64,000 nucleotides of DNA, taken from positions 1-64,000 of the forward strand of contig NZ_JABKDE010000013.1 in the NCBI RefSeq assembly GCF_013623835.1, in the 5' to 3' direction. Source of the stretch: Brevibacterium oceani (lineage in GTDB: Bacteria; Actinomycetota; Actinomycetes; Actinomycetales; Brevibacteriaceae). Under the pieces are notes generated by a model that saw only the letters and a program-made list of their open reading frames with translations, did not search any database and was not told where the DNA came from. The position numbers and the translations under genes were made by a program. Position 1 is the stretch's first letter. Each line of letters starts with the position of its first letter. Below, one piece after another: positions 1 through 64,000 of this stretch.

Positions 1-70
1 GGTCGGCCTGGGCGTGGATGACGAGTTCGACTGCGCGAGCCTTGAGTTCGTCGGTGTATTTCACTGGCAA
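1..70 (-). CDS. IS3-family transposase OrfA, N-terminus only
   Basis: The reading frame starts with TTG at 70-68, preceded by AAGGAG with 7 nt spacing. It encodes MPVKYTDELKARAVELVIHA and runs off the window edge. The pattern [KR]Y[ST]DELKARAV is typical of the helix-turn-helix N-terminus of IS3 OrfA proteins, which bind the IS ends and are fused to OrfB by programmed frameshift. Only about 23 residues are visible, so the call rests on this motif together with the adjacent inverted-repeat-like end. Confidence 0.6.
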   Translation of the reverse strand, partial: MPVKYTDELKARAVELVIHAQAD

Positions 71-124
71 GAGAGAATCTCCTTCTTCCAATCTCCCTGC
101 CTCTATTATCCCCGGGGCGATTCA
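1..124 (-). mobile_element. End of an IS3-family insertion sequence (partial)
   Basis: Read on the minus strand, the sequence from position 124 begins TGAATCGCCCCGGGGAT. This has the TGAAcCGCCCCGG form common at IS3-family terminal inverted repeats. An OrfA-like start follows about 50 nt inside. The rest of the element lies off the left edge. The boundary falls inside the 3' end of the CHAP gene, so the element appears to have inserted there. The other end and the 3-4 bp target duplication are not visible. Confidence 0.65.
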
Positions 125-954
125 TAGTAGCCGTCGGAGACCTTGTACCAGAGGTCGTCCCATCCGCCCTTGAAGGATTTGCTGTAGTAGCCTTTCACCT
201 TCTGTCCACGCACATAGCACTTCAGCGTCAGCTTGGATCCCTTGGCGTACCAACCCTTCTGCGTCGACTTCAACGTCGCCTTCGACATCTTCTGCGTCTT
301 CGCCATCACCTTGGCGGTCACGGCCTTGGGTGCGGGCTTATTGGTCGATGCCTTTTTGAAGGTGATGAAGTTCGAGGGCCACGTTATTTCAGAGTACCCC
401 TTCATCGTCTTGCCCTTTTTGAGAACCGCGCGACCGCTGTAGCTATGTACCCCTGAATCGTCATAGCTGGTACTCGACACGTAGATTGTCTTCTTGTCCG
501 AGCTGACCCAATCGACATAAGCAACGTGCCCTCTTGGACTCCTGCTGCTTGTATTCCACTGAGCCACATCACCGACCGCCGGAGTCTTGGTCACCTTGAG
601 ACCGTATTTCTTAGCGTTTGAGTCCCATTTGTAGGCGTCACCCATATTGCCGGGATTCTTCATCTTCATCTTGGACAGTCTGAAAGCCACATATTTTGTG
701 CAGTTGTTTCCGTACCTGTCCTTCGGATACCCCCAAGCGGTCGTGCTCTTCTTGTACCCGAATTGCTTGACACAGACTTGGTTCTTCTTTTGGTAGCACG
801 GCCAGGATTTCTGGCTCATTGGTGCTTTCGTTGACTTCGCTGCCGCCGGCGACGCGGACACCGTGGCTTCGGCAACGGAGAGTCCGGCCATACCGACGAC
901 GAGTGCAAGTACGAGCAGAATGCCGATGACGGCACGCTTGCTGATGGCAATCAT
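106..954 (-). pseudogene. Secreted CHAP-domain protein with 3' end replaced by IS sequence
   Basis: The product is 282 aa. A signal peptide (about residues 1-30: basic MIAISKR, hydrophobic VIGILLVLALVVGMAG, AEA-like cleavage region) precedes a CHAP amidase/peptidase domain at about 60-195. The putative catalytic Cys lies in NNCTKYVAFR and the His in PRGHVAYVDWV. A C-terminal SH3-like segment follows. CHAP domains cleave peptidoglycan amide bonds outside the cell. The start ATG at 954 has a G-rich stretch just upstream. The last residues (ESPRG, then TAA) are encoded by the IS3-like terminal repeat, so the SH3-like tail probably lost its last strand. The catalytic domain is intact and a shortened enzyme could still work. 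The alternative is that the IS-like end is a coincidence and this is the natural C-terminus. Confidence 0.7.
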
Positions 955-1190
955 GATGATCCCCCGGGTCAGATGAACAGAATGTTCGCGAAAAAGGAAT
1001 ACCCGGGGTCATCGCGCTCATCAGTTGCGGAACATCAGAGGGAAGTTCTCAGCTGCGGAAGTATCGTCTTTCCCGGTTCAGGTTGAACTCAGTAAATCAT
1101 CACACTCGAGGGTCGACAAGACACTTTCGGTCACAAATACATCACATGCAGTACGTCCGATCGCTGGCCGATCGAGGACCGGCTTGTCGC
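955..1190. other. Intergenic region with an inverted repeat
   Basis: This stretch is the promoter side of the CHAP gene and lies downstream of the CoA-transferase gene. Two copies of CCCCGGGT/ACCCGGGG (962-969 and 1001-1008) face each other about 31 bp apart, each with a GAT/ATC flank. They could be a regulator site or an RNA stem in the leader of the CHAP gene. No gene is recognisable here. Confidence 0.3.
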
Positions 1191-2120
1191 TCACCTTTCG
1201 ATTATCGGCTCGATCGGCAGGTCGTATTCTGCCGCGAAGGCCACCCAGTGGGCTGTCGGCTCTGCGGCGAAGGCGCGTTCGAGCGTTTCATGATCCGATC
1301 CGAGGGCCGCGGCGAGCGCCTTCGCGAAGTGCGGCTCCAGACAGGCGACCGCGACATGACCGTCGGCCGTGGCGTAGGTCCGATAGAAGGGAGTTCCCCC
1401 GCCGAGGTGGCCGCCCGGTGAGCTGAGACCATGCCGTGCAGGCCCTGCCGCCCATCCGGCGGCTTCGTCGAGGACGACCCGCCGAACGATCCCGCGCCGT
1501 GCAGTGCCGTCTCCCGCGCCACCCGCGCTCGCGTTGCCCGCGCCCGCGCCGGCCGAGCCCGTACTGCCCGATCTGCCGGCCCCAACTTGAGCACCCACGC
1601 CCCGCCGCACGTCTCGCTCGCGCAGACCGGCGAGCGCCTCGAGAGCAGCATGCTCACCGCCGAGTACGTCGGCGACGGGGATCGTCGGCATGTGCCCTGG
1701 CACCAGCGTGGCGTGCGCGGCCTGGTAGGTAAGGTCATGGCCGGGGACATCGGCGCGGTCACCGGCGAAGCCGACGATCTCGACATGGACGAGTTCATAC
1801 TCGTCGACGAGCCCCGGCAGGCCGAGTGCGACAGCGGCCTTCGGCCGCATGGCGGTGAGCAGGATGTCCGCCTCGGCGGCGAGCTCCCCCAACCGACCGA
1901 TTCCCGCTGGATCTTTGAGGTCGAGCGTCAGGATCTCCTGCCCTGCAGTGAGTTCCGCATAGTACGCAGGCACGCCGGCCTCGAGGGCATCGCCGGCCGG
2001 CGGCTCGACCTTGATCACGTGTGCCCCGAGGGCGCTCAGACGCGCTGCTGCCAAGGGCCCGGGCAGGTTGCCCGCCAGCGAGATCACTGTGATTCCGTCC
2101 AGGGGCTGATTTGTGCTCAT
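1191..2120 (-). CDS. CaiB/BaiF (class III) CoA-transferase family protein
   Basis: The product is 309 aa. The N-terminus (LDGITVISLAGNLPGPLAA, then LGAHVIKVEPPAGD) is the usual class III start, where a Rossmann-like fold binds CoA. The catalytic Asp is expected in PGHDLTYQA, which matches the family's HD-YQA motif at about residue 130. Members move CoA between carboxylic acids or racemise 2-methylacyl-CoA, and this one resembles the short alpha-methylacyl-CoA racemase branch. A Gly/Ser/Ala-rich linker (about 180-205) interrupts the region that normally reads R-TG-GQ, and the protein is shorter than typical 360-400 aa members. Its start overlaps the upstream hydrolase stop by 4 nt (ATGA), so the two are co-translated. 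Substrate unknown. Confidence 0.85.
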   Translation of the reverse strand: MSTNQPLDGITVISLAGNLPGPLAAARLSALGAHVIKVEPPAGDALEAGVPAYYAELTAGQEILTLDLKDPAGIGRLGELAAEADILLTAMRPKAAVALGLPGLVDEYELVHVEIVGFAGDRADVPGHDLTYQAAHATLVPGHMPTIPVADVLGGEHAALEALAGLRERDVRRGVGAQVGAGRSGSTGSAGAGAGNASAGGAGDGTARRGIVRRVVLDEAAGWAAGPARHGLSSPGGHLGGGTPFYRTYATADGHVAVACLEPHFAKALAAALGSDHETLERAFAAEPTAHWVAFAAEYDLPIEPIIER

Positions 2121-3193
2121 CGTTCCTGATCTCCTTCGCTCAGCTTGACCGCCCCGACCGCCTGGCTCCCGCCGCTTGCAAGGCCATCACTCCCACCGGC
2201 CCGCGCATGCTCCCGCGCCCCTTCCACCACGACCGCGACGATGTCGTCCGGGTGCGATTCGGGCAGCCAGTGCGATGCACCTTCGAGCGGAACGAACCGG
2301 TAGGTTCCCTCGACCCAATGGGCGCTGAGCTCCGCGGTGGTCCGAGTGAAGGCGACATCCTCACTGCCCCAGATGAAACTCGTGGGCACGGTGATCGGGG
2401 TGCTGGGCATCTGGTCGTCAAGCGCCATGGCCCGGTAGTACTTGAGCACGGAGACCAACGCACCCGGTTCGGAGAAGCGCTGAACATACGAGACGGCGAG
2501 GTCGCCAGGCACCGCGCCGCCATAGAGTCCGATGAGCCGCTCACCGTCATTGCGCAGCAGGGAGTTCGCCACCGCCTCGGGGTGGTCCTGGATCGAGCGC
2601 ATGTAATCCATCCGGGCATACTGCTCGTCATCGGTCTTCAGCTGCCGCCCCAGCGCCTTAGGATGCGGGGTCGAGACAACGGTGCAGGTGTGCAGACGCT
2701 GCGGATGGTTCGCGACGAACGGCCATGCGACCACGCCGCCCCAATCGTGGCCGACGAGGTGGAAACGCACGAGTCCGGCGGCGCGGGTCACCTCGGCGAG
2801 GTCGCCGACCAGCTGCGAGACCGCGTAATCCTCGACGCCGCCGGGACGCGCGCCCGGCGAATATCCTCGCTGGTCATAGGCGAAGACACTCATCCCCTGC
2901 GCGAGGAGACCCGCGGCCGTCTCCTCCCAGCACGAGGCGTATTCCGGCCACCCGTGCACGAGAACCGCATCGCCGAGGTCGGGGGCTGGCCGCGCCGGTG
3001 TCGCTCGGAAGGCGCTGAACTCCCCCTGCGACGTCGTCACCGTGAGCGCTTCGGCCGCAGCCGTAGCGGGCAGCTCCTGCAGGCGCGCTGCCACTGAGGC
3101 ATTGTCGAACGGAAACCCAAGGCGGTGCTCGTCGCGGTTCCCACCGCCAGACGGCGCCCCATCCTGGTTCCCATCGGTTGTCGATGACGTCAT
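2117..3193 (-). CDS. Alpha/beta hydrolase, epoxide-hydrolase-like
   Basis: The product is 358 aa. The HGWPE oxyanion-hole motif is followed by YDQRGYSPG. The nucleophile elbow is GHDWGG, with Asp as nucleophile, as in epoxide hydrolases and haloalkane dehalogenases. A later FIWGSEDV acid region and GASHWLPE supply the remaining catalytic Asp and His. HGxP together with GHDWGG is typical of soluble epoxide hydrolases. The start ATG at 3193 has GGAGG 7 nt upstream. The first 40 residues are polar and low-complexity. It is the first gene of a two-gene operon with the CoA-transferase, which suggests conversion of a small organic acid or its epoxide. The true substrate cannot be read from sequence. 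Confidence 0.85.
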   Translation of the reverse strand: MTSSTTDGNQDGAPSGGGNRDEHRLGFPFDNASVAARLQELPATAAAEALTVTTSQGEFSAFRATPARPAPDLGDAVLVHGWPEYASCWEETAAGLLAQGMSVFAYDQRGYSPGARPGGVEDYAVSQLVGDLAEVTRAAGLVRFHLVGHDWGGVVAWPFVANHPQRLHTCTVVSTPHPKALGRQLKTDDEQYARMDYMRSIQDHPEAVANSLLRNDGERLIGLYGGAVPGDLAVSYVQRFSEPGALVSVLKYYRAMALDDQMPSTPITVPTSFIWGSEDVAFTRTTAELSAHWVEGTYRFVPLEGASHWLPESHPDDIVAVVVEGAREHARAGGSDGLASGGSQAVGAVKLSEGDQER

Positions 3194-3335
3194 GCGTCAC
3201 CCTCCTCGCTGAAGGTGTCTCGTCGCGAAGGTGCCTCATCCGAACCGAGGATCAGCGGTTCTGACAGGCCGGTCCTGAACGAACGTACATGAAGCCGGTG
3301 AGCAGTTCAATGATGCGCCTGACAGCGCCCCCTCA

Positions 3336-3373
3336 CCCGGGCGAACGGCGCACCCGCCCTCGCCCGGGCGAAC
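3336..3373. repeat. Short direct repeat CCCGGGCGAAC
   Basis: Two exact 11-bp copies (3336-3346 and 3363-3373) lie 27 bp apart between the hydrolase operon and the sialic acid operon. A related GTTCGCC element sits just downstream. The copies could bind a regulator of the leftward operon. No function can be assigned. Confidence 0.3.
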
Positions 3374-3450
3374 AGTTCGCCACACCTGAATAAACGGTTC
3401 GCCGTCGCGATTCGAGGTTGTGCCGCACGGCACATTCCCGTAGATTCTAA

Positions 3451-3477
3451 ACATAGGACATCATACGTCTTATGTAT
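3451..3477 (+). promoter_or_regulatory. Candidate operator upstream of the sialic acid operon
   Basis: The sequence ATACGTCTTATGTAT (3463-3477) is an ATAC-N7-GTAT inverted repeat. It also overlaps a longer ACATAGGAC/GTCTTATGT inverted repeat starting at 3451. The 8-mer ATACGTCT recurs at 9426-9433, in front of the GntR regulator gene. Its position 63-89 nt before the symporter start fits an operator for the locus regulator. Palindromy and sharing are seen; binding is inferred. Confidence 0.5.
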
Positions 3478-3539
3478 CGGTGTCTGCTGTATCAGTCGGG
3501 ACCTCGCGCTTCGGTCCCCTACGAATTTGAGGAGGGAGG

Positions 3540-5171
3540 ATGGACGCTCCGGGACTCGGCGGCCTCAATTGGGCCGTGATCATCATCTATCTGCTCGCTA
3601 CACTCGGCATCGGCGTCTGGTTCACCCGGCGAGCCAGCGGAGGAACAGAGGAGTTCTTCAAGGCCAGCGGGCGGATCCCGGCATGGGCGGCGGGCTTCTC
3701 GATCTACGCGACGACGCTGTCGGCGATCACCTACATGTCCACGCCGGAGCAGGCCTTCCTCAGCGACTGGTCGTATGCCGCCGGCAACATCGCGATCTTC
3801 GCGATCGTCCCGCTGCTCGTCATCTTCTATATCCCCTTCTTCCGCAAGCTCGAGGTCACCACGGCCTATGAGTACCTCGAGGAGCGATTCGGGCCGAGCA
3901 TCCGCGTGCTCGGCTCTGTCCTCTTCGTCCTCTTCCACATCGGCCGCGTCGCCATCGTCATCTACCTGCCGACCCTGGCCATCACCTCGGTCACCGACAT
4001 CAACCCAGCGCTCGTCGCCTGGGCCGTCGGCGTGCTCTCGGTCGTCTACACCTTCCTCGGCGGCATCGAGGGTGTCATCTGGTCCGATGTCGTCCAGGGC
4101 ATCATCCTCCTCGTCGGTGCGGGAGTCATCCTCGTCTTCGGCATCATGGCCCTCGACGGCGGTCTGGCCACGGTCGCCGCCGACGCCGCAGCCGATGACA
4201 AGTTCATCTCCGCGGACAACTGGAAGTTCGGCGGAGCGGCCGCGGCGATCCCGATCGTCTTCCTCGGCCCGGTGTTCAACAACCTGCACCAGTACACCGC
4301 GAGCCAGGACGTCGTCCAGCGCTACCAGACCACGGACTCCCCGAAGTCGACGGCCCGTTCGCTCATCGTCAACGGCTTCCTCGCGCTCCTGACGATTCCT
4401 CTCTTCTACGGAATCGGCACCGTCCTCTACAGCTTCTACCAGCATTCGGAGTCCCTGCCGGAAGGTTTCAACACCTCGGCGCTGGTGCCCTACTTCGCGG
4501 TCACCGCACTGCCGGCCGGCATCTCGGGTCTGCTCATCGCCGCGATCTTCGCCGCGGCACCGTCGACGATCTCCTCGAGCCTCAACTCGATCTCCGCATG
4601 CGTGACCGTCGACATCCGCGACCGCTTCTTCCCTCCCAAGGACGGGGCGCCCCGCACCGGGGTCGGATTCTCCCGCGCCGTCATCGTCATCGTCGGCGCC
4701 CTGTCCGTCGGGGCCGCGCTCTACCTCTCGGCGACCGACCAGGCTCAGACATGGGACCTGTTCCTCTCGATCACCGGGCTCTTCGGCGTCCCGCTGGCCG
4801 GAGTGTTCGCGCTCGGCATCTTCACGAAGCGGGCGAACACCTCTGGCGTGCTCGGCGGGCTCATCCTCGGCGCCGGCCTGGCATGGATCGTCCAGGAGCA
4901 GGCTGGGCTCACGCCGTTCATGGTCTCGACCGTCGCGTTCATCGGCGCCCTGGTCTTCGGCTACCTGGTCTCGCTGCTCACCGGCGCGATGCGGCGCGGC
5001 CGGACCGGTCACGATGTGCTGCCGCTGACCATCTACGGCAAGCGCGCCGCCTACACCCGCCGAGTCCCGACTCGGCCCACCACCCCCGCCGAGGCGGTCA
5101 CCGCTTCCCCGGCCACCGCCGCCTCGGCGACGGCACACACGAACGATACGCAAGGAAAGAACCATGACTGA
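3540..5171 (+). CDS. Sodium:solute symporter (SSS family), probable sialic acid transporter
   Basis: The product is 543 aa with about 13 hydrophobic segments. It opens with LNWAVIIIYLLATLGIGVWF and the family motif region WAAGFSIYATTLSAITYM, and contains the SSS signature area around FLGGIEGVIWSDVVQG. These carriers bring substrate across the membrane with Na+. Specificity for N-acetylneuraminate is inferred from the next three genes, which form the nan pathway, and SSS-type NanT carriers are known in other bacteria. The start ATG at 3540 follows AGGAGG, although the spacing is short (4 nt). It overlaps the lyase gene by 8 nt. The C-terminal 40 residues are a Thr/Ala/Pro-rich cytoplasmic tail. 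Transcription probably starts near the candidate operator at 3451-3477. Confidence 0.85.
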   Translation: MDAPGLGGLNWAVIIIYLLATLGIGVWFTRRASGGTEEFFKASGRIPAWAAGFSIYATTLSAITYMSTPEQAFLSDWSYAAGNIAIFAIVPLLVIFYIPFFRKLEVTTAYEYLEERFGPSIRVLGSVLFVLFHIGRVAIVIYLPTLAITSVTDINPALVAWAVGVLSVVYTFLGGIEGVIWSDVVQGIILLVGAGVILVFGIMALDGGLATVAADAAADDKFISADNWKFGGAAAAIPIVFLGPVFNNLHQYTASQDVVQRYQTTDSPKSTARSLIVNGFLALLTIPLFYGIGTVLYSFYQHSESLPEGFNTSALVPYFAVTALPAGISGLLIAAIFAAAPSTISSSLNSISACVTVDIRDRFFPPKDGAPRTGVGFSRAVIVIVGALSVGAALYLSATDQAQTWDLFLSITGLFGVPLAGVFALGIFTKRANTSGVLGGLILGAGLAWIVQEQAGLTPFMVSTVAFIGALVFGYLVSLLTGAMRRGRTGHDVLPLTIYGKRAAYTRRVPTRPTTPAEAVTASPATAASATAHTNDTQGKNHD

Positions 5172-6081
5172 CTTCCACGGAATCATCCCCCCGCTGCTGA
5201 CCCCGCTCACCTCCGGCGGTGAGATCGACCGTGCCGGCATCGCCGCCCTCGTCGACCACCTCGTCGATGGAGGGGTGCACGGCATCTTCGCGCTCGGTTC
5301 CTCCGGTGAAGTCCCGTACCTGACGAACGCCGAACGCGACCTCGTGCTGTCGACGGCGATCGACGCCGCGGACGGCCGAGGGCCCGTCCTCGTGGGCATC
5401 AGCGAGCAGACGACGACCCGCACCCGCGATGAGGCCGACCGTCTGCTGGCCATCGGCGGGGACGCGGCCGTGGTCACCACGCCGTTCTATGCCCTGTCCG
5501 ACGCCGCCGAGGTGGAGCGCCACCTGCGCGCCGTCGCCGCCCATATCAACGTCCCCCTCTTCGCCTATGACGTGCCCGTGCGCACGCACATGAAGATGCC
5601 GCTCGACGTCCTCGTCCGCCTCGCCGAGGAGGGTGTGCTCGCCGGAGTCAAGGACTCCTCCGGTGACGACGTCGGCTTCCGCCGCCTGCTGCTGGCGACG
5701 AAGCACCTGCCCGACTTCGCCGTGTTCACTGGCCACGAGGTGGTCACCGACGGTGCGATGCTCGGCGGCGCGGCGGGCATCGTTCCCGGCCTCGGCAATG
5801 TCGACCCCGCCGGATACGTGCGCATCTATGACGCGGCGAAGGCCGGCGACTGGACGGCCGCGACTGCCGAGCAGGATCGCGTGGCCAGACTGTTCGGCAT
5901 CACCGGGGCTGCCACCCCGGGGCGCGTGTCCGCCGGTGCCGCCGGGCTCGGTGGGTTCAAGACCGCCCTGCAGCTCATGGGCGTCATCGGCTCGAACCGG
6001 ATGGCCGAGCCGATGGAGGCCCTCGACGCCGCCGAGACCGAGCGCGTCCGCGAGATCGTCGCCGCCGCAGGACTGCTGTGA
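5164..6081 (+). CDS. nanA: N-acetylneuraminate lyase / DapA-family aldolase
   Basis: The product is 305 aa with the (beta/alpha)8 fold of the DHDPS/NAL family. The phosphate/carboxylate-binding motif is GSSGE (about 46-50). The catalytic Tyr is in LFAYDVP (Tyr135), and the Schiff-base Lys is in AGVKDSSGD (Lys163). In this family NanA splits sialic acid into ManNAc and pyruvate. The assignment over DapA rests on context: a Na+ symporter precedes it, and a ROK kinase and ManNAc-6-P epimerase follow. AAGGAAAG lies just before the ATG. Both neighbours overlap it, so it is translationally coupled. Other DapA-family aldolases, such as keto-deoxy sugar acid lyases, remain possible. Confidence 0.85.
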   Translation: MTDFHGIIPPLLTPLTSGGEIDRAGIAALVDHLVDGGVHGIFALGSSGEVPYLTNAERDLVLSTAIDAADGRGPVLVGISEQTTTRTRDEADRLLAIGGDAAVVTTPFYALSDAAEVERHLRAVAAHINVPLFAYDVPVRTHMKMPLDVLVRLAEEGVLAGVKDSSGDDVGFRRLLLATKHLPDFAVFTGHEVVTDGAMLGGAAGIVPGLGNVDPAGYVRIYDAAKAGDWTAATAEQDRVARLFGITGAATPGRVSAGAAGLGGFKTALQLMGVIGSNRMAEPMEALDAAETERVREIVAAAGLL

Positions 6082-7133
6082 CCCTGCCCGCCACCGTCGC
6101 CGTCGATGTCGGAGGCACGAAGATCCGTGCCGGTTCCGTCATCGACGGACGTCTCGCGCACGTGCGCGGCGTGCCGACCCCGGCGACCGCGGGCGCCGAA
6201 GCCGTCCTCGACACCATCGCCGAGGTGGCCGCCGCCGTCATCGCGGAGACGCAGAGTGCGCGTGCCGCCGCCGAGTCGGGCCTGATGTGGCGTATCGGCG
6301 GCGGTGCGGCCGGGGTCATCGATCCCGCGAGCGGCATCGTCGTCTCGGCGACGGATTCGCTGTCCGGTTGGGCCGGCACCGAACTGACCGCCGAACTCTC
6401 GGCTCGCACCGGGCTGCCGGTCCGCGCCGTCAACGATGTCCACGCCCACGCCCTCGGTGAGGCAAGCGCCGGAGCCTCCCGCTACTCGAGCAGTTCGCTG
6501 CTCGTCGCGGCCGGCACCGGCATCGGCGGCGGCTTCATCACCGACGGACGCCTGCTCACCGGGCGAAATGCCGCTGCCGGGCACATCGGGCATGTCCCGG
6601 TCGCCGCTGCTGCCGGGCTGGCCTGCCCGTGTGGGGGCACCGGACACGTCGAGGCCATCGCCTCGGGCCCGGCCATCCTCGCCGCTTACCGACGGTTGGT
6701 GCGAGACGAAGACACCACCACCTCGGCGCAGCTTGGCGCATGCACCTCGGCGCCGGCCGACACCCGCGCATTGGCGGCGGCCGCCTCGGCGGGGGATGAT
6801 CTCGCCGTTCGAGCCTTCGATATCGGGGCACGTGCCCTGGGATCGGCACTCGGCGGCATTGCGAACGTCCTCTCTCCCGAGGTCATCGTCGTCGGCGGCG
6901 GCCTCGCCGAGATGGACGAGACCTGGTGGGCACCCCTCCGCGATGCCTTCGCCGCCGAACTCACCCCCGCCACAGCCGGCCTGAGCCTGCGGAAGGCAGA
7001 ATTGGGACAGGACGCGGCCCTCATCGGCGCGGCAGGACTGTGGGCAGACGGATTCGCCCCACGCACCGGCACGTACACGCAACGCACCGGCACGAGCACC
7101 CCACGCACCGGCACGAAGAAGGAGTCTCACTGA
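6078..7133 (+). CDS. nanK: ROK-family kinase, probable N-acetylmannosamine kinase
   Basis: The product is 351 aa. The ATP phosphate-1 motif is VDVGGTKIRAG at the N-terminus. The ROK core includes AAGTGIGGGFITDG and the GHIGH region, then CPCGGTGHVE. The usual zinc motif is CxCGxxGCxE; here the last Cys is His, so metal binding may differ. The enzyme would phosphorylate ManNAc to ManNAc-6-P. The start is GTG in a GTGA overlap with the lyase stop. The last 22 residues are three tandem copies of a PRTGT-type unit, encoded by a 63-bp triplication, and are unlikely to belong to the fold. The stop overlaps the next start (TGATG). A glucokinase role is less likely given the neighbours. Confidence 0.85.
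   Translation: MTLPATVAVDVGGTKIRAGSVIDGRLAHVRGVPTPATAGAEAVLDTIAEVAAAVIAETQSARAAAESGLMWRIGGGAAGVIDPASGIVVSATDSLSGWAGTELTAELSARTGLPVRAVNDVHAHALGEASAGASRYSSSSLLVAAGTGIGGGFITDGRLLTGRNAAAGHIGHVPVAAAAGLACPCGGTGHVEAIASGPAILAAYRRLVRDEDTTTSAQLGACTSAPADTRALAAAASAGDDLAVRAFDIGARALGSALGGIANVLSPEVIVVGGGLAEMDETWWAPLRDAFAAELTPATAGLSLRKAELGQDAALIGAAGLWADGFAPRTGTYTQRTGTSTPRTGTKKESH
7059..7121 (+). repeat. Three tandem 21-bp repeats in the 3' end of the kinase gene
   Basis: The units at 7059-7079, 7080-7100 and 7101-7121 share the core CACGCACCGGCACG, with a few changes between copies. They encode repeated PRTGTxT heptapeptides. The last unit also carries the AAGGAG ribosome binding site of the epimerase gene, so changes in copy number could affect both the kinase tail and coupling to the next gene. 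Confidence 0.85.
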
Positions 7134-7819
7134 TGCTGTCGAAGACCGAGATACTCACGGCGCTGCACGGGCGGCTCATCGTCTCCGTGCAGGCCTATCC
7201 GGGCGAGCCCATGCGCGATCCGAAGACGATGGCGCAGATCGCTGCCTCGGCGGTAGCCGGAGGTGCGGCAGCCGTGCGCGTACAGGGTCTCGGCGACATC
7301 CAGGCGACGCGATCGGCCGTCGAGGTTCCCGTCATCGGACTGTGGAAAGACGGCAGAGAAGGCGTCGTCATCACGCCGACGTTCCAGCACGCCTACGCCG
7401 TGGCTCTGGCCGGCTCTCACATCGTCGCCCTCGACGGAACCCGGCGCGAACGCCCCGACGGCCTGAGTTTGACCGAGACGATCGGCCGCCTCCACGACCG
7501 GACGAATGCGCTGGTCATGACCGATTGCGGCAGCCTCGACGATGCCCTGGCCGCAGCGGATGCGGGCGCCGACATCATCGGCACGACCCTGGCCGGCTAC
7601 ACTGGCGAGCGCGGGGCGACCGACGGACCAGACCTTGAGCTCATCAGCGACATCCGCGATGCCGGGCTGAGCCGGTTCCTCGTCGCCGAGGGCCGCATCC
7701 ACTCCCCCGCGCAGGCGGCCGCCGCCCGTGAAGCCGGCGCCGAGGCGGTCGTCGTCGGCACCGCGATCACCCACCCGGCGACGATCTCGTCCTGGTTCGC
7801 CGAGGCCGTCGAAGGCTGA
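7133..7819 (+). CDS. nanE: N-acetylmannosamine-6-phosphate 2-epimerase
   Basis: The product is 228 aa with the NanE TIM-barrel pattern. It starts LHGRLIVSVQAYPGEPM, then shows AVRVQG and GLWKDGREGVVITPT, where the epimerase catalytic Lys lies in the GLxK segment. HIVALDGTRR, MTDCGSLDDAL, GTTLAGYT and AEGRIHSP follow, and VVVGTAITHP forms the phosphate site. It converts ManNAc-6-P to GlcNAc-6-P. ATG at 7133 overlaps the kinase stop (TGATG), and AAGGAG lies at 7119-7124. GlcNAc-6-P would next need NagA, which is not in this window, and then NagB, which converges from the other side. Confidence 0.92.
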   Translation: MLSKTEILTALHGRLIVSVQAYPGEPMRDPKTMAQIAASAVAGGAAAVRVQGLGDIQATRSAVEVPVIGLWKDGREGVVITPTFQHAYAVALAGSHIVALDGTRRERPDGLSLTETIGRLHDRTNALVMTDCGSLDDALAAADAGADIIGTTLAGYTGERGATDGPDLELISDIRDAGLSRFLVAEGRIHSPAQAAAAREAGAEAVVVGTAITHPATISSWFAEAVEG

Positions 7820-7830
7820 GAAGCCATCTC

Positions 7831-8613
7831 TCAGAGGTGCTGCCAGTCCGGCTTGTTCGCGTAGGAATGGCGATAGTAGTCGGCCAGCTGCAGCCGTGAG
7901 GCCGCCGCATCGTCGATGAGCACGGTCACGTGCGGGTGCATCTGCAGCACCGTCGCCGGCCACATCGCCGAGACCGGCCCTTCGATCATCTGGTGCACCG
8001 CCTCGGCCTTGGCGCCGCCGGTGGCGATGAGGACGAGATGCTTCGCCTCCATGATCGTGGCCAACCCCTGGGTCAGGCACAGCGGGGGCACCTGGTCGAC
8101 ATCTCCGTCGAAGAACCGTGCATTGTCGAGACGCGTCTGCTTCGTCAGCGTCTTCACTCGCGTCCGCGAGGCCAGCGACGATCCGGGTTCGTTGAACGCG
8201 ATGTGACCGTCGGTGCCGATCCCGAGGATCTGCAGATCGATTCCACCTGCCTCGGCGATCGCCTCCTCATACTCCGCCGAGGCGGCCGCGAGATCCGCAG
8301 CCGATCCCTCGGGTCCGTGGACGGCTCGCGGGGCGAAATCGACTCGAGCGGCGATCTGCGCGTCGATGACGTTGCGGTAGCGCTGGGGATGGTCGTCGGC
8401 GATGCCGACGTATTCGTCGAGCATGAAGGCCTGCGCATGAGCGAAGGACAGGCCGTCGCTGGTGTGTCGGCTGGTCAGTTCGTCGTAGATGCGCAGCGGA
8501 CTGGAACCGGTGGCCAGACCGAGAACCGGTGCCGCCTCTGTGCGCAGGAGCCTCTCGACGGCGTCGGCGGCGAGTTCGGCCAGGGTGCGCTCTTCGGCAA
8601 TGACGACCTCCAT
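7831..8613 (-). CDS. nagB: Glucosamine-6-phosphate deaminase
   Basis: The product is 260 aa, normal for NagB. Motifs are GLATGSSPL (phosphate loop), AFMLDEYVGI with the catalytic Asp-Glu pair, and LGIGTDGHIAFNEPG with the active-site His and Asn-Glu. It converts glucosamine-6-P to fructose-6-P and ammonia, feeding sialic acid and GlcNAc carbon into glycolysis. Its start ATG overlaps the regulator stop (TGATG at 8611-8615), so it is cotranscribed with the GntR gene. It converges on nanE with only 11 bp between stops. No allosteric assignment is attempted. Confidence 0.95.
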   Translation of the reverse strand: MEVVIAEERTLAELAADAVERLLRTEAAPVLGLATGSSPLRIYDELTSRHTSDGLSFAHAQAFMLDEYVGIADDHPQRYRNVIDAQIAARVDFAPRAVHGPEGSAADLAAASAEYEEAIAEAGGIDLQILGIGTDGHIAFNEPGSSLASRTRVKTLTKQTRLDNARFFDGDVDQVPPLCLTQGLATIMEAKHLVLIATGGAKAEAVHQMIEGPVSAMWPATVLQMHPHVTVLIDDAAASRLQLADYYRHSYANKPDWQHL

Positions 8614-9386
8614 CAGTTCTCAGCCCTTGCCTGCGCCGGCGTCTCTACTTCGCCCAGCGTCTCTTCGTCCTGCGACGCCGCTCCCCCGGTCTCGTTCTCC
8701 AGCGCCCGCACGATCGGCTCGTAGTGGGAGGTGATCGCGGCGCGGAAGGCGTCCGCGTCGCCGGCCTCCGCCGCATCGAGCATGAGTCCATGCGCCCGGG
8801 CGGTCTGCTCGAGGTCGGAGGCGACGGCGACGTTGAGTCGCGGCAGGACGGCGGTGTGCACGTCCCAAAACGCGGCGACGAGCTGGCCGACGAGGGAGTT
8901 GCCCAGCGTGGCCAGCAGACCGGTGTGGAAGGCGCGGTCCTGCTGCGGGAAGCTCTTGCCTGCGGCGGCCATGGCGACCATCTCGTCGACCAGAGCGTGC
9001 AGGTCGGGGTTCGAGGTGCCGGCCAGAGCCTCGACGATCTGGTCGGACATCCCCCGGTCGAGCGCAGTGCGGACGTCGACGACGTCGCGCAGAGCGTCGA
9101 GGTCGTCGCCGGGGCTGAGCACTCCCCGGAAGACGAGCGCCTCGACGAGGGCGTCGAGGGACCCCTGGCCGACGTAGGTGCCGTGACCATGGCGGACGTC
9201 GACGATGTCGAGGGTCGTGAGCTTGCGGATGGCTTCGCGGACGTTGGATCGAGAAACGCCGAGGCGGGTGCACAGTTCGCCTTCGGTGGGCAGGAGGTCG
9301 CCGGGGCGCAGTCCGTCTGCGAGGATGAGATCCTTGATCCGATCGGAGGTCGTGACCTTCCGTCCGGTCGCTGTCGTCTCCGTCAT
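8613..9386 (-). CDS. GntR/FCD-family transcriptional regulator, probable regulator of sialic acid genes
   Basis: The product is 257 aa from ATG 9386, which has GGAGGG 7 nt upstream; a GTG 6 nt earlier lacks spacing. The winged-helix DNA-binding half shows LRPGDLLPTEGELCTRLGVSRSNVREAIRKL and GHGTYVG. The C-terminal half is an all-helical FCD ligand domain (about 90-235) with the Asp and His residues that usually hold a metal and an acid ligand. FCD regulators such as NanR and LldR repress sugar-acid operons. It is cotranscribed with nagB and opposes the nan genes. A palindrome 39 bp upstream suggests autoregulation, and a related one precedes the symporter gene. A role as a NanR-like repressor is inferred. 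Confidence 0.85.
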   Translation of the reverse strand: MTETTATGRKVTTSDRIKDLILADGLRPGDLLPTEGELCTRLGVSRSNVREAIRKLTTLDIVDVRHGHGTYVGQGSLDALVEALVFRGVLSPGDDLDALRDVVDVRTALDRGMSDQIVEALAGTSNPDLHALVDEMVAMAAAGKSFPQQDRAFHTGLLATLGNSLVGQLVAAFWDVHTAVLPRLNVAVASDLEQTARAHGLMLDAAEAGDADAFRAAITSHYEPIVRALENETGGAASQDEETLGEVETPAQARAEN

Positions 9387-9424
9387 GGGCACCCTCCGCC
9401 GATCGTTCTGGACTGAGTCTCCAG

Positions 9425-9445
9425 TATACGTCTGACATCAGATGT
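9425..9445 (-). promoter_or_regulatory. Candidate operator upstream of the GntR-nagB unit
   Basis: The core TCTGACATCAGA (9431-9442) is a TCTGA-CA-TCAGA perfect inverted repeat, extending to ACGTCTGA/TCAGATGT with one mismatch. The left part, ATACGTCT, is identical to the candidate operator in front of the nan operon at 3463-3470. GT-N3-AC spacing is common for FCD-type GntR proteins. Confidence 0.5.
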
Positions 9446-9632
9446 TTGCTTGAGTGAGGCCGAATCCACAGACACGATTCCCGGTCGCCGCCGGCCGATC
9501 CTCACGTCAATCTCGCCCTTGCCCGCAGTCCCGGCATATGGCCTTGTCATATACGGGAAGGCGTCGGACTACTAGGGTGGTAGACATCAGCGGTCGCCGC
9601 GCGGCCGACAAACACGACCCATGGGAGTAGTC

Positions 9633-10835
9633 ATGACTGGACTCGCGGTCACCATCGCCATAGTCATCGTCATCCTCGTCGTCGCCGTTCTGCTCTTCGG
9701 CAAACTGCGCACGAGCATGTTCTTCACGGTGAAGACGCAGGAGAACGTCGTCGTCGAACGGTTCGGCAAGTTCAAGAAGGTCGCGAAGCCGGGGCTGAAC
9801 ACGAAGCTGCCGCTCATCGAGACGCTCAGCCGCCCGATCTCGCTGCGCGTCCAGCAGCTCGAGGTCAACATCGAGTCGAAGACGAAGGACAACGTCTTCG
9901 TCACCGTTCCCGTCGCCGTTCAGTACGTCGTCGAGGAAGACAATGTCGCCGATGCCTACTACCGGCTGGCGAATTCCGAGGAGCAGATCCGCTCCTACGT
10001 CTTCGACACCGTCCGTTCGGCTCTGTCGGGGCTGACCCTGGACACGGCGTTCGAATCGAAGGACGACATCGCTGAAAACGTCGAGCGTCGGCTGTCCGAG
10101 TCGATGAAGCGCTACGGCTTCAAGATCGTCAGCACCCTGGTCACGGACATCACCCCGGACCCGAAGGTGCGCGATTCGATGAACTCGATCAACGCCGCCC
10201 AGCGCGACCGGGTCGCCGCGCAGTCGCTCGCCGAGGCGGACAAGATCAAGCGCGTCACGCAGGCTCAGGCCGAGTCCGAGGCGATGCGCCTGCACGGTGA
10301 GGGTGTGGCCGCTCAGCGCAAGGCGATCGCCACCGGCATCGCCGAGCAGTATGCGAAGCTGCAGGAGGTGGGCATCGACAAGACGGCCGAGCAGCTGCTG
10401 ATGATGACCCAGTACTTCGACACCATGCAGAACGTCGCCCAGGAGGGGCGGTCGAACGTGCTGTTCATGCCCTCGAACCCGGGCGGCCTGGGTGAGATGG
10501 GGCAGGAGATCAGGAACGCCCTGTTCGCCGCCAATGCCGCCGAGGATGGGGCGGGCTTGGCCGCGCCAGAGAGCCGGTATGGTTCGAGCCACGGTTCAGA
10601 GCGCCGCAGCGTGCCGCCGCAGCCGTCGACACCGCCGAGTTCGAGCGGGTCCGGGCAGGGCGCGGGCGAGGGGTACGGTCAGGGCTCCGGCCACGGATCG
10701 AGCGACAGGTACGGTCAAGGCTCCGGCCAGTCAGAGGCGCAGTCGCTGAAGTCGCGAGCGCAGTCGATCGCCCAGCAGTGGACGAACGGCCAGCAGCCGC
10801 CGAACGGTCAGCCGCCGCAGAATCCGCAGCAGTGA
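9633..10835 (+). CDS. SPFH-domain (stomatin/HIR-like) membrane protein
   Basis: The product is 400 aa. One N-terminal membrane helix (TGLAVTIAIVIVILVVAVLL) precedes an SPFH domain with VVVERFGKFKKV, PGLNTKLPLIE, and YFRL-like AYYRLANSEEQI. A coiled-coil region rich in Ala/Glu/Gln (QSLAEADKIKRVTQAQAESEAMR) follows. The last 110 residues are a Gly/Ser/Gln/Pro-rich tail with GYGQGSG-type repeats. SPFH proteins oligomerise in membrane microdomains. GGGAG is 5 nt before ATG 9633; an in-frame ATG at 9621 overlaps that site and is less likely. It is monocistronic and ends in a strong hairpin at 10901. Confidence 0.85.
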   Translation: MTGLAVTIAIVIVILVVAVLLFGKLRTSMFFTVKTQENVVVERFGKFKKVAKPGLNTKLPLIETLSRPISLRVQQLEVNIESKTKDNVFVTVPVAVQYVVEEDNVADAYYRLANSEEQIRSYVFDTVRSALSGLTLDTAFESKDDIAENVERRLSESMKRYGFKIVSTLVTDITPDPKVRDSMNSINAAQRDRVAAQSLAEADKIKRVTQAQAESEAMRLHGEGVAAQRKAIATGIAEQYAKLQEVGIDKTAEQLLMMTQYFDTMQNVAQEGRSNVLFMPSNPGGLGEMGQEIRNALFAANAAEDGAGLAAPESRYGSSHGSERRSVPPQPSTPPSSSGSGQGAGEGYGQGSGHGSSDRYGQGSGQSEAQSLKSRAQSIAQQWTNGQQPPNGQPPQNPQQ

Positions 10836-10900
10836 CCGGCCGCTGACCCCGCCTCACGGGCCGAGCGGGCGATAGCCTCAGGAGCATCGCACGCCAGGCC

Positions 10901-10942
10901 ACTGAGGGGCGGGCGAAGAGAGATCTTCGCCCGCCCCTCAGT
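10901..10942. terminator. Hairpin terminator, first of three related copies
   Basis: A 19-bp perfect stem (10901-10919 with 10924-10942) closes a GAGA loop. The stem core GAGGGGCGGGCGAAGA is shared with the hairpin at 11980. There is no long T-run on either side. It lies between the SPFH and ohrR genes. Confidence 0.8.
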
Positions 10943-11013
10943 CGCATTCAGCACGCCGTATTCAGCGCCACCCACTCCCGCCTTTCAATGAAATCAAGGT
11001 CGTCTCGATCCAT

Positions 11014-11044
11014 TGGTTGTGCACAATTGAATTGTGTGCAACCA
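11014..11044 (+). promoter_or_regulatory. OhrR operator/promoter palindrome
   Basis: A 31-bp near-perfect palindrome runs from TGGTTG to CAACCA, with the AT-rich centre CACAATTGAATTGTG. It ends 7 nt before the ohrR start codon. OhrR repressors bind AT-rich palindromes with TACAATT-like half-sites in front of ohr genes, so autoregulation and peroxide-controlled release of the ohrR-ohr operon are likely. Confidence 0.75.
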
Positions 11045-11051
11045 TTGCCAT

Positions 11052-11507
11052 ATGAACCCGCTCGATCTCGACAGGCAGCTCTGCTTCGCTCTGTATTCGG
11101 CGTCGCGTGCGATGACTGCGTCGTACAAGGATCTGCTCGCCGAACTCGGCATCACGTATCCGCAGTACCTGGTCATGCTCGTGCTGTGGGAAAACGATGC
11201 TGAGCCGGAGGGCGTGACGGTCAAGCGCCTCGGCGAGCGCCTGCAGCTGGATTCGGGCACGCTCTCACCTCTCCTCTCCAGGCTCGAGAAGCTCGGGTTC
11301 ATCACACGACACCGGTCGACCGAAGACTCGCGCAGCGTCTTCGTCCGCCCGACGGCCGAGGGGGCGGCGGCCAAGGAGCGTGCCGAATGCGTGCCTGCTC
11401 GAATCGGGGCGCGCACGCAGCTCGATCCCGACGCATTGCCCGGGCTGCTGGAAACTCTGCGCACGCTCACGGGTAACCTCCGTGGAGATCACGCCCCCAC
11501 CCCCTGA
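11052..11507 (+). CDS. ohrR: MarR-family organic hydroperoxide sensor OhrR
   Basis: The product is 151 aa from ATG 11052. An upstream in-frame GTG at 11034 lies inside the operator and would add residues not seen in the family. The N-terminus LDRQLCFALYSASRAM carries the reactive Cys11 that OhrR uses to sense organic hydroperoxides. A winged helix follows (VKRLGERLQLDSGTLSPLLSRLEKLGFI) with a DSRSVFV wing. Oxidation of the Cys releases DNA and induces ohr. The C-terminal extra Cys of two-Cys OhrRs may be the one in AECVPARIG. The ohr gene follows 33 nt downstream. Confidence 0.92.
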   Translation: MNPLDLDRQLCFALYSASRAMTASYKDLLAELGITYPQYLVMLVLWENDAEPEGVTVKRLGERLQLDSGTLSPLLSRLEKLGFITRHRSTEDSRSVFVRPTAEGAAAKERAECVPARIGARTQLDPDALPGLLETLRTLTGNLRGDHAPTP

Positions 11508-11540
11508 ACCCACACTGCACCACCGATGAAAGGAAGAATC

Positions 11541-11963
11541 ATGAAGGCTCTCTACACCGCAGAAGCCCTGGCCACCGGCGAAGGCCGCGACGGCCACGGT
11601 CGCACGAACGACGGAAAGGTCGACGTCGATCTCGCGACGCCTGCAGAGATGGGCGGCAGCGGCAACGGCACGAATCCCGAACAGCTCTTCGCCGTCGGCT
11701 ACGCCGCCTGCTACCACTCGGCGCTGCGCCTCGTGGCCGGTCAGGCCAATGCGAACGTCGACGACTCGGCCGTCGGCTCACGCGTGAGCATCGGCAAGAA
11801 CAATGAGGGCGGGTTCCAACTCGCCGTCGAACTCGAGGTCACCCTCCCGCACCTCGACAAGCCCGAGGCCCAGGCACTCGCCGACAAGGCCCACCTGGTC
11901 TGCCCGTATTCGAACGCCACCCGCGGCAACATCGACGTGACCATCACCGTCACCGACGACTGA
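11541..11963 (+). CDS. ohr: Organic hydroperoxide resistance protein (OsmC/Ohr family)
   Basis: The product is 140 aa from ATG 11541, chosen because AAGGAAG sits just upstream and the family begins MK-LYTAEA. The earlier in-frame ATG at 11526 is unlikely. The catalytic thiol pair is Cys57 in GYAACYHSAL and Cys121 in LVCPYSNATRGN. Ohr reduces fatty acid and other organic peroxides in the cytoplasm, using lipoylated proteins as reductant. Its expression should follow OhrR. The gene ends in the hairpin at 11980. Confidence 0.95.
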   Translation: MKALYTAEALATGEGRDGHGRTNDGKVDVDLATPAEMGGSGNGTNPEQLFAVGYAACYHSALRLVAGQANANVDDSAVGSRVSIGKNNEGGFQLAVELEVTLPHLDKPEAQALADKAHLVCPYSNATRGNIDVTITVTDD

Positions 11964-11979
11964 CCGTCGCCGAACAGAG

Positions 11980-12019
11980 CCGAGGGGCGGGCGAAGAGAA
12001 ATCTTCACCCGCCCCTCGG
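11980..12019. terminator. Hairpin terminator, second related copy
   Basis: An 18-bp stem with one mismatch (11980-11997 with 12002-12019) closes a GAAA loop. It differs from the 10901 hairpin at only a few positions. It ends the ohrR-ohr operon. Confidence 0.8.
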
Positions 12020-12204
12020 TCGTATTCAGGCTCGGTCCCGATCTGGCCCCCTCGACTGCGAGTCGAGCGCGCCGAGCTCCCGCCCACCGACACCATCCCT
12101 CACCATTAGCGTCACCCCGTCCCGTTTCTGCGGGAGGTTTTGACGCTCACGGTGAGTGATGCTCCATTACCGGGTGGAATTGGCGCCAACGGAGAGGGAT
12201 GCCC
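12020..12204. other. Intergenic DNA without a recognisable gene
   Basis: No credible coding frame was found. The stretch GTTTTGACGCTCACGGTGAG beside CCTCACCATTAGCGTCA forms an imperfect inverted repeat (GCGTCA/TGACGC, CTCACC/GGTGAG) around 12100-12154. It may be a remnant of another hairpin. Confidence 0.35.
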
Positions 12205-12248
12205 AAAAGGGCGGGCGAGGAAGTCGAAACTTCCTCGCCCGCCCTTTT
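12205..12248. terminator. Strong bidirectional hairpin terminator, third related copy
   Basis: A perfect 20-bp stem (12205-12224 with 12229-12248) closes a CGAA loop, with AAAA on one side and TTTT on the other, so it can stop transcription both ways. The GGGCGGGCGA core matches the hairpins at 10901 and 11980. It ends the malic enzyme gene on the minus strand. Confidence 0.85.
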
Positions 12249-12321
12249 CACCGGAACGGTCCGGCTACCTCGGCGAAGATCAGGCCGACCCCACCGAAGG
12301 CTCACCCGACCCAACCAAGCG

Positions 12322-13527
12322 TCAGCGCTCGGTCATCGCTTCGAGCGCGGACTTCTCGACCGCCTCGGCGACGGCAGGCGCCACCCGCGGGTCGAGCGCA
12401 CCCGGCACCACATAGCCCGGGGCCAGGTCATCGCCGACGAGATCGGCGATCGCACGGGCCGCGACGAGCTTCATATCGTCGGTGATCTCGCTGGCATCGG
12501 CGTCGAGCGCACCGCGGAAGATCCCGGGGAACGCGAGGACGTTGTTGATCTGGTTCGGGAAGTCGCTGCGCCCGGTGGCCACCACGGTCGCGTACTTCGC
12601 GGCGATGTCGGGGACCACCTCGGGGTTGGGGTTCGACAGGGCGAAGATGATCGCGTCGTCGGCCATGTTCTCCAGGTGAACCTCGTCGATGGTGCCTCCG
12701 GAGACGCCGATGAAGACGTCGGCGCCGTCGAGGGCCTCGCCGATTCCGCCGGAGATTCCCCGCGGGTTCGTCGATGCGGCGATGGCCTGCTTGGTCTCGG
12801 TGAGGTCGGACCGGCCGGATTCGATGACGCCCTTGGAGTCGAGGACGACGACGTCGCTGACCCCGGCGTCGGCGAGGATCTTCGCGACGGCCACGCCCGC
12901 GGCGCCGGCCCCGGAGACGGCGACGCGGATGGAATCGAAGGGCTTGTCGACCACGCGCAGCGCATTCGTCAGGGCAGCGAGGACGACGACGGCAGTACCG
13001 TGCTGGTCATCGTGCATGACCGGGATGTCGAGGGCCGCCTTGACCCGGTCCTCGATCTCGAAGCAGCGCGGGGCGGAGATGTCCTCGAGGTTGATCGCAC
13101 CGAAGGTCGGAGCCATGCGGACGATGGTCTCGACGATCTCGTCGGTGTCGTTGGTGTCGAGCACGATCGGGATCGCGTTGAGCCCGGAGAAGGACTTGAA
13201 CAGGGCGCACTTGCCCTCCATCACCGGCAGCGATGCGGCCGGGCCGATGTCACCGAGGCCGAGCACGGCCGATCCGTCGGAGATGACCGCGACGAGGCGG
13301 CCGGTCCAGGTGTGCGTGCGAGCCAGCTGCGGCTCGTCCTTGATCGCGGTGCAGACCTTGGCTACGCCCGGAGTGTAGGCGATCGAGAGGTCGCGCTGGG
13401 TCTCGAGCGGACTCGTCAGCTCGGCGGAGAGCTTCCCGCCCTCGTGCGCAGCGAAGATCTCCTCATCGGTGATGGGCGACTGCGCACTCTGGTCGGCGGA
13501 GGTGGAGTTGGAGGCAGTGGTCGTCAT
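12322..13527 (-). CDS. Malic enzyme (NAD(P)-dependent, short bacterial form)
   Basis: The product is 401 aa from ATG 13527, which has GAGGA 7 nt upstream; longer in-frame starts lack support. Motifs are LSIAYTPGVAKVC with the catalytic Tyr, LPVMEGKCALFK with the catalytic Lys, and INLEDISAPRCFEIE and MHDDQHGTA for Mn2+/malate binding. VSGAGAAGVAVAKIL is the nucleotide-binding loop. It decarboxylates malate to pyruvate. The first 25 residues are Ser/Thr/Ala-rich and poorly conserved. The protein lacks the phosphotransacetylase domain of MaeB. It is a single gene with its own terminator at 12205. Which cofactor it prefers cannot be read reliably. Confidence 0.92.
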   Translation of the reverse strand: MTTTASNSTSADQSAQSPITDEEIFAAHEGGKLSAELTSPLETQRDLSIAYTPGVAKVCTAIKDEPQLARTHTWTGRLVAVISDGSAVLGLGDIGPAASLPVMEGKCALFKSFSGLNAIPIVLDTNDTDEIVETIVRMAPTFGAINLEDISAPRCFEIEDRVKAALDIPVMHDDQHGTAVVVLAALTNALRVVDKPFDSIRVAVSGAGAAGVAVAKILADAGVSDVVVLDSKGVIESGRSDLTETKQAIAASTNPRGISGGIGEALDGADVFIGVSGGTIDEVHLENMADDAIIFALSNPNPEVVPDIAAKYATVVATGRSDFPNQINNVLAFPGIFRGALDADASEITDDMKLVAARAIADLVGDDLAPGYVVPGALDPRVAPAVAEAVEKSALEAMTER

Positions 13528-14231
13528 GGTTGGTCCTCGTGGTTGATGCGGTGACAGTGCGGATGCTCTGCTGCCGACAGTGATCGTCTGACCGCGGGCC
13601 ATCGCTCGCGCGATGTCGGGCTCAGCCGGCACGATGTCGGGCCATCGATGGCACGACGTCGGACTCGCCCGATTGGGCGCGCCGAGGCGGTCGAAACGAA
13701 GAACTGGTCACCAGTGAAGGATGGTGCGGTGACGCCTGCGCGAGCCGTGGTCATCACCCTTGGTGAAGGGCGCCGCGGTTGCGCGCTGTGCGGATACGGC
13801 TCGCATGAAGGCGAGTACCGACCTCATGGGTCGCATCCGGCAACCCGATCAGCATAACCGATGAGGTGAGCTGTTTCACCCGAAAATCCCACCCTCACCG
13901 AGGTTGCCCCTCGTTTCGGTGGCATGTTCTCCGAACCTTTGGAACCGTTTCGCCCGAACCTTTGGGACCGTTCACGGGCGAGGGAGGCGCCCCATTTCTC
14001 CAGGTGACGGGCACCGGTTCTCCATATAACGAGCAGCTGGCATCTCATGTCAGTGTCGCATGCAACGATAGATAGACAACCCAATCAGGCAACCACAGTC
14101 ATCGAGAACTATTCGAAACTATTTTCTGTTTTCTATTGTACTCGATACTTTGATCGAATATCATGGTGTTACAAGCTTTTCAAATCAGCTCCACTCCCCC
14201 GACAACGAGGTCAGAGGCAGGTGAAAACGCA
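13528..14231. other. 704-bp intergenic region
   Basis: No supportable gene is present. Near 13620-13680 the phrase CACGATGTCGG and its variants recur. ACTGGTCACCAGT (13703-13715) is a short palindrome. From about 14095 to 14165 the DNA turns sharply AT-rich (for example ATTTTCTGTTTTCTATTG), which suits the promoter of the DUF222 gene downstream. Confidence 0.4.
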
Positions 14232-16439
14232 ATGAAGGGCACGACCAACAGCTCCACCCCGGCACACGCCGAGGAGGCCGCGACGACGCCGTCATCACCG
14301 CGGTTCACCATCCGCTTCGAATCGAACGTCACCCGCTTCGCCGAAGAGGCCGCGGCAGCCGATCGTGCCTACTTCTCCGTCCTCGAGTCGCTGTCGGCAG
14401 TGGTACTCGAACAGGTCTTTCTCGACAACGAGTTTCCCGTCCCCGACGGCACTGATCCCTTCCGCTGCGAGACGATCGCCGGAACGTTCGAACGCCGCAA
14501 CGAGGAGTCCGAGCACGCGGCCGAGCCTGAAGCCGCCGCACAGGCCACCGTCGGACAGAAGCCGGAGACGACGCTGGATGAAACGAGCGCCGAGGAAGCG
14601 GCACGGAAGTTGCTGCCGGAGTTCCCCGAGCTCGATTCCGGCGTCTGCTTCTCGAAGTGGGTCTACGACAATGTGGCGTCTGACTACCTCGTCGAAATCT
14701 CGACGGTGCTGGGCACGAACTCGGGCCGCACTTACCGCCAGCTGTCGACCGCAATGACGATCGTCTACGGACTCCCCCGGTTCGTCGACCGCGTCCGCGC
14801 GGGCGAGTTCACGCGCGCCCATGTAGAAGTCGCGGCTCAGCAGTGTGCCAACGTCGCGTTCGAGTTCCTCCCGAAGCTCGATGCGTTCCTGGCCACTAAG
14901 AAGGCCGACGTCACCTGCGATTCGCTGCGCCGGGCGCTGTCGAAGCACATCGCCCTGCTCGTTCCTCCGACCGATGCAAGCGAGATTGCCACCAAGCGTC
15001 GCCGCATCGACGTCGAGGGCTTCAAGGACGGTTCGGCGTGCCTGACCGTCAGCGGCCCGTCCGCCGAGATCTTCTCCTGCTTCAACCGGATCCAGGCCAT
15101 GGCGCTGGCGATCCACGGGAAGAACAAGTCGACGTTCAACCTGCCTGCAGGTATGGAGATCAGTGACGAGCGTTCGGTCTCCCAGCTGGAATACGACCTG
15201 TTCATCCGCCCTGTCCCCGAACTGAGCGTCAAGGTCGTCTCCGTCGACCCCGTCACCGGCATCCAGACCGCCACAGAGGCGCCGGCGCTCGATGCCGATG
15301 GGAACCTCATCCCCGGCCTCGACTCGGACGACGGCCTCGCCGACTACGCCAAGCACGTCGCCGAACAGCCGCCCGCCGACGAGGCGGCCGAGACTGGGCA
15401 CGACGCCGCCGGCTTCGATTCGCCCGAGACCGACACAGCGGCCGACACAGCGGCCGCGCGCGACCGTGCCGCCGGATCCGCCTTTGTACCGGACCCCGAA
15501 GGCACAGACGAGGCCGACCGGGGCCCGCTCGAGTACTCGATCAAGCTGCGTATGCCCACGAGCCAGTCGTGGCTGGCCAATCAGGCTGCCACGGTCGTGA
15601 CGGTCCCGTTCCTCACCCTCACCGGCGACTCCAATCTGCCCGGCACGTTCGCTGGCGGCTCACCGGTCCCCGCCGAGGTGGCCCGCACGATCGCCGGCCG
15701 TTCGAAGACCATCCAGCGGATCCTCACCGACCCCGCAACCGGCACTCCCATCGACGCAAAGGCAACGAGCTACACGGTCCCGAAGGACCTGCGCAAGACA
15801 CTGATCGAGCAGTGGACGGTATGCACCGTTCCCGGTTGCTCGCGCAGGGCCGAGAAGTCGGAGATGGACCACGTCAAGCCGTTCTTCCACCTCGATCCAC
15901 TCAAGGGCGGGCTCACCCGATTCGGGAACATTCATCCGCTCTGCAAACGACACCACGCGCTGAAAACCGCCGGGCGGTATGGGGTCACTATGCCCAAATC
16001 CGGTGTGCTCGACTACGAGTTCAGGCACGGAATCTCGGCCAGCGTGTCGGCTCCCGAGCAGCCGATCAACGTGGCACAGGTCCTCGAGTTCGCTGCCTTA
16101 GGACACGTCGGCCTCGAGCGGTGGACTCTGCCCACATCGATGGTCCCTGCCGCTCCGCAGGTTCTCGAACTCATGCCCGGCGAGTCGACGATTCGCGAAC
16201 GCGACGAAAAGAAGCGTCGCCGCGAGGAGGAGAAGCGCCTCCGAGAGGAGCGCGAGGCCAGGCAGCGTCAGCTGTCGGAGGCGTTCAGGGCCCAGCGGGT
16301 CGCGCGGCAGAAGCTGCGACTCGAGCGCTGCCTCGACTGGGAGAACTCTGTCTTCCAACCCTGCCTGCCCGTGGGCAGCAACCCTGCCGCTGCGGCCAAG
16401 CAGCTGACGGGAAACGCCAAGTATGCCCAGGCCGTCTAG
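14232..16439 (+). CDS. DUF222 / HNH endonuclease domain protein, ended by an in-frame amber codon
   Basis: The product is 735 aa to TAG at 16437. An N-terminal DUF222 region (about 30-330) includes the segment CFSKWVYDNVASDYL. An acidic Asp/Ala/Glu-rich linker (about 360-430) follows. Then comes an HNH nuclease domain with CTVPGCSRRAEKSEMDHVKPF and HPLCKRHHALKT, the Cys and His residues of a zinc-stabilised HNH fold. A charged coiled coil (KRRREEEKRLREEREARQ) is next. Such genes are often multicopy in actinobacteria and their function is poorly known. ATG 14232 is preferred; an in-frame ATG at 14163 has no ribosome binding site. The frame continues open for 92 codons after the TAG, to a DPPPF end typical of this family, so the gene looks nonsense-mutated or read through. 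Confidence 0.8.
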   Translation: MKGTTNSSTPAHAEEAATTPSSPRFTIRFESNVTRFAEEAAAADRAYFSVLESLSAVVLEQVFLDNEFPVPDGTDPFRCETIAGTFERRNEESEHAAEPEAAAQATVGQKPETTLDETSAEEAARKLLPEFPELDSGVCFSKWVYDNVASDYLVEISTVLGTNSGRTYRQLSTAMTIVYGLPRFVDRVRAGEFTRAHVEVAAQQCANVAFEFLPKLDAFLATKKADVTCDSLRRALSKHIALLVPPTDASEIATKRRRIDVEGFKDGSACLTVSGPSAEIFSCFNRIQAMALAIHGKNKSTFNLPAGMEISDERSVSQLEYDLFIRPVPELSVKVVSVDPVTGIQTATEAPALDADGNLIPGLDSDDGLADYAKHVAEQPPADEAAETGHDAAGFDSPETDTAADTAAARDRAAGSAFVPDPEGTDEADRGPLEYSIKLRMPTSQSWLANQAATVVTVPFLTLTGDSNLPGTFAGGSPVPAEVARTIAGRSKTIQRILTDPATGTPIDAKATSYTVPKDLRKTLIEQWTVCTVPGCSRRAEKSEMDHVKPFFHLDPLKGGLTRFGNIHPLCKRHHALKTAGRYGVTMPKSGVLDYEFRHGISASVSAPEQPINVAQVLEFAALGHVGLERWTLPTSMVPAAPQVLELMPGESTIRERDEKKRRREEEKRLREEREARQRQLSEAFRAQRVARQKLRLERCLDWENSVFQPCLPVGSNPAAAAKQLTGNAKYAQAV

Positions 16440-16718
16440 TGGTGCCGTCTTGCGGGGGTCGACATCGATACGATCTCCTTCGACCCCAACGCCCCAGCCA
16501 ACGCCCAGGTCAAGATCGACCGTAACGCCCCCGCCAAGGCTGATGACTCGGCCGATACCGCTGCGCAGTCCAAGGAGAGTTCGGATCCGGATGCCGCCAC
16601 AGGCCCCAGGAATGCTCGGGAGGCCGAAGGCGCCGGAACCAACGACCCGTGGGATAGCCACTATGTGCCCAAGGTGAACTGGGACCACGATCCCGAGACC
16701 GATCCCCCGCCGTTCTGA
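16440..16718 (+). pseudogene. In-frame C-terminal continuation of the DUF222/HNH gene beyond the amber stop
   Basis: Reading on in the same frame from 16440 gives WCRLAGVDIDTISFDPNAP and an acidic tail ending ETDPPPF, then TGA at 16716-16718. A DPPPF end is common in full-length DUF222/HNH proteins. A CAG-to-TAG change would explain the stop at 16437 (KYAQAV-stop-WCRLAG). Codon use stays high-GC throughout. There is no separate start or ribosome binding site, so this is the lost or read-through tail and not a new gene. Confidence 0.75.
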
Positions 16719-16764
16719 CCGCGGTCTGCGGCCCTGGCAGATCAACCCGGCCAAGGTCTTCTGG

Positions 16765-17433
16765 TCAGCGCCGGGTGATGAGCACGGCCGCTCGGCGACC
16801 CAGATCTGCTTGCGAATACCTCACCTGCAGGCGGGAGTTGGTGCTGAATTCGCCGGGCACAGACTGACTGGCCCAGCGTTCTCTTGCCTCACTATCAACG
16901 AACTTCACCGTCACTCGAGTCATTGGCCGATAGTTCGACGAATAGGTCCTGGCGCGGGTCACTCGACCGGTCGTAACGGTCCCATTCCGCTCGACCCAGG
17001 TCCGAAGCGCCTCAGCGGATCGATGCCGACGGACGAGGATTTCGATGATGACGAGAGCAAGGAGTCCACCAAGAGCAAAGACGGCATAAGTAACCTCGAT
17101 CTGCTCGCTTGACTGATACCGACCAAGTACTCCGCCCAGGCCAAGCGCAGCAAAATAGGCAGCGATGGGCATGAAGATCGCCCGGATGTCGAAGTCACCG
17201 CGGCCTGTTCCGATGATCCAGAGGAACTCCCCGAGGAGGAGCAATGGAAGCGGAATGATCGACCCAGTGAGTTCTACCCACATGGGGAGCGGGAGTGGAG
17301 TCGCGTCTCCCACCCAGGTGATCCACGAGCCGACGAAAGCAGCGACGACCGCGAGTACCCAGCATGCCCACGCGCCCGCGCGTCGGATGCCGTACTTGTT
17401 CCACCACAGTGTCCCAGGGTCCACCAGACTCAT
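16765..17433 (-). CDS. Four-helix membrane protein with a DUF3592-like C-terminal domain
   Basis: The product is 222 aa. Four hydrophobic segments lie at about 18-40, 50-72, 82-103 and 112-130, followed by RRHRSAEALRTW. A soluble beta-rich part begins VERNGTVTTGRVTRARTY and continues VTVKFVDSEARERWASQSV. The pattern (a short GxVxxA strand, then V-F-D--G) resembles the DUF3592 small beta domain seen on actinobacterial membrane proteins. No catalytic residues are apparent. It stands alone between the DUF222 gene and the MHS transporter gene and converges with the former. Function unknown. Confidence 0.75.
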   Translation of the reverse strand: MSLVDPGTLWWNKYGIRRAGAWACWVLAVVAAFVGSWITWVGDATPLPLPMWVELTGSIIPLPLLLLGEFLWIIGTGRGDFDIRAIFMPIAAYFAALGLGGVLGRYQSSEQIEVTYAVFALGGLLALVIIEILVRRHRSAEALRTWVERNGTVTTGRVTRARTYSSNYRPMTRVTVKFVDSEARERWASQSVPGEFSTNSRLQVRYSQADLGRRAAVLITRR

Positions 17434-17545
17434 GAACTGAGTCTAAGCGGCGATCGTATCGCGGGCTCCGCTCGCACCGGTTTGGCACTCGCAGAATCCC
17501 TTCACACAGCGTCCCTCCCGCAGAGTCACTGCTGGCTCTGCGTCT

Positions 17546-18928
17546 TCACCTCGAAGAGAGCACAGGCTCATCCACCGCATCGACTTCGACCGTGAGGTCA
17601 CGACCGCGAGTCTCGGGCGCGAAGAGTCCGCCGAGCAGTCCGCAGCCGGCGAAGAGGATGAGGACGATGGCGACAGGCCACCAGGAGTCGGTGATCACTG
17701 CGACGAGCGAGGCCGCGATCACCGGCGCGAGCCCGCCCGAGACGACCGATCCGACTTCCTTGATCGTGGTCATGAACGTGTAGCGGTGCTTCGATCCGAA
17801 CATCTCGACCAACCAACTCGATTCGACGCCGTAGAGGTTCGGCAGAGGGCCGCCGACGAAGATCGCGAAGACCGCGGCGATGACAATCGGATTGCCGGTG
17901 TCGATGAGCAGCATGGCTGGGATCGAGAAGAAAATCTGGAACAGTGTGAAGCCCAGGAACACCGGGCGCCTGCCCAGCTTGTCACTGAGTTTGCCGAAGA
18001 AGGGCACGGTCGCAAATCCGATGACGGTGCCGATCATGATGCCGGTCGTGACCACCGCGGAATCGATACCCGTCGTGGTCACCACCCATCCGACCATGAA
18101 CCCCTTGACCAGGTAGACTGCGGAATTCTCGCCCATGCGGATACCGAGCGCGAGCAGGAACGACTTCGTCGACCGGCGCGCTTCGACGAGAATGCTCGGC
18201 TGGGCATCCTTGTCCGCAGCCACCTCGGCGCGGCGTTCCTTGGCTTCCTCGAACACCGGGGATTCCTTGACCTTCGTGCGAATCGCCAGCGCCACGAATG
18301 TGGTGATGATGCTCAGCAGGAACGGAACCCGCCAACCCCAGCTGAGGAAAGCATCATCCGGCAACAGGGTGAGCAGAGTCCAGAGGACCGTGGCCAGGAA
18401 GATTCCGCTGTTCGTGCCCATTGCAACGATCGCTCCGAACAGTCCCCTGCGGCGCACCGGCGACGATTCGACCAAGAGCACCGAGGCACCCGCGAGTTCG
18501 GCACCGGCTCCGAACCCCTGCACGAGTCGGAGAACGACGAGCAGCAGAGGAGCCCAGACGCCGATCTGCGCGTAGGTCGGCAGAAGACCGATGCCCATCG
18601 TCGCCACACCCATCATCGACAAGGTGACGATGAGGACGATCCGCCGCCCGTGTCTGTCGCCGACCCGGCCGAAGACGTATCCGCCGATCGGCCTGACGAC
18701 GAACCCGGACCCGTAGACGCCGAGGCTGGAGATCAGCGCGATCGCGGGAGTCTCGTTGGGGAAGAAGAGCGGTCCGAAGACCAGGGCTGAGGCGAGTGTG
18801 TAGAGAGTGAAGTCCATGTACTCCAGCGAGCTGCCGAGCCACGATGACCATGCGGCCCGGCGCAGCTCAGGACGAGTCACGTTCGGATCAGGAGGAGAGG
18901 CAGTTGAGCTGTGTGTCTTCATTGACAT
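17546..18928 (-). CDS. MHS-family MFS transporter (metabolite:H+ symporter)
   Basis: The product is 460 aa with 12 predicted helices. The family signature is visible in helix 1 and loop 2-3: LGSSLEYMDFTLYTLASALVF, GFVVRPIGGYVFGRVGDRHGRR and RLVQGFGAGAELAGA. MHS carriers (ShiA, KgtP, PcaK-like uses) import small organic acids with protons. The gene lies 46 nt after the CoA-transferase beta gene on the same strand, so it probably imports the acid that the CoA-transferase activates. AAGG is 8 nt upstream of ATG 18928. The actual substrate is not deducible. Confidence 0.88.
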   Translation of the reverse strand: MSMKTHSSTASPPDPNVTRPELRRAAWSSWLGSSLEYMDFTLYTLASALVFGPLFFPNETPAIALISSLGVYGSGFVVRPIGGYVFGRVGDRHGRRIVLIVTLSMMGVATMGIGLLPTYAQIGVWAPLLLVVLRLVQGFGAGAELAGASVLLVESSPVRRRGLFGAIVAMGTNSGIFLATVLWTLLTLLPDDAFLSWGWRVPFLLSIITTFVALAIRTKVKESPVFEEAKERRAEVAADKDAQPSILVEARRSTKSFLLALGIRMGENSAVYLVKGFMVGWVVTTTGIDSAVVTTGIMIGTVIGFATVPFFGKLSDKLGRRPVFLGFTLFQIFFSIPAMLLIDTGNPIVIAAVFAIFVGGPLPNLYGVESSWLVEMFGSKHRYTFMTTIKEVGSVVSGGLAPVIAASLVAVITDSWWPVAIVLILFAGCGLLGGLFAPETRGRDLTVEVDAVDEPVLSSR

Positions 18929-18974
18929 GATTTCAACCTTCTTCGGTTCAACGGAGGTGGATGCGTTTGGGATT

Positions 18975-19835
18975 TCAGCGCAGGTAGATGCGTGTGGGAT
19001 CGAGCTGTTCTCGCAGCAGCGACAGCTCGGCGGCGCTCGGCGGCTGCGTCGTTTCGAGGTCGGGCGAGACCAGGAGGTTCCAGCCGGTCTGCCGCACCAC
19101 CTCGGAGGGGTCGATGCCGGGATGGACGGCCGTCAGGGTGAGTTCCTCGTCCCGGGCGGACCGCGTCATGATCCCCAGGTCGGTGATCACATGCGTCACC
19201 CCGGCTCCCGCCGGCATCGAACCGACCTCCGCCTCGGCGGCTTTCCGCGGTCCCGGCGACGTGACGAAGTCGAGGTTCTCGACGAAGGTACGCGGGGTGT
19301 GCCGACGCATGACGAGGAAGATCTCGGCCGCACCGGCCATCGCCTCGATGGCCCCGCCCGACCCCGGCAGTCGGCTGTCGGGATGCTCCCAATCGTCACC
19401 GATGAGCGTGGAGTTGAGGTTGCCGTACTTGTCGACCTGCGCGGCACCGAGGAATCCGACGTCGATGCGCTGACCTTGCAGAACATAGTTGAACAGGTGG
19501 GTCATCGGCATCACCGAGGCGGCTCCCGGAACCAGAATCGAGTCCGAGATACTGCGGGGCATGGCCGGCGGTCGGGCTCCGGTGACTCCCGATTCGTAGA
19601 CGATCTCGACGTCCGGTGCCACTGTGTGCTGGGCGAGCGACACAGCCAGCGTCGGCAGCCCGTGCCCGGCGAACACAACATTGCGCCCTGCCAATGCCCG
19701 AGCCGAATGGACGGTGAGAAGTTCGCTGCTTGTGACCTCGTCGTGTGATGCCTGTACCCCGGTGCTGGCCTCCCGCGCCGCGGCGCCGACCGCCTGTACC
19801 CCGGTGTCGGCTTCTTCGTGTGTACGCAAGCTCAT
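18975..19835 (-). CDS. CoA-transferase beta subunit (CatJ/GctB-like)
   Basis: The product is 286 aa. After a 45-residue Ala/Thr-rich N-terminal extension with a repeated TGVQA element, the core reads FAGHGLPTLAVSLAQ and VEIVYESGVTGARP. RIDVGFLGAAQVDKYGNLN and SRLPGSGGA follow. This matches the order seen in 3-oxoadipate CoA-transferase CatJ and glutaconate CoA-transferase GctB. The Glu in YESG is the expected covalent CoA carrier. ATGA overlap with the alpha gene (19832-19835) couples the subunits. By analogy, the alpha2beta2 enzyme moves CoA from succinyl-CoA or acetyl-CoA to a dicarboxylic or oxo acid. IpdAB-type steroid ring hydrolases share the fold, so a hydrolase role is the main alternative. 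Confidence 0.85.
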   Translation of the reverse strand: MSLRTHEEADTGVQAVGAAAREASTGVQASHDEVTSSELLTVHSARALAGRNVVFAGHGLPTLAVSLAQHTVAPDVEIVYESGVTGARPPAMPRSISDSILVPGAASVMPMTHLFNYVLQGQRIDVGFLGAAQVDKYGNLNSTLIGDDWEHPDSRLPGSGGAIEAMAGAAEIFLVMRRHTPRTFVENLDFVTSPGPRKAAEAEVGSMPAGAGVTHVITDLGIMTRSARDEELTLTAVHPGIDPSEVVRQTGWNLLVSPDLETTQPPSAAELSLLREQLDPTRIYLR

Positions 19836-20746
19836 GCTCGGCCTCCATAGTTCACAGGTGTCGAATAGGCGTCGTGGATCGTGCTCGTCTCGAAATGGTC
19901 CGATCCGAGACTCGCGAGGAATTCGTCATGGTCGCTCGTGCCGCGGACGTTGGTCTCGAGCCATTTCTGAACCGCCTCCGGATCCCGGGCGAGCGCCGAC
20001 CACTGTCGGGAGAAATCATCATCGCGGTCGTAATACCCCTGGACGGAATGCGGATGCGAGCCGCGGGGAACAGCGACCACGGCGTCGACGACGTGCGCGG
20101 GCACGATCGTCCGGTTCGGATCGGAGCGGACGATGTCCTCGTCGACGATCTCCTCGACGGTGACGATGAGTCGACGACCGGCGAACGCGGCTTCAGTCTG
20201 AACGCCGAGCATGCCCCAGGCCTGAACGTTTCCGTGCTTGTCGGCTCGTTGTGCGTGGATGATCGTGAGGTCGGGGTTGAGGGCGGGCACCACGTAGATG
20301 TCCGGACCCCCGTACGGATCGGGCACCGACGTGATACGCGGATTCTTCGCCGCCAGGTCGCTTCCCCGGTAGGAGGCGATGGGTTGGAAGGGAAGCTTCG
20401 AGGCACCGGCCTGGTAGCGGGCGACCATTCCCCCGTGGCTGTATTCGTCGAACCACAGCGGCTCCGGATCGGACTTCTCGACTCGTCGCCTGAGCTCATG
20501 GAGAGACCCGGCCGAGCTGTTGGCCACGAAAGAGGAGATGAGGCCGCGCAGACAGTTCGCGCCGAGGAGCTGATCGACGATGACGTCGCAGGACATCCTG
20601 GCCAGGATGAGGTCGGTGAACCCTTGGCGGATGATCTCGTGGGCGGCCGCGACCGGAACGATGTGTCCGAAGCCCTCGAGCGCGACCGTGTCCCCATCGC
20701 TGAGGTAGGTGCTGATCGCCCGCGGAAGGCTCAGCGTCTTGTCCAT
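19832..20746 (-). CDS. CoA-transferase alpha subunit (CatI/GctA-like)
   Basis: The product is 304 aa from ATG 20746, with GAGGAGGA just upstream. The sequence SDGDTVALEGFGHIVPVAAA, then HEIIRQG, DQLLGANCLRGL, GASKLPF and YRGSDLAAKNPRI, follows CatI of 3-oxoadipate CoA-transferase closely. IIHAQRADKHGNVQAWGMLG and TVEEIVDE are also family positions. It pairs with the overlapping beta gene. Ring-cleavage genes such as pcaB/pcaD are absent nearby, so 3-oxoadipate itself is only one candidate. It is the first gene of the operon alpha-beta-transporter, transcribed away from a LysR gene that probably controls it. Confidence 0.86.
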   Translation of the reverse strand: MDKTLSLPRAISTYLSDGDTVALEGFGHIVPVAAAHEIIRQGFTDLILARMSCDVIVDQLLGANCLRGLISSFVANSSAGSLHELRRRVEKSDPEPLWFDEYSHGGMVARYQAGASKLPFQPIASYRGSDLAAKNPRITSVPDPYGGPDIYVVPALNPDLTIIHAQRADKHGNVQAWGMLGVQTEAAFAGRRLIVTVEEIVDEDIVRSDPNRTIVPAHVVDAVVAVPRGSHPHSVQGYYDRDDDFSRQWSALARDPEAVQKWLETNVRGTSDHDEFLASLGSDHFETSTIHDAYSTPVNYGGRA

Positions 20747-20960
20747 CGTGTTCCTCCTCGAACCTCTGACGTCTGTGACCTGAGTCATCATGTCAAACTG
20801 ATTTATGCTGGTCCAATACATTTCGTATCGCAGATTAAGTCTCACTTGACATAAAACAATAAGACGCGGTCGGCACAGCAGAACAGCCCGCACGACAGAA
20901 CAACCAGCACGGCAGCGCAACGAGCACAGCGGACAACACAGCAGAACGAAGGGCCCGAAC
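20747..20960. promoter_or_regulatory. Divergent promoter region of the CoA-transferase operon and lysR gene
   Basis: This 214-bp region is locally AT-rich. The palindrome ATACATTTCGTAT (20816-20828) has the size of a LysR-type box, although the exact T-N11-A form is not clean. TTGACAT at 20856-20862 could be a -35 element for the rightward regulator gene. Confidence 0.4.
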
Positions 20961-21866
20961 ATGGATGCCAAGCAGATCAGAGCGTTCCTCGTCCTCGCCG
21001 AGGAGCTGCACTTCGGTCGAGCCGCCGAGCGCCTGCAGATGACGCAGCCGCCGGTGAGCCGGCTCATCCGGAATCTGGAGACGTCATTGTCGGCGCAGCT
21101 CTTCGACCGCAGCACCCGGTCGGTGCGGCTGACCGCAGCAGGCGAGGCGCTCGTTCAGCCTGCGCAAGACATACTCATGAGTAATCAGCTCGCCGAGGCG
21201 GCCGTCAAGGCCGCCGGCCAAGGCGAAGTCGGGCATGTGCGACTCGCCTTCACCGGGATCGCCACCCACACGCTGGTCGGGCGCTTGGCGAAGCTGGTCC
21301 GCAACACGCACCCTGGGATTCAGCTGAGCCTGCAGAGTGCGACGTTCGCACTGCCGTCGATCGAGGGAGTCGTCGACGGCTCGTTCGACATCGCGTTCGG
21401 GCACTGGCCCTTCATTCCCCAGACCGTGGAGACGCGAATGATCGCCGAGGAGGCCCTCGTCGTCGCCGTCCACAACGGTCATCCGCTGGCAGGCCGAAGC
21501 TCGGTGTCCATGGCCGAGCTCGAGGGCGAGGACTTCATCACCCTGCCGTCGAACCCGGGATCGACGACCATCGAACGTTTGTACTCGCTTTCGCAGGCGG
21601 CGGGGTTCAACCCCAATGTCGCCCAAGTGGCACCGGACAGCTGGACGATCCTGTCGCTGGTGGGAGCCGAATTCGGATGCTCGGTCACAGTGTCCTCAGT
21701 GCCGCGCAACTTCACGTTCCCCAACGTCACGTTCATCCCGCTCGATGACGAACAGGGCCCCTTTCCCCTGCTTATGGCATGGCGGAGGCACGATGACAGT
21801 CCGGCACTGCGAGAGGTTCTGCGTCTGGCCGAGCAGCTGTTCCCCCACCCGACTCCGACGGAATGA
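20961..21866 (+). CDS. LysR-family transcriptional regulator
   Basis: The product is 301 aa. The N-terminal winged helix is AFLVLAEELHFGRAAERLQMTQPPVSRLIRNLE, with DRSTRSVRLTAAGEAL completing it. The effector domain follows from about residue 90, with FDIAFGHWP and EEALVVAVHNGHPLA. The HFGRAAERL/TQPPVSRLI variant is typical of CbnR/CatR/BenM-like regulators of aromatic or organic acid catabolism. It is transcribed divergently from the CoA-transferase/MHS operon across 214 bp, the usual LysR arrangement, so it is probably that operon's activator. GAAGGG lies 8 nt before ATG 20961. Confidence 0.9.
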   Translation: MDAKQIRAFLVLAEELHFGRAAERLQMTQPPVSRLIRNLETSLSAQLFDRSTRSVRLTAAGEALVQPAQDILMSNQLAEAAVKAAGQGEVGHVRLAFTGIATHTLVGRLAKLVRNTHPGIQLSLQSATFALPSIEGVVDGSFDIAFGHWPFIPQTVETRMIAEEALVVAVHNGHPLAGRSSVSMAELEGEDFITLPSNPGSTTIERLYSLSQAAGFNPNVAQVAPDSWTILSLVGAEFGCSVTVSSVPRNFTFPNVTFIPLDDEQGPFPLLMAWRRHDDSPALREVLRLAEQLFPHPTPTE

Positions 21867-21990
21867 TGGCAGCCGGCCAGACTGAATGATGTCCGCCGAC
21901 CCGACTTCCGTCGAGCGTCCCGTAGACTCAGGGTCAGTGAACGATCGATTGAACAGTAATTCGAGCATCACGACGAGGATGTGGTGATTC

Positions 21991-22656
21991 ATGAGCGTGC
22001 TCTATCTGGTCCGGCACGGACAGGCCTCATTCGGCACCGACGATTATGACCGACTGTCCGATCTCGGCAGGGAACAGAGCCGCATCACCGGGCGATTCCT
22101 CGCAGCACAAGGTATCGAACCTGCACGAGTCGTCCATGGTGAGATGCTGCGGCAGCGACAGACGGCTGAGGGCCTCCTCGACGGCTTCGGACTCGGAACC
22201 GGCTCCCTCCCGACCCCTGACATCAATCCAGGTTGGAACGAGTACAACGCGTGGGAGCTCACCGCTGCTCTGACGGAGACCGATCCACGGGCCAAGCACG
22301 ATTCGAAGATCTTCCAGGCCGAACTCGAACGCGGGTGCGCTCGCTGGGCATCGGGCGAGCATGACGAGGACTATTCGGAGTCCTACACACAGTTCACCTC
22401 TCGAGTCGACCGCGCCCTCGACGAGGTGGTCCAGACGATGGGCTCAGGACAGTCGACGATCGTCGTCTCCAGCGCAGGCGCCATCGCCTGGACAGCGGCG
22501 CGACTGATCGGCGGCGGTTTCGATCAGTGGATGGCGTTCAACCGGGTGACCATCAACACCGGGATCACGAAGATCATCACCGGCCGCGGCGGCACCAGCC
22601 TCATCTCGTTCAACGACCACGGCCACCAGTCACCGAAGAACGCGACCTACCGCTGA
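21991..22656 (+). CDS. Histidine phosphatase superfamily protein with an altered second motif
   Basis: The product is 221 aa. The phosphoaccepting His is in YLVRHGQASFG near the N-terminus, and the conserved Arg/Glu region reads HGEMLRQRQTAEGLL. The second catalytic motif, normally VSHGG with an active-site His, reads VVSSAGAIAW here, so that His is missing. This LVRHGQASFG branch is common in proteobacteria and actinobacteria and often carries a TSGG/SSAG form, so the change is a subfamily trait and not a mutation. Activity may be weak or different. It is a single gene with unknown substrate. Confidence 0.82.
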   Translation: MSVLYLVRHGQASFGTDDYDRLSDLGREQSRITGRFLAAQGIEPARVVHGEMLRQRQTAEGLLDGFGLGTGSLPTPDINPGWNEYNAWELTAALTETDPRAKHDSKIFQAELERGCARWASGEHDEDYSESYTQFTSRVDRALDEVVQTMGSGQSTIVVSSAGAIAWTAARLIGGGFDQWMAFNRVTINTGITKIITGRGGTSLISFNDHGHQSPKNATYR

Positions 22657-23132
22657 CGCCTCGGCAAACTGGTCGAACCGGCCCCGGCCCCCGCCCCGAC
22701 TACTGGGCCAACGACACCCCAACGCAGTTTCCCGTGCTGATTCGGAACCGAACGCGCACCGTCAGGTCGTTCGCACCGCGCTTACCGTCCAGGCCATCCC
22801 ATCGTCGACTGTTTCGACGGCGGCCGACGGCGGGCCTGAGTCGCGGACAGCATCAAAGATGGCAAAAGGCTCCTGGCTCCGAGGAGAACGGAGCGCCGTC
22901 GCACCGACGAACCACACCGAGATGGACACCAGCAACCGCGGCCTCCGGGCCCGGCGCGGGATCACATAAGCAGATCAGGATCGAACAGAAGTTCTCGCCG
23001 GCTGCAGGCGGTTCCTTGGAGCTGAACGCGATGACGCGGGGCAGGTGCGCACTGCGTTCCTGGCCTCAGACGGGCCACCCGGGTCAGCCGTCCCGGCCGT
23101 GGAGAAGAGGTCTCGTCACGCGTACAGCGAAC
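22657..23132. other. 476-bp region without a recognisable gene
   Basis: Short open frames exist on both strands but none has a ribosome binding site or family motif. A minus-strand stretch around 22762-23060 has protein-like composition in shifting frames (for example RVIAFSSKEPPAAGENF, then a frame break). This could mark an old pseudogene of unknown type. Confidence 0.3.
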
Positions 23133-25520
23133 TCAGTCCGAAGACGCCGAGCCACCCCCGGGCACTTCTGCCGATGAGAGGTACCCGTTCCGCTTCGCGT
23201 GTTCGAGCACTTCGGCCCGACTGCTCACACCGAACTTCTTATACAGCGCGGACAGGCGATTCTTCAACGTCCCGACGACCACTCCGAATTCGCGGGCGAT
23301 CTGTGGAACCGGCTTCTGGGAGTCGATAGCGAAGAGCAGCGAAAGCTCTGCAGAAGACAGCTCGACATCACGTTCGACGGTGACGCGCAGAGCTTCCGGA
23401 AGGTCCAGCAGCCGTTGCTGCAGATCTGCGGCCGAATGGCTCGGATCGTCGAATGCCTCAGCCAGATCAGTCCAGGCCGAGTGAGAGGCCGTAGCCTCGA
23501 TGAGAGCCGACCTCGAGGATTTCGACATCTGCGCAATCGGCATCAGTGTCGCTCCGATGATGCAGTAGTCGAGAACGTGGCCAAAGCTGTCCACTGCCGC
23601 GCTCTCCTGACCCTCGTGATGCAGGAACGCGGAGCGAAGTGCCGCAGCACAGCCCTTGAGCCGAGGGCCATCGGCACCATTGAGGACACGAGCGGTGCTC
23701 GACCACAATTGTTCCCGCTGCCCGAAGACAAAGCTCTGTCGCGCTTTGACCAAGTGATACGCGGGATGAGTCGGAGGCAACTGGGTCGCAAGGTCCTGGA
23801 TCGGCTTCGTCTCTCCGGCGGCCAGATACACGAAACTGGCGATATTCACGATCCCGGAGTACCTGGTATTCGACGAACTCGTCATCGGAGAGTTCCGAGT
23901 GGCGGCGTTGTCGATCAGCTCTTTGGCTGCGATCGAGGCCCGGCCGATGTAGACGCGGTAGAGACTCTCGGCAATTGTGGGCAGCGAACCGAGCCCCTTC
24001 ACGGTTCCCGCATTTCTCAGTTTCGCAAGAGCCGTGCCGGCTGCAGACAGGTCGAGTCTGTCGAGGCTCCTCATCGCATCAAGGCATTGCCACTTATGCT
24101 CGCCTGGCAAGGTCTCCATCTCGAATGACTGCGCCTTGTCCCGAGCAAGAGTGAGATTGCGACCCATCTCTTTGCCGTACCCGTGCCCGAGATTGGCCAA
24201 CGCGGTCTCCACATAGCCGGCAAGCATCGGGTGCCATGAGTTCGGCGCGTAGGTTTCGGAGAACTGAACGACCCTTTGGAGAACCCGCAATGCCTCAGCG
24301 AACCGTCCTGCTGAAATCAAGTTCTTTCCATGCTCAAGGTTGAGTCCAGCTTGCATCATAGCCGTGGGGCCGGACCCCTCGAGATCGCGATTGCGAAGCA
24401 GTTCGCGTCCCGAGTCAATCGTCTGCAACGCCGCCTCGTAGTCACGGTTCGAGCGATGAAAGCGCGCCTCCGCCGTGGTGAGTGCAACGATCTCATCCAC
24501 ACTGCGGGCAGTGTCATGACCGGCCGACAGCATGCCGTGGAGGCTCGGTACGATTACGCTGTCGAAATCTGTCAACGGCACTAAGCGAGTACTGTCCTCG
24601 GTACCGAGACGACTGCGCATCGAATCGATCCTTCGTGCGGCACTCCTGGCCAACGCGAGGATCGGCCTTGCGGTGATGACAGAAGCGGGCACTGCGAGAA
24701 ATGCGTCGACCGCGTTCACCACGTCGTCGAACACATTGATCGACCGTCGGGTCCACATCTGCTCAAGAAGTTCCCATTCTTCGATTTCGACAACGAGGTC
24801 GAGGATCTCGTCGTGTCCCGGCACGTCGCTCGCCTTCGCCCTTGCGTAAGAGTTGTCGATGGCGATGCTGAATGCTTCGTGTGGACTTCTGTGGAACTCG
24901 CCTGCCCAGGGGCCCGTGATTCGTCGCATCAATGAGCGAATGAGACCAGGAACGGTCAGCGTTCCCTCTTCTCCTGATTCGACCACCAGCAGACCCGCGG
25001 CAACAAGTTCGGAGACCAGCTCCGTGGACGTCGTGGGAACTGCTGTCTTGGCCCCAGCTAGATCATAGGCGTCGTGAACGAGCCCAATCGTCGGCGCGGT
25101 GATCTTCGGGAGCCAGGAGAAGAGAGCCAGCAGAAACAAGGGTTGCGCTTGAGCTCCTCCGGTCGAGAGGCGCGGAGTCAGCGAGGGCTGAAGCAACGCG
25201 TCGATCTGGGTCTGGTCGACGTCAGTTACCCGAATTCCGGCACGATGCGCGGAGTCCACGAGAGACTGCGCAATGTCGATTCTACCGGCGCTGCAGCGAA
25301 AGATGTGCTCGATTCCGATAGAGCCGAGAGCGCCTCGGTGATTGAGCGCTTCCGCGAATGAACGTTGGTCTGAGATTCGGGGGCCGAAATAGACTTCGAA
25401 AGCGTCTTGTCGGCGAGGAGGGGATGATTCCTCGCTGTTGCCGCGGTTGGGTTCACTGATAGGCAATGATGGGATCTTCTCTGTGCTGTCGGCGGGTGCC
25501 GTGGCAGTGGGGACTGCCAA
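23133..25520 (-). CDS. Large LuxR-type transcriptional regulator with a helical repeat N-terminus
   Basis: The product is up to 795 aa. The C-terminal 65 residues are a LuxR/GerE helix-turn-helix: LSSAELSLLFAIDSQKPVPQ, then IAREFGVVVGTLKNRLSALYKKFGV. The rest is mostly helical and resembles the TPR-like middle of MalT/LAL regulators (ARFHRSNRDYEAALQTIDSG, NLEHGKNLISAGRFAEALRV). No Walker A motif (GxxxxGK[ST]) is present, so it lacks the ATPase part of true LAL proteins. The start is uncertain: TTG at 25520 has no clear ribosome binding site and a TTG near 25466 is also possible. It lies 185 bp downstream of the sigma-like gene on the same strand and may regulate the surface-protein region. 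Confidence 0.72.
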   Translation of the reverse strand: MAVPTATAPADSTEKIPSLPISEPNRGNSEESSPPRRQDAFEVYFGPRISDQRSFAEALNHRGALGSIGIEHIFRCSAGRIDIAQSLVDSAHRAGIRVTDVDQTQIDALLQPSLTPRLSTGGAQAQPLFLLALFSWLPKITAPTIGLVHDAYDLAGAKTAVPTTSTELVSELVAAGLLVVESGEEGTLTVPGLIRSLMRRITGPWAGEFHRSPHEAFSIAIDNSYARAKASDVPGHDEILDLVVEIEEWELLEQMWTRRSINVFDDVVNAVDAFLAVPASVITARPILALARSAARRIDSMRSRLGTEDSTRLVPLTDFDSVIVPSLHGMLSAGHDTARSVDEIVALTTAEARFHRSNRDYEAALQTIDSGRELLRNRDLEGSGPTAMMQAGLNLEHGKNLISAGRFAEALRVLQRVVQFSETYAPNSWHPMLAGYVETALANLGHGYGKEMGRNLTLARDKAQSFEMETLPGEHKWQCLDAMRSLDRLDLSAAGTALAKLRNAGTVKGLGSLPTIAESLYRVYIGRASIAAKELIDNAATRNSPMTSSSNTRYSGIVNIASFVYLAAGETKPIQDLATQLPPTHPAYHLVKARQSFVFGQREQLWSSTARVLNGADGPRLKGCAAALRSAFLHHEGQESAAVDSFGHVLDYCIIGATLMPIAQMSKSSRSALIEATASHSAWTDLAEAFDDPSHSAADLQQRLLDLPEALRVTVERDVELSSAELSLLFAIDSQKPVPQIAREFGVVVGTLKNRLSALYKKFGVSSRAEVLEHAKRNGYLSSAEVPGGGSASSD

Positions 25521-25705
25521 GGTGAGGGGAGATGTGCGGTGCTACGTATTCATGTATAGCACAGCAAACTTACCGGGCTGTCGAGATAATGGCTCGGCAG
25601 CCCGTTCCTCATCGTATATCGGTCCTGCTTCCGGGCGGAAAGCTGCCGGCGCTGCAATGCGACCGGTGTACCGCTGTCAGCTCAGCTGAGCCTCAATTGC
25701 CTCAA

Positions 25706-27268
25706 TCAGCGACTGGAGCGACGGGCAGTCGTCTTCGACGAACTATCGCCTCCTTCATTCGCCCCCACTGACCCTTCACCGTCTGACTGGACGGATGTCG
25801 AACTCGCGCTGTCAGCACCGTCGGGCTCCGACGGCTCGGGGTCGTTCGGCTCGTCGGGATCCGACGGAGCGGGATCACTTGGTTCCTCAGGCCCTGACGG
25901 TGAGGGCGCATCCGGCTCGTCGGGATCCGATGGAGCGGGATCACTTGGCTCGTCGGGATCCGACGGAGCCGGTTCATTCGGCTCGTCAGGTTCTGACGGT
26001 GAAGGAGCGTCCGGCTCGTCGGGTTCCGACGGTGTGGGCGAATCAGGCTTCGTCGGATTCGGCCGGTCAGGTACGCCCGGCTCTTCAGAACCGCTCTCGT
26101 CGGGCGTTCCTGGTCGGTCACCCGCCCGCTTGCCGCTCGAGGACTTTCCATCGGTGCGATCACCAGCGCCGCGCGACGCGGGAGGCCCAGATCGATCTCC
26201 GCCCACGTCTTGAGACGCCGCAGGATCATGTGGATTAGGCGAGTTGGGGGAATATGACCCTGCGTGCCCATCGTCGGATGAGTGCCCGGACGATGGGCTG
26301 TGCTCGCTGACACTGCCGCCCTGGCTCCCTGCTTCCTTCCCCGCTGAGGCGGACGATGGCCCGACATCCGTCCGATACCCCGAATTCTCGCTGGTTATGG
26401 GCGAGATGGATAGGCCGACCAACGATCCGAGAAGCCCGATACACGCCGCTGCCACTGGAATGAGAACAGGTTTAGGGAGGTGAAAGAGTGAGTCTCCTTT
26501 CTCGACCCCTGAGTCTTCTTCGGCGACCTCGTCTTCTGCAGCGCCCGAGTCTTCCGCTGCTTCCGCTGCTGATTCAGAGCTTGCCTCCCCATCCGCCTCC
26601 GGCGTGGAGATGCTTTCCGCCGCGGTCGCTGCGGTGGGAACCGATGATGCCATGTGTGCTTGTGATCGATCATTGAGCGTGTCAGCGAATCGCTCGATAA
26701 GAATCGGCGAAATCAGCAGCGCAGGAATGAGCGCGGCGCGCAGCTCGGTCGCGCTCGGAGCCGATTCACCCTGCGTCTTCCGCCACTGTCGCTTCATCTC
26801 CTGCCGAGCGCGCACCGTCAGACGGGTCGCGGTGTGCACGGTGACGTTCAGCCTCTGGGCAACTGTGGTCGGCGTGAAGTCCTCGACTTCCCTCAGCCAC
26901 AGAATCCGCTGCCAATTATCAGGAAGGCTCGAGAAGACGTTTGCCACATTGCTGTGCCGCTCCCAGGACGTCGAGACGTTCGACAACTCCTCCGTCACGT
27001 CGTGCCGGACGGTTTCCTCCTCAACAGCACTCTCGATGAGCGCCTCGAGCCCCTCCGAAGTCAGGGGCGGGGAATCAAGAACCTGCTTGAGGACTGCCAA
27101 CAGCGCAACGTCATGGATCGCCCGGGGTATCGACTTCTCATTCGCCACGTCGTCGATGCGGCGACGATAGATCTCGGAGAACGCGCCGACAGTTCCGGAG
27201 TCGATGAGCTGGAGGACTTCCTCATTGGTGAAATCGGCGAGATTCTCGTCAGGCTGATGTTCATGCAC
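25706..27268 (-). CDS. Sigma-70-like protein fused to a membrane helix and a Ser/Pro/Asp-rich tail
   Basis: The product is 520 aa from GTG 27268. Residues about 10-70 resemble ECF sigma region 2 (VLQLIDSGTVGAFSEIYRRR). Residues about 110-165 are a clear region 4 (FSSLPDNWQRILWLREVEDF, then TPTTVAQRLNVTVHTATRLT). An acidic Ala/Glu linker leads to one membrane helix near 275 (PVLIPVAAACIGLLGSLVGL). The remainder is an extracytoplasmic-type tail with repeated PSEPDEPDAP/PSDPDEP units. Some actinobacterial ECF groups carry fused membrane and outer domains, so this may be a membrane-held sigma factor that responds to the envelope. Region 2 is weak, so it could instead be a sigma-derived DNA-binding sensor. 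Confidence 0.78.
   Translation of the reverse strand: MHEHQPDENLADFTNEEVLQLIDSGTVGAFSEIYRRRIDDVANEKSIPRAIHDVALLAVLKQVLDSPPLTSEGLEALIESAVEEETVRHDVTEELSNVSTSWERHSNVANVFSSLPDNWQRILWLREVEDFTPTTVAQRLNVTVHTATRLTVRARQEMKRQWRKTQGESAPSATELRAALIPALLISPILIERFADTLNDRSQAHMASSVPTAATAAESISTPEADGEASSESAAEAAEDSGAAEDEVAEEDSGVEKGDSLFHLPKPVLIPVAAACIGLLGSLVGLSISPITSENSGYRTDVGPSSASAGKEAGSQGGSVSEHSPSSGHSSDDGHAGSYSPNSPNPHDPAASQDVGGDRSGPPASRGAGDRTDGKSSSGKRAGDRPGTPDESGSEEPGVPDRPNPTKPDSPTPSEPDEPDAPSPSEPDEPNEPAPSDPDEPSDPAPSDPDEPDAPSPSGPEEPSDPAPSDPDEPNDPEPSEPDGADSASSTSVQSDGEGSVGANEGGDSSSKTTARRSSR
25820..26060 (-). repeat. Repeats encoding the PSEPDEP/PSDPDEP tail
   Basis: Near-tandem units built on GGCTCGTCGGGATCCGACGG-type sequence recur about every 36 bp on the plus strand and encode alternating Ser-Pro-Asp-Glu-Pro blocks. 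Such low-complexity DNA changes length readily. The repeats code for a stiff acidic spacer outside the membrane helix. Confidence 0.7.
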
Positions 27269-27803
27269 GTCTATTCGGTCCTCATCGGTCTCGACAGAAG
27301 TAGGTCGCAGGAGCCGCGCTGCTTGGAAGCGCCAGAGCCTCCGATCGAAGTCGTACTCTCATCGCAGCAGTTTATCGTAGGTTTTCAAGATCAGTTGCAT
27401 CCCCATGACTTTTTTCTGCCGCTCAGATGACTAATCCATGATTGCTTTTCGCTCTTTGGTATTGGTCGAGTGAGCCAGCGGGAGGAAGTTACTCAGACTC
27501 GCACAAAAGTAATGGCAACTGGTCCTGATTGAATCCAATGTCGACTCACAGAAATTGAATGCCCCCTCCCAGGCGCGCGCTCACACACGCCCAGGAGAGG
27601 ACACGTGACCGCACTGAGGATGCCGTCACGCAAGCGCCGATGTACTCATGAGATTTACCGACAAAGACATACTAACTTGCTTCCACCTATTATTCAAAAG
27701 GAATTCCATTGCGCTTGAACGCCTCATAGTATATATATCGTGCCTTTTATATGACGCTTTGATGACTTCGGTGGCGCGGCGCACATCAGATCGTGCCCAG
27801 TGA
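27269..27803. other. 535-bp intergenic region
   Basis: This stretch separates the lipoprotein gene from the sigma-like gene and is lower in GC than its surroundings. An imperfect hairpin (CTCCCAGGCG with CGCCCAGGAG, about 27566-27596) may terminate the lipoprotein transcript. The 27630-27780 part is AT-rich (CATAGTATATATATCGTGCC). No gene is seen. The promoter for the sigma-like gene is probably near 27290-27450. Confidence 0.4.
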
Positions 27804-29153
27804 TCAATTGATGGGCTCCTGGTTCCACTCGGAGTCCGGCACCCCGTTGACCCCCTCGTGACCCTTCGGCAGATCGAACCGCTGCGCGGTGAGATCCCGA
27901 GGCAGCAGGGTGAAACCTTGCCAATGCATCTCCATTGGTGACTGCTCCTCGTCTCTGGGCACATGATGGAATCCAACTGCCACCCACGAGACGACATCGT
28001 CGAGGTCCTGGTCCTTTCCGTCTTCGACGAACTCCTGCACTCCCCGTCCGCAGTCGCCTCGATTCTTCGTTGCATAGAGCTCGCAGTCGTTGTGATTCGT
28101 GAAACCTACGTCGTAGCCGATGTCATCTTCGTGCGTATGCGAATGCTCAGCATCGTCGACGAACTCGAATGAGTCAGTTTTGCCGACATCGATCTGATAG
28201 GAGATGGGGTGGCCGTCATCGTTGAGGCGGTTCGGGTTGAGCACTCGCCACCACCGGCGATCCTGCCACCGAGCCGTAGTTGGATGGTCGATGTCTTTCA
28301 GCTTGCCGGTGAGCTTGGGCGACTCGGCACCTCTGTCCCCTGTTTCATCGGCGTCGAACTGCTGTGCGCTCATGCCTCCAGTGCCACCGAGACCCCACCG
28401 AATTCTCCAGACGGCGTTATGTGAATGGCTGGCCGCGTGCTCGTGGTCACCGACATCCCATCCGTGATCCTCATCGGTGTAGTCGACTGGAGACAAGTCT
28501 CCCGTTGCTCCGAGCTGAACGCTGATCGATCCATCTGCACCGAATGTGTATTGCGAGACGTATTCGTACCAGCCGACCCGAGAGACTGTTGACAGTTGCC
28601 AACCGTTCTTGCGGGCACTCGCTGGAGCGACAAGATCGCTGGAGTGGTACGCAAGCCCTTCATCGACGACCTCGGAGCAGAGGACCTCCCTCGTCTCAGA
28701 TTTGCCGTATGAACCATCGCCGATCTTCGGGATGCTTGCTGATTGAAGTCTTCCACCACACGCGTCGTCGCTGAGCGTCTTCATTTTGCGTCCGCCGAAT
28801 CCGGATTCAGTGATATCGGAGGTGAGTCGTTCGCCGGTGTCATAGGGAACCTCAAGCTGAGAGATCGACATCGTGTCGATGACACGGGTCGGGTCTTCAC
28901 CCGGTGGAGTGATGTAGATGTCAGAGAGCGTCAGTCCGAAGTCCGGATGGACACCCCAACATATCGTCCATGTGGCTCCGCTGGACAGTGACTGCGAGAC
29001 CTTCTGCTTGGGACTCTCGCAGGAGATGTCAGCAGTGATCTGTTCATTCGTGCCCTGCTGTCCAGAATGAGAGCTGTCACCCTGGGTGCAGGCCGTGACA
29101 ATGAGCAAGAGAGACAAAGCTCCGGCAACGATCTGTGTCAGTCGTCTTTTCAC
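27804..29153 (-). CDS. Lipoprotein with a copper-amine-oxidase-like catalytic domain
   Basis: The product is 449 aa from GTG 29153, which gives a KRR n-region; an in-frame GTG at 29186 is possible. The lipobox is LLIVTAC, so it should be anchored to the outer face of the membrane. The rest aligns by motif with the C-terminal domain of copper amine oxidases. VGWYEYVSQYTFGADGSISV followed by LGATG matches the topaquinone strand. HSHNAVWRIRW supplies the HxH copper pair, WRVLNPNRLNDDGHPISY matches the NPN loop, and VGFHHVPRDEE supplies the third copper His. The Asn normally before the topaquinone Tyr is Trp here, and the catalytic Asp region reads DITESGFGG, with Glu at the likely Asp position. 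Copper binding looks possible; quinone formation is uncertain. Confidence 0.75.
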   Translation of the reverse strand: MKRRLTQIVAGALSLLLIVTACTQGDSSHSGQQGTNEQITADISCESPKQKVSQSLSSGATWTICWGVHPDFGLTLSDIYITPPGEDPTRVIDTMSISQLEVPYDTGERLTSDITESGFGGRKMKTLSDDACGGRLQSASIPKIGDGSYGKSETREVLCSEVVDEGLAYHSSDLVAPASARKNGWQLSTVSRVGWYEYVSQYTFGADGSISVQLGATGDLSPVDYTDEDHGWDVGDHEHAASHSHNAVWRIRWGLGGTGGMSAQQFDADETGDRGAESPKLTGKLKDIDHPTTARWQDRRWWRVLNPNRLNDDGHPISYQIDVGKTDSFEFVDDAEHSHTHEDDIGYDVGFTNHNDCELYATKNRGDCGRGVQEFVEDGKDQDLDDVVSWVAVGFHHVPRDEEQSPMEMHWQGFTLLPRDLTAQRFDLPKGHEGVNGVPDSEWNQEPIN

Positions 29154-29213
29154 TTCGGTATCGATCCTCAGAGGAAGCCGCCCCACACGGGCGGAAAGTC
29201 AAAAATAGTGGAC

Positions 29214-29251
29214 GGGTGCGGTGATCATGTGAGCGAATGATCACCGCACCC
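29214..29251 (-). terminator. Rho-independent terminator after the first LPXTG gene
   Basis: A perfect 15-bp stem (29214-29228 with 29237-29251) closes an 8-nt loop. On the minus strand it is followed about 10 nt later by ATTTTT. It lies 28 nt past the stop of the surface-protein gene and before the lipoprotein gene. Confidence 0.85.
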
Positions 29252-29278
29252 GAGCTCATCTCATCTCGACGATGAGCG

Positions 29279-32200
29279 TCACACGGTCGACTTGCTTCTG
29301 AACGTGTAACGTGCAGCTGCACCGACAGCGATAAGCGCAACGGCAGCCAGGAAGATCGGCACAATCTCGCCACCGGTTCGCGGCAGATCACTGCTCACAC
29401 CTTCGTCGCCACCGGCGTTCGACGAGGCATTCGCGTCATCGCCACCGGCATTCGACGAAGCACTCGCGTCATCGCCACCGGCATTCGACGAAGCACTCGC
29501 GTCATCGCCACCGGCATTCGACGAAGCACTCGCGTCATCGCCACCGGCATTCGACGAAGCACTCGCGTCATCGCCACCAGCGTTCGACGAAGCGTTCGCG
29601 TCATCGTCGGCCTCAGCGGAGGTCACCTCAATGGACGCCGCGGCTTCGGCGCCATTGTCATCGGTGCCGACCACGGCGAAGTCTCCGGCTGTGATCTCGG
29701 CGGGAACGGGCAGCTTCGTGCCCTCAGGGACGTCGCCTTCTCCATCGGTCGTCACAGTGACAGCCTCGCCGAGGTCGCTGGATGCGTCGTCGGACTTCGC
29801 TGACTGCGTCTCCAGGCGAATGCTGACCTCGGAATCAGGCAGCCAGCCGCTGCTCGTCACTGCGGTTTCATCACCGGCCGGAACCGGTGTTGTCGCCTCG
29901 ATCGACGGAGCATAGACCTCAAAGGTGCCTTCGGCAGTCGTCTCGTTCGACGCTGTTCCGGTCACTGTGAGTTCTCCGGCTTTGGTGTCATCAGGTACCT
30001 GAATCTTCGTACCTTCGGGCAGAGCACCCTTCGCATCGGCCGTGGCGATCACTGGGCTGCCGACTTCGTCTCCATCAGCGTTCGCAAGCTTCAGTTCGAC
30101 TGAGGTGTTCGCCTCCCAACCAACGCTCTTCAGCGATGCCTCACCGCCTGCTGGAACCGGCGAAGAAACATCGATCGAGGGCTCAGCAACGGTTACGGAT
30201 GCATCGACCTCGGCCTTGTTGTCATCGGTCGCTCGCACCGCGAAGTCGCCTGGTTCGGCGTCTTTGGGAATCGTCAGGACAGTACCTTCCGGCAGGCTTC
30301 CCTTTTCGTCGGTGGTCACATTCACGGCGTCACCAGCGTCTTCTCCGTCGGGGTCGACGAGCTGCAGCTTGACATCACTCGTCGGAAGCCAGCCGGTGCC
30401 CTTCACTGCCGTGTCCTGTCCGGGAACCACTGGGGACGTTGTCTCGACCGCCGGAGTGTAGACGGTCACTGTCGCCTTCGCGGAGTTGTCGTCAGGATCG
30501 TTCGCCGTCAGCGTGTAGTCCCCGGCAGCCGCGTCGTCGGGAATCGGGAGTGTCGTTCCCTCCGGCACATTGCCTTCTCCGTCGGCTGTGACCGTCACCT
30601 TGTCGCCCACCGAATTCCCATCGGGATCTGTCAGCTCGAAGGTCACGTCGTTATCGGCAGACCATCCACGTGAAGTCACGTCGATGTCAGTACCTGCCGG
30701 GGCGGGAGAGGTGGCTGATACGATCGGGGTACCCGCCTCGGCGACGGTGAGAGGCGCATCGATGTTCGCTCCGTGGTCATCACTTCCGACGACGGTGAAA
30801 TCACCGGGCTCGGTGCCTTCTGGCACCGTCACGCAGGTGTCATCAGGCAGAGCGCCGTCCTTGTCGGCAATGGCCGTGACCGGGTCGCCGACCGGCTTTC
30901 CGTCCGCGTCAGTCAGCTGAACAGTGACCTCCGAATCAGGAGTCCATCCGTCCGAGTTGATTGCAGCGCAATCACCCGGGTAGACGGGGCCCGCGACGGT
31001 CAGACCAGGTGCGTAGACCGTCACTTCGCCTTTTCCGGTATTCCCGTCGGGGTCAGTGCCGACGATGGTGAAGTCACCGGGGGCGGCATCGCCAGGAATC
31101 GGAAGAACCGTGCCCTTCGGGAAGTTGCCGTCGCCATCGGTCGTCACCGTGATGGGTTCACCGACCGGTTTGCCGTCGGGACCGTTGAGCTCGACAGTGA
31201 CATCAGTATCCGGTGCCCAACCAGTGGAGTCGAGCGTCGTCTCTCCACCCGCAGGGGCGGGCGACGAGGTGTCGATCGACGGTCCGTCAGCGGAATCATC
31301 GCATGAGTCGGTGCGAACGCCCGCGTTGCCGATGCCCAGACGTGCCGTGCCATCGCCGACGCCGAGGCTCAGTGCAGAGACTTCCACACCATTGACCGTG
31401 GTCGAACCGTCGGCCGCGGTGCAGTCCGTCGTCTCCTGATGGTTGATCTGCAGCGAGACGAGGTTATCGGCTATCAGTTTGAGGAATGGGTCAAGTGCCG
31501 CACGGATGGGCACTGTCATCATGTCCGTCTTGATCGTGGTGAACGCTTTGTACAACAGGCCCGAAGGATCGGACAGCTCGTCGTAGATCGGGCCCATCAC
31601 CGTATCCATGGTTTTCATGACGGTGTTGATCGTTCCGCAGGTGACGGTGCCGGTAGCACCCGCCGCGTCGCAGAAGTCATTGCTGACCTTGCCCGTCAGG
31701 TCCATATCCCATCCGGCTTTCGTGCCATCCGGAGCCGTGATGTCCACGTTCACGGTTGCGCTGCGCAGCGACTCGATGGCCGTGTCCACGGCAACGTCGA
31801 TCACCTTCTCGATGACGTCGTGGACACTGCTGGCGATGAACGGGTAGGTCTCGTCATCGATCAGTTCGGTATTGGGATCCTGATTGTTCATCCCCACGGG
31901 CCGATCGATCACACCGTCGTCGTTGCCGCCGATCCGTCCGACGTCGACTTCGATCGACCCTTCCCCGAGGTCGATCGTCGCCAGACCGTCATCAGTGCTG
32001 ATCGGTTCGAGCAGAATTGCATCAAGAACGTCATCTTTGATGCTGCTCTTGACACTGGTATCCACAGTCATGCCCGGAAGGAGATCGGTCAGTCCGAGCG
32101 CGTCGTTGAGCGCATCGTTGACTTCGCCCTCCATCTCTCCGGCCGCATCCGAGACACCGTCGCCGGCATCGTCGATCGCCGGGGAGTGCAGTTGCAGCTT

Positions 32201-32863
32201 GGCATCGCCGACTCTGTACTGTCCATACTTTCCGACAGAGTCGGGATCTTGGAACTCGCCGTCGATCGCTTCGACCCAGGCACCGCCGAGGCCGAGACTC
32301 AGATCGGCCTGGTCGATCAGGCCATCGGTGACATCGGATGAACCGCTCGCTGCCACGATGGAGAGCAGGTCGACCTGCGCTGTTCCGAAATCGCTGTCTT
32401 TCCCATCAAGGCTGAGACCGCCATCGGCACCGACGATGCCGGACACGGCCTTGCCGTTCTTGGCATCGGCGGCAGTCGATTCGCTTTCGACAGCTCCGGC
32501 CTGGCCGAAGTCGATGAAGTCGTCGACTGGTATCTGATAGCCCGCGCCGAAGTCGATGACTTCGTCCCCGCCGATTGCACCGTTGAATGCTTCACGGTTC
32601 GGCCCCGGATCCGACTGCGAACCGGCTTTCGACTGTGCCGCAGCGATCAGATCCTTGGAATCAAGGCTCATGCCGGCGACACTCGCCTCGGCTTCAGTCG
32701 GATCGTCGGGATAGTTGTCGAGCCCCAGCGCCGAGGCGCTGGTCGTACCGACCATCGCGCCGACAACGCCAAGCGCCAACCCTGAAAGTGCCCATCGTGG
32801 AATTCTTCTTCGCCGAGTCTTCTTCATGGAATCTAAACGGCGTGAATGGACGTGTTGAGACAC
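29279..32863 (-). CDS. LPXTG-anchored choice-of-anchor G surface protein with six Ig-like repeats
   Basis: The product is 1194 aa. The start is GTG 32863, which has GGAGG 6 nt upstream; the ATG at 32827 has no ribosome binding site. The signal peptide has a long basic n-region (KKTRRRRIPRW), then ALSGLALGVVGAMVGTTSASA. Residues about 45-500 form the choice-of-anchor G region. Six repeats of about 90 residues follow, each with a GW--[DN]--V--[KQ]L core and a PEGT-(L/I)-PIP-DA-PGDF segment, as in bacterial Ig-like domains. Six DDASASSNAGG units make a flexible stalk. LPRTGG, a hydrophobic helix and a basic tail (RYTFRSKSTV) form the sortase signal. It is probably a wall-anchored adhesin. No sortase gene is in the window. 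Confidence 0.88.
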   Translation of the reverse strand: MSQHVHSRRLDSMKKTRRRRIPRWALSGLALGVVGAMVGTTSASALGLDNYPDDPTEAEASVAGMSLDSKDLIAAAQSKAGSQSDPGPNREAFNGAIGGDEVIDFGAGYQIPVDDFIDFGQAGAVESESTAADAKNGKAVSGIVGADGGLSLDGKDSDFGTAQVDLLSIVAASGSSDVTDGLIDQADLSLGLGGAWVEAIDGEFQDPDSVGKYGQYRVGDAKLQLHSPAIDDAGDGVSDAAGEMEGEVNDALNDALGLTDLLPGMTVDTSVKSSIKDDVLDAILLEPISTDDGLATIDLGEGSIEVDVGRIGGNDDGVIDRPVGMNNQDPNTELIDDETYPFIASSVHDVIEKVIDVAVDTAIESLRSATVNVDITAPDGTKAGWDMDLTGKVSNDFCDAAGATGTVTCGTINTVMKTMDTVMGPIYDELSDPSGLLYKAFTTIKTDMMTVPIRAALDPFLKLIADNLVSLQINHQETTDCTAADGSTTVNGVEVSALSLGVGDGTARLGIGNAGVRTDSCDDSADGPSIDTSSPAPAGGETTLDSTGWAPDTDVTVELNGPDGKPVGEPITVTTDGDGNFPKGTVLPIPGDAAPGDFTIVGTDPDGNTGKGEVTVYAPGLTVAGPVYPGDCAAINSDGWTPDSEVTVQLTDADGKPVGDPVTAIADKDGALPDDTCVTVPEGTEPGDFTVVGSDDHGANIDAPLTVAEAGTPIVSATSPAPAGTDIDVTSRGWSADNDVTFELTDPDGNSVGDKVTVTADGEGNVPEGTTLPIPDDAAAGDYTLTANDPDDNSAKATVTVYTPAVETTSPVVPGQDTAVKGTGWLPTSDVKLQLVDPDGEDAGDAVNVTTDEKGSLPEGTVLTIPKDAEPGDFAVRATDDNKAEVDASVTVAEPSIDVSSPVPAGGEASLKSVGWEANTSVELKLANADGDEVGSPVIATADAKGALPEGTKIQVPDDTKAGELTVTGTASNETTAEGTFEVYAPSIEATTPVPAGDETAVTSSGWLPDSEVSIRLETQSAKSDDASSDLGEAVTVTTDGEGDVPEGTKLPVPAEITAGDFAVVGTDDNGAEAAASIEVTSAEADDDANASSNAGGDDASASSNAGGDDASASSNAGGDDASASSNAGGDDASASSNAGGDDANASSNAGGDEGVSSDLPRTGGEIVPIFLAAVALIAVGAAARYTFRSKSTV
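29402..29600 (-). repeat. Six 33-bp tandem repeats encoding DDASASSNAGG
   Basis: Units recur at a 33-bp period. The four central copies are identical and the two outer copies carry a few changes. They are in frame and code for the stalk just before the LPRTG signal. The identity of the inner copies points to recent expansion, and copy number is likely to vary between strains. Confidence 0.92.
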
Positions 32864-33300
32864 GTTTAACCTCCAAATTTACTCATTTGAAAGGTTCCGC
32901 TCCCTCAGATGTCGGATTTTGATCCAACGAACGTGACCCGGGGTCAATTCTGTCGAAACTTCCAGTCAGTGTCTAGAGTCTTTCAACTCCGGATGAAGCT
33001 CACGCACAGGTTCATCACCCCTCGGCACGCTCGGGGATCTCGCTCAGACATCACACAACTCCCCCTAGAATACGGGAAACAACCGACTCAAAGAGCACTC
33101 TGGAACCGTCGCCTCTCGACGCTGAACACGTTCGATATGCAGCAAATATTTTTTGACTGCTGTCCGCATTGCGATACGTGAACGAATTTGCCGGACAAGA
33201 ACTTTTCATACAATCCAGGTTGAGTAACTTTCCTGCGCACAGAAACGAGAACTAAAAGTCAAGGAGAAATTCAAATAGACCAGCCCTATTTGTCAATTAT
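32864..33300. other. 437-bp promoter and leader region of the first LPXTG gene
   Basis: GC falls here compared with both neighbours, with stretches such as AAATATTTTTTGAC near 33144. The region holds the GGAGG ribosome binding site at 32870-32874 and must carry the promoter of the surface-protein gene. The HTTM gene ends just to the right, so the region also contains its 3' end. No gene is seen. Confidence 0.45.
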
Positions 33301-34533
33301 TCAGGGCTCAAGCGACACCCGGCTTTGCCGGATGTTCGTCTCCTTTGGGCAGGGCGGCGCTCCGGGCCTCGGCATCGCCGAGGTGGAGTGCCGCCGATTG
33401 TGCAGGCCCGCACTGAGGCAAGTGCGCAGTCGTGCACCGAGGTGGGCGAAGGTGCGATCGCGGATGAAGATCGCGTCGACAGCGATCATCGTCAGCGAAA
33501 ACCACGGGAGTCCCATCAGCAGCGCGATCCCCAGGTGGAACGACAGAATGCCGAGAAGCCCGGCGATTCTCGTCCATCGATTGAAGAGCATGAACGGGAA
33601 CGCGCATTGGAACAGCACGGATGCCCAGGAGATCATCACGACCATCGGTCCCCACGCTGTGACAAGCTCAGAGAGCACCGGCCATGTGCCGAACTGCTGG
33701 GTGTGCAGGGGGTTGCATACCGCGAAACCGTGCTGCCAGGCGGCACCACCGGCCTTGTAGAGGCCGCCGGACATGTAGATTGCACACACCTGAAACGTCA
33801 GCACGACTATGGCGAGATTGTGGGCCATGATCATCACCCACCGCCATCGGCTTCCGCCGGTCGTACCGTGCACCTCGGGGTCGTTGCCGGCTCTATCGCT
33901 CGCCTCACCACCGTCATCACGGTGTCGACGAGATCGCCGACGGGCGTCCAGCGACCACTGCCGAGTGGTATCGGCGAAGAGCAGAGCGATGAGGAACATC
34001 CGATACGCGTTGTCGCCCTGATCACCGGCGCCGTCGTTGAGCTCGATGAAGCTGACCCAAAGAATCAGGTAGAAGGGCAGAACGATCCGTGTACGCCAGC
34101 CGAGTGTGACGACGATGGCGAGGATCGCCAAGCCGATCATCATGGCTGTGAACAGCGGCGGAACCGTCACCACCCGGTGGAAGAGCGAGAAGAGCCAGAT
34201 ATTCGGGAAGTCGCTCTTCGGATCCGCGATCTCGCCGCTCCAGGCGCTGCCCACTCCGAACGCATAGTGACGGGCATTGAAGTTCGTCAGAATCAGGCCG
34301 AGTCCGGTCAACCCGATGAGAATCCTGGTCACTGCCAGCCCATAGGTCGCGTGGTATCGCCCGGTGAGCAGAACCTCGAGCCTATCCCAACCTCGCGCGA
34401 TCACCGTGCGCACCTGAGCAGGAAACGGGACCATCTCCGGGTTCGCCGAGGTGGTGCGTGCTTGGTCCCGGTCCGCAGAGTCTGCCCTCGCCGAGGTGGC
34501 ATCCACCTCGGTCGGTGTGGTCTCAGTGCTCAT
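33301..34533 (-). CDS. HTTM-domain membrane protein (vitamin K-dependent carboxylase-like)
   Basis: The product is 410 aa. A 55-residue polar N-terminus precedes several membrane helices. HTTM-family features are YGLAVTRILIGLTGLGLIL, HRVVTVPPLFTAMM, LGWRTRIVLPFYLILWVS and GDQGDNAYRMFLIALLFADT. YMSGGLYKAGGAAWQHGFAV matches the KxGxxW-like block, and FNRWTRIAGLLGILSFHLGI follows. HTTM is the integral-membrane part of vitamin K-dependent gamma-carboxylases; bacterial versions mostly lack a known reaction. The gene overlaps the DUF5819 gene by 11 nt, a pairing repeated in other actinobacteria. The pair sits between two LPXTG surface genes. Confidence 0.85.
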   Translation of the reverse strand: MSTETTPTEVDATSARADSADRDQARTTSANPEMVPFPAQVRTVIARGWDRLEVLLTGRYHATYGLAVTRILIGLTGLGLILTNFNARHYAFGVGSAWSGEIADPKSDFPNIWLFSLFHRVVTVPPLFTAMMIGLAILAIVVTLGWRTRIVLPFYLILWVSFIELNDGAGDQGDNAYRMFLIALLFADTTRQWSLDARRRSRRHRDDGGEASDRAGNDPEVHGTTGGSRWRWVMIMAHNLAIVVLTFQVCAIYMSGGLYKAGGAAWQHGFAVCNPLHTQQFGTWPVLSELVTAWGPMVVMISWASVLFQCAFPFMLFNRWTRIAGLLGILSFHLGIALLMGLPWFSLTMIAVDAIFIRDRTFAHLGARLRTCLSAGLHNRRHSTSAMPRPGAPPCPKETNIRQSRVSLEP

Positions 34534-35311
34534 CGGCGCACCTCACCACGTCGGAGGCGCAGAAGTACTTCGCGAACTCTTCCTCGGACTGATCGTCCTC
34601 GACGACCAGGGCCCGCCACCCGACCGGCACCGGTTGAAGTTTCGGGCGCTTGGCGTCCTTATCATTGCGCTGGGCGAACGGGACGACATTCTGGCGAACC
34701 GCCTGAAACTGCACCCGCGGCACGTCTTCACCCCACACAGCTCTCGCGACCTGGGTCGCGTACGCCGCAGCCACATGCTCACTGTCGAGATACCCGCCGA
34801 CCGCACCATCGGGGTCGTCGTACTCGTCGAGTTTCGCCCTCAGACGTTTCACGGAGTCGCCGCCCTTGAAGTAGCTGAGCTTCACAATCGCCTTCTGATC
34901 AGCCGGCAGATCATCCCATGATCCCTTCAGATCCGAAGCCACGCCGATACCCAGACCGGCCGATCGCGGCGGGAACGGCCTGTACGTCGAATGATCCGAC
35001 TCGACATCGGTGGCCCGCACCCACTCTGTGACCTCTTCTCCGCCCCCGGTGTCGATCACCGCACGCACGTCGAAGTAGTAGTCCCCGTTGATCGGTTCCG
35101 GCGCAAACACACTCCACGACTGACCCCACAGCGGAATCATGTACTTGGAGAGCAGTTCCCCCGGGACCGCCTCCCGCAGGGCGGATGAAGGTGCGATCCA
35201 CAGAAAGGTCGCGAACAGGTGGAATCCAGTGACCGCCACCGCGATGACCATCAGCGTCCGCCTGACCACCGGACGACGCCGAGCCTCGGTCTCTGTCGTC
35301 GTCTCGTCCAT
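34523..35311 (-). CDS. DUF5819 family membrane-anchored protein
   Basis: The product is 262 aa from ATG 35311; a longer in-frame start at 35377 is possible. One N-terminal helix (TLMVIAVAVTGFHLFATFLW) leads to a domain outside the membrane. The family core is KYMIPLWGQSWSVFAPEPIN, then GDYYFDVRAVI. Its polar C-terminus includes VPRVQFQAVRQNVVPF. The family has no known activity. It is transcribed immediately before and overlaps the HTTM gene, so both products probably act together at the membrane. A hairpin at 35381 separates it from the second LPXTG gene upstream. Confidence 0.8.
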   Translation of the reverse strand: MDETTTETEARRRPVVRRTLMVIAVAVTGFHLFATFLWIAPSSALREAVPGELLSKYMIPLWGQSWSVFAPEPINGDYYFDVRAVIDTGGGEEVTEWVRATDVESDHSTYRPFPPRSAGLGIGVASDLKGSWDDLPADQKAIVKLSYFKGGDSVKRLRAKLDEYDDPDGAVGGYLDSEHVAAAYATQVARAVWGEDVPRVQFQAVRQNVVPFAQRNDKDAKRPKLQPVPVGWRALVVEDDQSEEEFAKYFCASDVVRCADEH

Positions 35312-35380
35312 GGCACATCCGGATTCTGGTCGATGATTTCGTCTGTGTGTCCCAGCTCGTCTGCGAGTCTCACGCACGAA

Positions 35381-35424
35381 GCCAGGTGGTGGACGCGAAG
35401 TGAAGACTTCTCCCCCACCACCTG
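35381..35424 (-). terminator. Hairpin terminator after the second LPXTG gene
   Basis: A perfect 11-bp stem (35381-35391, CCAGGTGGTGG, with 35414-35424) encloses a smaller inner stem (GAAGT-GAAG-ACTTC). It lies 28 bp past the stop of the LPXTG gene, before the DUF5819 gene, and has no long T-run. Confidence 0.7.
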
Positions 35425-35452
35425 GCCGGTGCGATCAGTGGCTCAATCTGGT

Positions 35453-37963
35453 TCAGCGACCACTGCGGTTGCGGTGACGGCGAGCGGCGTAGACCGCGGC
35501 CGCGCCACCTGTGATCAGCAGCGCTGCGAATCCGGCCATGGCCAGGGTGCCCTCGGCACCTGTCCTCGGCAGATCTCCGCCGTCGCTGTCGTCCGAAGCG
35601 TCTGCGCTCGCGCCCGCTTCGACGTCCGCCGACGCATTTGCGGCGGCAGAGGCGTTTTCATCGGACGAAGCGTCTGCCTCGTCGCCGTCGGCCGAAGCGC
35701 TGGCTTCCGCACCATCGGCGTTGTCATCGGACGCCGCCGAGGCGTTTGCCTCGTCGGTCGAGTCCGCTGCGGCCGAATCGTCGGCATTGGCCGCAGCCTC
35801 AACCGAAGCCTCGTTGGACGAGTCAGCAGTCGATGCCGCAGATGCGGCTGCGGCCGGATCGGCATCGGCAGCAGCCGAGGCCTCAGCGTTCGTCGAATCC
35901 GAATTGTCTGCATCGGCAGCGGCGTTCGACGCCTTCTGTGACGAGGCGTTCGGATCGGAAGCCGCATCAGCCGAGGTGTTCGAGGACGCGTCCTCGGCAG
36001 CTGCCGATTCGGCGGCCGCTTCGGCGTTTGCGTCAGCTTCTGCCGATGCCGCGTCGTTGGCATCGTCATCGGCAGCCGCCTCTGACGCTGCCTGAGCCGC
36101 AGGGTTCGAATCGTCGTCCGCATCGGCGGACGCCGAGGCCGATGCCGCCGCGTTCACGTTGACGTTCGCGTCGGCATCATCAGATGCCGAAGCATCGGGG
36201 TCAGCCGCAGCATCCGGGTCAGCCGAGGCGTCCGCGTCGGGGTCAGCCGAAGCGTCGGAATCCGCCGAATCGTCCTGATCGGCAGCAGCGCTGTCGTCGG
36301 CGTCCGCGTCGTCGTCACCCGGGGCATCGTCTGCGGTCGCACGGACCGAAGACGAGGCGAGGTTGACGTCGATCGCATCGGATTCAGGGAGCAGTTCCAG
36401 GCTCACAGCGTTGACTGTGAATCCCGGACCGTTGTCTCCATCGACCCGGCTCGAATCCAATGAGGACTGAGCAGAGGCCTGTTCACCCGACGGGTTGGGC
36501 GACTGTTCGTTGATCGTGAGGTCGACGACCTGGTTGAGTCCGCCGAAGACGGGGTCGAGTCCGTCGAGGACGGGGTCGACGATGTCGGTGACAGAACCGG
36601 ACACCTCTTCCGTCGTCGAGTCGAGGACTTCCCCGATGATCGGCTTCGTGACTCCGAGGACCGCCTTGACCACCGGACCGGTGATGGCGTTGACCACAGT
36701 CCCGACAGGAACGCCGGCCACTGAAAGATCGGTGTCGACGACCGGTTCGGAATCGTCCGTGCCGGCCAGCTGGCCCAGCGTGGCATCCACGGTGACCTTG
36801 CCGTCGGCTGCAGGGATTCCGGCGGCCGTGATGCTGGCGGGCAGCGCGATGTTGAGATGAACATCGTTGAGTGCATCGGTCAGAGTCTCATTGACCCGCC
36901 CCGACAGCGTGCCGAGGGCATCGGCAACGGCGTCGGTGATCTTCTTCGTCGTATCGGCAGTCAGCGCCTGGGTGTTCGGATCCAGACCATTGAGGTCCTC
37001 ACCGTCGGCACCCTTCACGACCTTGGCGAGGTCGATCTTGATGTCGCCGTTGGCCAGATCGATCGAGACGATGCCTGATTCGTCCTCGAGCTTTTTGTTG
37101 ACGACGTTTTCGACGACGCTGTTGAGCGCGTCCCCGGTGTCCACCGAGACCTTCGTGTCCTCTCCGCCGACCTTGACAGAGGCGAGGCCTGCATCGACGT
37201 CGAGTCCGAGACCGGCCAGTTCGTTGACCAGGCCTTCGTCGCCGATGGCGTCGTCGAGGGAACCACCGACACCGTCAACGGCATCGGTGAGCGCACCGGA
37301 GAGGTCGTCCACCGCAGGGCTGGAGACGGTGAGGGTTCCGTCGGCGACGACGTACTCCGAGTCGGTCGTCTCGCCATCGCTTTCGGCAGTTGAACCGATG
37401 GCGCCCAGCTCGAGGCTGAGCTCGTCGACGATCTCATCGCTGACACCGTCGAGGTTCAGCTGGCCCAAGACCGATGTCAGATCAACCTTGGCGTTGCCGA
37501 AGTCGCCGTTGTTGATGTCGTCGAGGTTGAGGGCGCCGTCCTTGCCGACGGCGCCGGCACTGGCCTTTGCCGCATTGCTTGCAGAAGCGTGGCCGTAGGA
37601 ATTGAGGGCACCGGCCTCGCCGAGCTCGAGAAGACCGTCGCCGCCCTCGTTGCTGATGAGCGGGAGATCGATTCCCGGAAGTTCGACCCCGAGAGACTGC
37701 AGAACTTCCGCGTTCAGCGGCGTGCTGTCCTCCGCATCGCTGGAAGGGGAGCTGCTGTAGGCCGAGAGCGCATCGACGGCGTCCGCGGACAGCAGATCCG
37801 CATCGATCAGCTGCCCGAAAGCCTCTGAATCCTCTTTCGGGTTCTTTTCATCGGCTGCACCTGGTGACGTCGTCAACAGGGTCAGCCCGACTGCGGTCGC
37901 GGCAGCCACCGTTCCCGCAGCGATCTTGCGGCCGGAAGTGGGCCGGCCTCCGAGCATCTTCAT
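35453..37963 (-). CDS. LPXTG-anchored choice-of-anchor G surface protein with an Asp/Ala/Ser stalk
   Basis: The product is 836 aa from ATG 37963, with GGAGG 3 nt upstream. A second ATG at 37957 has better spacing (9 nt), so either may be used. The signal peptide is KIAAGTVAAATAVGLTLLTT, with cleavage near PGAADEK. Residues about 35-510 form the choice-of-anchor G domain (LLELGEAGALNSYGHASASN, VSIDLANGDIKIDLAK). The next 290 residues are almost only Ala, Asp, Ser, Glu and Asn, a long acidic stalk. GGDLPRTGAEG, a hydrophobic helix and RRHRNRSGR complete the sorting signal. Compared with the 1194-aa paralogue, it has no Ig-like repeats. It is probably a wall-anchored surface fibre. Confidence 0.87.
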   Translation of the reverse strand: MKMLGGRPTSGRKIAAGTVAAATAVGLTLLTTSPGAADEKNPKEDSEAFGQLIDADLLSADAVDALSAYSSSPSSDAEDSTPLNAEVLQSLGVELPGIDLPLISNEGGDGLLELGEAGALNSYGHASASNAAKASAGAVGKDGALNLDDINNGDFGNAKVDLTSVLGQLNLDGVSDEIVDELSLELGAIGSTAESDGETTDSEYVVADGTLTVSSPAVDDLSGALTDAVDGVGGSLDDAIGDEGLVNELAGLGLDVDAGLASVKVGGEDTKVSVDTGDALNSVVENVVNKKLEDESGIVSIDLANGDIKIDLAKVVKGADGEDLNGLDPNTQALTADTTKKITDAVADALGTLSGRVNETLTDALNDVHLNIALPASITAAGIPAADGKVTVDATLGQLAGTDDSEPVVDTDLSVAGVPVGTVVNAITGPVVKAVLGVTKPIIGEVLDSTTEEVSGSVTDIVDPVLDGLDPVFGGLNQVVDLTINEQSPNPSGEQASAQSSLDSSRVDGDNGPGFTVNAVSLELLPESDAIDVNLASSSVRATADDAPGDDDADADDSAAADQDDSADSDASADPDADASADPDAAADPDASASDDADANVNVNAAASASASADADDDSNPAAQAASEAAADDDANDAASAEADANAEAAAESAAAEDASSNTSADAASDPNASSQKASNAAADADNSDSTNAEASAAADADPAAAASAASTADSSNEASVEAAANADDSAAADSTDEANASAASDDNADGAEASASADGDEADASSDENASAAANASADVEAGASADASDDSDGGDLPRTGAEGTLAMAGFAALLITGGAAAVYAARRHRNRSGR

Positions 37964-38483
37964 AGTCCTCCACATCGGTTCATGTTCTTGATCAATCGCA
38001 GACAGCAGCCTGGACGGAAACATGCAGTTTCCTGGCAGATCCCGCACAACATTACGGAATCATTCGTTAGTAATCATTCAGTAATCGGCAACGTTATAAT
38101 TCCGTTATATTGCAAATCTGATGAGTTCACGATGCGAACTGATGCCACAAGGATATATGCTTGATGCACAGACACTTCAAGGCCCTCATCGGTCCTGATC
38201 TGCGCCTATTCCTCGGCGATCGCCCGAATCCCGAGAGCGCCGCAGCCCATCGCCCTTATGTTCATTGAAAATTCAAGACAAGGGCGGTGATGACAAAAAT
38301 GTAATATTACGATCCATGACTTAATCGCGAAGAATCGATGCTTTCATTCAGCTCCGACGTGAGCTGCGTCCTTCGGCCGAACGCTGAGTTCCCTCTGCCC
38401 GCAACCTCAACGCTGCCTCAGCCAGCGCGAGGGTCACACGCCTCAGCCAGCGCGCATCGGTACTGAACGGGCACTGTGAGGAG
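37964..38483. promoter_or_regulatory. AT-rich promoter region of the second LPXTG gene
   Basis: From 38050 to 38165 the sequence is very AT-rich for this genome. It contains two copies of AATCATTC (38058-38065 and 38073-38080) and the neighbouring TTAGTAATC/CAGTAATC pair, a possible direct-repeat binding site. The stretch TTGCAATATAACGG, read leftward at about 38105-38118, could hold promoter elements. The right part is the 3' flank of the response regulator gene. Confidence 0.4.
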
Positions 38484-39191
38484 TCACACCCACCGATACT
38501 CGTACTCCGGCCGACCGGGAGTCCCATGCCTGGGCTGCTTGATCGCCTGTTTCGTCGACACGAGGTGCTCGAGGTAGCGGCGGACGGTGACACGGGACAG
38601 ATCCAGACGCTGACCCACCTCGGTGGCGGAGACCGGAACAGCAGAATCGCGAACCTCGGCCGATACCGCCTCGAGGGTCTCGGCGATGAGCCCCTTGGGC
38701 AGCCGGGTCGAGGACACCGAGCGCAGGGCGGACAGGGCATTGTCGACCGATGCCTGCGTCGCCAACGACCCCGATCCGGTGAGCCCGCGCCGGAACTCCC
38801 GCTGATTCTCCAGCTTCTCCCGAAACATCGCGAACGTGAACGGCTTGATGAGGTACTGCGTGATCCCCGCCGAGATCGCCGACCGGATCACCTGCAGGTG
38901 CCGCACCGCGGTGATCGCGATGATGTCGACGTCCTTCCCGCGCGAGTTCAGCCGTCCGGCGACCTCGAGCCCGTGCGAATCCGTGAGGTTCATATCGAGC
39001 AGAACGATGTCGACCGGCGTGCCGGCCGCGTCGAGCTCGTCGAATCGTTCGATCGCCTCGTGGCCGCTCAGGCAGGTCCCGGCCACCTCGAATCCGGGCA
39101 CCCGCTCGACGAAGTCGGCATGCGCCTGCGCGGTCATCGGGTCGTCCTCGACGATGAGCACCCGCAGCGCGGCATCATCCACGTCGGTCAC
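38484..39191 (-). CDS. DcuR/CitB-type response regulator
   Basis: The product is 235 aa from GTG 39191. The receiver domain has the acidic pair VEDD, phosphoacceptor Asp66 (VLLDMNL), a Thr/Ala switch (AITAVRH) and Lys in LIKPF. The C-terminal domain has the helix-turn-helix VSATEVGQRLDLSRVTVRRY, typical of the CitB/DcuR group that controls C4-dicarboxylate and citrate transport. It overlaps the sensor kinase by 17 nt. The divergent dctA gene is the natural target. Confidence 0.92.
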   Translation of the reverse strand: MTDVDDAALRVLIVEDDPMTAQAHADFVERVPGFEVAGTCLSGHEAIERFDELDAAGTPVDIVLLDMNLTDSHGLEVAGRLNSRGKDVDIIAITAVRHLQVIRSAISAGITQYLIKPFTFAMFREKLENQREFRRGLTGSGSLATQASVDNALSALRSVSSTRLPKGLIAETLEAVSAEVRDSAVPVSATEVGQRLDLSRVTVRRYLEHLVSTKQAIKQPRHGTPGRPEYEYRWV

Positions 39192-40860
39192 CTCCTTCGA
39201 CGATCGTATCGCCCAGCGGCAGGGTCACCGTGAAGATCGCCCCACCGTCGGATTCGACCTCGATATCCCCGCCGAGGCGGCGCACCGCCTGCCTGACCAG
39301 CACCAACCCGAACCCGCGCCCTCCAGGGCCCTCGACGTCTGATTTCGCGGAAGCGCCGAGGTGGAACAGCGCGTCGATCTCGTCGACGTCGACCCCCGGC
39401 CCGGAATCGGCGATCGTGATGATGAGCTCCGAATCCGCGGCGACGAAGTCCGCCCACACATGCTTCTCGACCGAATCGGCTGCGGCGTCGAGGGCGTTGT
39501 CGATGAGGTTGCCGGCCACAGTGACGAGGTCCTTGGCGTCAAGACTCTCCGGCGGCAGCTCCCCGGTCGCGGTGACCTCGAGTTCGATCCCGCGTTCGTG
39601 CGCCTGCGCAGCCTTGCCGATCATCAGCGCCGTGATGAACGGTTCGTCGAGCGAGCCGACGAACGAATCGGTCAGCCGCTGTGCCTCCTGCTTGTCCTTG
39701 ACCGCGAAGTCGAGCGCCTCCTGGCTGCGGCCGAGTTCGATGAGCGTGGACACCGTGTGCAGCCGGTTCGCGTGTTCGTGCGTCTGTGCCCGCAGCGCCT
39801 CGGACAGGGTCGTCATCGTCGCCAACTCCCCCGTGAGTTCCTGAATGTCGGTGCGATCGCGCAGGGTCGCGACCGTTCCCCCGCCGGATCCGTGACTGCC
39901 GCCCCTGTCATGACCACGCGGCTGGCTCGCCTGCTTCTGGCTGATGACGAGGACACGGTCGTCGGTGAGGTGGATCTCATCGACTGCGACCCGGCCGGAG
40001 GTGAGAAGGTCACGCACGGATTCGGGGAGGGCCACCTCGGCGAGGGTGATGGGGGTCGACTCATCGGATGGAGGCAGTCCGAGCAGGGCCGCGGCCTCGT
40101 CGTTGTAGAGGACGAGCCGGCCGGAGTCGTCGACGAGGATGAGCCCCTCGCGCAGGGAATGCAGGGCGGAATCGTAGAACGCGAAGAGGCGCTTGAGCTC
40201 CTCGGGCCCGTAGCCGAGCGTGACCCGCCGCAGATACCGAGCCAACAGCCAGGATCCGAGTCCGCCGAGGGCGAGCGCGGCGAGCGCGACGATGATGATC
40301 TGCGGCAGCGACGCCGCCTGCGCCACGGACAGGGTCTCGAGCGTCACCCCCACTGCGACCATCGCGGTGACCTCGCCGTCAGCATCTTCGATCGGCACGA
40401 TCGCGCGCACGGACGGTCCGAGCGTGCCGACGTATTCCTCGGTCTCGGCCTGCCCGGCGCGGGCCTTCGCGGTGCTGCCGAGGTACTTCCCGCCCAGCTG
40501 TTCCGGGTCCGGGTGGGTGTAGCGGGTGCCGTCGCGGTCCATGATCGTGATGAAGTCGACGTCGGCGGTGTTGATCACGGTCAGCGCGTAGGGCTGGAGA
40601 CGTTTCGTGGGATCGTCCCCGGTCACCGCCTCGGTGACGAAGGGGTCGTGGGCGAGGGTCTCGGCGATGGAGAGCACGCGTTCGCCCGTGGCGTGGCGGA
40701 TGTTGTTCAACGTCGTCACGTAGCTGGTCACCGACAGGGCGGTGCAGACGATGACGATGAGGACGAGCTGGACGAGGAAGAGCCGGCGGGCCAGGGGCCC
40801 GCTTCGACGAGCCCGGAAGCGTTCCCGGCCCCGCCGTAGTGGGGCCGGGGCGGAGTTCAC
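39175..40860 (-). CDS. DcuS/CitA-type sensor histidine kinase
   Basis: The product is 561 aa from GTG 40860, in a GTGA overlap with the DoxX gene stop. Helix 1 (RLFLVQLVLIVIVCTALSV) and helix 2 (LPQIIIVALAALALGGLGSW) flank a periplasmic-type PAS/CHASE sensor with DVDFITIMDRDGTRYTHPDP and VGTLGPSVRAIVPI, the carboxylate-sensing fold. A cytoplasmic PAS (about 245-330) follows. The His box is LRAQTHEHANRLH, and the ATPase boxes are NLIDNALDAA, DSGPGVD and GGRGFGLVLVR. It should autophosphorylate on sensing C4-dicarboxylates or citrate and phosphorylate the downstream regulator. The order doxX-kinase-regulator is one operon. Confidence 0.92.
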   Translation of the reverse strand: MNSAPAPLRRGRERFRARRSGPLARRLFLVQLVLIVIVCTALSVTSYVTTLNNIRHATGERVLSIAETLAHDPFVTEAVTGDDPTKRLQPYALTVINTADVDFITIMDRDGTRYTHPDPEQLGGKYLGSTAKARAGQAETEEYVGTLGPSVRAIVPIEDADGEVTAMVAVGVTLETLSVAQAASLPQIIIVALAALALGGLGSWLLARYLRRVTLGYGPEELKRLFAFYDSALHSLREGLILVDDSGRLVLYNDEAAALLGLPPSDESTPITLAEVALPESVRDLLTSGRVAVDEIHLTDDRVLVISQKQASQPRGHDRGGSHGSGGGTVATLRDRTDIQELTGELATMTTLSEALRAQTHEHANRLHTVSTLIELGRSQEALDFAVKDKQEAQRLTDSFVGSLDEPFITALMIGKAAQAHERGIELEVTATGELPPESLDAKDLVTVAGNLIDNALDAAADSVEKHVWADFVAADSELIITIADSGPGVDVDEIDALFHLGASAKSDVEGPGGRGFGLVLVRQAVRRLGGDIEVESDGGAIFTVTLPLGDTIVEGGDRRG

Positions 40861-41276
40861 TTCTTCTTGCTCTTCTTGCTGCCGCCGGAGATGAGGAGTG
40901 CCAGGCCGATCGCGGCCAGCCACGTGTCCTTGGCCACCGCGGTGCCGTCTTCGGACGGACGGATGCCGTCGTCCTTGGTCATCGAATCGATGGAGAAGTA
41001 GTTCGCGACGAGGCCTGCAGCAAAGGTCGTCAGTGCGGCCCCGGCGATGCGGGTGGGCACGAACGGCAGCAGCAGGGCGGAGCCGACGGCGATCTCACCG
41101 TAGGAAAGGAACTTCCCGAACTGGGCAGGGGTCATGTTTTCGACCAAGGGCACACCGTTGGCGGCCATCTGCTGCAGGCCGGCGGCGGTGTCCTCGTCCA
41201 TGCCGAGCTTGCCGATGCCGGAGTTGAGGATGAAAGCGCCGGGAACTGCGCGCAGGAGTGCGGTGCTGATCTTCAC
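40857..41276 (-). CDS. DoxX-family membrane protein
   Basis: The product is 139 aa from GTG 41276, which has AAGGAG 7 nt upstream. Four hydrophobic segments are present; the core reads LLRAVPGAFILNSGIGKLGM, then YGEIAVGSALLLPFVPTRIA, and the C-terminus is the basic SGGSKKSKKK. DoxX proteins are small quinone-associated or redox-linked membrane proteins of unclear function. A 4-nt overlap with the sensor kinase gene suggests cotranslation, an unusual partner for a DcuS system. Confidence 0.82.
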   Translation of the reverse strand: MKISTALLRAVPGAFILNSGIGKLGMDEDTAAGLQQMAANGVPLVENMTPAQFGKFLSYGEIAVGSALLLPFVPTRIAGAALTTFAAGLVANYFSIDSMTKDDGIRPSEDGTAVAKDTWLAAIGLALLISGGSKKSKKK

Positions 41277-41472
41277 GAAAGTGCTCCTTCTGATCTGGTG
41301 TCCTGACACCTCCACAGTAGTCGCGAACTGTGTCTGTGAACACTATGAACGCAACCGAGACACCGGTCACATCTCCTGCCAGAGTTGTCGGGTACATCAC
41401 CACCGCGGCCGGTCAGTCGCGGACGTCCGGGTCCATCGCAGGGCTCTGACGTGAACACGACATGGAGGAACC
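41277..41472. promoter_or_regulatory. Divergent promoter region between doxX-dcuS/R-like operon and dctA
   Basis: This 196-bp region must hold both promoters and the response regulator sites. The segment GCGAACTGTGTCTGTGAACACTATGAAC (about 41323-41350) contains GTGTCTGTGAACAC, an inverted repeat of GTGT/ACAC type that could be a regulator site. Confidence 0.35.
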
Positions 41473-42870
41473 ATGGCAACGTCGCCACCGAATGACAACA
41501 ATCCGGCACGCTCCGAAGAGAACTTCGGGAACGCCGCCGCGGATCACGCCACGACCTATGCGCGGCGGAAGAAGGACCGCACCCACTGGCTCTACATCAT
41601 GGTCATCGTCGCCGTGATCGCCGGTGCCGCGATCGGTCTGCTCGCCCCCGATGCGGGCATCGCCCTCGAACCCCTGGGCAAAGCGTTCGTCGCTCTCATC
41701 AAGATGATCATCGCCCCGGTGATCTTCTGCACGATCGTCCTCGGCGTCGGCTCGGTCGCCCGTGCCGCCACCGTCGGCAAGGTCGGCGGTCTGGCGCTCA
41801 TCTACTTCCTGGTCATGGCGACTTTCGCCCTGGTCATCGGCCTCATCGTCGGCAACTTCATCCACCCGGGCGAAGGCCTGCACCTCCAGCCGTACGAAGA
41901 GGCCTCCGGTGGCGAGGAAGGCGGCATGGTCGCCTTCCTCATGAGCCTCATCCCCGGCGACATCCCGGTCCTGCCGACCCTCGTGCTCGCGCTCCTCGTC
42001 GGCTTCGCACTGCAGTCGATGGGCAAGGCCGGCGAGCCCGTGCTCAACGGCATCAAGCACATCCAGGCCGTGGTCTTCAAGCTCATGATGATGATCATGT
42101 GGGCCGCTCCCGTCGGTGCCTTCGGTGCGATCGCCGCGGTCGTCGGCAAGACCGGCTGGGCCGCGATCGGTGCGATGGCGACCCTCATGGGCGCCTTCTA
42201 CCTCACCTGCGCGCTGTTCATCGTCATCGTCCTCGGCGGTCTGCTCAAGATCGTCACCGGGCTCAACATCTTCCTGCTGCTGAAGTACCTGGCCCGAGAG
42301 TTCCTGCTCATCTTCTCCACCTCCTCGTCGGAATCGGCTCTGCCGCGTCTGATCGCGAAGATGGAGCATGCCGGTGTCTCGAAGCCGGTCGTGGGCATCA
42401 CGGTGCCCACCGGCTACTCGTTCAACCTCGACGGCACCGCGATCTACCTGACCATGGCCTCGCTGTTCGTGTCCTCGGCGATGGGCATGCCGATGTCGAT
42501 CCCCGAGCAGATCTCGCTGCTCGTGTTCATGATCATCGCCTCGAAGGGTGCGGCGGGCGTCACCGGTGCCGGCCTTGCCACTCTGGCCGCCGGCCTGCAG
42601 TCGCACCGCCCGGAGCTGCTCGACGGCATGGGCGTCATCGTCGGCATCGACAAGTTCATGTCCGAGTGCCGTGCCCTGACGAACTTCACCGGCAACGCCG
42701 TGGCCACCCTGCTCATCGGCAAGTGGACGAACGAGATCGACCTCGACCAGGCTCGCGCCACGCTGTCCGGCCAGAGCCCGTTCGATGAGCTCTCGCTCCA
42801 GCCCGACGCCCACGGCCCGGCCCCGACAGCCGCGGAAGAAGGCGAGAAGGAGAAGGCCACAGTGAGCTGA
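41473..42870 (+). CDS. dctA: C4-dicarboxylate:cation symporter DctA
   Basis: The product is 465 aa. The DAACS family layout is clear: KMIIAPVIFCTIVLGVGSVA, the Ser-rich hairpin LLIFSTSSSESALPRLI, PTGYSFNLDGTAIYLTMASL with the substrate-binding NLDGT, and GVTGAGLATLAA. The helix-8 region FMSECRALTNFTGNAVATLL contains the NFTGNAVAT motif of Na+/H+-coupled dicarboxylate carriers. It imports succinate, fumarate and malate. GGAGGAA precedes the ATG. It is divergent from the DcuS/DcuR-like operon that probably controls it, and a strong hairpin follows at 42892. Confidence 0.94.
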   Translation: MATSPPNDNNPARSEENFGNAAADHATTYARRKKDRTHWLYIMVIVAVIAGAAIGLLAPDAGIALEPLGKAFVALIKMIIAPVIFCTIVLGVGSVARAATVGKVGGLALIYFLVMATFALVIGLIVGNFIHPGEGLHLQPYEEASGGEEGGMVAFLMSLIPGDIPVLPTLVLALLVGFALQSMGKAGEPVLNGIKHIQAVVFKLMMMIMWAAPVGAFGAIAAVVGKTGWAAIGAMATLMGAFYLTCALFIVIVLGGLLKIVTGLNIFLLLKYLAREFLLIFSTSSSESALPRLIAKMEHAGVSKPVVGITVPTGYSFNLDGTAIYLTMASLFVSSAMGMPMSIPEQISLLVFMIIASKGAAGVTGAGLATLAAGLQSHRPELLDGMGVIVGIDKFMSECRALTNFTGNAVATLLIGKWTNEIDLDQARATLSGQSPFDELSLQPDAHGPAPTAAEEGEKEKATVS

Positions 42871-42891
42871 CCGTCGAGTCCCGACTCACAC

Positions 42892-42940
42892 CACCACGGG
42901 TGCCGTCGTCCTCATCGTGAGGACGCCGGCACCCGTGGTG
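42892..42940 (+). terminator. Terminator after dctA
   Basis: A 14-bp stem, CACCACGGGTGCCG with its complement, plus a 7-bp inner stem, is followed by TTTCGTCT. It separates dctA from the natural-product operon. Confidence 0.85.
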
Positions 42941-43116
42941 TTTCGTCTCCCCTCGCCGAGGTGGCCCTGGCCTGACGTACTGCTGTGACGAGGGGTTCGA
43001 ATCATCGGAGCAAGAAAAACTCCTGGCCGGCCAATCCACGTGCGTGAGCCTTCCGAATGGCACATGTCCGTCCCCATACGGACGATTGCAGCCGATGTCA
43101 GAAGAGGACAGGGACC

Positions 43117-43332
43117 ATGAAGAATCTCAAGCTCATCAACGCCCGCGCCGTCTCCGGTGCCACACTCGCGACCATCGTCATCGCCGTCGGTCTTATGGCC
43201 GCACCCGGGAGCGCCTCCGCTGCCGAGACCTCTCCGGCCTCTTCGACCGAAGCCTCGGGGGCACTCATCAACGGCCCGATCATCGATCTGGGCGACCTCC
43301 TCGGCGATATCAACATCGGACAGTTCCAGTAA
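43117..43332 (+). CDS. Small secreted peptide, 71 aa
   Basis: The reading frame from ATG 43117 gives a signal peptide: MKNLKLINARAVSG, then ATLATIVIAVGLMAAPGSASA. Cleavage after ASA would release about 36 residues: an Ala/Ser/Thr-rich start and then INGPIIDLGDLLGDINIGQF. AGAGGACAGGG precedes the start. It lies 121 bp before the NRPS gene on the same strand with no clear terminator between, so they may be cotranscribed. The mature part resembles no known bacteriocin or pheromone I can name. Codon use matches neighbouring genes, which supports a real gene. Confidence 0.65.
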   Translation: MKNLKLINARAVSGATLATIVIAVGLMAAPGSASAAETSPASSTEASGALINGPIIDLGDLLGDINIGQFQ

Positions 43333-43453
43333 CGACCGATCCTCTGCCGCCGTGCTCACGTGATCCGACCACCGGGTTGAGCTGAGCACCCGCGCGCCTC
43401 CCTGCCGCCGGAGACCTCGCTCAAGGAAACCCCCACCCACTGCGAAAGACACG

Positions 43454-46400
43454 ATGACTGACGAGAACACTCGAATCGACCTCACCTCAGCACAGCGCGG
43501 AATCTGGTACGCCCAGAAGATCGAACCCGACAACCCGACGTTCCAGATCGGGCTCTATGTCGACATTCGCGGGCCGCTCGATGTCGACAGAATGCGTGAG
43601 GCGGTCGCCACGACCGTTGCCGAAGCCGACTCGCTCAACGTCGTCTTCGGTGAGGACGAAAAGGGACCTTTCCAACAGCTCGGACCGGCACGCAGCCACC
43701 TCCTGGTCCGTGACCTGCGGACGGAGTCGAGCGAGGATCCCGAAGCCTCGGCCCATGCGCTGATGCAGGAGGATCTCGACACCGTCCACGATGTCGATGA
43801 GGGTGACCTGCTCCGGTCCCAGCTGTTCCACCTCGGAGACGACCACTGGATCTTCTATCAGCGGGCCCACCACCTCCTCGTCGACGGCTATTCCGCCGTC
43901 CTCGTCCTCCGCCGCGAATCCCAGGTCTACCGAGAGCTGGCCGAGCCGGGAACAGGACCTTCGGACTGGCCCTTCGGCAGCCTCGACGATCTGGTGGCCG
44001 AGGAGGCTCAGTATCGTTCCTCGCAGCGCTTCGCCACCGACGCCGAGTTCTGGAAGCAGGTGCGCTCCGAGTCGGAGACGGCCACCAGTCTAGCCGAACG
44101 TCCGGCATCACCGGCACGACGGCTTGTCACCTGCAACGCCGACATCCCCCAGGAGCTCTCATCACGCCTGGCCGGTTCGCGGTCGGCGCCGACGCTCATC
44201 CTCAGCGCCGCAGCGGCCTACCTGCACCGCATGACCGGACGAGAGTCCATTTCGGTGGGCCTTCCGGTCACTGCCCGTCGCAGCGCCCTGTCCAAATCGG
44301 TGCCGTCCATGATGTCGAAGATCCTGCCGGTGCAGATGCAGGCAGCACCGGAGATGACGACGGCGGATCTCGTCGCCGGCGCCGGCGCGACGCTGCGCGA
44401 AACGCTCATCCACCAGCGCTTCCAGTATCAGGAGCTGAGCACCGACAGCGACTACATCGGGCCTTCGGTCAACATCTTCCCGCACGTCGATGACATCGAC
44501 TTCGGAATGACGACCGCCTCGCTGCACCTGCTGTCGACCGGCCCGGTCGATGACCTCTCGATCATCATCCACGGCATCGGAGCCGATCCCAGCTCCGAAG
44601 GCGGCAGCAGCCCGGCCATCGTTCGGTTCGAGGCGAACGCCGAACTCTACGATCAGCACAGCCTCGCCGAGCACCTGCGGCAGTTCCTCTCCGTCCTGTG
44701 CCAGTTCGATCCGAGCGGCGATCAGCACCTGGCGGGACTCTCCCTCATCGCTGCCGACGAGTCAGGCGAACTCATCGCAGGGGGCAAGGGACCCGAGCAG
44801 AGCCTTCCCCGCCACACCGTGGTGGAGGAATTCTCCCGCCACGCCCGCAGGTCCCCATTCGCCACCGCGGTCGTCGCCGAGGACGGGCACATCAGCTTCG
44901 GCGAACTCGACCGCCGCTCGACTCAGCTCGCCGACCGCCTTCGGGATTTCGGTGCAGGGCCCGGGGCTCGCATCGCGGCGCGCTTGGGCCGGTCCACCAC
45001 GCTGCCCGTCGCCGTGCTCGGAATCCTCAGAACAGGTGCCGCCTACGTGCCCCTCGACCCCGACTATCCGGCCGACCGCATCGAAGCGATGATCGCCGAC
45101 GCAGCGCCGGTGCTCGTCATCAATTCCTCAACCGTGTCGGGTCCCGCCGGAGAGACGAACATGACCACCGACCGTCCCGTCATTGACATCGATGCGGTAC
45201 CGCAGTCGGCAGCGCCCGCGCCCGAGTCGACCCAGACCGGGTCGACACCTGCTCCCGACGACCTCGCTTACGTCATCTTCACCTCCGGGTCGACCGGTCG
45301 ACCCAAGGGCATCGGGGTCGAACACCGATCACTGCTCAATCTCTTCCACAGTCACAAGGAGACCATCTTCGATCCGGCCGCCCGTCGACTCGGACGAGGA
45401 CTGCGCGTGGCACACACGGCCGGGATCTCCTTCGACGCCTCCTGGGATCCGCTGCTGTGGCTCTTCGCCGGGCACGAACTCCACCTCATCGACTCGGTCA
45501 CCCGCCGCGATCCCGAAACCCTCACCGACTACTTCTCCACCCACGGCATCGACTCGATCGAGACGACGCCTTCATTCGTCAAGGCTCTTCTCGCCCACGG
45601 CACGTTCAGCGGCACCGAGCATCCCAGCGTCGTCGCCCTGGGCGGAGAAGCGGTCGAACGTGGGCTCTGGGACCAGCTCGCGGCTCTGCCCGAGGTGGAC
45701 TCCTACAACCTGTACGGACCGGCGGAGACGACCGTCGACAGTCTCACCGCACCCATCGTCGCGGGCGCGTCACCCGACCTCGGCGGCTCCGTGGCGAACA
45801 CCAGGCACTATGTCCTCGACTCCCGGTTGACCCCTGTCCCCGCGCAGGCGCGTGGGGAGCTCTACATTGCGGGGCTGAATCTGGCGCGCGGCTATGTGGG
45901 CCGGCCGGCCACCACATCGGAACGGTTCATCGCCGACCCCTTCGCCGACGACGGCTCCAGGATGTATCGCACCGGCGACATCGTCCGCAGACCTCTGGCC
46001 GGGGGAATCGAGTTCCTGGGCCGGGCCGATGAGCAGATCAAACTGCGCGGCTACCGCGTCGAACTCTCCGAGGTCGAGCTCGCCCTCCAGTCGGAGGACC
46101 GGATCCGGTCGGCCGCGGTCGTCCTGGGACAGAACCGGGCCGGCTACAGTCAGCTGCTCGGCTACATCACCGCCGATGAGCAGATCGATGCCGCCGAGGT
46201 GCGCCGACACATGAAGACGCGCGTGCCCGACTACATGGTCCCCTCATTCATCACGCAGATCGAGCGGATTCCCCTCACGGTCAACGGCAAGCTCGACCGG
46301 GCTGCGCTGCCGGAACCGGAGTCGACGCGATCGGGATCCGCGGCACCGAGGACAGTCGAAGAGCAGGCCGTGGCCGAGGCCTTCGCCCAGGTGCTGGGAG

Positions 46401-49400
46401 TGGAGACCGTCGGCATCGACGATGACTTCTTCGAACTCGGTGGGCACTCCCTGCTCGCCACCCAGCTGGTGGCCTCACTGCGGAAGCGATTCGCTGCCCC
46501 ACCCGCCCTGAGCGAAATCTTCCACCATCCCACCGTCCGCGAACTCAGCGCCGGGCTCGACCTCGGCGACACGGCGGAAGAGCCTGCAGACGAACTCGTC
46601 GCCGCAGACCGTCCCGCGACCATTCCCCTGTCCTACGCGCAGAGCCGTCTGTGGTTCCTCAACCAGTTCGACCCGACGTCCGCGGCCTACAACATTCCGC
46701 TGACCCTGCGCATCCGCGGAGATCTGGACACCGATGCTCTGCGTGCTGCGATCAATGATGTCGTCTCTCGGCACGAGAGCCTGCGCACTGTGTTCCCGTG
46801 GACCGAGGGTCAGCCCCACCAGGTGATCCGCGCCGCCGACGATGTACAGATCGCCCTGCCCATTGTGGAGATCAGCGAGGACCTCGTCGATCACACCGTC
46901 GATGCAGAGGCGACACGCGGCTTCGACGTCTCGACGCAGCTGCCGATCCGGGCCCTGCTGGTCAGACTCGGTGCCGAGGATCATCTCCTGCTGCTCACGC
47001 TGCACCACATCGCCGCCGACGGCTGGTCACTGAGACCCCTGGCGAAGGACCTCTCCGATGCCTACCGCGCTCGGGCTCGCGGCACCACCCCCACGCTCCC
47101 CGAGCTGCCGATCCAGTACGCCGACTACGCACTGTGGCAGCGGAGGGCTCTCGGCTCCGAGGAAGACCCCGACAGCGAGATCGCCGACCAGCTGGCCTAT
47201 TGGAAGAACGCGCTGAGCGGAGCTCCGGTCGAACTCAGGCTTCCCGTCGATCGACCCAGGAGCGCGCAGAACACCGACCGCGTCTCCCGCAGGATTCCGA
47301 TCGACATCGACGCCGAGACCCACGCCGGTCTGCGCCGGCTCTCCGGCGAGCGCAACGCCAGTCTGTTCATGGTCCTGCAAGCCGCCTTCGCTGTGCTGCT
47401 GAGCAGACTCGGTGCCGGCAGCGACATTCCCATCGGCACTCCCGTCGCCGGCAGGACGGAGACGAAACTCGACGACCTCATCGGCTTCTTCGTCAACACC
47501 CTCGTCCTGCGCACCGACACCTCCGGCAACCCCAGCCTCGTCGATGTCGTCGATCGGGTCCGCGCGTCCAACCTCTCCGCCTATGCCAATCAGGATGCGC
47601 CGTTCGAACGAGTCGTCGACGAACTCGCTCCCCCACGCTCGGACCAGCTCCATCCTCTGTTCCAAGTCATGCTGACCCTGCAGAACACTGCCCCGGCGGC
47701 CCTGGACATGGGTGACCTCGACGTCGAACCCGCACCCGGGCCCCAGGTGTCGGAGGCGAAGTTCGACCTCCTCCTCGACCTGACCGAACGCGAGAACGAC
47801 GGCGCGGCTCATAAGGCCAGTGACACGCACGCGGCGGGTGACATGCACACCGTCAGTGAGGCTGCCGGCATCACCGGGTCCCTCGAGTTCGACTCCGCGC
47901 TCTTCGACGAATCCACCGCCGAAGCCATCGCCGCACGATTCGTCCGTGTGATCGACCAGTTCGCCGCCGACCCGCACACACCGCTGCGCGAACTCGAGGT
48001 GCTGCGCCCGGACGAGCTCGCAGAGATCCGCGCTCAGGGTCAGGGCCGTGACGCAGTCGCACCCGGGTCGACGATCCTCGACGTCCTCGAGTCGACGATC
48101 AGGAGCCATCCCGAACGTCGGGCGCTCATCGCCGACGACGGTGAACTGACCTTCGCCTGCCTCAGGGCACGCATCGACCAGATCGCTCATGTCCTGGCCG
48201 CCCGAGGGATCACAGCGGGAGACAGCGTCGCCATTGCCCTTCCCCGGTCCGCCGACGCCATCGCGGCACCCTTGGCCGTGCTCTCGATCGGGGCAGTCGC
48301 TGTGCCCATCGACCTCAGCTACCCCGGAGAGCGGATCCGGCTGATCCTCGACGCGAGCGCCCCCGCAGCCGTCATCACCGACGAGATGCAACTCCCGGTC
48401 CGCCCGGGCACAGCGATCGGCACCGCCGAACTCCACACCGCCGAGGTGGGTCGACGTGACGATCACACCGCCGGACTCGGTCGCCGCGGGGCCGACCAAC
48501 CGGTCCCGAGCGACCGCGCCTATGAGATGTACACCTCGGGTTCGACCGGCACCCCGAAGGGGGTGGCCGTCCCTCACAGTGCTCTGCTGAATCTGCTGGC
48601 CCATCATCGGGAGACCATCTTCGCCGAGGCGGGACTCGACGTCGGACCGGTCCAGGCGGCGCACACGGCGGGCTTGGGCTTCGACGCCGCCTGGGATCCG
48701 GTGCTCTGGCTCGTGGCCGGAGCGAGTCTGCACATCGTCGGCGACGAGATCCGGCGCGATGCCGAAGCACTCGTCCGATTCTGCAGCGAGCATGAGATCC
48801 GGGCCCTCGAGACCACCCCGTCGTTCGTCAGGCAGCTCATCATCTCAGGGCTGCTCGAGGACGACACCGGTGTGGACCGCGTCCCGCTGTCGCTCGCCCT
48901 CGGCGGAGAGGCCGTGCCCGAGGATCTCTGGCAGGAGCTTGCCGAGAACCCCGCGGTGCGTGCCCACAACTTCTACGGTCCCACCGAATTCACCATCGAT
49001 TCCGTCACCGCCGCGGTCGAGGGAGACAGGCCCACCATCGGTCATCCGATCAGGAATGTTCGAACCATGGTCCTCGATCAGCATCTCTGTGAGGTGCCCC
49101 ATGGAGTCGTCGGCGATCTCTATCTCGCAGGCGCCGGAATCGCCTCCGGCTACGTCAACAGGCCGAAGGAGACGGCAACGCGATTCGTCGCCGATCCTCT
49201 CGAACCGGGCGCTCGGATGTACCGGACCGGCGACCTCGTGCGCCGACATCCCGACGGCAGCCTCGACTTCGTCTCCCGCGATGACGACCAGATCAAACTG
49301 CGCGGATACAGGGTCGAGCTCGGAGACGTCGAGAACGCCCTGGTCTCGGGCAGCGGCGTCACCCAGGCGGCGGCCATCGTCGAGAATCCCACGGATCCCG

Positions 49401-52400
49401 AATCGGCACGGCTCATCGGCTACTACACCGGGGACGCCGACGAGGCCGCCCTCCGCGATCACCTCGCCGCCCAGCTGCCGGCACCGATGGTCCCCCACAT
49501 CCTCATCGGTCTCGATTCGATCCCGCTGACCTCACACGGCAAACTCGACCGTTCCCGACTGCCTGCCCCCACTGCTTCGGGGACCACGGACTCCAGAGCC
49601 GCGCGCAGCGCGGACGAACACATCATGTGCCGAGTCTTCTCGTCCGTGCTCGGTGCTGATGAGATCGGCCTCGACGACGACTTCTTCGACCTCGGCGGGC
49701 ACTCGCTGCTGGCGGTCTCCCTCATCGGCCGCATCCGCACTGCCTTCGACACCGAGTTGCCGCTGCGCGCAATCTTCGACTCCCCCACCCCGGCTGCACT
49801 GCTGAATCGACTCGAGTCTCGCGGCCGCACCGAGCCGGCACCCGCCGAGGAGCCCGCGATGACGGCCCAATCGGCCGACGGTGCGCCGCACCTGAGCCTC
49901 ACCGCGTGGAGTCGGTCGCACGGGCAGACCCGCCCGCAGCTGATCCCTCTGTCCTATGGGCAGGCGCGGCTGCACTTCCTCAATCAGCTCGACACCGATG
50001 CCTCGGACTACACCATCTCCCTGGCTGTCCGATTCTCCGGAGAGCTCGACGCGGATTCTCTCGGCCAGGCGCTGACGGACGTGATCGCCCGACACGAGAT
50101 CCTGCGCACCGTCTACCCCAGCGTCGATGGCAGCCCCGTCCAGCAGATCCTGCCCCCGGACGCCGGCGAGGGTCTCATGGCACGCCGCACCACAACCTCT
50201 CGCACGCAGACCGCGGAGCGAATGCGGGACGAGGCCGCCGTCGGATTCGACCTGAGCCGCGACCTTCCCATTCGTGCGAGCCTCTTCGCTGAAGGCGACG
50301 AGTGGGTCCTCCACCTGGTGATGCACCATATCGCCACCGACGGCGCCTCGCTGAGACCTCTGACGCAGGACCTGTCCACCGCCTATGCCGCACTGCGCGG
50401 CTCGGCCCATCCGATGCAGCGGACCCTCGAGGTCCAGTACGCCGAGTTCGCGCTCTGGCAGCGCCATGTCCTCGAGGGCGAGGAAGCCCCGGCAGCGGAG
50501 GCCCCGCTCCTGGAACGAAAGGTCCGGGCGTGGCACGACCGGCTCGAGGGGATTCCCACCGACATCAGCCTGCCCGCCGATCGTCCCCGTCCCACGACCG
50601 CCAGGCAGTCGGGTCGTCACCATCACTTCAGCCTCGACGCCCGCACCTCTGCCCGTCTGGCAGCGGTGGCCGCGGAGAACGGGGCCAGCCTGTTCATGGC
50701 GCTGCACTCCGTGCTCGCGGGCTATCTCAGCAGGCTCGGTGCCGGTGAGGACATCGTCATCGGTTCCCCCAGCGCCGGCCGCTCGGACCCGGCGTTGGAA
50801 GACATGGTCGGACTCTTCGTCAACACCATTCCGATCCGCACCGACACCTCGGCGGGCCCCGGCCTGCGCGAGCTCCTGGCTCGCACCCGCGCCGCAGTCA
50901 TCGATGCTGTGGAACTCGACGACGTGCCGTTCGAGCGTCTCGTCGAATCGGTCAATCCGCCTCGCGAACTGGGACGCCATCCCCTGTTCCAGGTCATGCT
51001 GTCCCTCGAGGAGTCGGCAGCACCGAAACTCGAGCTGCCCGGGGTGACCACGAGCCTCGAACCTGAGGTCGAAACCGGTGACGCGAAGTTCGACCTCTCG
51101 TTCACATTCCGCCGCAGCGATGCCGAGGCAGGGCTCGCGGTGGTCCTCGACTTCAACTCATCGATGTTCGACGCGGAGACAATAGCCGGCATCTGCCGAC
51201 GATTCTCCCGATTCGTCGATGAGGCCGTGCAGGATCCCGAACGACCGCTTAATGACATCGCCCTGCTCGACCCGGTCGAAACGCGGACGGCGATCGATTC
51301 CCTCACCGGCCCGGTGCCCGCGGACACGCCACCACCGGTGCTCGACGTCTTCGCCGCCACGGCAGCCCGACTGCCCGATGCCATGGCGGTCCGGTCCGAC
51401 CAGACATCAATGTCCTACCGCGAACTCGACGCGGCTTCGTCCGAGTTGGCGCACGAGCTCATCGACCAGGGAGCAGGTGCCGGCGAAACGGTCTCCGTCC
51501 GACTGAGTCGCGGCCTCGGCGTCATCGTCGCCACGCTGGCCGTGCTCAAGTCCGGTGCCGCCTTCAACCCGATCGACATCGACTACCCCAGTGGCCGCAC
51601 CACGGCGATCCTCACCGACGCCGAACCGCTCATCGTCATCACACAGCCGGGCGGCCCCTCAGAGCTCGCGCCCCTCCTCGCCGATGCCGGGATCACCCCG
51701 AGCATCGTCGAGATCTCGCCGGCCGACGGTTCGGTTCGCACCTCGCCTGCTCCTCAGGGGACGCCGATCCCAAGGGGAACCGCTGCGACCACGACCGCGA
51801 TGCCGCCCACGCCTCATCATGATTCGGCGGCCTATGTCACCTTCACCTCCGGCTCGACCGGTCGACCCAAGGGCGTCGAGGTCGGCCACTCGGCCCTGGC
51901 GAACCTCCTCGCCTCCCACCGCACACGGCTCCTGCCGACCCCGAGCGATGAGGCCGATCGGATTCCGGTCGCCCACACCACCGGAATCGGCTTCGACGCC
52001 GCCTGGGATCCCCTGCTGTGGATGGTGGTCGGGCATCCGCTTCACATCGCCAAGGAGACCGTCCAACGCGATCCACAGCAGCTGGCGGCCGATCTGCGCA
52101 GACTCGACATCGGGTTCTGGGAGACGACACCGAGCTACCTTCGCCTGCTGACCACCGAACCGGAATTCGAGCGCATGATCACCGAGGCCGCGGAAGAAGA
52201 CTCTCCGATCATCCTCGCCCTCGGCGGGGAAGCGATCGATCCCGATCTCTGGCAGTGGCTGCGCGACCACCCGGGCATCATCGCCCACAACCTCTACGGA
52301 CCCACAGAGACCACGGTCGACGCATTCGCCGCGCCTGTGGGCGCCTCCCCGACGCCGATTCTCGGGGCACCGCTTGAGCGCATGCGCGGATACGTCCTCG

Positions 52401-54091
52401 ATGAACGCCTCCATTATGTGCCGTCCGGCACGGTCGGGGAACTGTATCTGGCGGGTGAGCAGTTGGCCCACGGGTATCGGGGCCGACCGGGGCTGAGCGC
52501 AGAACGCTTCATCGCCGACCCCCATGGCGGCCCGGGCGAGCGCATGTACCGGACCGGTGACCTCGTCGTCCGGCACGAGAGCGGAGAGCTCGTGTTCATC
52601 GGTCGCAGCGATGATCAGATCCAACTGCGCGGATACCGGGTCGAACTCGGGGAGGTCGAGCGCGCACTGCGCCAGGCACCGGGCGTCAGGGACGCCGTCG
52701 TCCGCCCGTTCGGCACGGACCCTGCCACCATCCAGCTCGTCGGCTATATCGTCGCCGGGGCCGGCGCGAGAACGGAGACCGACGCCGAGCTCGCCGAAGA
52801 CGCAACCGGGACGTCGTCTCGGGACCTCCTCGCCGATGAGGTCCGCGACCATGTGCGATCGCTCGTTCCCTCATACATGGCGCCCTCGCACCTCGTCGTC
52901 ATCGACGAGATCCCTCTCACCGCTCACGGCAAGATCGACGAGGCGGCCCTGCCCGATCCGTCGACAGCGGCCGTCGGATCGCGGCTGATGCCGCGCACGC
53001 CGCAGGAGGAGACCGTCGCCGCGATCTTCGCGCGCGTACTGTCCCTGCCGCGTGTCGGCATCGATGAGTCGTTCTTCGAACTCGGCGGGCATTCATTCCT
53101 CGCCCGGCCCTTCATCGCGGCCGTCAACGAGGCCTTCGGGGCCGATCTGTCGGTCCAGGCCCTGTTCCGCTCACCGACCGTCGAACAGCTCGTTCGCGAG
53201 GTCGGCCGAGGCGGTGCGGACTCCATCGCCGACAGCCTCCACCGCCTGCTTCCGCTGCGCTGCGCGGGTTCGAAGCCGCCGCTGTTCGCCGTTCATCCGG
53301 CCACGGGCATCAGTTGGGGATTCGCCGCGATGCTCCACGGCCTCGATCCGGATCGTCCGCTGATCGGCCTGCAGATGCCCGGCCTCTCACCCGGGGACCC
53401 GGCGGAGATGACTGCCCGGACGCTGACCGAGCTCGCCGACGACTACATCGACCATCTGCAGACGGTTCAGCCATCGGGCCCCTACCACCTGATCGGGTGG
53501 TCTCTCGGCGGCGTCCTCGCCCACCGTCTGGCCACCCGCCTTCAGGAGCAGGGCGAGTCCGTCGCGTTCCTCGGAATTCTCGACGCCTTCCCCACCGGGC
53601 AGGAGCGCAACGCCGATGTCGGCGAAGGGTCCGAGCTGTGGGCGAACTACCTCGGCGCCAATCATCCGGCGATCACGGAGACGACGGAGGGTCTCGATGA
53701 CGAACGGGCCCTGGAGATCCTGCGTGCACACGGTGATCCCCTCGGCAATGTGGCACCGACAACCATAGAGGCGATGACCCGCGGGTTCTTCACCCTGGCC
53801 AGACTGATCCGCGAGGCCCCGGTGGAGACGTTCGACGGTGAGCTGGTGCTCTTCACCGCGACCCGGGACGTTCCCAGCGGCACCCCCGGCCCCGACTCAT
53901 GGCGCCGATTCGTCACCGGCGACATCCACGTCACCGAGGTCGATGCCCGGCACTCGGACATGCTGAGTGCCGAGGCGCTCGACGAGATTCTTCCCGTCCT
54001 GTCCATCCACATGGACGAGGCCGCCGAATCACAGATGAGTTCCATCCACTCCTGGAACCAAACCCCGCCAAGCAACACCACTAGGAGCTGA
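43454..54091 (+). CDS. Three-module nonribosomal peptide synthetase, C-A-T-C-A-T-C-A-T-TE
   Basis: The product is 3545 aa. Module 1: C (HHLLVDG at about 139), A (FTSGSTGRPKG at about 609), T (LGGHSL at about 994). Module 2: C (HHIAADG, about 1183), A (YTSGSTGTPKG, about 1692), T (LGGHSL, about 2080). Module 3: C (HHIATDG, about 2290), A (TSGSTGRPKG, about 2797), T (LGGHSF, about 3209), then thioesterase (GWSLGG, about 3347; ARHSD His). No epimerase, cyclase or methyltransferase domain is present. The first C domain resembles EntF over its length (LTSAQRGIWYAQ start, STGPVDDL), which suggests an acyl or aryl starter unit supplied by another carrier protein. All three A domains share FDA[SA]WDP--LW and ETTPS motifs, so their substrates may be alike. 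MbtH, exporter and PPTase genes follow. No DHB or hydroxamate genes are nearby. Confidence 0.93.
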   Translation: MTDENTRIDLTSAQRGIWYAQKIEPDNPTFQIGLYVDIRGPLDVDRMREAVATTVAEADSLNVVFGEDEKGPFQQLGPARSHLLVRDLRTESSEDPEASAHALMQEDLDTVHDVDEGDLLRSQLFHLGDDHWIFYQRAHHLLVDGYSAVLVLRRESQVYRELAEPGTGPSDWPFGSLDDLVAEEAQYRSSQRFATDAEFWKQVRSESETATSLAERPASPARRLVTCNADIPQELSSRLAGSRSAPTLILSAAAAYLHRMTGRESISVGLPVTARRSALSKSVPSMMSKILPVQMQAAPEMTTADLVAGAGATLRETLIHQRFQYQELSTDSDYIGPSVNIFPHVDDIDFGMTTASLHLLSTGPVDDLSIIIHGIGADPSSEGGSSPAIVRFEANAELYDQHSLAEHLRQFLSVLCQFDPSGDQHLAGLSLIAADESGELIAGGKGPEQSLPRHTVVEEFSRHARRSPFATAVVAEDGHISFGELDRRSTQLADRLRDFGAGPGARIAARLGRSTTLPVAVLGILRTGAAYVPLDPDYPADRIEAMIADAAPVLVINSSTVSGPAGETNMTTDRPVIDIDAVPQSAAPAPESTQTGSTPAPDDLAYVIFTSGSTGRPKGIGVEHRSLLNLFHSHKETIFDPAARRLGRGLRVAHTAGISFDASWDPLLWLFAGHELHLIDSVTRRDPETLTDYFSTHGIDSIETTPSFVKALLAHGTFSGTEHPSVVALGGEAVERGLWDQLAALPEVDSYNLYGPAETTVDSLTAPIVAGASPDLGGSVANTRHYVLDSRLTPVPAQARGELYIAGLNLARGYVGRPATTSERFIADPFADDGSRMYRTGDIVRRPLAGGIEFLGRADEQIKLRGYRVELSEVELALQSEDRIRSAAVVLGQNRAGYSQLLGYITADEQIDAAEVRRHMKTRVPDYMVPSFITQIERIPLTVNGKLDRAALPEPESTRSGSAAPRTVEEQAVAEAFAQVLGVETVGIDDDFFELGGHSLLATQLVASLRKRFAAPPALSEIFHHPTVRELSAGLDLGDTAEEPADELVAADRPATIPLSYAQSRLWFLNQFDPTSAAYNIPLTLRIRGDLDTDALRAAINDVVSRHESLRTVFPWTEGQPHQVIRAADDVQIALPIVEISEDLVDHTVDAEATRGFDVSTQLPIRALLVRLGAEDHLLLLTLHHIAADGWSLRPLAKDLSDAYRARARGTTPTLPELPIQYADYALWQRRALGSEEDPDSEIADQLAYWKNALSGAPVELRLPVDRPRSAQNTDRVSRRIPIDIDAETHAGLRRLSGERNASLFMVLQAAFAVLLSRLGAGSDIPIGTPVAGRTETKLDDLIGFFVNTLVLRTDTSGNPSLVDVVDRVRASNLSAYANQDAPFERVVDELAPPRSDQLHPLFQVMLTLQNTAPAALDMGDLDVEPAPGPQVSEAKFDLLLDLTERENDGAAHKASDTHAAGDMHTVSEAAGITGSLEFDSALFDESTAEAIAARFVRVIDQFAADPHTPLRELEVLRPDELAEIRAQGQGRDAVAPGSTILDVLESTIRSHPERRALIADDGELTFACLRARIDQIAHVLAARGITAGDSVAIALPRSADAIAAPLAVLSIGAVAVPIDLSYPGERIRLILDASAPAAVITDEMQLPVRPGTAIGTAELHTAEVGRRDDHTAGLGRRGADQPVPSDRAYEMYTSGSTGTPKGVAVPHSALLNLLAHHRETIFAEAGLDVGPVQAAHTAGLGFDAAWDPVLWLVAGASLHIVGDEIRRDAEALVRFCSEHEIRALETTPSFVRQLIISGLLEDDTGVDRVPLSLALGGEAVPEDLWQELAENPAVRAHNFYGPTEFTIDSVTAAVEGDRPTIGHPIRNVRTMVLDQHLCEVPHGVVGDLYLAGAGIASGYVNRPKETATRFVADPLEPGARMYRTGDLVRRHPDGSLDFVSRDDDQIKLRGYRVELGDVENALVSGSGVTQAAAIVENPTDPESARLIGYYTGDADEAALRDHLAAQLPAPMVPHILIGLDSIPLTSHGKLDRSRLPAPTASGTTDSRAARSADEHIMCRVFSSVLGADEIGLDDDFFDLGGHSLLAVSLIGRIRTAFDTELPLRAIFDSPTPAALLNRLESRGRTEPAPAEEPAMTAQSADGAPHLSLTAWSRSHGQTRPQLIPLSYGQARLHFLNQLDTDASDYTISLAVRFSGELDADSLGQALTDVIARHEILRTVYPSVDGSPVQQILPPDAGEGLMARRTTTSRTQTAERMRDEAAVGFDLSRDLPIRASLFAEGDEWVLHLVMHHIATDGASLRPLTQDLSTAYAALRGSAHPMQRTLEVQYAEFALWQRHVLEGEEAPAAEAPLLERKVRAWHDRLEGIPTDISLPADRPRPTTARQSGRHHHFSLDARTSARLAAVAAENGASLFMALHSVLAGYLSRLGAGEDIVIGSPSAGRSDPALEDMVGLFVNTIPIRTDTSAGPGLRELLARTRAAVIDAVELDDVPFERLVESVNPPRELGRHPLFQVMLSLEESAAPKLELPGVTTSLEPEVETGDAKFDLSFTFRRSDAEAGLAVVLDFNSSMFDAETIAGICRRFSRFVDEAVQDPERPLNDIALLDPVETRTAIDSLTGPVPADTPPPVLDVFAATAARLPDAMAVRSDQTSMSYRELDAASSELAHELIDQGAGAGETVSVRLSRGLGVIVATLAVLKSGAAFNPIDIDYPSGRTTAILTDAEPLIVITQPGGPSELAPLLADAGITPSIVEISPADGSVRTSPAPQGTPIPRGTAATTTAMPPTPHHDSAAYVTFTSGSTGRPKGVEVGHSALANLLASHRTRLLPTPSDEADRIPVAHTTGIGFDAAWDPLLWMVVGHPLHIAKETVQRDPQQLAADLRRLDIGFWETTPSYLRLLTTEPEFERMITEAAEEDSPIILALGGEAIDPDLWQWLRDHPGIIAHNLYGPTETTVDAFAAPVGASPTPILGAPLERMRGYVLDERLHYVPSGTVGELYLAGEQLAHGYRGRPGLSAERFIADPHGGPGERMYRTGDLVVRHESGELVFIGRSDDQIQLRGYRVELGEVERALRQAPGVRDAVVRPFGTDPATIQLVGYIVAGAGARTETDAELAEDATGTSSRDLLADEVRDHVRSLVPSYMAPSHLVVIDEIPLTAHGKIDEAALPDPSTAAVGSRLMPRTPQEETVAAIFARVLSLPRVGIDESFFELGGHSFLARPFIAAVNEAFGADLSVQALFRSPTVEQLVREVGRGGADSIADSLHRLLPLRCAGSKPPLFAVHPATGISWGFAAMLHGLDPDRPLIGLQMPGLSPGDPAEMTARTLTELADDYIDHLQTVQPSGPYHLIGWSLGGVLAHRLATRLQEQGESVAFLGILDAFPTGQERNADVGEGSELWANYLGANHPAITETTEGLDDERALEILRAHGDPLGNVAPTTIEAMTRGFFTLARLIREAPVETFDGELVLFTATRDVPSGTPGPDSWRRFVTGDIHVTEVDARHSDMLSAEALDEILPVLSIHMDEAAESQMSSIHSWNQTPPSNTTRS

Positions 54092-54097
54092 AAACCC

Positions 54098-54304
54098 GTG
54101 AATAATCCCTTCGATGACACAACAGGGACCTTCCGCGTGCTGGTCAATGACCTGCAGCAGCATTCGCTGTGGCCGTCGTTCGCCGATGTGCCCGCGGGAT
54201 GGGTCCTCGTGTTCGGACCGGCCAGCCGCGACGACTGCCTCGAATTCGTCGAGGAGAACTGGACGGACATCACTCCGCGCCGGCTCGCCGAGATCGCCTC
54301 ATAG
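54098..54304 (+). CDS. MbtH-like protein
   Basis: The product is 68 aa from GTG 54098. It shows the MbtH pattern NPFDDTTGTFRVLVND, then HSLWPSFADVPAGWVLVFGP. Usually three Trp residues and a Pro-Gly pair contact the A domain, and Trp at SLWP, PAGW and ENW are present. MbtH proteins bind adenylation domains and aid their folding and activity. It begins 6 nt after the NRPS stop and overlaps the next start by 1 nt, so it is cotranslated and serves this NRPS. Confidence 0.93.
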   Translation: MNNPFDDTTGTFRVLVNDLQQHSLWPSFADVPAGWVLVFGPASRDDCLEFVEENWTDITPRRLAEIAS

Positions 54305-55287
54305 TGATTCGCCTGGAGAATCTGAGGAAGAACTATGGGGCCTTTCGGGCTCTCGACGGCATCAGCCTGGACATCGAGGAGGGACAGATCTTCGGTCTCC
54401 TCGGCCCCAATGGGGCCGGGAAGACGACGACCGTCAAGGTTCTGTCCACACTGATCCGCCCCGACTCCGGCACCGCCGTCGTCGCAGGTCACTCGGTGAC
54501 CGCCGATCCCACGGCCGTCCGCCGCAGCATCGGCCTCTCCGGCCAGTACGCGGCCGTCGATGAGAAGCTCACCGGGTACGAGAACCTCGTCATGGTCGCC
54601 CGCCTCTACGGGATGAGTCGCCGGGAATCGGCGGGCCGTGCCCGCGAGCTGCTGGCCGAATTCGGTCTCAGCGACGTCGCAGGCAAACGCGCAGGCGCCT
54701 ATTCGGGAGGCATGCGGCGACGACTCGACCTGGCCTCGGCCCTGGTCGTGCGTCCGCCGGTGGTCATTCTCGACGAACCGACCACCGGGCTCGATCCGCG
54801 CGCGCGGCTCGACACCTGGGAGGTCATCACCACCCTGGTCAGAAGCGGCACCACCGTGCTGCTGACGACCCAGTACCTGGAGGAGGCCGACCAACTGGCC
54901 GATCGCATCGCCGTCATCGATTCCGGACAGGTCATCGCCGAGGGAACCTCCACCGACCTCAAGGGCAAGCTCGGTGCCGAACGCATCACACTGACGCTGA
55001 CCCACCGCGACTCCCTCGACAGAACCCTGCGGATCCTCGACCGCATCTTAGGCGACTCCGCCCACCCGCAGACGGACGCGTCGGGACTGCGCATCACCGC
55101 GTCCGCACCACTGGGACAGAGGGATCTGCTGCAGGTCCTCGCCGCCTTGGAAGACGAGGGGCATTCCGTCACCGAGGCGGCCCTGTGCCGTCCGACGCTC
55201 GACGACGTGTTCCTCGATCTCACCGGACAGCCCACCTCGGCGAGGCCCTCACGGACACCGGCCGACACCGCCGAGGTGGGAGCATGA
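54304..55287 (+). CDS. ABC transporter ATP-binding protein, DrrA-like
   Basis: The product is 327 aa from GTG 54304 (TAGTG overlap). Walker A is GPNGAGKTTT, the Q-loop area is IGLSGQYAAVDE, the signature is YSGGMRRRLDLA, Walker B is PPVVILDEPTTGLDPR, and the switch region reads LLTTQYLEEADQLA. A C-terminal extension (about 225-310) is typical of drug-resistance exporters of the DrrA/DrrB type. With the next gene it would export the NRPS product. It ends in an ATGA overlap with the permease. Confidence 0.93.
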   Translation: MIRLENLRKNYGAFRALDGISLDIEEGQIFGLLGPNGAGKTTTVKVLSTLIRPDSGTAVVAGHSVTADPTAVRRSIGLSGQYAAVDEKLTGYENLVMVARLYGMSRRESAGRARELLAEFGLSDVAGKRAGAYSGGMRRRLDLASALVVRPPVVILDEPTTGLDPRARLDTWEVITTLVRSGTTVLLTTQYLEEADQLADRIAVIDSGQVIAEGTSTDLKGKLGAERITLTLTHRDSLDRTLRILDRILGDSAHPQTDASGLRITASAPLGQRDLLQVLAALEDEGHSVTEAALCRPTLDDVFLDLTGQPTSARPSRTPADTAEVGA

Positions 55288-56084
55288 CCACGCTCGTCTC
55301 CGCCGCTCGCGACAGCTCCGTCATCGCCTGGCGCAATCTGCTCACCGTCCGTCGGACTCCGGGGGCCCTGGTCACGGGGGTCGTCCAGCCGGTGATCTTC
55401 GTCTTCCTCCTCGCATTCGTCTTCGGCGGCAGCCTCGGCGGTGGGCCGTACCGGGAGTTCCTCATCGGCGGGATCCTGGCTCAGACGCTGACCTTCAATT
55501 CCTCCTTCACCGCCGTCTATCTCGCCAAGGACCTCCAGCTCGGACTCATCGACCGTTTCCGTTCGCTGCCGATGTCACGGGTCGCCGTGATTCTGGGCAG
55601 AACATCCTCGGACCTGGTCACCAGCCTCATCTCCGTGGCCGTGACGATGATCTGCGGTCTGCTCATCGGGTGGCGCATCACGGAGGGATTCGGCTCGGCC
55701 CTGCTGGGCGTCACGCTCCTGCTGCTCTTCAGCTTCGCCATGTCGTGGATCGGTGCGGTCATCGCACTGACGGCCAGGAGCGTCGAGGTGGCACAGAGCC
55801 TCGGCCTCATCTGGCTCTTCCCCGTCACCTTCATCTCCGGAGCCTTCGTCTCGATCGACACCCTTCCGGGCCCGCTGCAGACGATCGCCGCATGGAATCC
55901 GATCACCGCGGTCGCCACCAGCGTCCGAGAGCTGTTCGGCAACGCACCGCCGGCAGGGTTCGTCACCAGCACGGGCTGGGCGGCCGACAACGCCGTCATC
56001 TATGCGCTCCTCAGCTGCGTCGCGGTCATCGCCGTCTTCTCGCCCATCGCCGTCTCCCAGTACCGTCGGATCAGTCGGAGATGA
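55284..56084 (+). CDS. ABC-2 type permease, DrrB-like
   Basis: The product is 266 aa from ATG 55284 (ATGA overlap). Six membrane segments are present, with an N-terminal WRNLLTVRRTPGALVTGVVQ before the first helix. The family block FRSLPMSRVAVILGRTSSDL and the C-terminal helix pair with PVTFISGAFVSIDTLPGPLQ (the conserved ABC-2 signature) are clear. It forms the membrane channel for the DrrA-like ATPase. The stop overlaps the PPTase start. Confidence 0.92.
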   Translation: MTTLVSAARDSSVIAWRNLLTVRRTPGALVTGVVQPVIFVFLLAFVFGGSLGGGPYREFLIGGILAQTLTFNSSFTAVYLAKDLQLGLIDRFRSLPMSRVAVILGRTSSDLVTSLISVAVTMICGLLIGWRITEGFGSALLGVTLLLLFSFAMSWIGAVIALTARSVEVAQSLGLIWLFPVTFISGAFVSIDTLPGPLQTIAAWNPITAVATSVRELFGNAPPAGFVTSTGWAADNAVIYALLSCVAVIAVFSPIAVSQYRRISRR

Positions 56085-56824
56085 CGAGAGCCGCGATCGA
56101 ATACCTCATCAGCGACATCACAGCGATCGAACGGGTGCTCGCCGATCACCCGTGGCTCGGTTCGCTGCTGTCACCGGACGAGGATGCTCGCGCGGACCGT
56201 TTTCGCAGACCCGCCGATCGGGCCACGTTCCGAGGGGCGCATCTGATCTTTCGGCTCATGGCGGCTCGCCGCCTCGGCATCGATCTCGACGAGGCCGGCG
56301 AATTGGAGCTGATACGCCGCTGTCGCACATGCGGCGGCCCCCACGGCAAGCCGGCGATCCCCGGGGCGGAACTCAGCCTGTCTCGGTCGAACGGGGCCGT
56401 GGCGATCGCCTCGGCGCCTGGGACCTCACCGATCGGAGTCGACATCGAACAGGTCCCGCCCGATGTCTTCTCCGGCTTCGACGACTACGTACTCGGCCCG
56501 ACGGAGACTGTGCCCGAGGGCGGCGATTCCGTGCGTCGGCGCATCGACGTCTGGGTGTGCAAGGAAGCCGCGGTGAAGACCACCGGGCATGGGCTGTCCG
56601 TGCCGCCCGGTGATCTCACGGTGACCGAGGTTGCCGACCGGCGATCAGGAATCAGCCCGCGCGGACGATGGACGGCCGCGATCGCAGCCCCCGGATATTC
56701 CGAACTCGACGCACTCAACATCTCTCGGCTCACGTGCCCTCGACCCTATGTCGCGGCGTTGTGCAGTGCCGCTCGAATGCCCGTCGAGGCTGTCGGTCTG
56801 CAGGAGATTCTCGCCGGACGGTGA
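56081..56824 (+). CDS. 4'-phosphopantetheinyl transferase (Sfp type)
   Basis: The product is 247 aa from ATG 56081 (ATGA overlap). The PPTase motifs are FRGAHLIFRLM with the CoA-binding Arg, PHGKPAIPG, SLSRSNGAVAIA, GVDIEQV with the Mg2+ Asp, and WVCKEAAVKTTGHG, the WxxKEA motif. It transfers phosphopantetheine from CoA to the T-domain serine of the NRPS, making the operon self-sufficient for activation. CRTCGGPHGKP matches the Cys-containing loop common in this family. It converges with the next gene, with 31 bp between. Confidence 0.93.
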   Translation: MTRAAIEYLISDITAIERVLADHPWLGSLLSPDEDARADRFRRPADRATFRGAHLIFRLMAARRLGIDLDEAGELELIRRCRTCGGPHGKPAIPGAELSLSRSNGAVAIASAPGTSPIGVDIEQVPPDVFSGFDDYVLGPTETVPEGGDSVRRRIDVWVCKEAAVKTTGHGLSVPPGDLTVTEVADRRSGISPRGRWTAAIAAPGYSELDALNISRLTCPRPYVAALCSAARMPVEAVGLQEILAGR

Positions 56825-56855
56825 GGGTGCATGCAGCCCAGCGAGACAAGCCTCC

Positions 56856-58574
56856 TCAGGACAGAGCCCGATCGCCGAGGACTTTCCCCGGGTTGAGGTT
56901 CTGTCCGGGGTCGGTGGCGCGAAATACGGCATCGACCATGAATGCCCCCGGCTCGCTGATGTCGTCGACGAGCCACGGCTGGTGCTCGGTGCCGACTCCG
57001 TGGTGGTGCGACAGGCCTCCACCGGAGTCGATGAACTCCTGCTGAATGCTGTCCTTGACGTCCTGATACTCCGCCAGCGCTGTGTCCTCGTCCGTGTAGG
57101 GAATCGCGAAGGTGAAGTACAGGCAGGCGCCGCCGTGATAGCTGTGGGACAGATGGCAGAACATGAACCCCGGTCCGCCCTGCTCGCTGCGGGTCTGGCG
57201 GAATCGCTCGTGCACCCGAGCATGGACGTTCTTGAGATCTCCCCACGTCACTCCCGTCTCGCAGACATCGCCGAAGACCTTGTAGTTGAGCAGGAAGTCA
57301 CGCAGATACGGGGTGTCGAACTTCTTCTGATCGTAGACGGCGCCGGGCCCGGAGCCGAGGCTGATTCCGCCTCGGTGAGCGATGAGTTCCTTCACCTCGG
57401 CCTTCTCACGTGCCACGCGCTCCTTCGACCCTTCGAAGCAGACGTATGACAGGCACATGCCTTCTGTCGTGTCCCACCCTTTGGACCGCAGGTAGGCGAA
57501 CAGGGCGTCCTGACCGCGAGCCGCGATCGTTGCCTTCACACCCTTCGGCTCAGAGACCATCGCGAGACTGAACCGAGTCTCGGGCCCGTCTGAGAGACGG
57601 GTGAACGCGGGCGTGACCTCGGAACGGGCGATGTCGTGCATGGCCTCGACTCCACTAGCCCAATCGGGGAAGAGGTAGGCGATGACCTGCCGCACCTTCG
57701 GCAGCCGATGCACCTGCACCGTGCATTCCGAGATCACACCGAGACGGCCTTCGCTGCCGAGGACCATCTCATGCACCGAAGGACCCGAATCGCGGCCCGG
57801 AATGGGCTTGCTCACCATGACGCCACGAGGGTGGACGACACGAAGACCCCGCACGATGTCTTCGATGTCACCGTACTTGTCCGACTGCATTCCCGATGAC
57901 CGGGTCGCCGCCCATCCTCCGAGGGTCGAATAGCTGAACGAGTCGGGGAAATGACCCACCGTCCATCCGCGAAGATTGAGCTGCTCCTCGAGGTCGGGGC
58001 CATATGCTCCGGCTTCGACTCGCGCGAGGCCCGAATACTCGTCGATGTCGATGACTCGACGCATCCTCCCGAGATTCAGCGAGACGATGGGACGCTCCTC
58101 ATCCGGACTCGGGGTCACTGAGCCGGAGATGCATGAGCCGCCGCCGTAGGGAATGAGCACGAGATCGCGGTCGAGGACGAGAGCGAGGACAGCGGCGATC
58201 TCATCCTCGCTGCCGGGGTAGACGACGGCGTCGACGAGGCGGGTGATCGGCTCGTGGCGCACCCGGTAGAGGTCCGGCAGGGAGCGGCCGAACGAATGGA
58301 TCACGCGCAGTTCGTCGTCGACGCTGACATTGTCCGACTCGACCACGGCGCCGAGCTCGTCGAGAAGCGTCGATGACATTCGCGACTCAGGTATGGTCAG
58401 ATCGCTGAGCACCGGGGTGGTCGGCCGCGGAGCATTCCAGAGGTCGAGACCGACTTTGTCCTTGGCGATCGCGGCGAAGTCGGGTTTGGTCTCCCACCGG
58501 AAGTCGACTCCTTCGGCTCCCCAGCCCCACCAACGGTGCCGTTTGACGTCCTGCATTCTCATGGGTTCGCTCAT
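56856..58574 (-). CDS. FAD-linked oxidase, probable alkyl-dihydroxyacetonephosphate synthase
   Basis: The product is 572 aa. The N-terminal RHRWWGWGAEG is the WWGWG motif of the AGPS family. The FAD-binding region has PYGGGSCISGSV (about 143) and GGWAATRSSGMQSDKYGDIE. The active-site motif SHHHGVGTEHQPWL (about 520) carries the His residues that AGPS uses to swap an acyl chain on acyl-DHAP for a fatty alcohol, forming the ether bond. Length fits the family. It overlaps the acyltransferase gene by 4 nt (ATGA). Close relatives include bacterial alkylglycerone synthases and some FAD-linked oxidases of unknown use, so the reaction is inferred from motifs plus the FAR, SDR and PlsC neighbours. Confidence 0.85.
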   Translation of the reverse strand: MSEPMRMQDVKRHRWWGWGAEGVDFRWETKPDFAAIAKDKVGLDLWNAPRPTTPVLSDLTIPESRMSSTLLDELGAVVESDNVSVDDELRVIHSFGRSLPDLYRVRHEPITRLVDAVVYPGSEDEIAAVLALVLDRDLVLIPYGGGSCISGSVTPSPDEERPIVSLNLGRMRRVIDIDEYSGLARVEAGAYGPDLEEQLNLRGWTVGHFPDSFSYSTLGGWAATRSSGMQSDKYGDIEDIVRGLRVVHPRGVMVSKPIPGRDSGPSVHEMVLGSEGRLGVISECTVQVHRLPKVRQVIAYLFPDWASGVEAMHDIARSEVTPAFTRLSDGPETRFSLAMVSEPKGVKATIAARGQDALFAYLRSKGWDTTEGMCLSYVCFEGSKERVAREKAEVKELIAHRGGISLGSGPGAVYDQKKFDTPYLRDFLLNYKVFGDVCETGVTWGDLKNVHARVHERFRQTRSEQGGPGFMFCHLSHSYHGGACLYFTFAIPYTDEDTALAEYQDVKDSIQQEFIDSGGGLSHHHGVGTEHQPWLVDDISEPGAFMVDAVFRATDPGQNLNPGKVLGDRALS

Positions 58575-59305
58575 TTCTTCGTCCTTTCCGGCGATTCAGC
58601 GTGTTCACTGCCGACACCGATGTCATCGGCTCCCGCGGCGAAGAGCTCCGCCACGAGCTGCCGCACCCGCGCGGTGAGTTCAGAAAGCGATTCCTCGTCT
58701 CGGGCGGTGACCGGTTCACCGAAGACCACACGCACGGGCGGCCTGCCCGAAACAGGCCACGATCGTCCCTTGGGCATCGCTTCGAAGCCGCCGATCACGG
58801 CGGTCGGCACGATCGGGACCCCTGCGTCGACAGCCAGTTTGATCGACCCCGCCTTGAAATCGGCGATCGTGCCGTTCTTCTGGCGGCCTCCCTCGGGAAA
58901 CAGCAGGACCGGCACCCCAGACCTCAGAAGGGCGCGAGGGACCTTCGCACTGCCGCGAGCAGCTTCCCGATAGATCGGAAAGGCATTGAAGAGCCAGCGG
59001 ACGAAGAGCCGCTTGTGCCACGAGGTGAAGAAGTAGTCGTAGGCGACTCCGGTTGCCAGAAAGCGCGACTGCTTCCGCGGCAGGCTCTGCGCGATGATCG
59101 GCGCATCGAGATGGGAGGTGTGGTTGGCGATGACGAGGAAGCCTCCGTCGAGCCGGCGTACTGCCGGCGCAATCGTCACCGTCTGTGTGATCGTCGAACG
59201 GACGAGGCCGCGGAAGAGGACACGCTGGAGAAGGAATCTCAGTGTTGCGCGCGAGCGGGATCGGTACTTCGTCGGCGCCGGTTGTGGGAGAGTGTGATCA
59301 GTCAT
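58571..59305 (-). CDS. PlsC-family 1-acylglycerol-3-phosphate acyltransferase
   Basis: The product is 244 aa from ATG 59305, the start that gives the usual family length; the frame extends to 59485 without a clear ribosome binding site. The catalytic HX4D motif is HTSHLD and the substrate-binding block is PEGGRQKNGTIADFKAG. VPIVPTAVIGG and PVRVVFGEPV are the later family blocks. It would acylate the sn-2 position of 1-alkyl (or 1-acyl) glycerol-3-phosphate. It shares an operon with the alkyl-DHAP synthase (ATGA overlap), so an ether-lipid substrate is plausible. Confidence 0.85.
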   Translation of the reverse strand: MTDHTLPQPAPTKYRSRSRATLRFLLQRVLFRGLVRSTITQTVTIAPAVRRLDGGFLVIANHTSHLDAPIIAQSLPRKQSRFLATGVAYDYFFTSWHKRLFVRWLFNAFPIYREAARGSAKVPRALLRSGVPVLLFPEGGRQKNGTIADFKAGSIKLAVDAGVPIVPTAVIGGFEAMPKGRSWPVSGRPPVRVVFGEPVTARDEESLSELTARVRQLVAELFAAGADDIGVGSEHAESPERTKK

Positions 59306-59450
59306 CACTGAATGTTCGGAGCCGACACCACTGATGGATTGGCATTCCGACGACATTCTTCGTATCTGGCGCGCGGCGACCGGCTGCGAAAGTGACTCGC
59401 AATGATCACCGGAGTCCGAGTGAGTTCTTCCAGTATTGAACATCGTCGCC

Positions 59451-60233
59451 CTAGACCTCCTGTTGCCGTCGGGAAGTGAGTGCATCAGAGAGGTGATGGA
59501 TCACCGGACGCGGTAGCAGTCGCAACGTCATCGAAATGACCTTCCATCGCAGCTGCGGCACGGAGATCCTCTTCCCACGTGCGACGTCTCGAAGGCATCC
59601 CTCCACGAGCATATCCGAGTCCATCCAGAGGAACCCGGGAATCGATGTTCCGGCAATACCGGCTCGGGAATGAAATTCGGTGCGCACCCAACCAGGCACC
59701 AGAGCGGTCACGTTCACTCCCATGCCCGAGGTCTGCACGGCAAGCGCCTCCGAGTAGTTCTGCGTCCACGCCTTGATGGCGGTGTAATTATTCTGGGTCA
59801 GACTCGCACTGACAGAACAGACGTTGATGATCCAACCACGTCCCCGCTGCTTCATCGCCCGAGCGGCGGCTCCACCGATGACCAGGACAGCGCGCTGCAT
59901 CACTTCGAACCCCCGATCGTGGTCGGAGACATCGTGACTGAGCAGGCTCGAACGCACAGAGAAGCCCGCATTGTTGACGACGATGTCGATGTCGGGTTCG
60001 GAACCGGGTTCCTCGATCCGCGCAGCCACCTCAGCCTGGGCCTGCCTGTCCGCGAGGTCGGCGACCATCGTTGCGACGTGCACCCCGAAATCGCTGCGGA
60101 TCTGCTCTGCGAAGGTTTCCATAGCGATCGGATCTCGAGCCACGAGAACAAGGTCGACGCCGCGCTTGGCGAAGGCGCGGGCAAATGCCGCACCGATGCC
60201 AGCGCTGCCACCGGTGATGAGAGCCACATTCAT
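59451..60233 (-). CDS. Short-chain dehydrogenase/reductase
   Basis: The product is 260 aa from ATG 60233. The NADPH-binding loop is LITGGSAGIGAAFARAFAKR, the structural motif is VNNAGF, and the catalytic Ser-Tyr-Lys set lies in NVCSVSASLTQNNYTAIKAW (Ser and YxxxK). It resembles DltE/17-beta-HSD12-like reductases that act on fatty or keto substrates. Beside an alkyl-DHAP synthase, the missing step is reduction of alkyl-DHAP to alkylglycerol-3-phosphate, which this enzyme could do. This role is inferred. It is transcribed ahead of the PlsC and synthase genes, across a 145-bp gap. Confidence 0.83.
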   Translation of the reverse strand: MNVALITGGSAGIGAAFARAFAKRGVDLVLVARDPIAMETFAEQIRSDFGVHVATMVADLADRQAQAEVAARIEEPGSEPDIDIVVNNAGFSVRSSLLSHDVSDHDRGFEVMQRAVLVIGGAAARAMKQRGRGWIINVCSVSASLTQNNYTAIKAWTQNYSEALAVQTSGMGVNVTALVPGWVRTEFHSRAGIAGTSIPGFLWMDSDMLVEGCLRDVARGKRISVPQLRWKVISMTLRLLPRPVIHHLSDALTSRRQQEV

Positions 60234-60333
60234 ATTGCTACGATACAGGCATCCATCAATGCGACCGCACCGAATCACTGATGACCGCTGCGTCCGTCCA
60301 TGCCACACTGTCCTCTCTCCGATAGGTTCCCGA
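60234..60333. promoter_or_regulatory. Divergent promoter region of the ether-lipid locus
   Basis: Only 100 bp separate the start codons of the reductase and the FAR-HAD gene, so both promoters and any regulator sites must lie here or slightly inside. No clear palindrome was seen. Confidence 0.4.
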
Positions 60334-62580
60334 ATGCAACAAAGTCGATATCTCCTCACGGGTGCCACCGGGTTCCTTGGTCAAGCGGTGCTTCAAGCCC
60401 TGCTCGAAAGTGATCCCCACGTGCGCGTCACCGCACTCGTGCGTCCCCGGGGGGACCGGTCAGGACATGATCGTCTGCAGCGGATCCTCGGTAAGCCGGT
60501 CTTCGCTTCCTGGATTTCTGAGGTCGGCGAGGAGGCAGTGCATGAGGCCTTCGATTCACGTGTCACGGTCCTCGAGGGCGATCTCGCTGATCTGCCGCCA
60601 CTGACCGATCGCTATGACGTCGTGATCCACTCCGCGTCGAGCGTGTCCTTCGACGCCGCCATTGACGAGGCCTTCCACACCAATGTCGGCGGAGTCAAGC
60701 GACTCTACGCCGCCTTGGCGGAATCGAATCAGGATCCCCACGTCATCCATGTCTCAACAGCCTATGTCGGAGGAATCGCAAAAGGTGTCGTGCAGGAGTC
60801 CCGGCTGGGTCACACCGTCGATCATGACGGTGAGTTCCGAGCCGCACAACTGGCCAGGGAGAGCGTCGAGGCAGAGTCCAGGCAACCCGAGAAGCTGCGC
60901 CGTTTCATCCAGATGGCTCAAGCACAGAGCTCTCGGATGGGCCCCAAATCCGTCGCAGCCGGCGCAGAGGCTGCCCGGGAGAAGTACGTGAGGGATCGGC
61001 TCGTGGAGTTCGGGCGCACCCGGGCACAGTCGCTGGGCTGGACGGACATCTACACCTTCACCAAGGCTCTGGCCGAGCGCATCGGCGAGGAGTGGGCCGC
61101 CGCAGGCCATCAGGTCTCCTTCGTTCGCCCGTCCATCATCGAATCTGCCCTCCGCCGGCCGAGCCCCGGTTGGATTGACGGCTTCAAGGTCGCGGATCCG
61201 CTGATCATGGCCTACGCCAAGGGAAGCCTGTCGGAATTCCCCGGGCACGCCGACTCGGTGCTCGACATCATCCCCGTCGACTATGTCGTCAATGTCATCC
61301 TCGCCCTTGCCGAGCAAGGTCCTCTCGAGCGGCAGCCTGCCGACCACGACAGCGGCTCCGGACAGCCGGACCGAGGTCATTCGGACTACTACCAGGTCGT
61401 ATCGGGCATGAGCAATCCCCTGCCGTTCCACCAGATGGTCGGAACCGTCCGCGAGTACTTCCTCGACCATCCGCTGCCTGACAGCGAAGGTGTTCCCATG
61501 GCGGTGCCCGAATGGAGCTTCCCCAGCTCCGAACTCATCGAACAGCGCATCCGGCTGAAGGAACTGGCTACGGGCGTCGGCCGCGAAGTCGTCGAGCGGC
61601 TGCCCGCCTCGACGCGCACACGCGCCCTGACCTCACGGCTGCGCAAGACCGACGCCAAACTGAAGTCACTGCGTCAGTTCGCCGACCTGTACCAGCAGTA
61701 CACGAAGACGGAGATGATCTTCGACGATGCGAACACGAGACGTCTGCTTGAGCGGCTGCCGGAGGACTGCCCGACCAATCGCAGGTTCGACGTGACCGAG
61801 ATCGACTGGACGGAATACTTCCAGGACGTCCACATCCCGGCGATCACAGAACTCACCCGCAGCTATTCGCGCAGACGCCGACAGAGCGAGGCCACGCCCA
61901 CTCCGCGTCCCCTGCCGCCCACTTCCGAGGCTCTGGCCGTCTTCGACCTCGACGGGACGGTGATCTCAGCGAACATCGTGCAGCAGTTCGCGGCGGTCGT
62001 GCGCGCCACGCAGCCGATCTACAAGTGGCCGGCGATGATGGGAACGATGGCCGGAGTCGTCCCCGGACTGCTGCGCGCCGAGTACCGCGACCGTTCGGAC
62101 CTCATCCGCATGGTCAATCGCCGATATCAGGGCTTTCGCCTCGATGAGCTCCGAGCGGCCGTCACCAGCCGCCTCGGGCAGACGATCCGCGACTCCATCC
62201 GCCCCCAGGCTCGGCAGCTCATCGATGAGCACCGCGCGGCCGGTCACCGCACGGTCCTGCTCACGGGCGCTCTCGACGTCCTCGTCGAACCTCTGTCCGA
62301 TCTCTTCGACGAGGTGGTCGCAACCCGGATGGACGTCACAGATGACGGTGTTCTCTCGGGGTTCCTCGCGAGCCCTCCGCTGGTCGATGAAGCTCGGGCG
62401 AACTGGCTGCGCAAATACGCCGACACCGTGGGCGCCGATCTGGGACGTTCGACCGGCTACGGCGACTCTCTGGGCGATGCCGCATGGCTCGAACTCGTCG
62501 GCAGTCCCGTTGCCGTCACTCCGGATCTCGGTCTCTACGGCCTGGCACTGAAGAAGCGATGGAAAGTGATGGAATGGTGA
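60334..62580 (+). CDS. Fatty acyl-CoA reductase fused to a HAD-family phosphatase
   Basis: The product is 748 aa from ATG 60334. The N-terminal NAD-binding fold is LLTGATGFLGQAVLQALLES, with VIHSASSVSFDAAIDEAF and VSTAYVGGIAKG. The catalytic YxxxK is in IYTFTKALAERIG (about 240), and VRPSIIESALRRPSPGWIDG is typical of male-sterility/FAR proteins. From about 535 a HAD-IB domain follows: VFDLDGTVISAN with the nucleophilic Asp, LLTGALDVLVEP, and YGDSLGD near the end. The first half would reduce acyl-CoA to fatty alcohol; the second may remove a phosphate, perhaps from a lipid intermediate. Fatty alcohol is the second substrate of the alkyl-DHAP synthase encoded divergently. It overlaps the next gene. 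Confidence 0.85.
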   Translation: MQQSRYLLTGATGFLGQAVLQALLESDPHVRVTALVRPRGDRSGHDRLQRILGKPVFASWISEVGEEAVHEAFDSRVTVLEGDLADLPPLTDRYDVVIHSASSVSFDAAIDEAFHTNVGGVKRLYAALAESNQDPHVIHVSTAYVGGIAKGVVQESRLGHTVDHDGEFRAAQLARESVEAESRQPEKLRRFIQMAQAQSSRMGPKSVAAGAEAAREKYVRDRLVEFGRTRAQSLGWTDIYTFTKALAERIGEEWAAAGHQVSFVRPSIIESALRRPSPGWIDGFKVADPLIMAYAKGSLSEFPGHADSVLDIIPVDYVVNVILALAEQGPLERQPADHDSGSGQPDRGHSDYYQVVSGMSNPLPFHQMVGTVREYFLDHPLPDSEGVPMAVPEWSFPSSELIEQRIRLKELATGVGREVVERLPASTRTRALTSRLRKTDAKLKSLRQFADLYQQYTKTEMIFDDANTRRLLERLPEDCPTNRRFDVTEIDWTEYFQDVHIPAITELTRSYSRRRRQSEATPTPRPLPPTSEALAVFDLDGTVISANIVQQFAAVVRATQPIYKWPAMMGTMAGVVPGLLRAEYRDRSDLIRMVNRRYQGFRLDELRAAVTSRLGQTIRDSIRPQARQLIDEHRAAGHRTVLLTGALDVLVEPLSDLFDEVVATRMDVTDDGVLSGFLASPPLVDEARANWLRKYADTVGADLGRSTGYGDSLGDAAWLELVGSPVAVTPDLGLYGLALKKRWKVMEW

Positions 62581-63491
62581 CAAGCGACAGAACACTCCGC
62601 AGCCCCCTCGTCGAACATCCGCCCGGGCATGTCAGAGGACGACTGTTCTCCGATGCAGAGCATCCCATCGTGCTCCGCACAGCATTCGATGTCGACGACT
62701 ATCTTGCTCACGCTCGAGGACGCATCGAAGTCGACTCAGAGCGCATCGAGGTGACCGGAGACGTGGCACGCGATCTCGGCTTCCTATGGCGACTGGAGAA
62801 CTCGGCGCTGGCCGAGACCCGAGCGATGTTTGCCTCCTGGACTTCCAACGAAGCGCGGATCACAGCCTTCGTGACGGGATGGGGCTACGAACGGTACTGG
62901 TTGGCGCGGGCACTGCGCGACATGCTCGAAACCACCCTCAGCCCTGAGGACCTTCGCGGGGGCAGGTCACGGAGACTGCGCGGAATGTGGGTCGAACGGG
63001 GCCTGCCGATCCTCGCACCTGTCGTCGGCGGACTGGTCAAGGAACCTCTCACCGCCGGGCACATGGCCAGGCTCGCGATCCAGGAGGCGGGCCTCCAGGC
63101 AGCTGAACGGGCAGTGCGTACACGACTCAGCGGTGAAGCCGCTCGCGTCCTGACCGAAATCATCGACCGGCGCGAGGCGATCATCCGCTTCTTCCGTTCG
63201 GAGGCGGTGGCTCGGATCCGACGATCACAGATCGAAGCAGTCACCGCTCGTGCTCACCTCATGCGGCCGTGGGCTCCCCTGCGGATCGTCGGAGTGCCCG
63301 AACCGGATGAAGCCAGCGCTCTGACAAGCATCTTCGCTTCTGCATCCGACAGACGACGCCTGATCGACTCGGATGCCGAGATCGGACGATTCCTGCTGGG
63401 GAACCCTCAGCCTTCGATGAACCAAGTGACGGCGGCGCTGCGCTCGACGCGCAGAGCCCATGCTCAAGCAGGGAGAAACCATGGCCTTTGA
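62574..63491 (+). CDS. Ferritin-like paralogue lacking the ExxH metal motif
   Basis: The product is 305 aa from ATG 62574, which has GGAAAG 7 nt upstream; the frame is open further upstream. It has no clear Pfam-style signature by eye, but aligns with the product of the next gene: FLWRLENSALAETRAMFASW and GYERYWLARALRDML correspond to YMCDVEYHTTCFVRELL and NREEFWHGEALAAVL there. The ExxH diiron motif of the second protein is absent here (RYWL). The Glu in LENS and the Glu in IQEAGL are kept. It therefore looks like a duplicated, probably non-catalytic helical-bundle partner. It overlaps the FAR-HAD gene by 7 nt and the next gene by 11 nt. Confidence 0.6.
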   Translation: MVTSDRTLRSPLVEHPPGHVRGRLFSDAEHPIVLRTAFDVDDYLAHARGRIEVDSERIEVTGDVARDLGFLWRLENSALAETRAMFASWTSNEARITAFVTGWGYERYWLARALRDMLETTLSPEDLRGGRSRRLRGMWVERGLPILAPVVGGLVKEPLTAGHMARLAIQEAGLQAAERAVRTRLSGEAARVLTEIIDRREAIIRFFRSEAVARIRRSQIEAVTARAHLMRPWAPLRIVGVPEPDEASALTSIFASASDRRRLIDSDAEIGRFLLGNPQPSMNQVTAALRSTRRAHAQAGRNHGL

Positions 63492-64000
63492 CTTCGACAA
63501 GTACGCCGAGACGTCCGAGGCGGTGAACTGGACCGATCTGGATCTCGATGTGTTCGATGACATGCCCTTGGACAGAGACACTCTCCGGTCGGTGCGATAC
63601 ATGTGCGACGTCGAATACCACACCACATGTTTCGTCAGGGAGCTGCTCGTCACTCCTTCACACAGCGAGGACGCCACGGCGGCATTCATGACCATGTGGA
63701 ACCGTGAGGAGTTCTGGCACGGCGAGGCATTGGCCGCCGTGCTCGAGAAACACGGAATCCACGTCGATTACGACGAGGTCAAAGCCAAGCGGATGAGCTT
63801 GGGGTGGAAACTCGCTCTCGGGCCTGCAAAGCAGTCGCTGCTGTCGAACATGGTGGGCACGGACTTCATTGCCGTGCATATGGCTTGGGGTGCGGCCAAC
63901 GAGCTCTCCGCCACAGCCGGATATCGCAGGATGGCGGCGATGCAGGACCACCCGGTGCTCTCTCCGCTGCTTGAGCGCATCGCCAAGCAGGAGACTCGAC
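63481..64000 (+). CDS. Ferritin-like diiron protein, partial
   Basis: ATG 63481 is preceded by GGGAGAAACC, and the frame stays open to the right edge, giving 173 residues. Helix 1 contains RYMCDVEYHTTCFVRELL with a Glu ligand candidate. Helix 2 has NREEFWHGEALAAVLEKHG with ExxH. Later helices contain WGAANELSATAGYRRM and IAKQETR, matching the second Glu and second ExxH start. This is the spacing of a four-helix diiron protein (ferritin-like, desaturase or oxygenase type). The C-terminal part and the last His lie outside the window. Coupled to the FAR-HAD gene and the paralogue, it may oxidise a lipid chain, for example by desaturating an alkyl ether, but this is speculation. Confidence 0.7.
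   Translation, partial: MAFDFDKYAETSEAVNWTDLDLDVFDDMPLDRDTLRSVRYMCDVEYHTTCFVRELLVTPSHSEDATAAFMTMWNREEFWHGEALAAVLEKHGIHVDYDEVKAKRMSLGWKLALGPAKQSLLSNMVGTDFIAVHMAWGAANELSATAGYRRMAAMQDHPVLSPLLERIAKQETR

Follow-up and report, generated by a model that had tools for sequence, protein, structure and literature searches.

The window analysed here, a stretch of 64,000 bases, covers positions 1–64000 of a 64456-base Brevibacterium contig (genome 4.48 Mb). On its minus strand lie a gene for a 572-aa homologue of alkyl-DHAP synthase (AGPS; 56856..58574), one for a PlsC-family acyltransferase (PF01553; 58571..59443), whose start was picked for an upstream AGGAGG, and one found by domain search for an SDR short-chain reductase (PF00106; 59451..60233), a candidate alkyl-DHAP reductase. 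The PlsC and AGPS genes overlap by 4 bases at the AGPS start. Across 100 intergenic bases (60234..60333), presumed to be the promoter region for the divergent genes on either side, the SDR gene faces a plus-strand array in which every gene overlaps the next. This array begins with a fatty acyl-CoA reductase (FAR; NAD_binding_4, PF07993, and Sterile, PF03015) fused to a HAD-IB phosphatase (PF12710) at 60334..62580. It continues with P5 (62559..63491, starting at 62559 or 62574 and overlapping the FAR-HAD end), a putative degenerate paralogue of P6, and with P6 itself (63481..64266, running beyond the window end at 64000 and overlapping P5), a predicted soluble desaturase-like diiron protein of 261 aa. 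Both P5 and P6 were overlooked in the preliminary description of this DNA. Start codons throughout the locus are our choice. The upstream NRPS, ABC and Sfp genes seem to form a cluster of their own.

The preliminary description had recognised alkyl-DHAP synthase motifs in the product of 56856..58574, and further comparison bears this out. WWGWG lies close to the N-terminal end and HHHGVG close to the C-terminal one, and the domain search found the FAD-binding domains PF01565 and PF02913. In a PDB sequence search, solved AGPS chains scored 303–349 bits, led by Dictyostelium AGPS (349) and with guinea-pig AGPS at 306, against 74 bits for the next molecule. Twelve positions, including Arg419, Arg515, Tyr578 and His615-617, are taken here to form the guinea-pig AGPS active site. 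By computed alignment mapping, 11 of these 12 sites are conserved in the Brevibacterium homologue. His300, Asp303, Thr309, Ser367, Arg419 and Arg515 correspond to its residues 208, 211, 217, 274, 326 and 425, and Cys576, Tyr578 and His615-617 to residues 484, 486 and 523-525.

The alignment was comprised of the homologue, two solved AGPS, 17 clade sequences (of which L039 and P0104 are both Kocuria dechangensis), six actinobacterial paralogues that are more distant (35–38% identity) and three FAD oxidases from the host genome; a fourth oxidase gave no match at the cut used. Arg419, Arg515, Tyr578, the HHH triad, Asp303 and Cys576 are conserved in 18/18 AGPS-clade sequences. The six paralogues also keep Arg419, Arg515, Tyr578 and HHH, so these four alone do not separate the clade from the paralogue family; in the paralogues Gln and Ser replace Asp303 and Cys576. 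None of Arg419, Arg515, Tyr578, His615 and His616 is conserved in the three same-genome FAD oxidases. These comparisons support the reading of the product as an AGPS homologue, which resembles solved AGPS more than it does other FAD oxidases.

Might the protein nonetheless be an unrelated hydroxy-acid FAD oxidase, and the cluster have nothing to do with ether lipids? The Pfam domains are common to the AGPS homologue and such oxidases, and FAD-binding oxidoreductase is the sole name in many database records. Some records already call the protein alkyldihydroxyacetonephosphate synthase. The active-site residues and the gap in PDB scores led us to reject that identity, and with the conserved lipid-gene context and the dimethyl acetals of species carrying the set (reported in the accessible part of PMC5945732) they make it very improbable. 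The protein shares 91% identity with its counterpart in Brevibacterium sp. CCUG 69071 and 98% with the one in a record named B. sediminis. AGPS homologues in actinobacterial MAGs have already been published, according to the accessible part of PMC11868695.

PF01553 and PF00106 matches confirm the PlsC and SDR reductase that had been reported. A FAR and a HAD phosphatase had also been described, and both are present, but as a single fused protein rather than two. The top models for PlsC are of 1-acylglycerol-3-phosphate acyltransferases, with scores under their cut-off, and its best solved-structure match is an enzyme of that name. These model and structure matches favour sn-2 acylation. The PlsC/AGPS gene overlap and the presence of no other acyltransferase in the locus make DHAP acylation by PlsC possible, and PlsC may thus acylate DHAP instead of the sn-2 position. 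The host genome has three further PF01553 proteins above the cut-off and one below. The nearest NCBIfam model to the SDR is mycolate reductase, at 149 bits against a cut-off of 380; since that enzyme is a reductase of lipid ketones, the similarity is consistent with alkyl-DHAP reduction. In the fusion protein, whose PDB match spans residues 6–506, PF07993 scores 163 bits and the Sterile domain 38 against a cut-off of 35.4. A Sterile domain is typical of alcohol-forming reductases. The HAD domain would, as a guess, dephosphorylate a pathway intermediate. Overall, the gene set fits the alcohol supply, ether formation, reduction and sn-2 acylation that had been proposed for it, with the reservation that PlsC may serve the DHAP step instead.

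A scan found 292 AGPS relatives, and the best 80 loci from other genomes were analysed. Among them are Brevibacterium, Brachybacterium, Kocuria, Subtercola, Herbiconiux, Occultella, Georgenia, Jiangella and Streptomyces. PlsC lies within 6 kb of AGPS in 76 of these 80, SDR in 78, FAR in 73 and HAD in 73, and 70 have all four domains in this range, so the grouping exceeds chance. Among the incomplete loci, L037, L054 and L077 are on short contigs, while L064, L075, L080 and L084, which are long, represent real losses or rearrangements. In 59 of the 70 full loci FAR-HAD and SDR diverge, in 10 they run in the same direction and in one they are arranged otherwise. Two P5/P6-type genes are present in 27 of the best 80 loci, one in a single locus and none in 52. 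The neighbourhood also bears on whether these genes serve in tailoring the neighbouring NRPS product instead of membrane lipids. NRPS, ABC transporter and Sfp-type genes adjoin AGPS in the window, and in Brevibacterium sp. CCUG 69071 AGPS has an ABC gene of 93% identity beside it. In the remaining 79 of the best 80 loci, however, ABC matches are at most 39% identical. With a close ABC neighbour in only one of the 80, the NRPS link was rejected, and tailoring of its product is most improbable.

The structure model of P6 is that of a soluble diiron protein with a fold closest to stearoyl-ACP desaturase; identity to acyl-ACP desaturases is 12–18% among the matches listed. R2-like oxidases score just some 3 Z units below the best desaturase match. 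Acyl-ACP is the substrate of solved proteins with the fold that matches best. Pfam FA_desaturase_2 matches P6 marginally, at 23.1 bits against a cut-off of 22.7; it is found at E<=0.001 in 11 of 17 P6 members, and a Rubrerythrin match in two of the 17. Six predicted iron ligands (E, ExxH, E, ExxH) are conserved in 28/28 P6 sequences. The model and these residues indicate that P6 is a soluble desaturase-like diiron protein with a predicted iron site. Of these ligands, P5 lacks the His of the second helix and the Glu of the fourth in 22/22 sequences, a count that depends on an alignment of low identity, and P5 would be a degenerate paralogue or partner of P6. The pair might instead resemble aldehyde deformylating oxygenases and act on FAR aldehydes to give alkanes or trimmed aldehydes. 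This is unlikely, as the match of the P6 model to that fold is weaker than to desaturases, and the FAR carries the Sterile domain of alcohol-forming reductases.

Does P6 follow the ether-lipid genes? In a class sample of 246 genomes we set bit-score cuts at gaps in the match lists. The AGPS-clade cut of at least 600 bits took 31 of the 59 genomes listed at E<=1e-90 (lower matches at about 305–338 bits), the P6 cut of at least 400 bits took 25 of 35 with E<=1e-5, and the close FAR-HAD cut of at least 700 bits took 24 of 60. Strong P6 occurs with the AGPS clade in 21 of the 25 P6 genomes, and more tightly with close FAR-HAD, in 23 of the 25. Seventeen of the 21 genomes sharing P6 and AGPS belong to one family (f25), the rest to f1, f5 (two) and f7. 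The Fisher p values by genome (4e-19 for P6-AGPS, 5e-29 for P6-FAR-HAD) ignore kinship and are inflated by this clumping in one family. By plain genus counts, likewise uncorrected for kinship, P6-AGPS gives p 4e-7 (both 6, AGPS alone 3, P6 alone 1, neither 93). The Fisher tables were tallied by hand from the match lists. The four strong P6 genomes lacking the AGPS clade comprise two with FAR-HAD (G090 and G164) and two also lacking close FAR-HAD (G094 and G117). Conversely, 10 of the 31 AGPS-clade genomes in the class sample lack P6, eight of these being from one genus. The ten weaker P6 matches are all in genomes without the AGPS clade, and when they are counted 14 of 35 P6 genomes lack it.

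A second P6 search covered 50 named genomes from the 80 with AGPS loci; MAGs, additional Brachybacterium, three Jiangella and another Kocuria marina were not among them. P6 is present in 36 of the 50 and absent in 14. The AGPS carriers lacking it are Brachybacterium nesterenkovii, B. equifaecis, Helcobacillus, Kocuria dechangensis, K. subflava, K. polaris, K. salsicia and K. soli (the last with a P5-like match alone), as well as two Georgenia, Propioniciclava, Microlunatus kandeliicorticis, Propioniferax and Nonomuraea. P6 is placed elsewhere than the fetched AGPS locus in seven of nine Brachybacterium, three of three Jiangella and Nigerium.

Ether lipids had been described as little known in aerobic actinobacteria, which is a fair statement but not an absolute one given the dimethyl acetals of Subtercola. 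The accessible part of PMC5945732 reports branched dimethyl acetals in S. vilae DB165, S. frigoramans, S. boreus and S. lobariae, and the peak areas in its Table 2 sum to 22, 27, 29 and 21%, respectively. The S. vilae acetals were named via the MIDI system, and that part of the paper does not mention GC-MS for these or use the word plasmalogen. Iso-15:0 dimethyl acetal is given there at no more than 4% in Agreia and as none in Frondihabitans. According to the accessible part of PMC7472656, such acetals are indicative of plasmalogens; they are GC-MS-confirmed in S. boreus and S. frigoramans, both aerobic, and anteiso-15:0 dimethyl acetal was found by GC-MS in the aerobic Kineococcus rubinsiae. 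Both papers, in the parts accessible, attribute the Subtercola acetals to a publication from 2000. S. vilae DB165 (L072, L128) carries AGPS, PlsC, SDR, FAR-HAD and two P6-family genes in its genome. S. lobariae CGMCC 1.12976 (L058, L129), which may not be the Table 2 strain, has the same full set, and both genomes also have a further PlsC and a LarA-type gene. The set is carried too by three S. boreus strains, of which none is named as the type strain.

Among the papers listed by a literature search on Brevibacterium, Kocuria and Brachybacterium, none had the term dimethyl acetal. DMA and dimethyl are absent from the main text of a Kocuria paper covering the P6 carrier K. marina, and no acetal terms were found in the accessible part of PMC6113628. 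Because the MIDI system gave anteiso-15:0 dimethyl acetal the label 14:0 2-OH (accessible part of PMC7472656), ether lipids may be missed in carriers among Brevibacterium, Brachybacterium, Kocuria, Jiangella and some Streptomyces.

Which protein, then, would make the vinyl ether? The CarF/PEDS1 domain PF10520 had no match in the 246-genome or 50-genome searches, in which no control genome matched either. PF09989, which we take to be a domain of the PlsA/R type, had no match in 13 chosen genomes, of which five are Subtercola and one is the host (controls matched in four of 14), and PlsA/R was rejected as the vinyl-ether enzyme on this result. The main rival to P6 is a PF00487 membrane desaturase, above the cut-off in 16 of 19 chosen genomes, among them the host and all five Subtercola tested. 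It belongs to an alternative in which the cassette makes saturated alkyl ethers only, P6/P5 desaturates or hydroxylates another chain, and the vinyl ether comes from, for example, the PF00487 enzyme. The wide occurrence of PF00487 is in keeping with this, as are the fold of P6, nearest acyl-ACP desaturases, its tracking of FAR-HAD more than AGPS, and G090, which has P6 beside FAR-HAD and PlsC with AGPS unmatched. However, B. casei and Nigerium have P6 without a PF00487 match, and the Subtercola chains in the accessible part of PMC5945732 (Table 2), acetals likewise, are almost all saturated, so that another desaturation product is not evident. We regard this alternative as possible, while doubting it.

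The pathway that we propose would begin with FAR, reducing acyl-CoA to fatty alcohol, and with an acyltransferase, possibly the coupled PlsC, forming acyl-DHAP. AGPS would exchange the acyl chain for the alcohol, and the SDR would reduce the resulting alkyl-DHAP to alkyl-glycerol-3-phosphate. Acylation at sn-2 by the locus PlsC or another PF01553 protein would lead into normal phospholipid synthesis, and the HAD domain may remove phosphate from an intermediate. P6, often with the degenerate P5, most likely oxidises a chain of the ether-lipid pathway; in the leading proposal it would put in the vinyl-ether double bond, replacing CarF/PEDS1, to give plasmalogens. Gene content, conserved neighbourhood, residue conservation and co-occurrence are direct observations, as are the published acetals in species carrying the set, and from them we infer every reaction. 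We consider it highly probable that the cluster encodes an AGPS-type aerobic ether-lipid pathway. Ether lipids and an accessory redox role of P6, taken jointly, are probable. That P6, often with P5, is a soluble diiron delta-1' vinyl-ether desaturase unrelated to CarF/PEDS1 is a tentative suggestion, marked down slightly because the class-wide overlap comes mostly from one family.

The full AGPS-type gene set is now linked to acetal-bearing aerobic actinobacteria, with P6 named as the vinyl-ether candidate. If this reading of P6 is true, these bacteria would have an independent O2-dependent route from alkyl ether to plasmalogen, and the Subtercola dimethyl acetals would be explained. Among the papers listed by our literature searches, none assigned genes to the dimethyl acetals of aerobic actinobacteria, and none described this cassette or a soluble diiron plasmalogen enzyme. 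Bacterial plasmalogens have mostly been tied to anaerobes with PlsA/R, and oxygen-dependent ones to myxobacteria and CarF (accessible parts of PMC9702350 and PMC9131029, respectively).

Among the closest parallels are pathways of mammals and myxobacteria, compared here from the accessible part of PMC9131029. The mammalian peroxisomal pathway (FAR1, GNPAT, AGPS, acylglycerone-phosphate reductase and PEDS1) has the same activities by homology: like it, the Brevibacterium set has a FAR, an acyltransferase, AGPS and an SDR-type reductase, with O2-dependent desaturation possible. Unlike the mammalian genes, the bacterial ones form a single locus with a FAR-HAD fusion and PlsC in place of GNPAT; CarF/PEDS1 is unmatched, in a search with no positive control, and the soluble diiron P6 and degenerate P5 are found instead. 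Myxococcus xanthus MXAN_1676-1674 likewise unites in an operon an AGPS homologue, a reductase and domains of the FAR and acyltransferase types, and elbB of its elb operon also encodes a HAD protein. M. xanthus differs in its fusions, in an AGPS homologue that is minor beside ElbD, and in making the vinyl ether with CarF. PlsA/PlsR also give plasmalogens, in some Actinobacteria too, but by acyl ester reduction without DHAP or AGPS (accessible part of PMC9702350). P6 shares its fold and diiron ligand pattern with castor stearoyl-ACP desaturase and M. tuberculosis DesA2, and differs from soluble acyl-ACP desaturases in often lying beside a degenerate paralogue and in its tie to FAR/AGPS genes. 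On this comparison the cluster is a variation on a known pathway, with P6 as a candidate new last-step enzyme.

At lower window coordinates than the alkyl-DHAP synthase homologue (AGPS; 56856–58574, minus strand), the interval 43454–56824 contains an NRPS of 3545 aa that has three each of condensation, adenylation and carrier domains plus one thioesterase. Also within 43454–56824, and immediately next to AGPS, are an ABC transporter ATPase resembling DrrA and a phosphopantetheinyl transferase of the Sfp type. The genes of this interval are probably a peptide cluster distinct from the AGPS set.

Within Brevibacterium the set may occur only sporadically, since a congener of the host with a smaller genome of 3.0 Mb (G221) has no matches to the AGPS protein, the fused fatty acyl-CoA reductase/HAD phosphatase (FAR-HAD) or the desaturase-like diiron protein P6 at the cuts used. 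The whole locus is present as a Brevibacterium-like copy in Kocuria sp. 36, whose AGPS is 78% identical to that of the window, whereas other Kocuria have 52–55% among the matches listed. This reflects either horizontal transfer or a misnamed genome.

In Subtercola and in genome G090, locus comparison places a LarA-type gene and PlsC between FAR-HAD and P6; no AGPS was matched in G090. The LarA-type gene found with PlsC scores above the cut-off of the LarAH14/15/16 model in locus L101 (8900–10966) and below it in S. lobariae CGMCC 1.12976 (L129, 2575–4110), and is a similarity match only in S. vilae DB165 (L128, 14964–16664).

A second actinobacterial AGPS-like family (L122–L127) has 35–38% identity. 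Alignment shows that it retains the Arg, Tyr and His residues of the AGPS active site but carries Gln303 and Ser576 (guinea-pig numbering).
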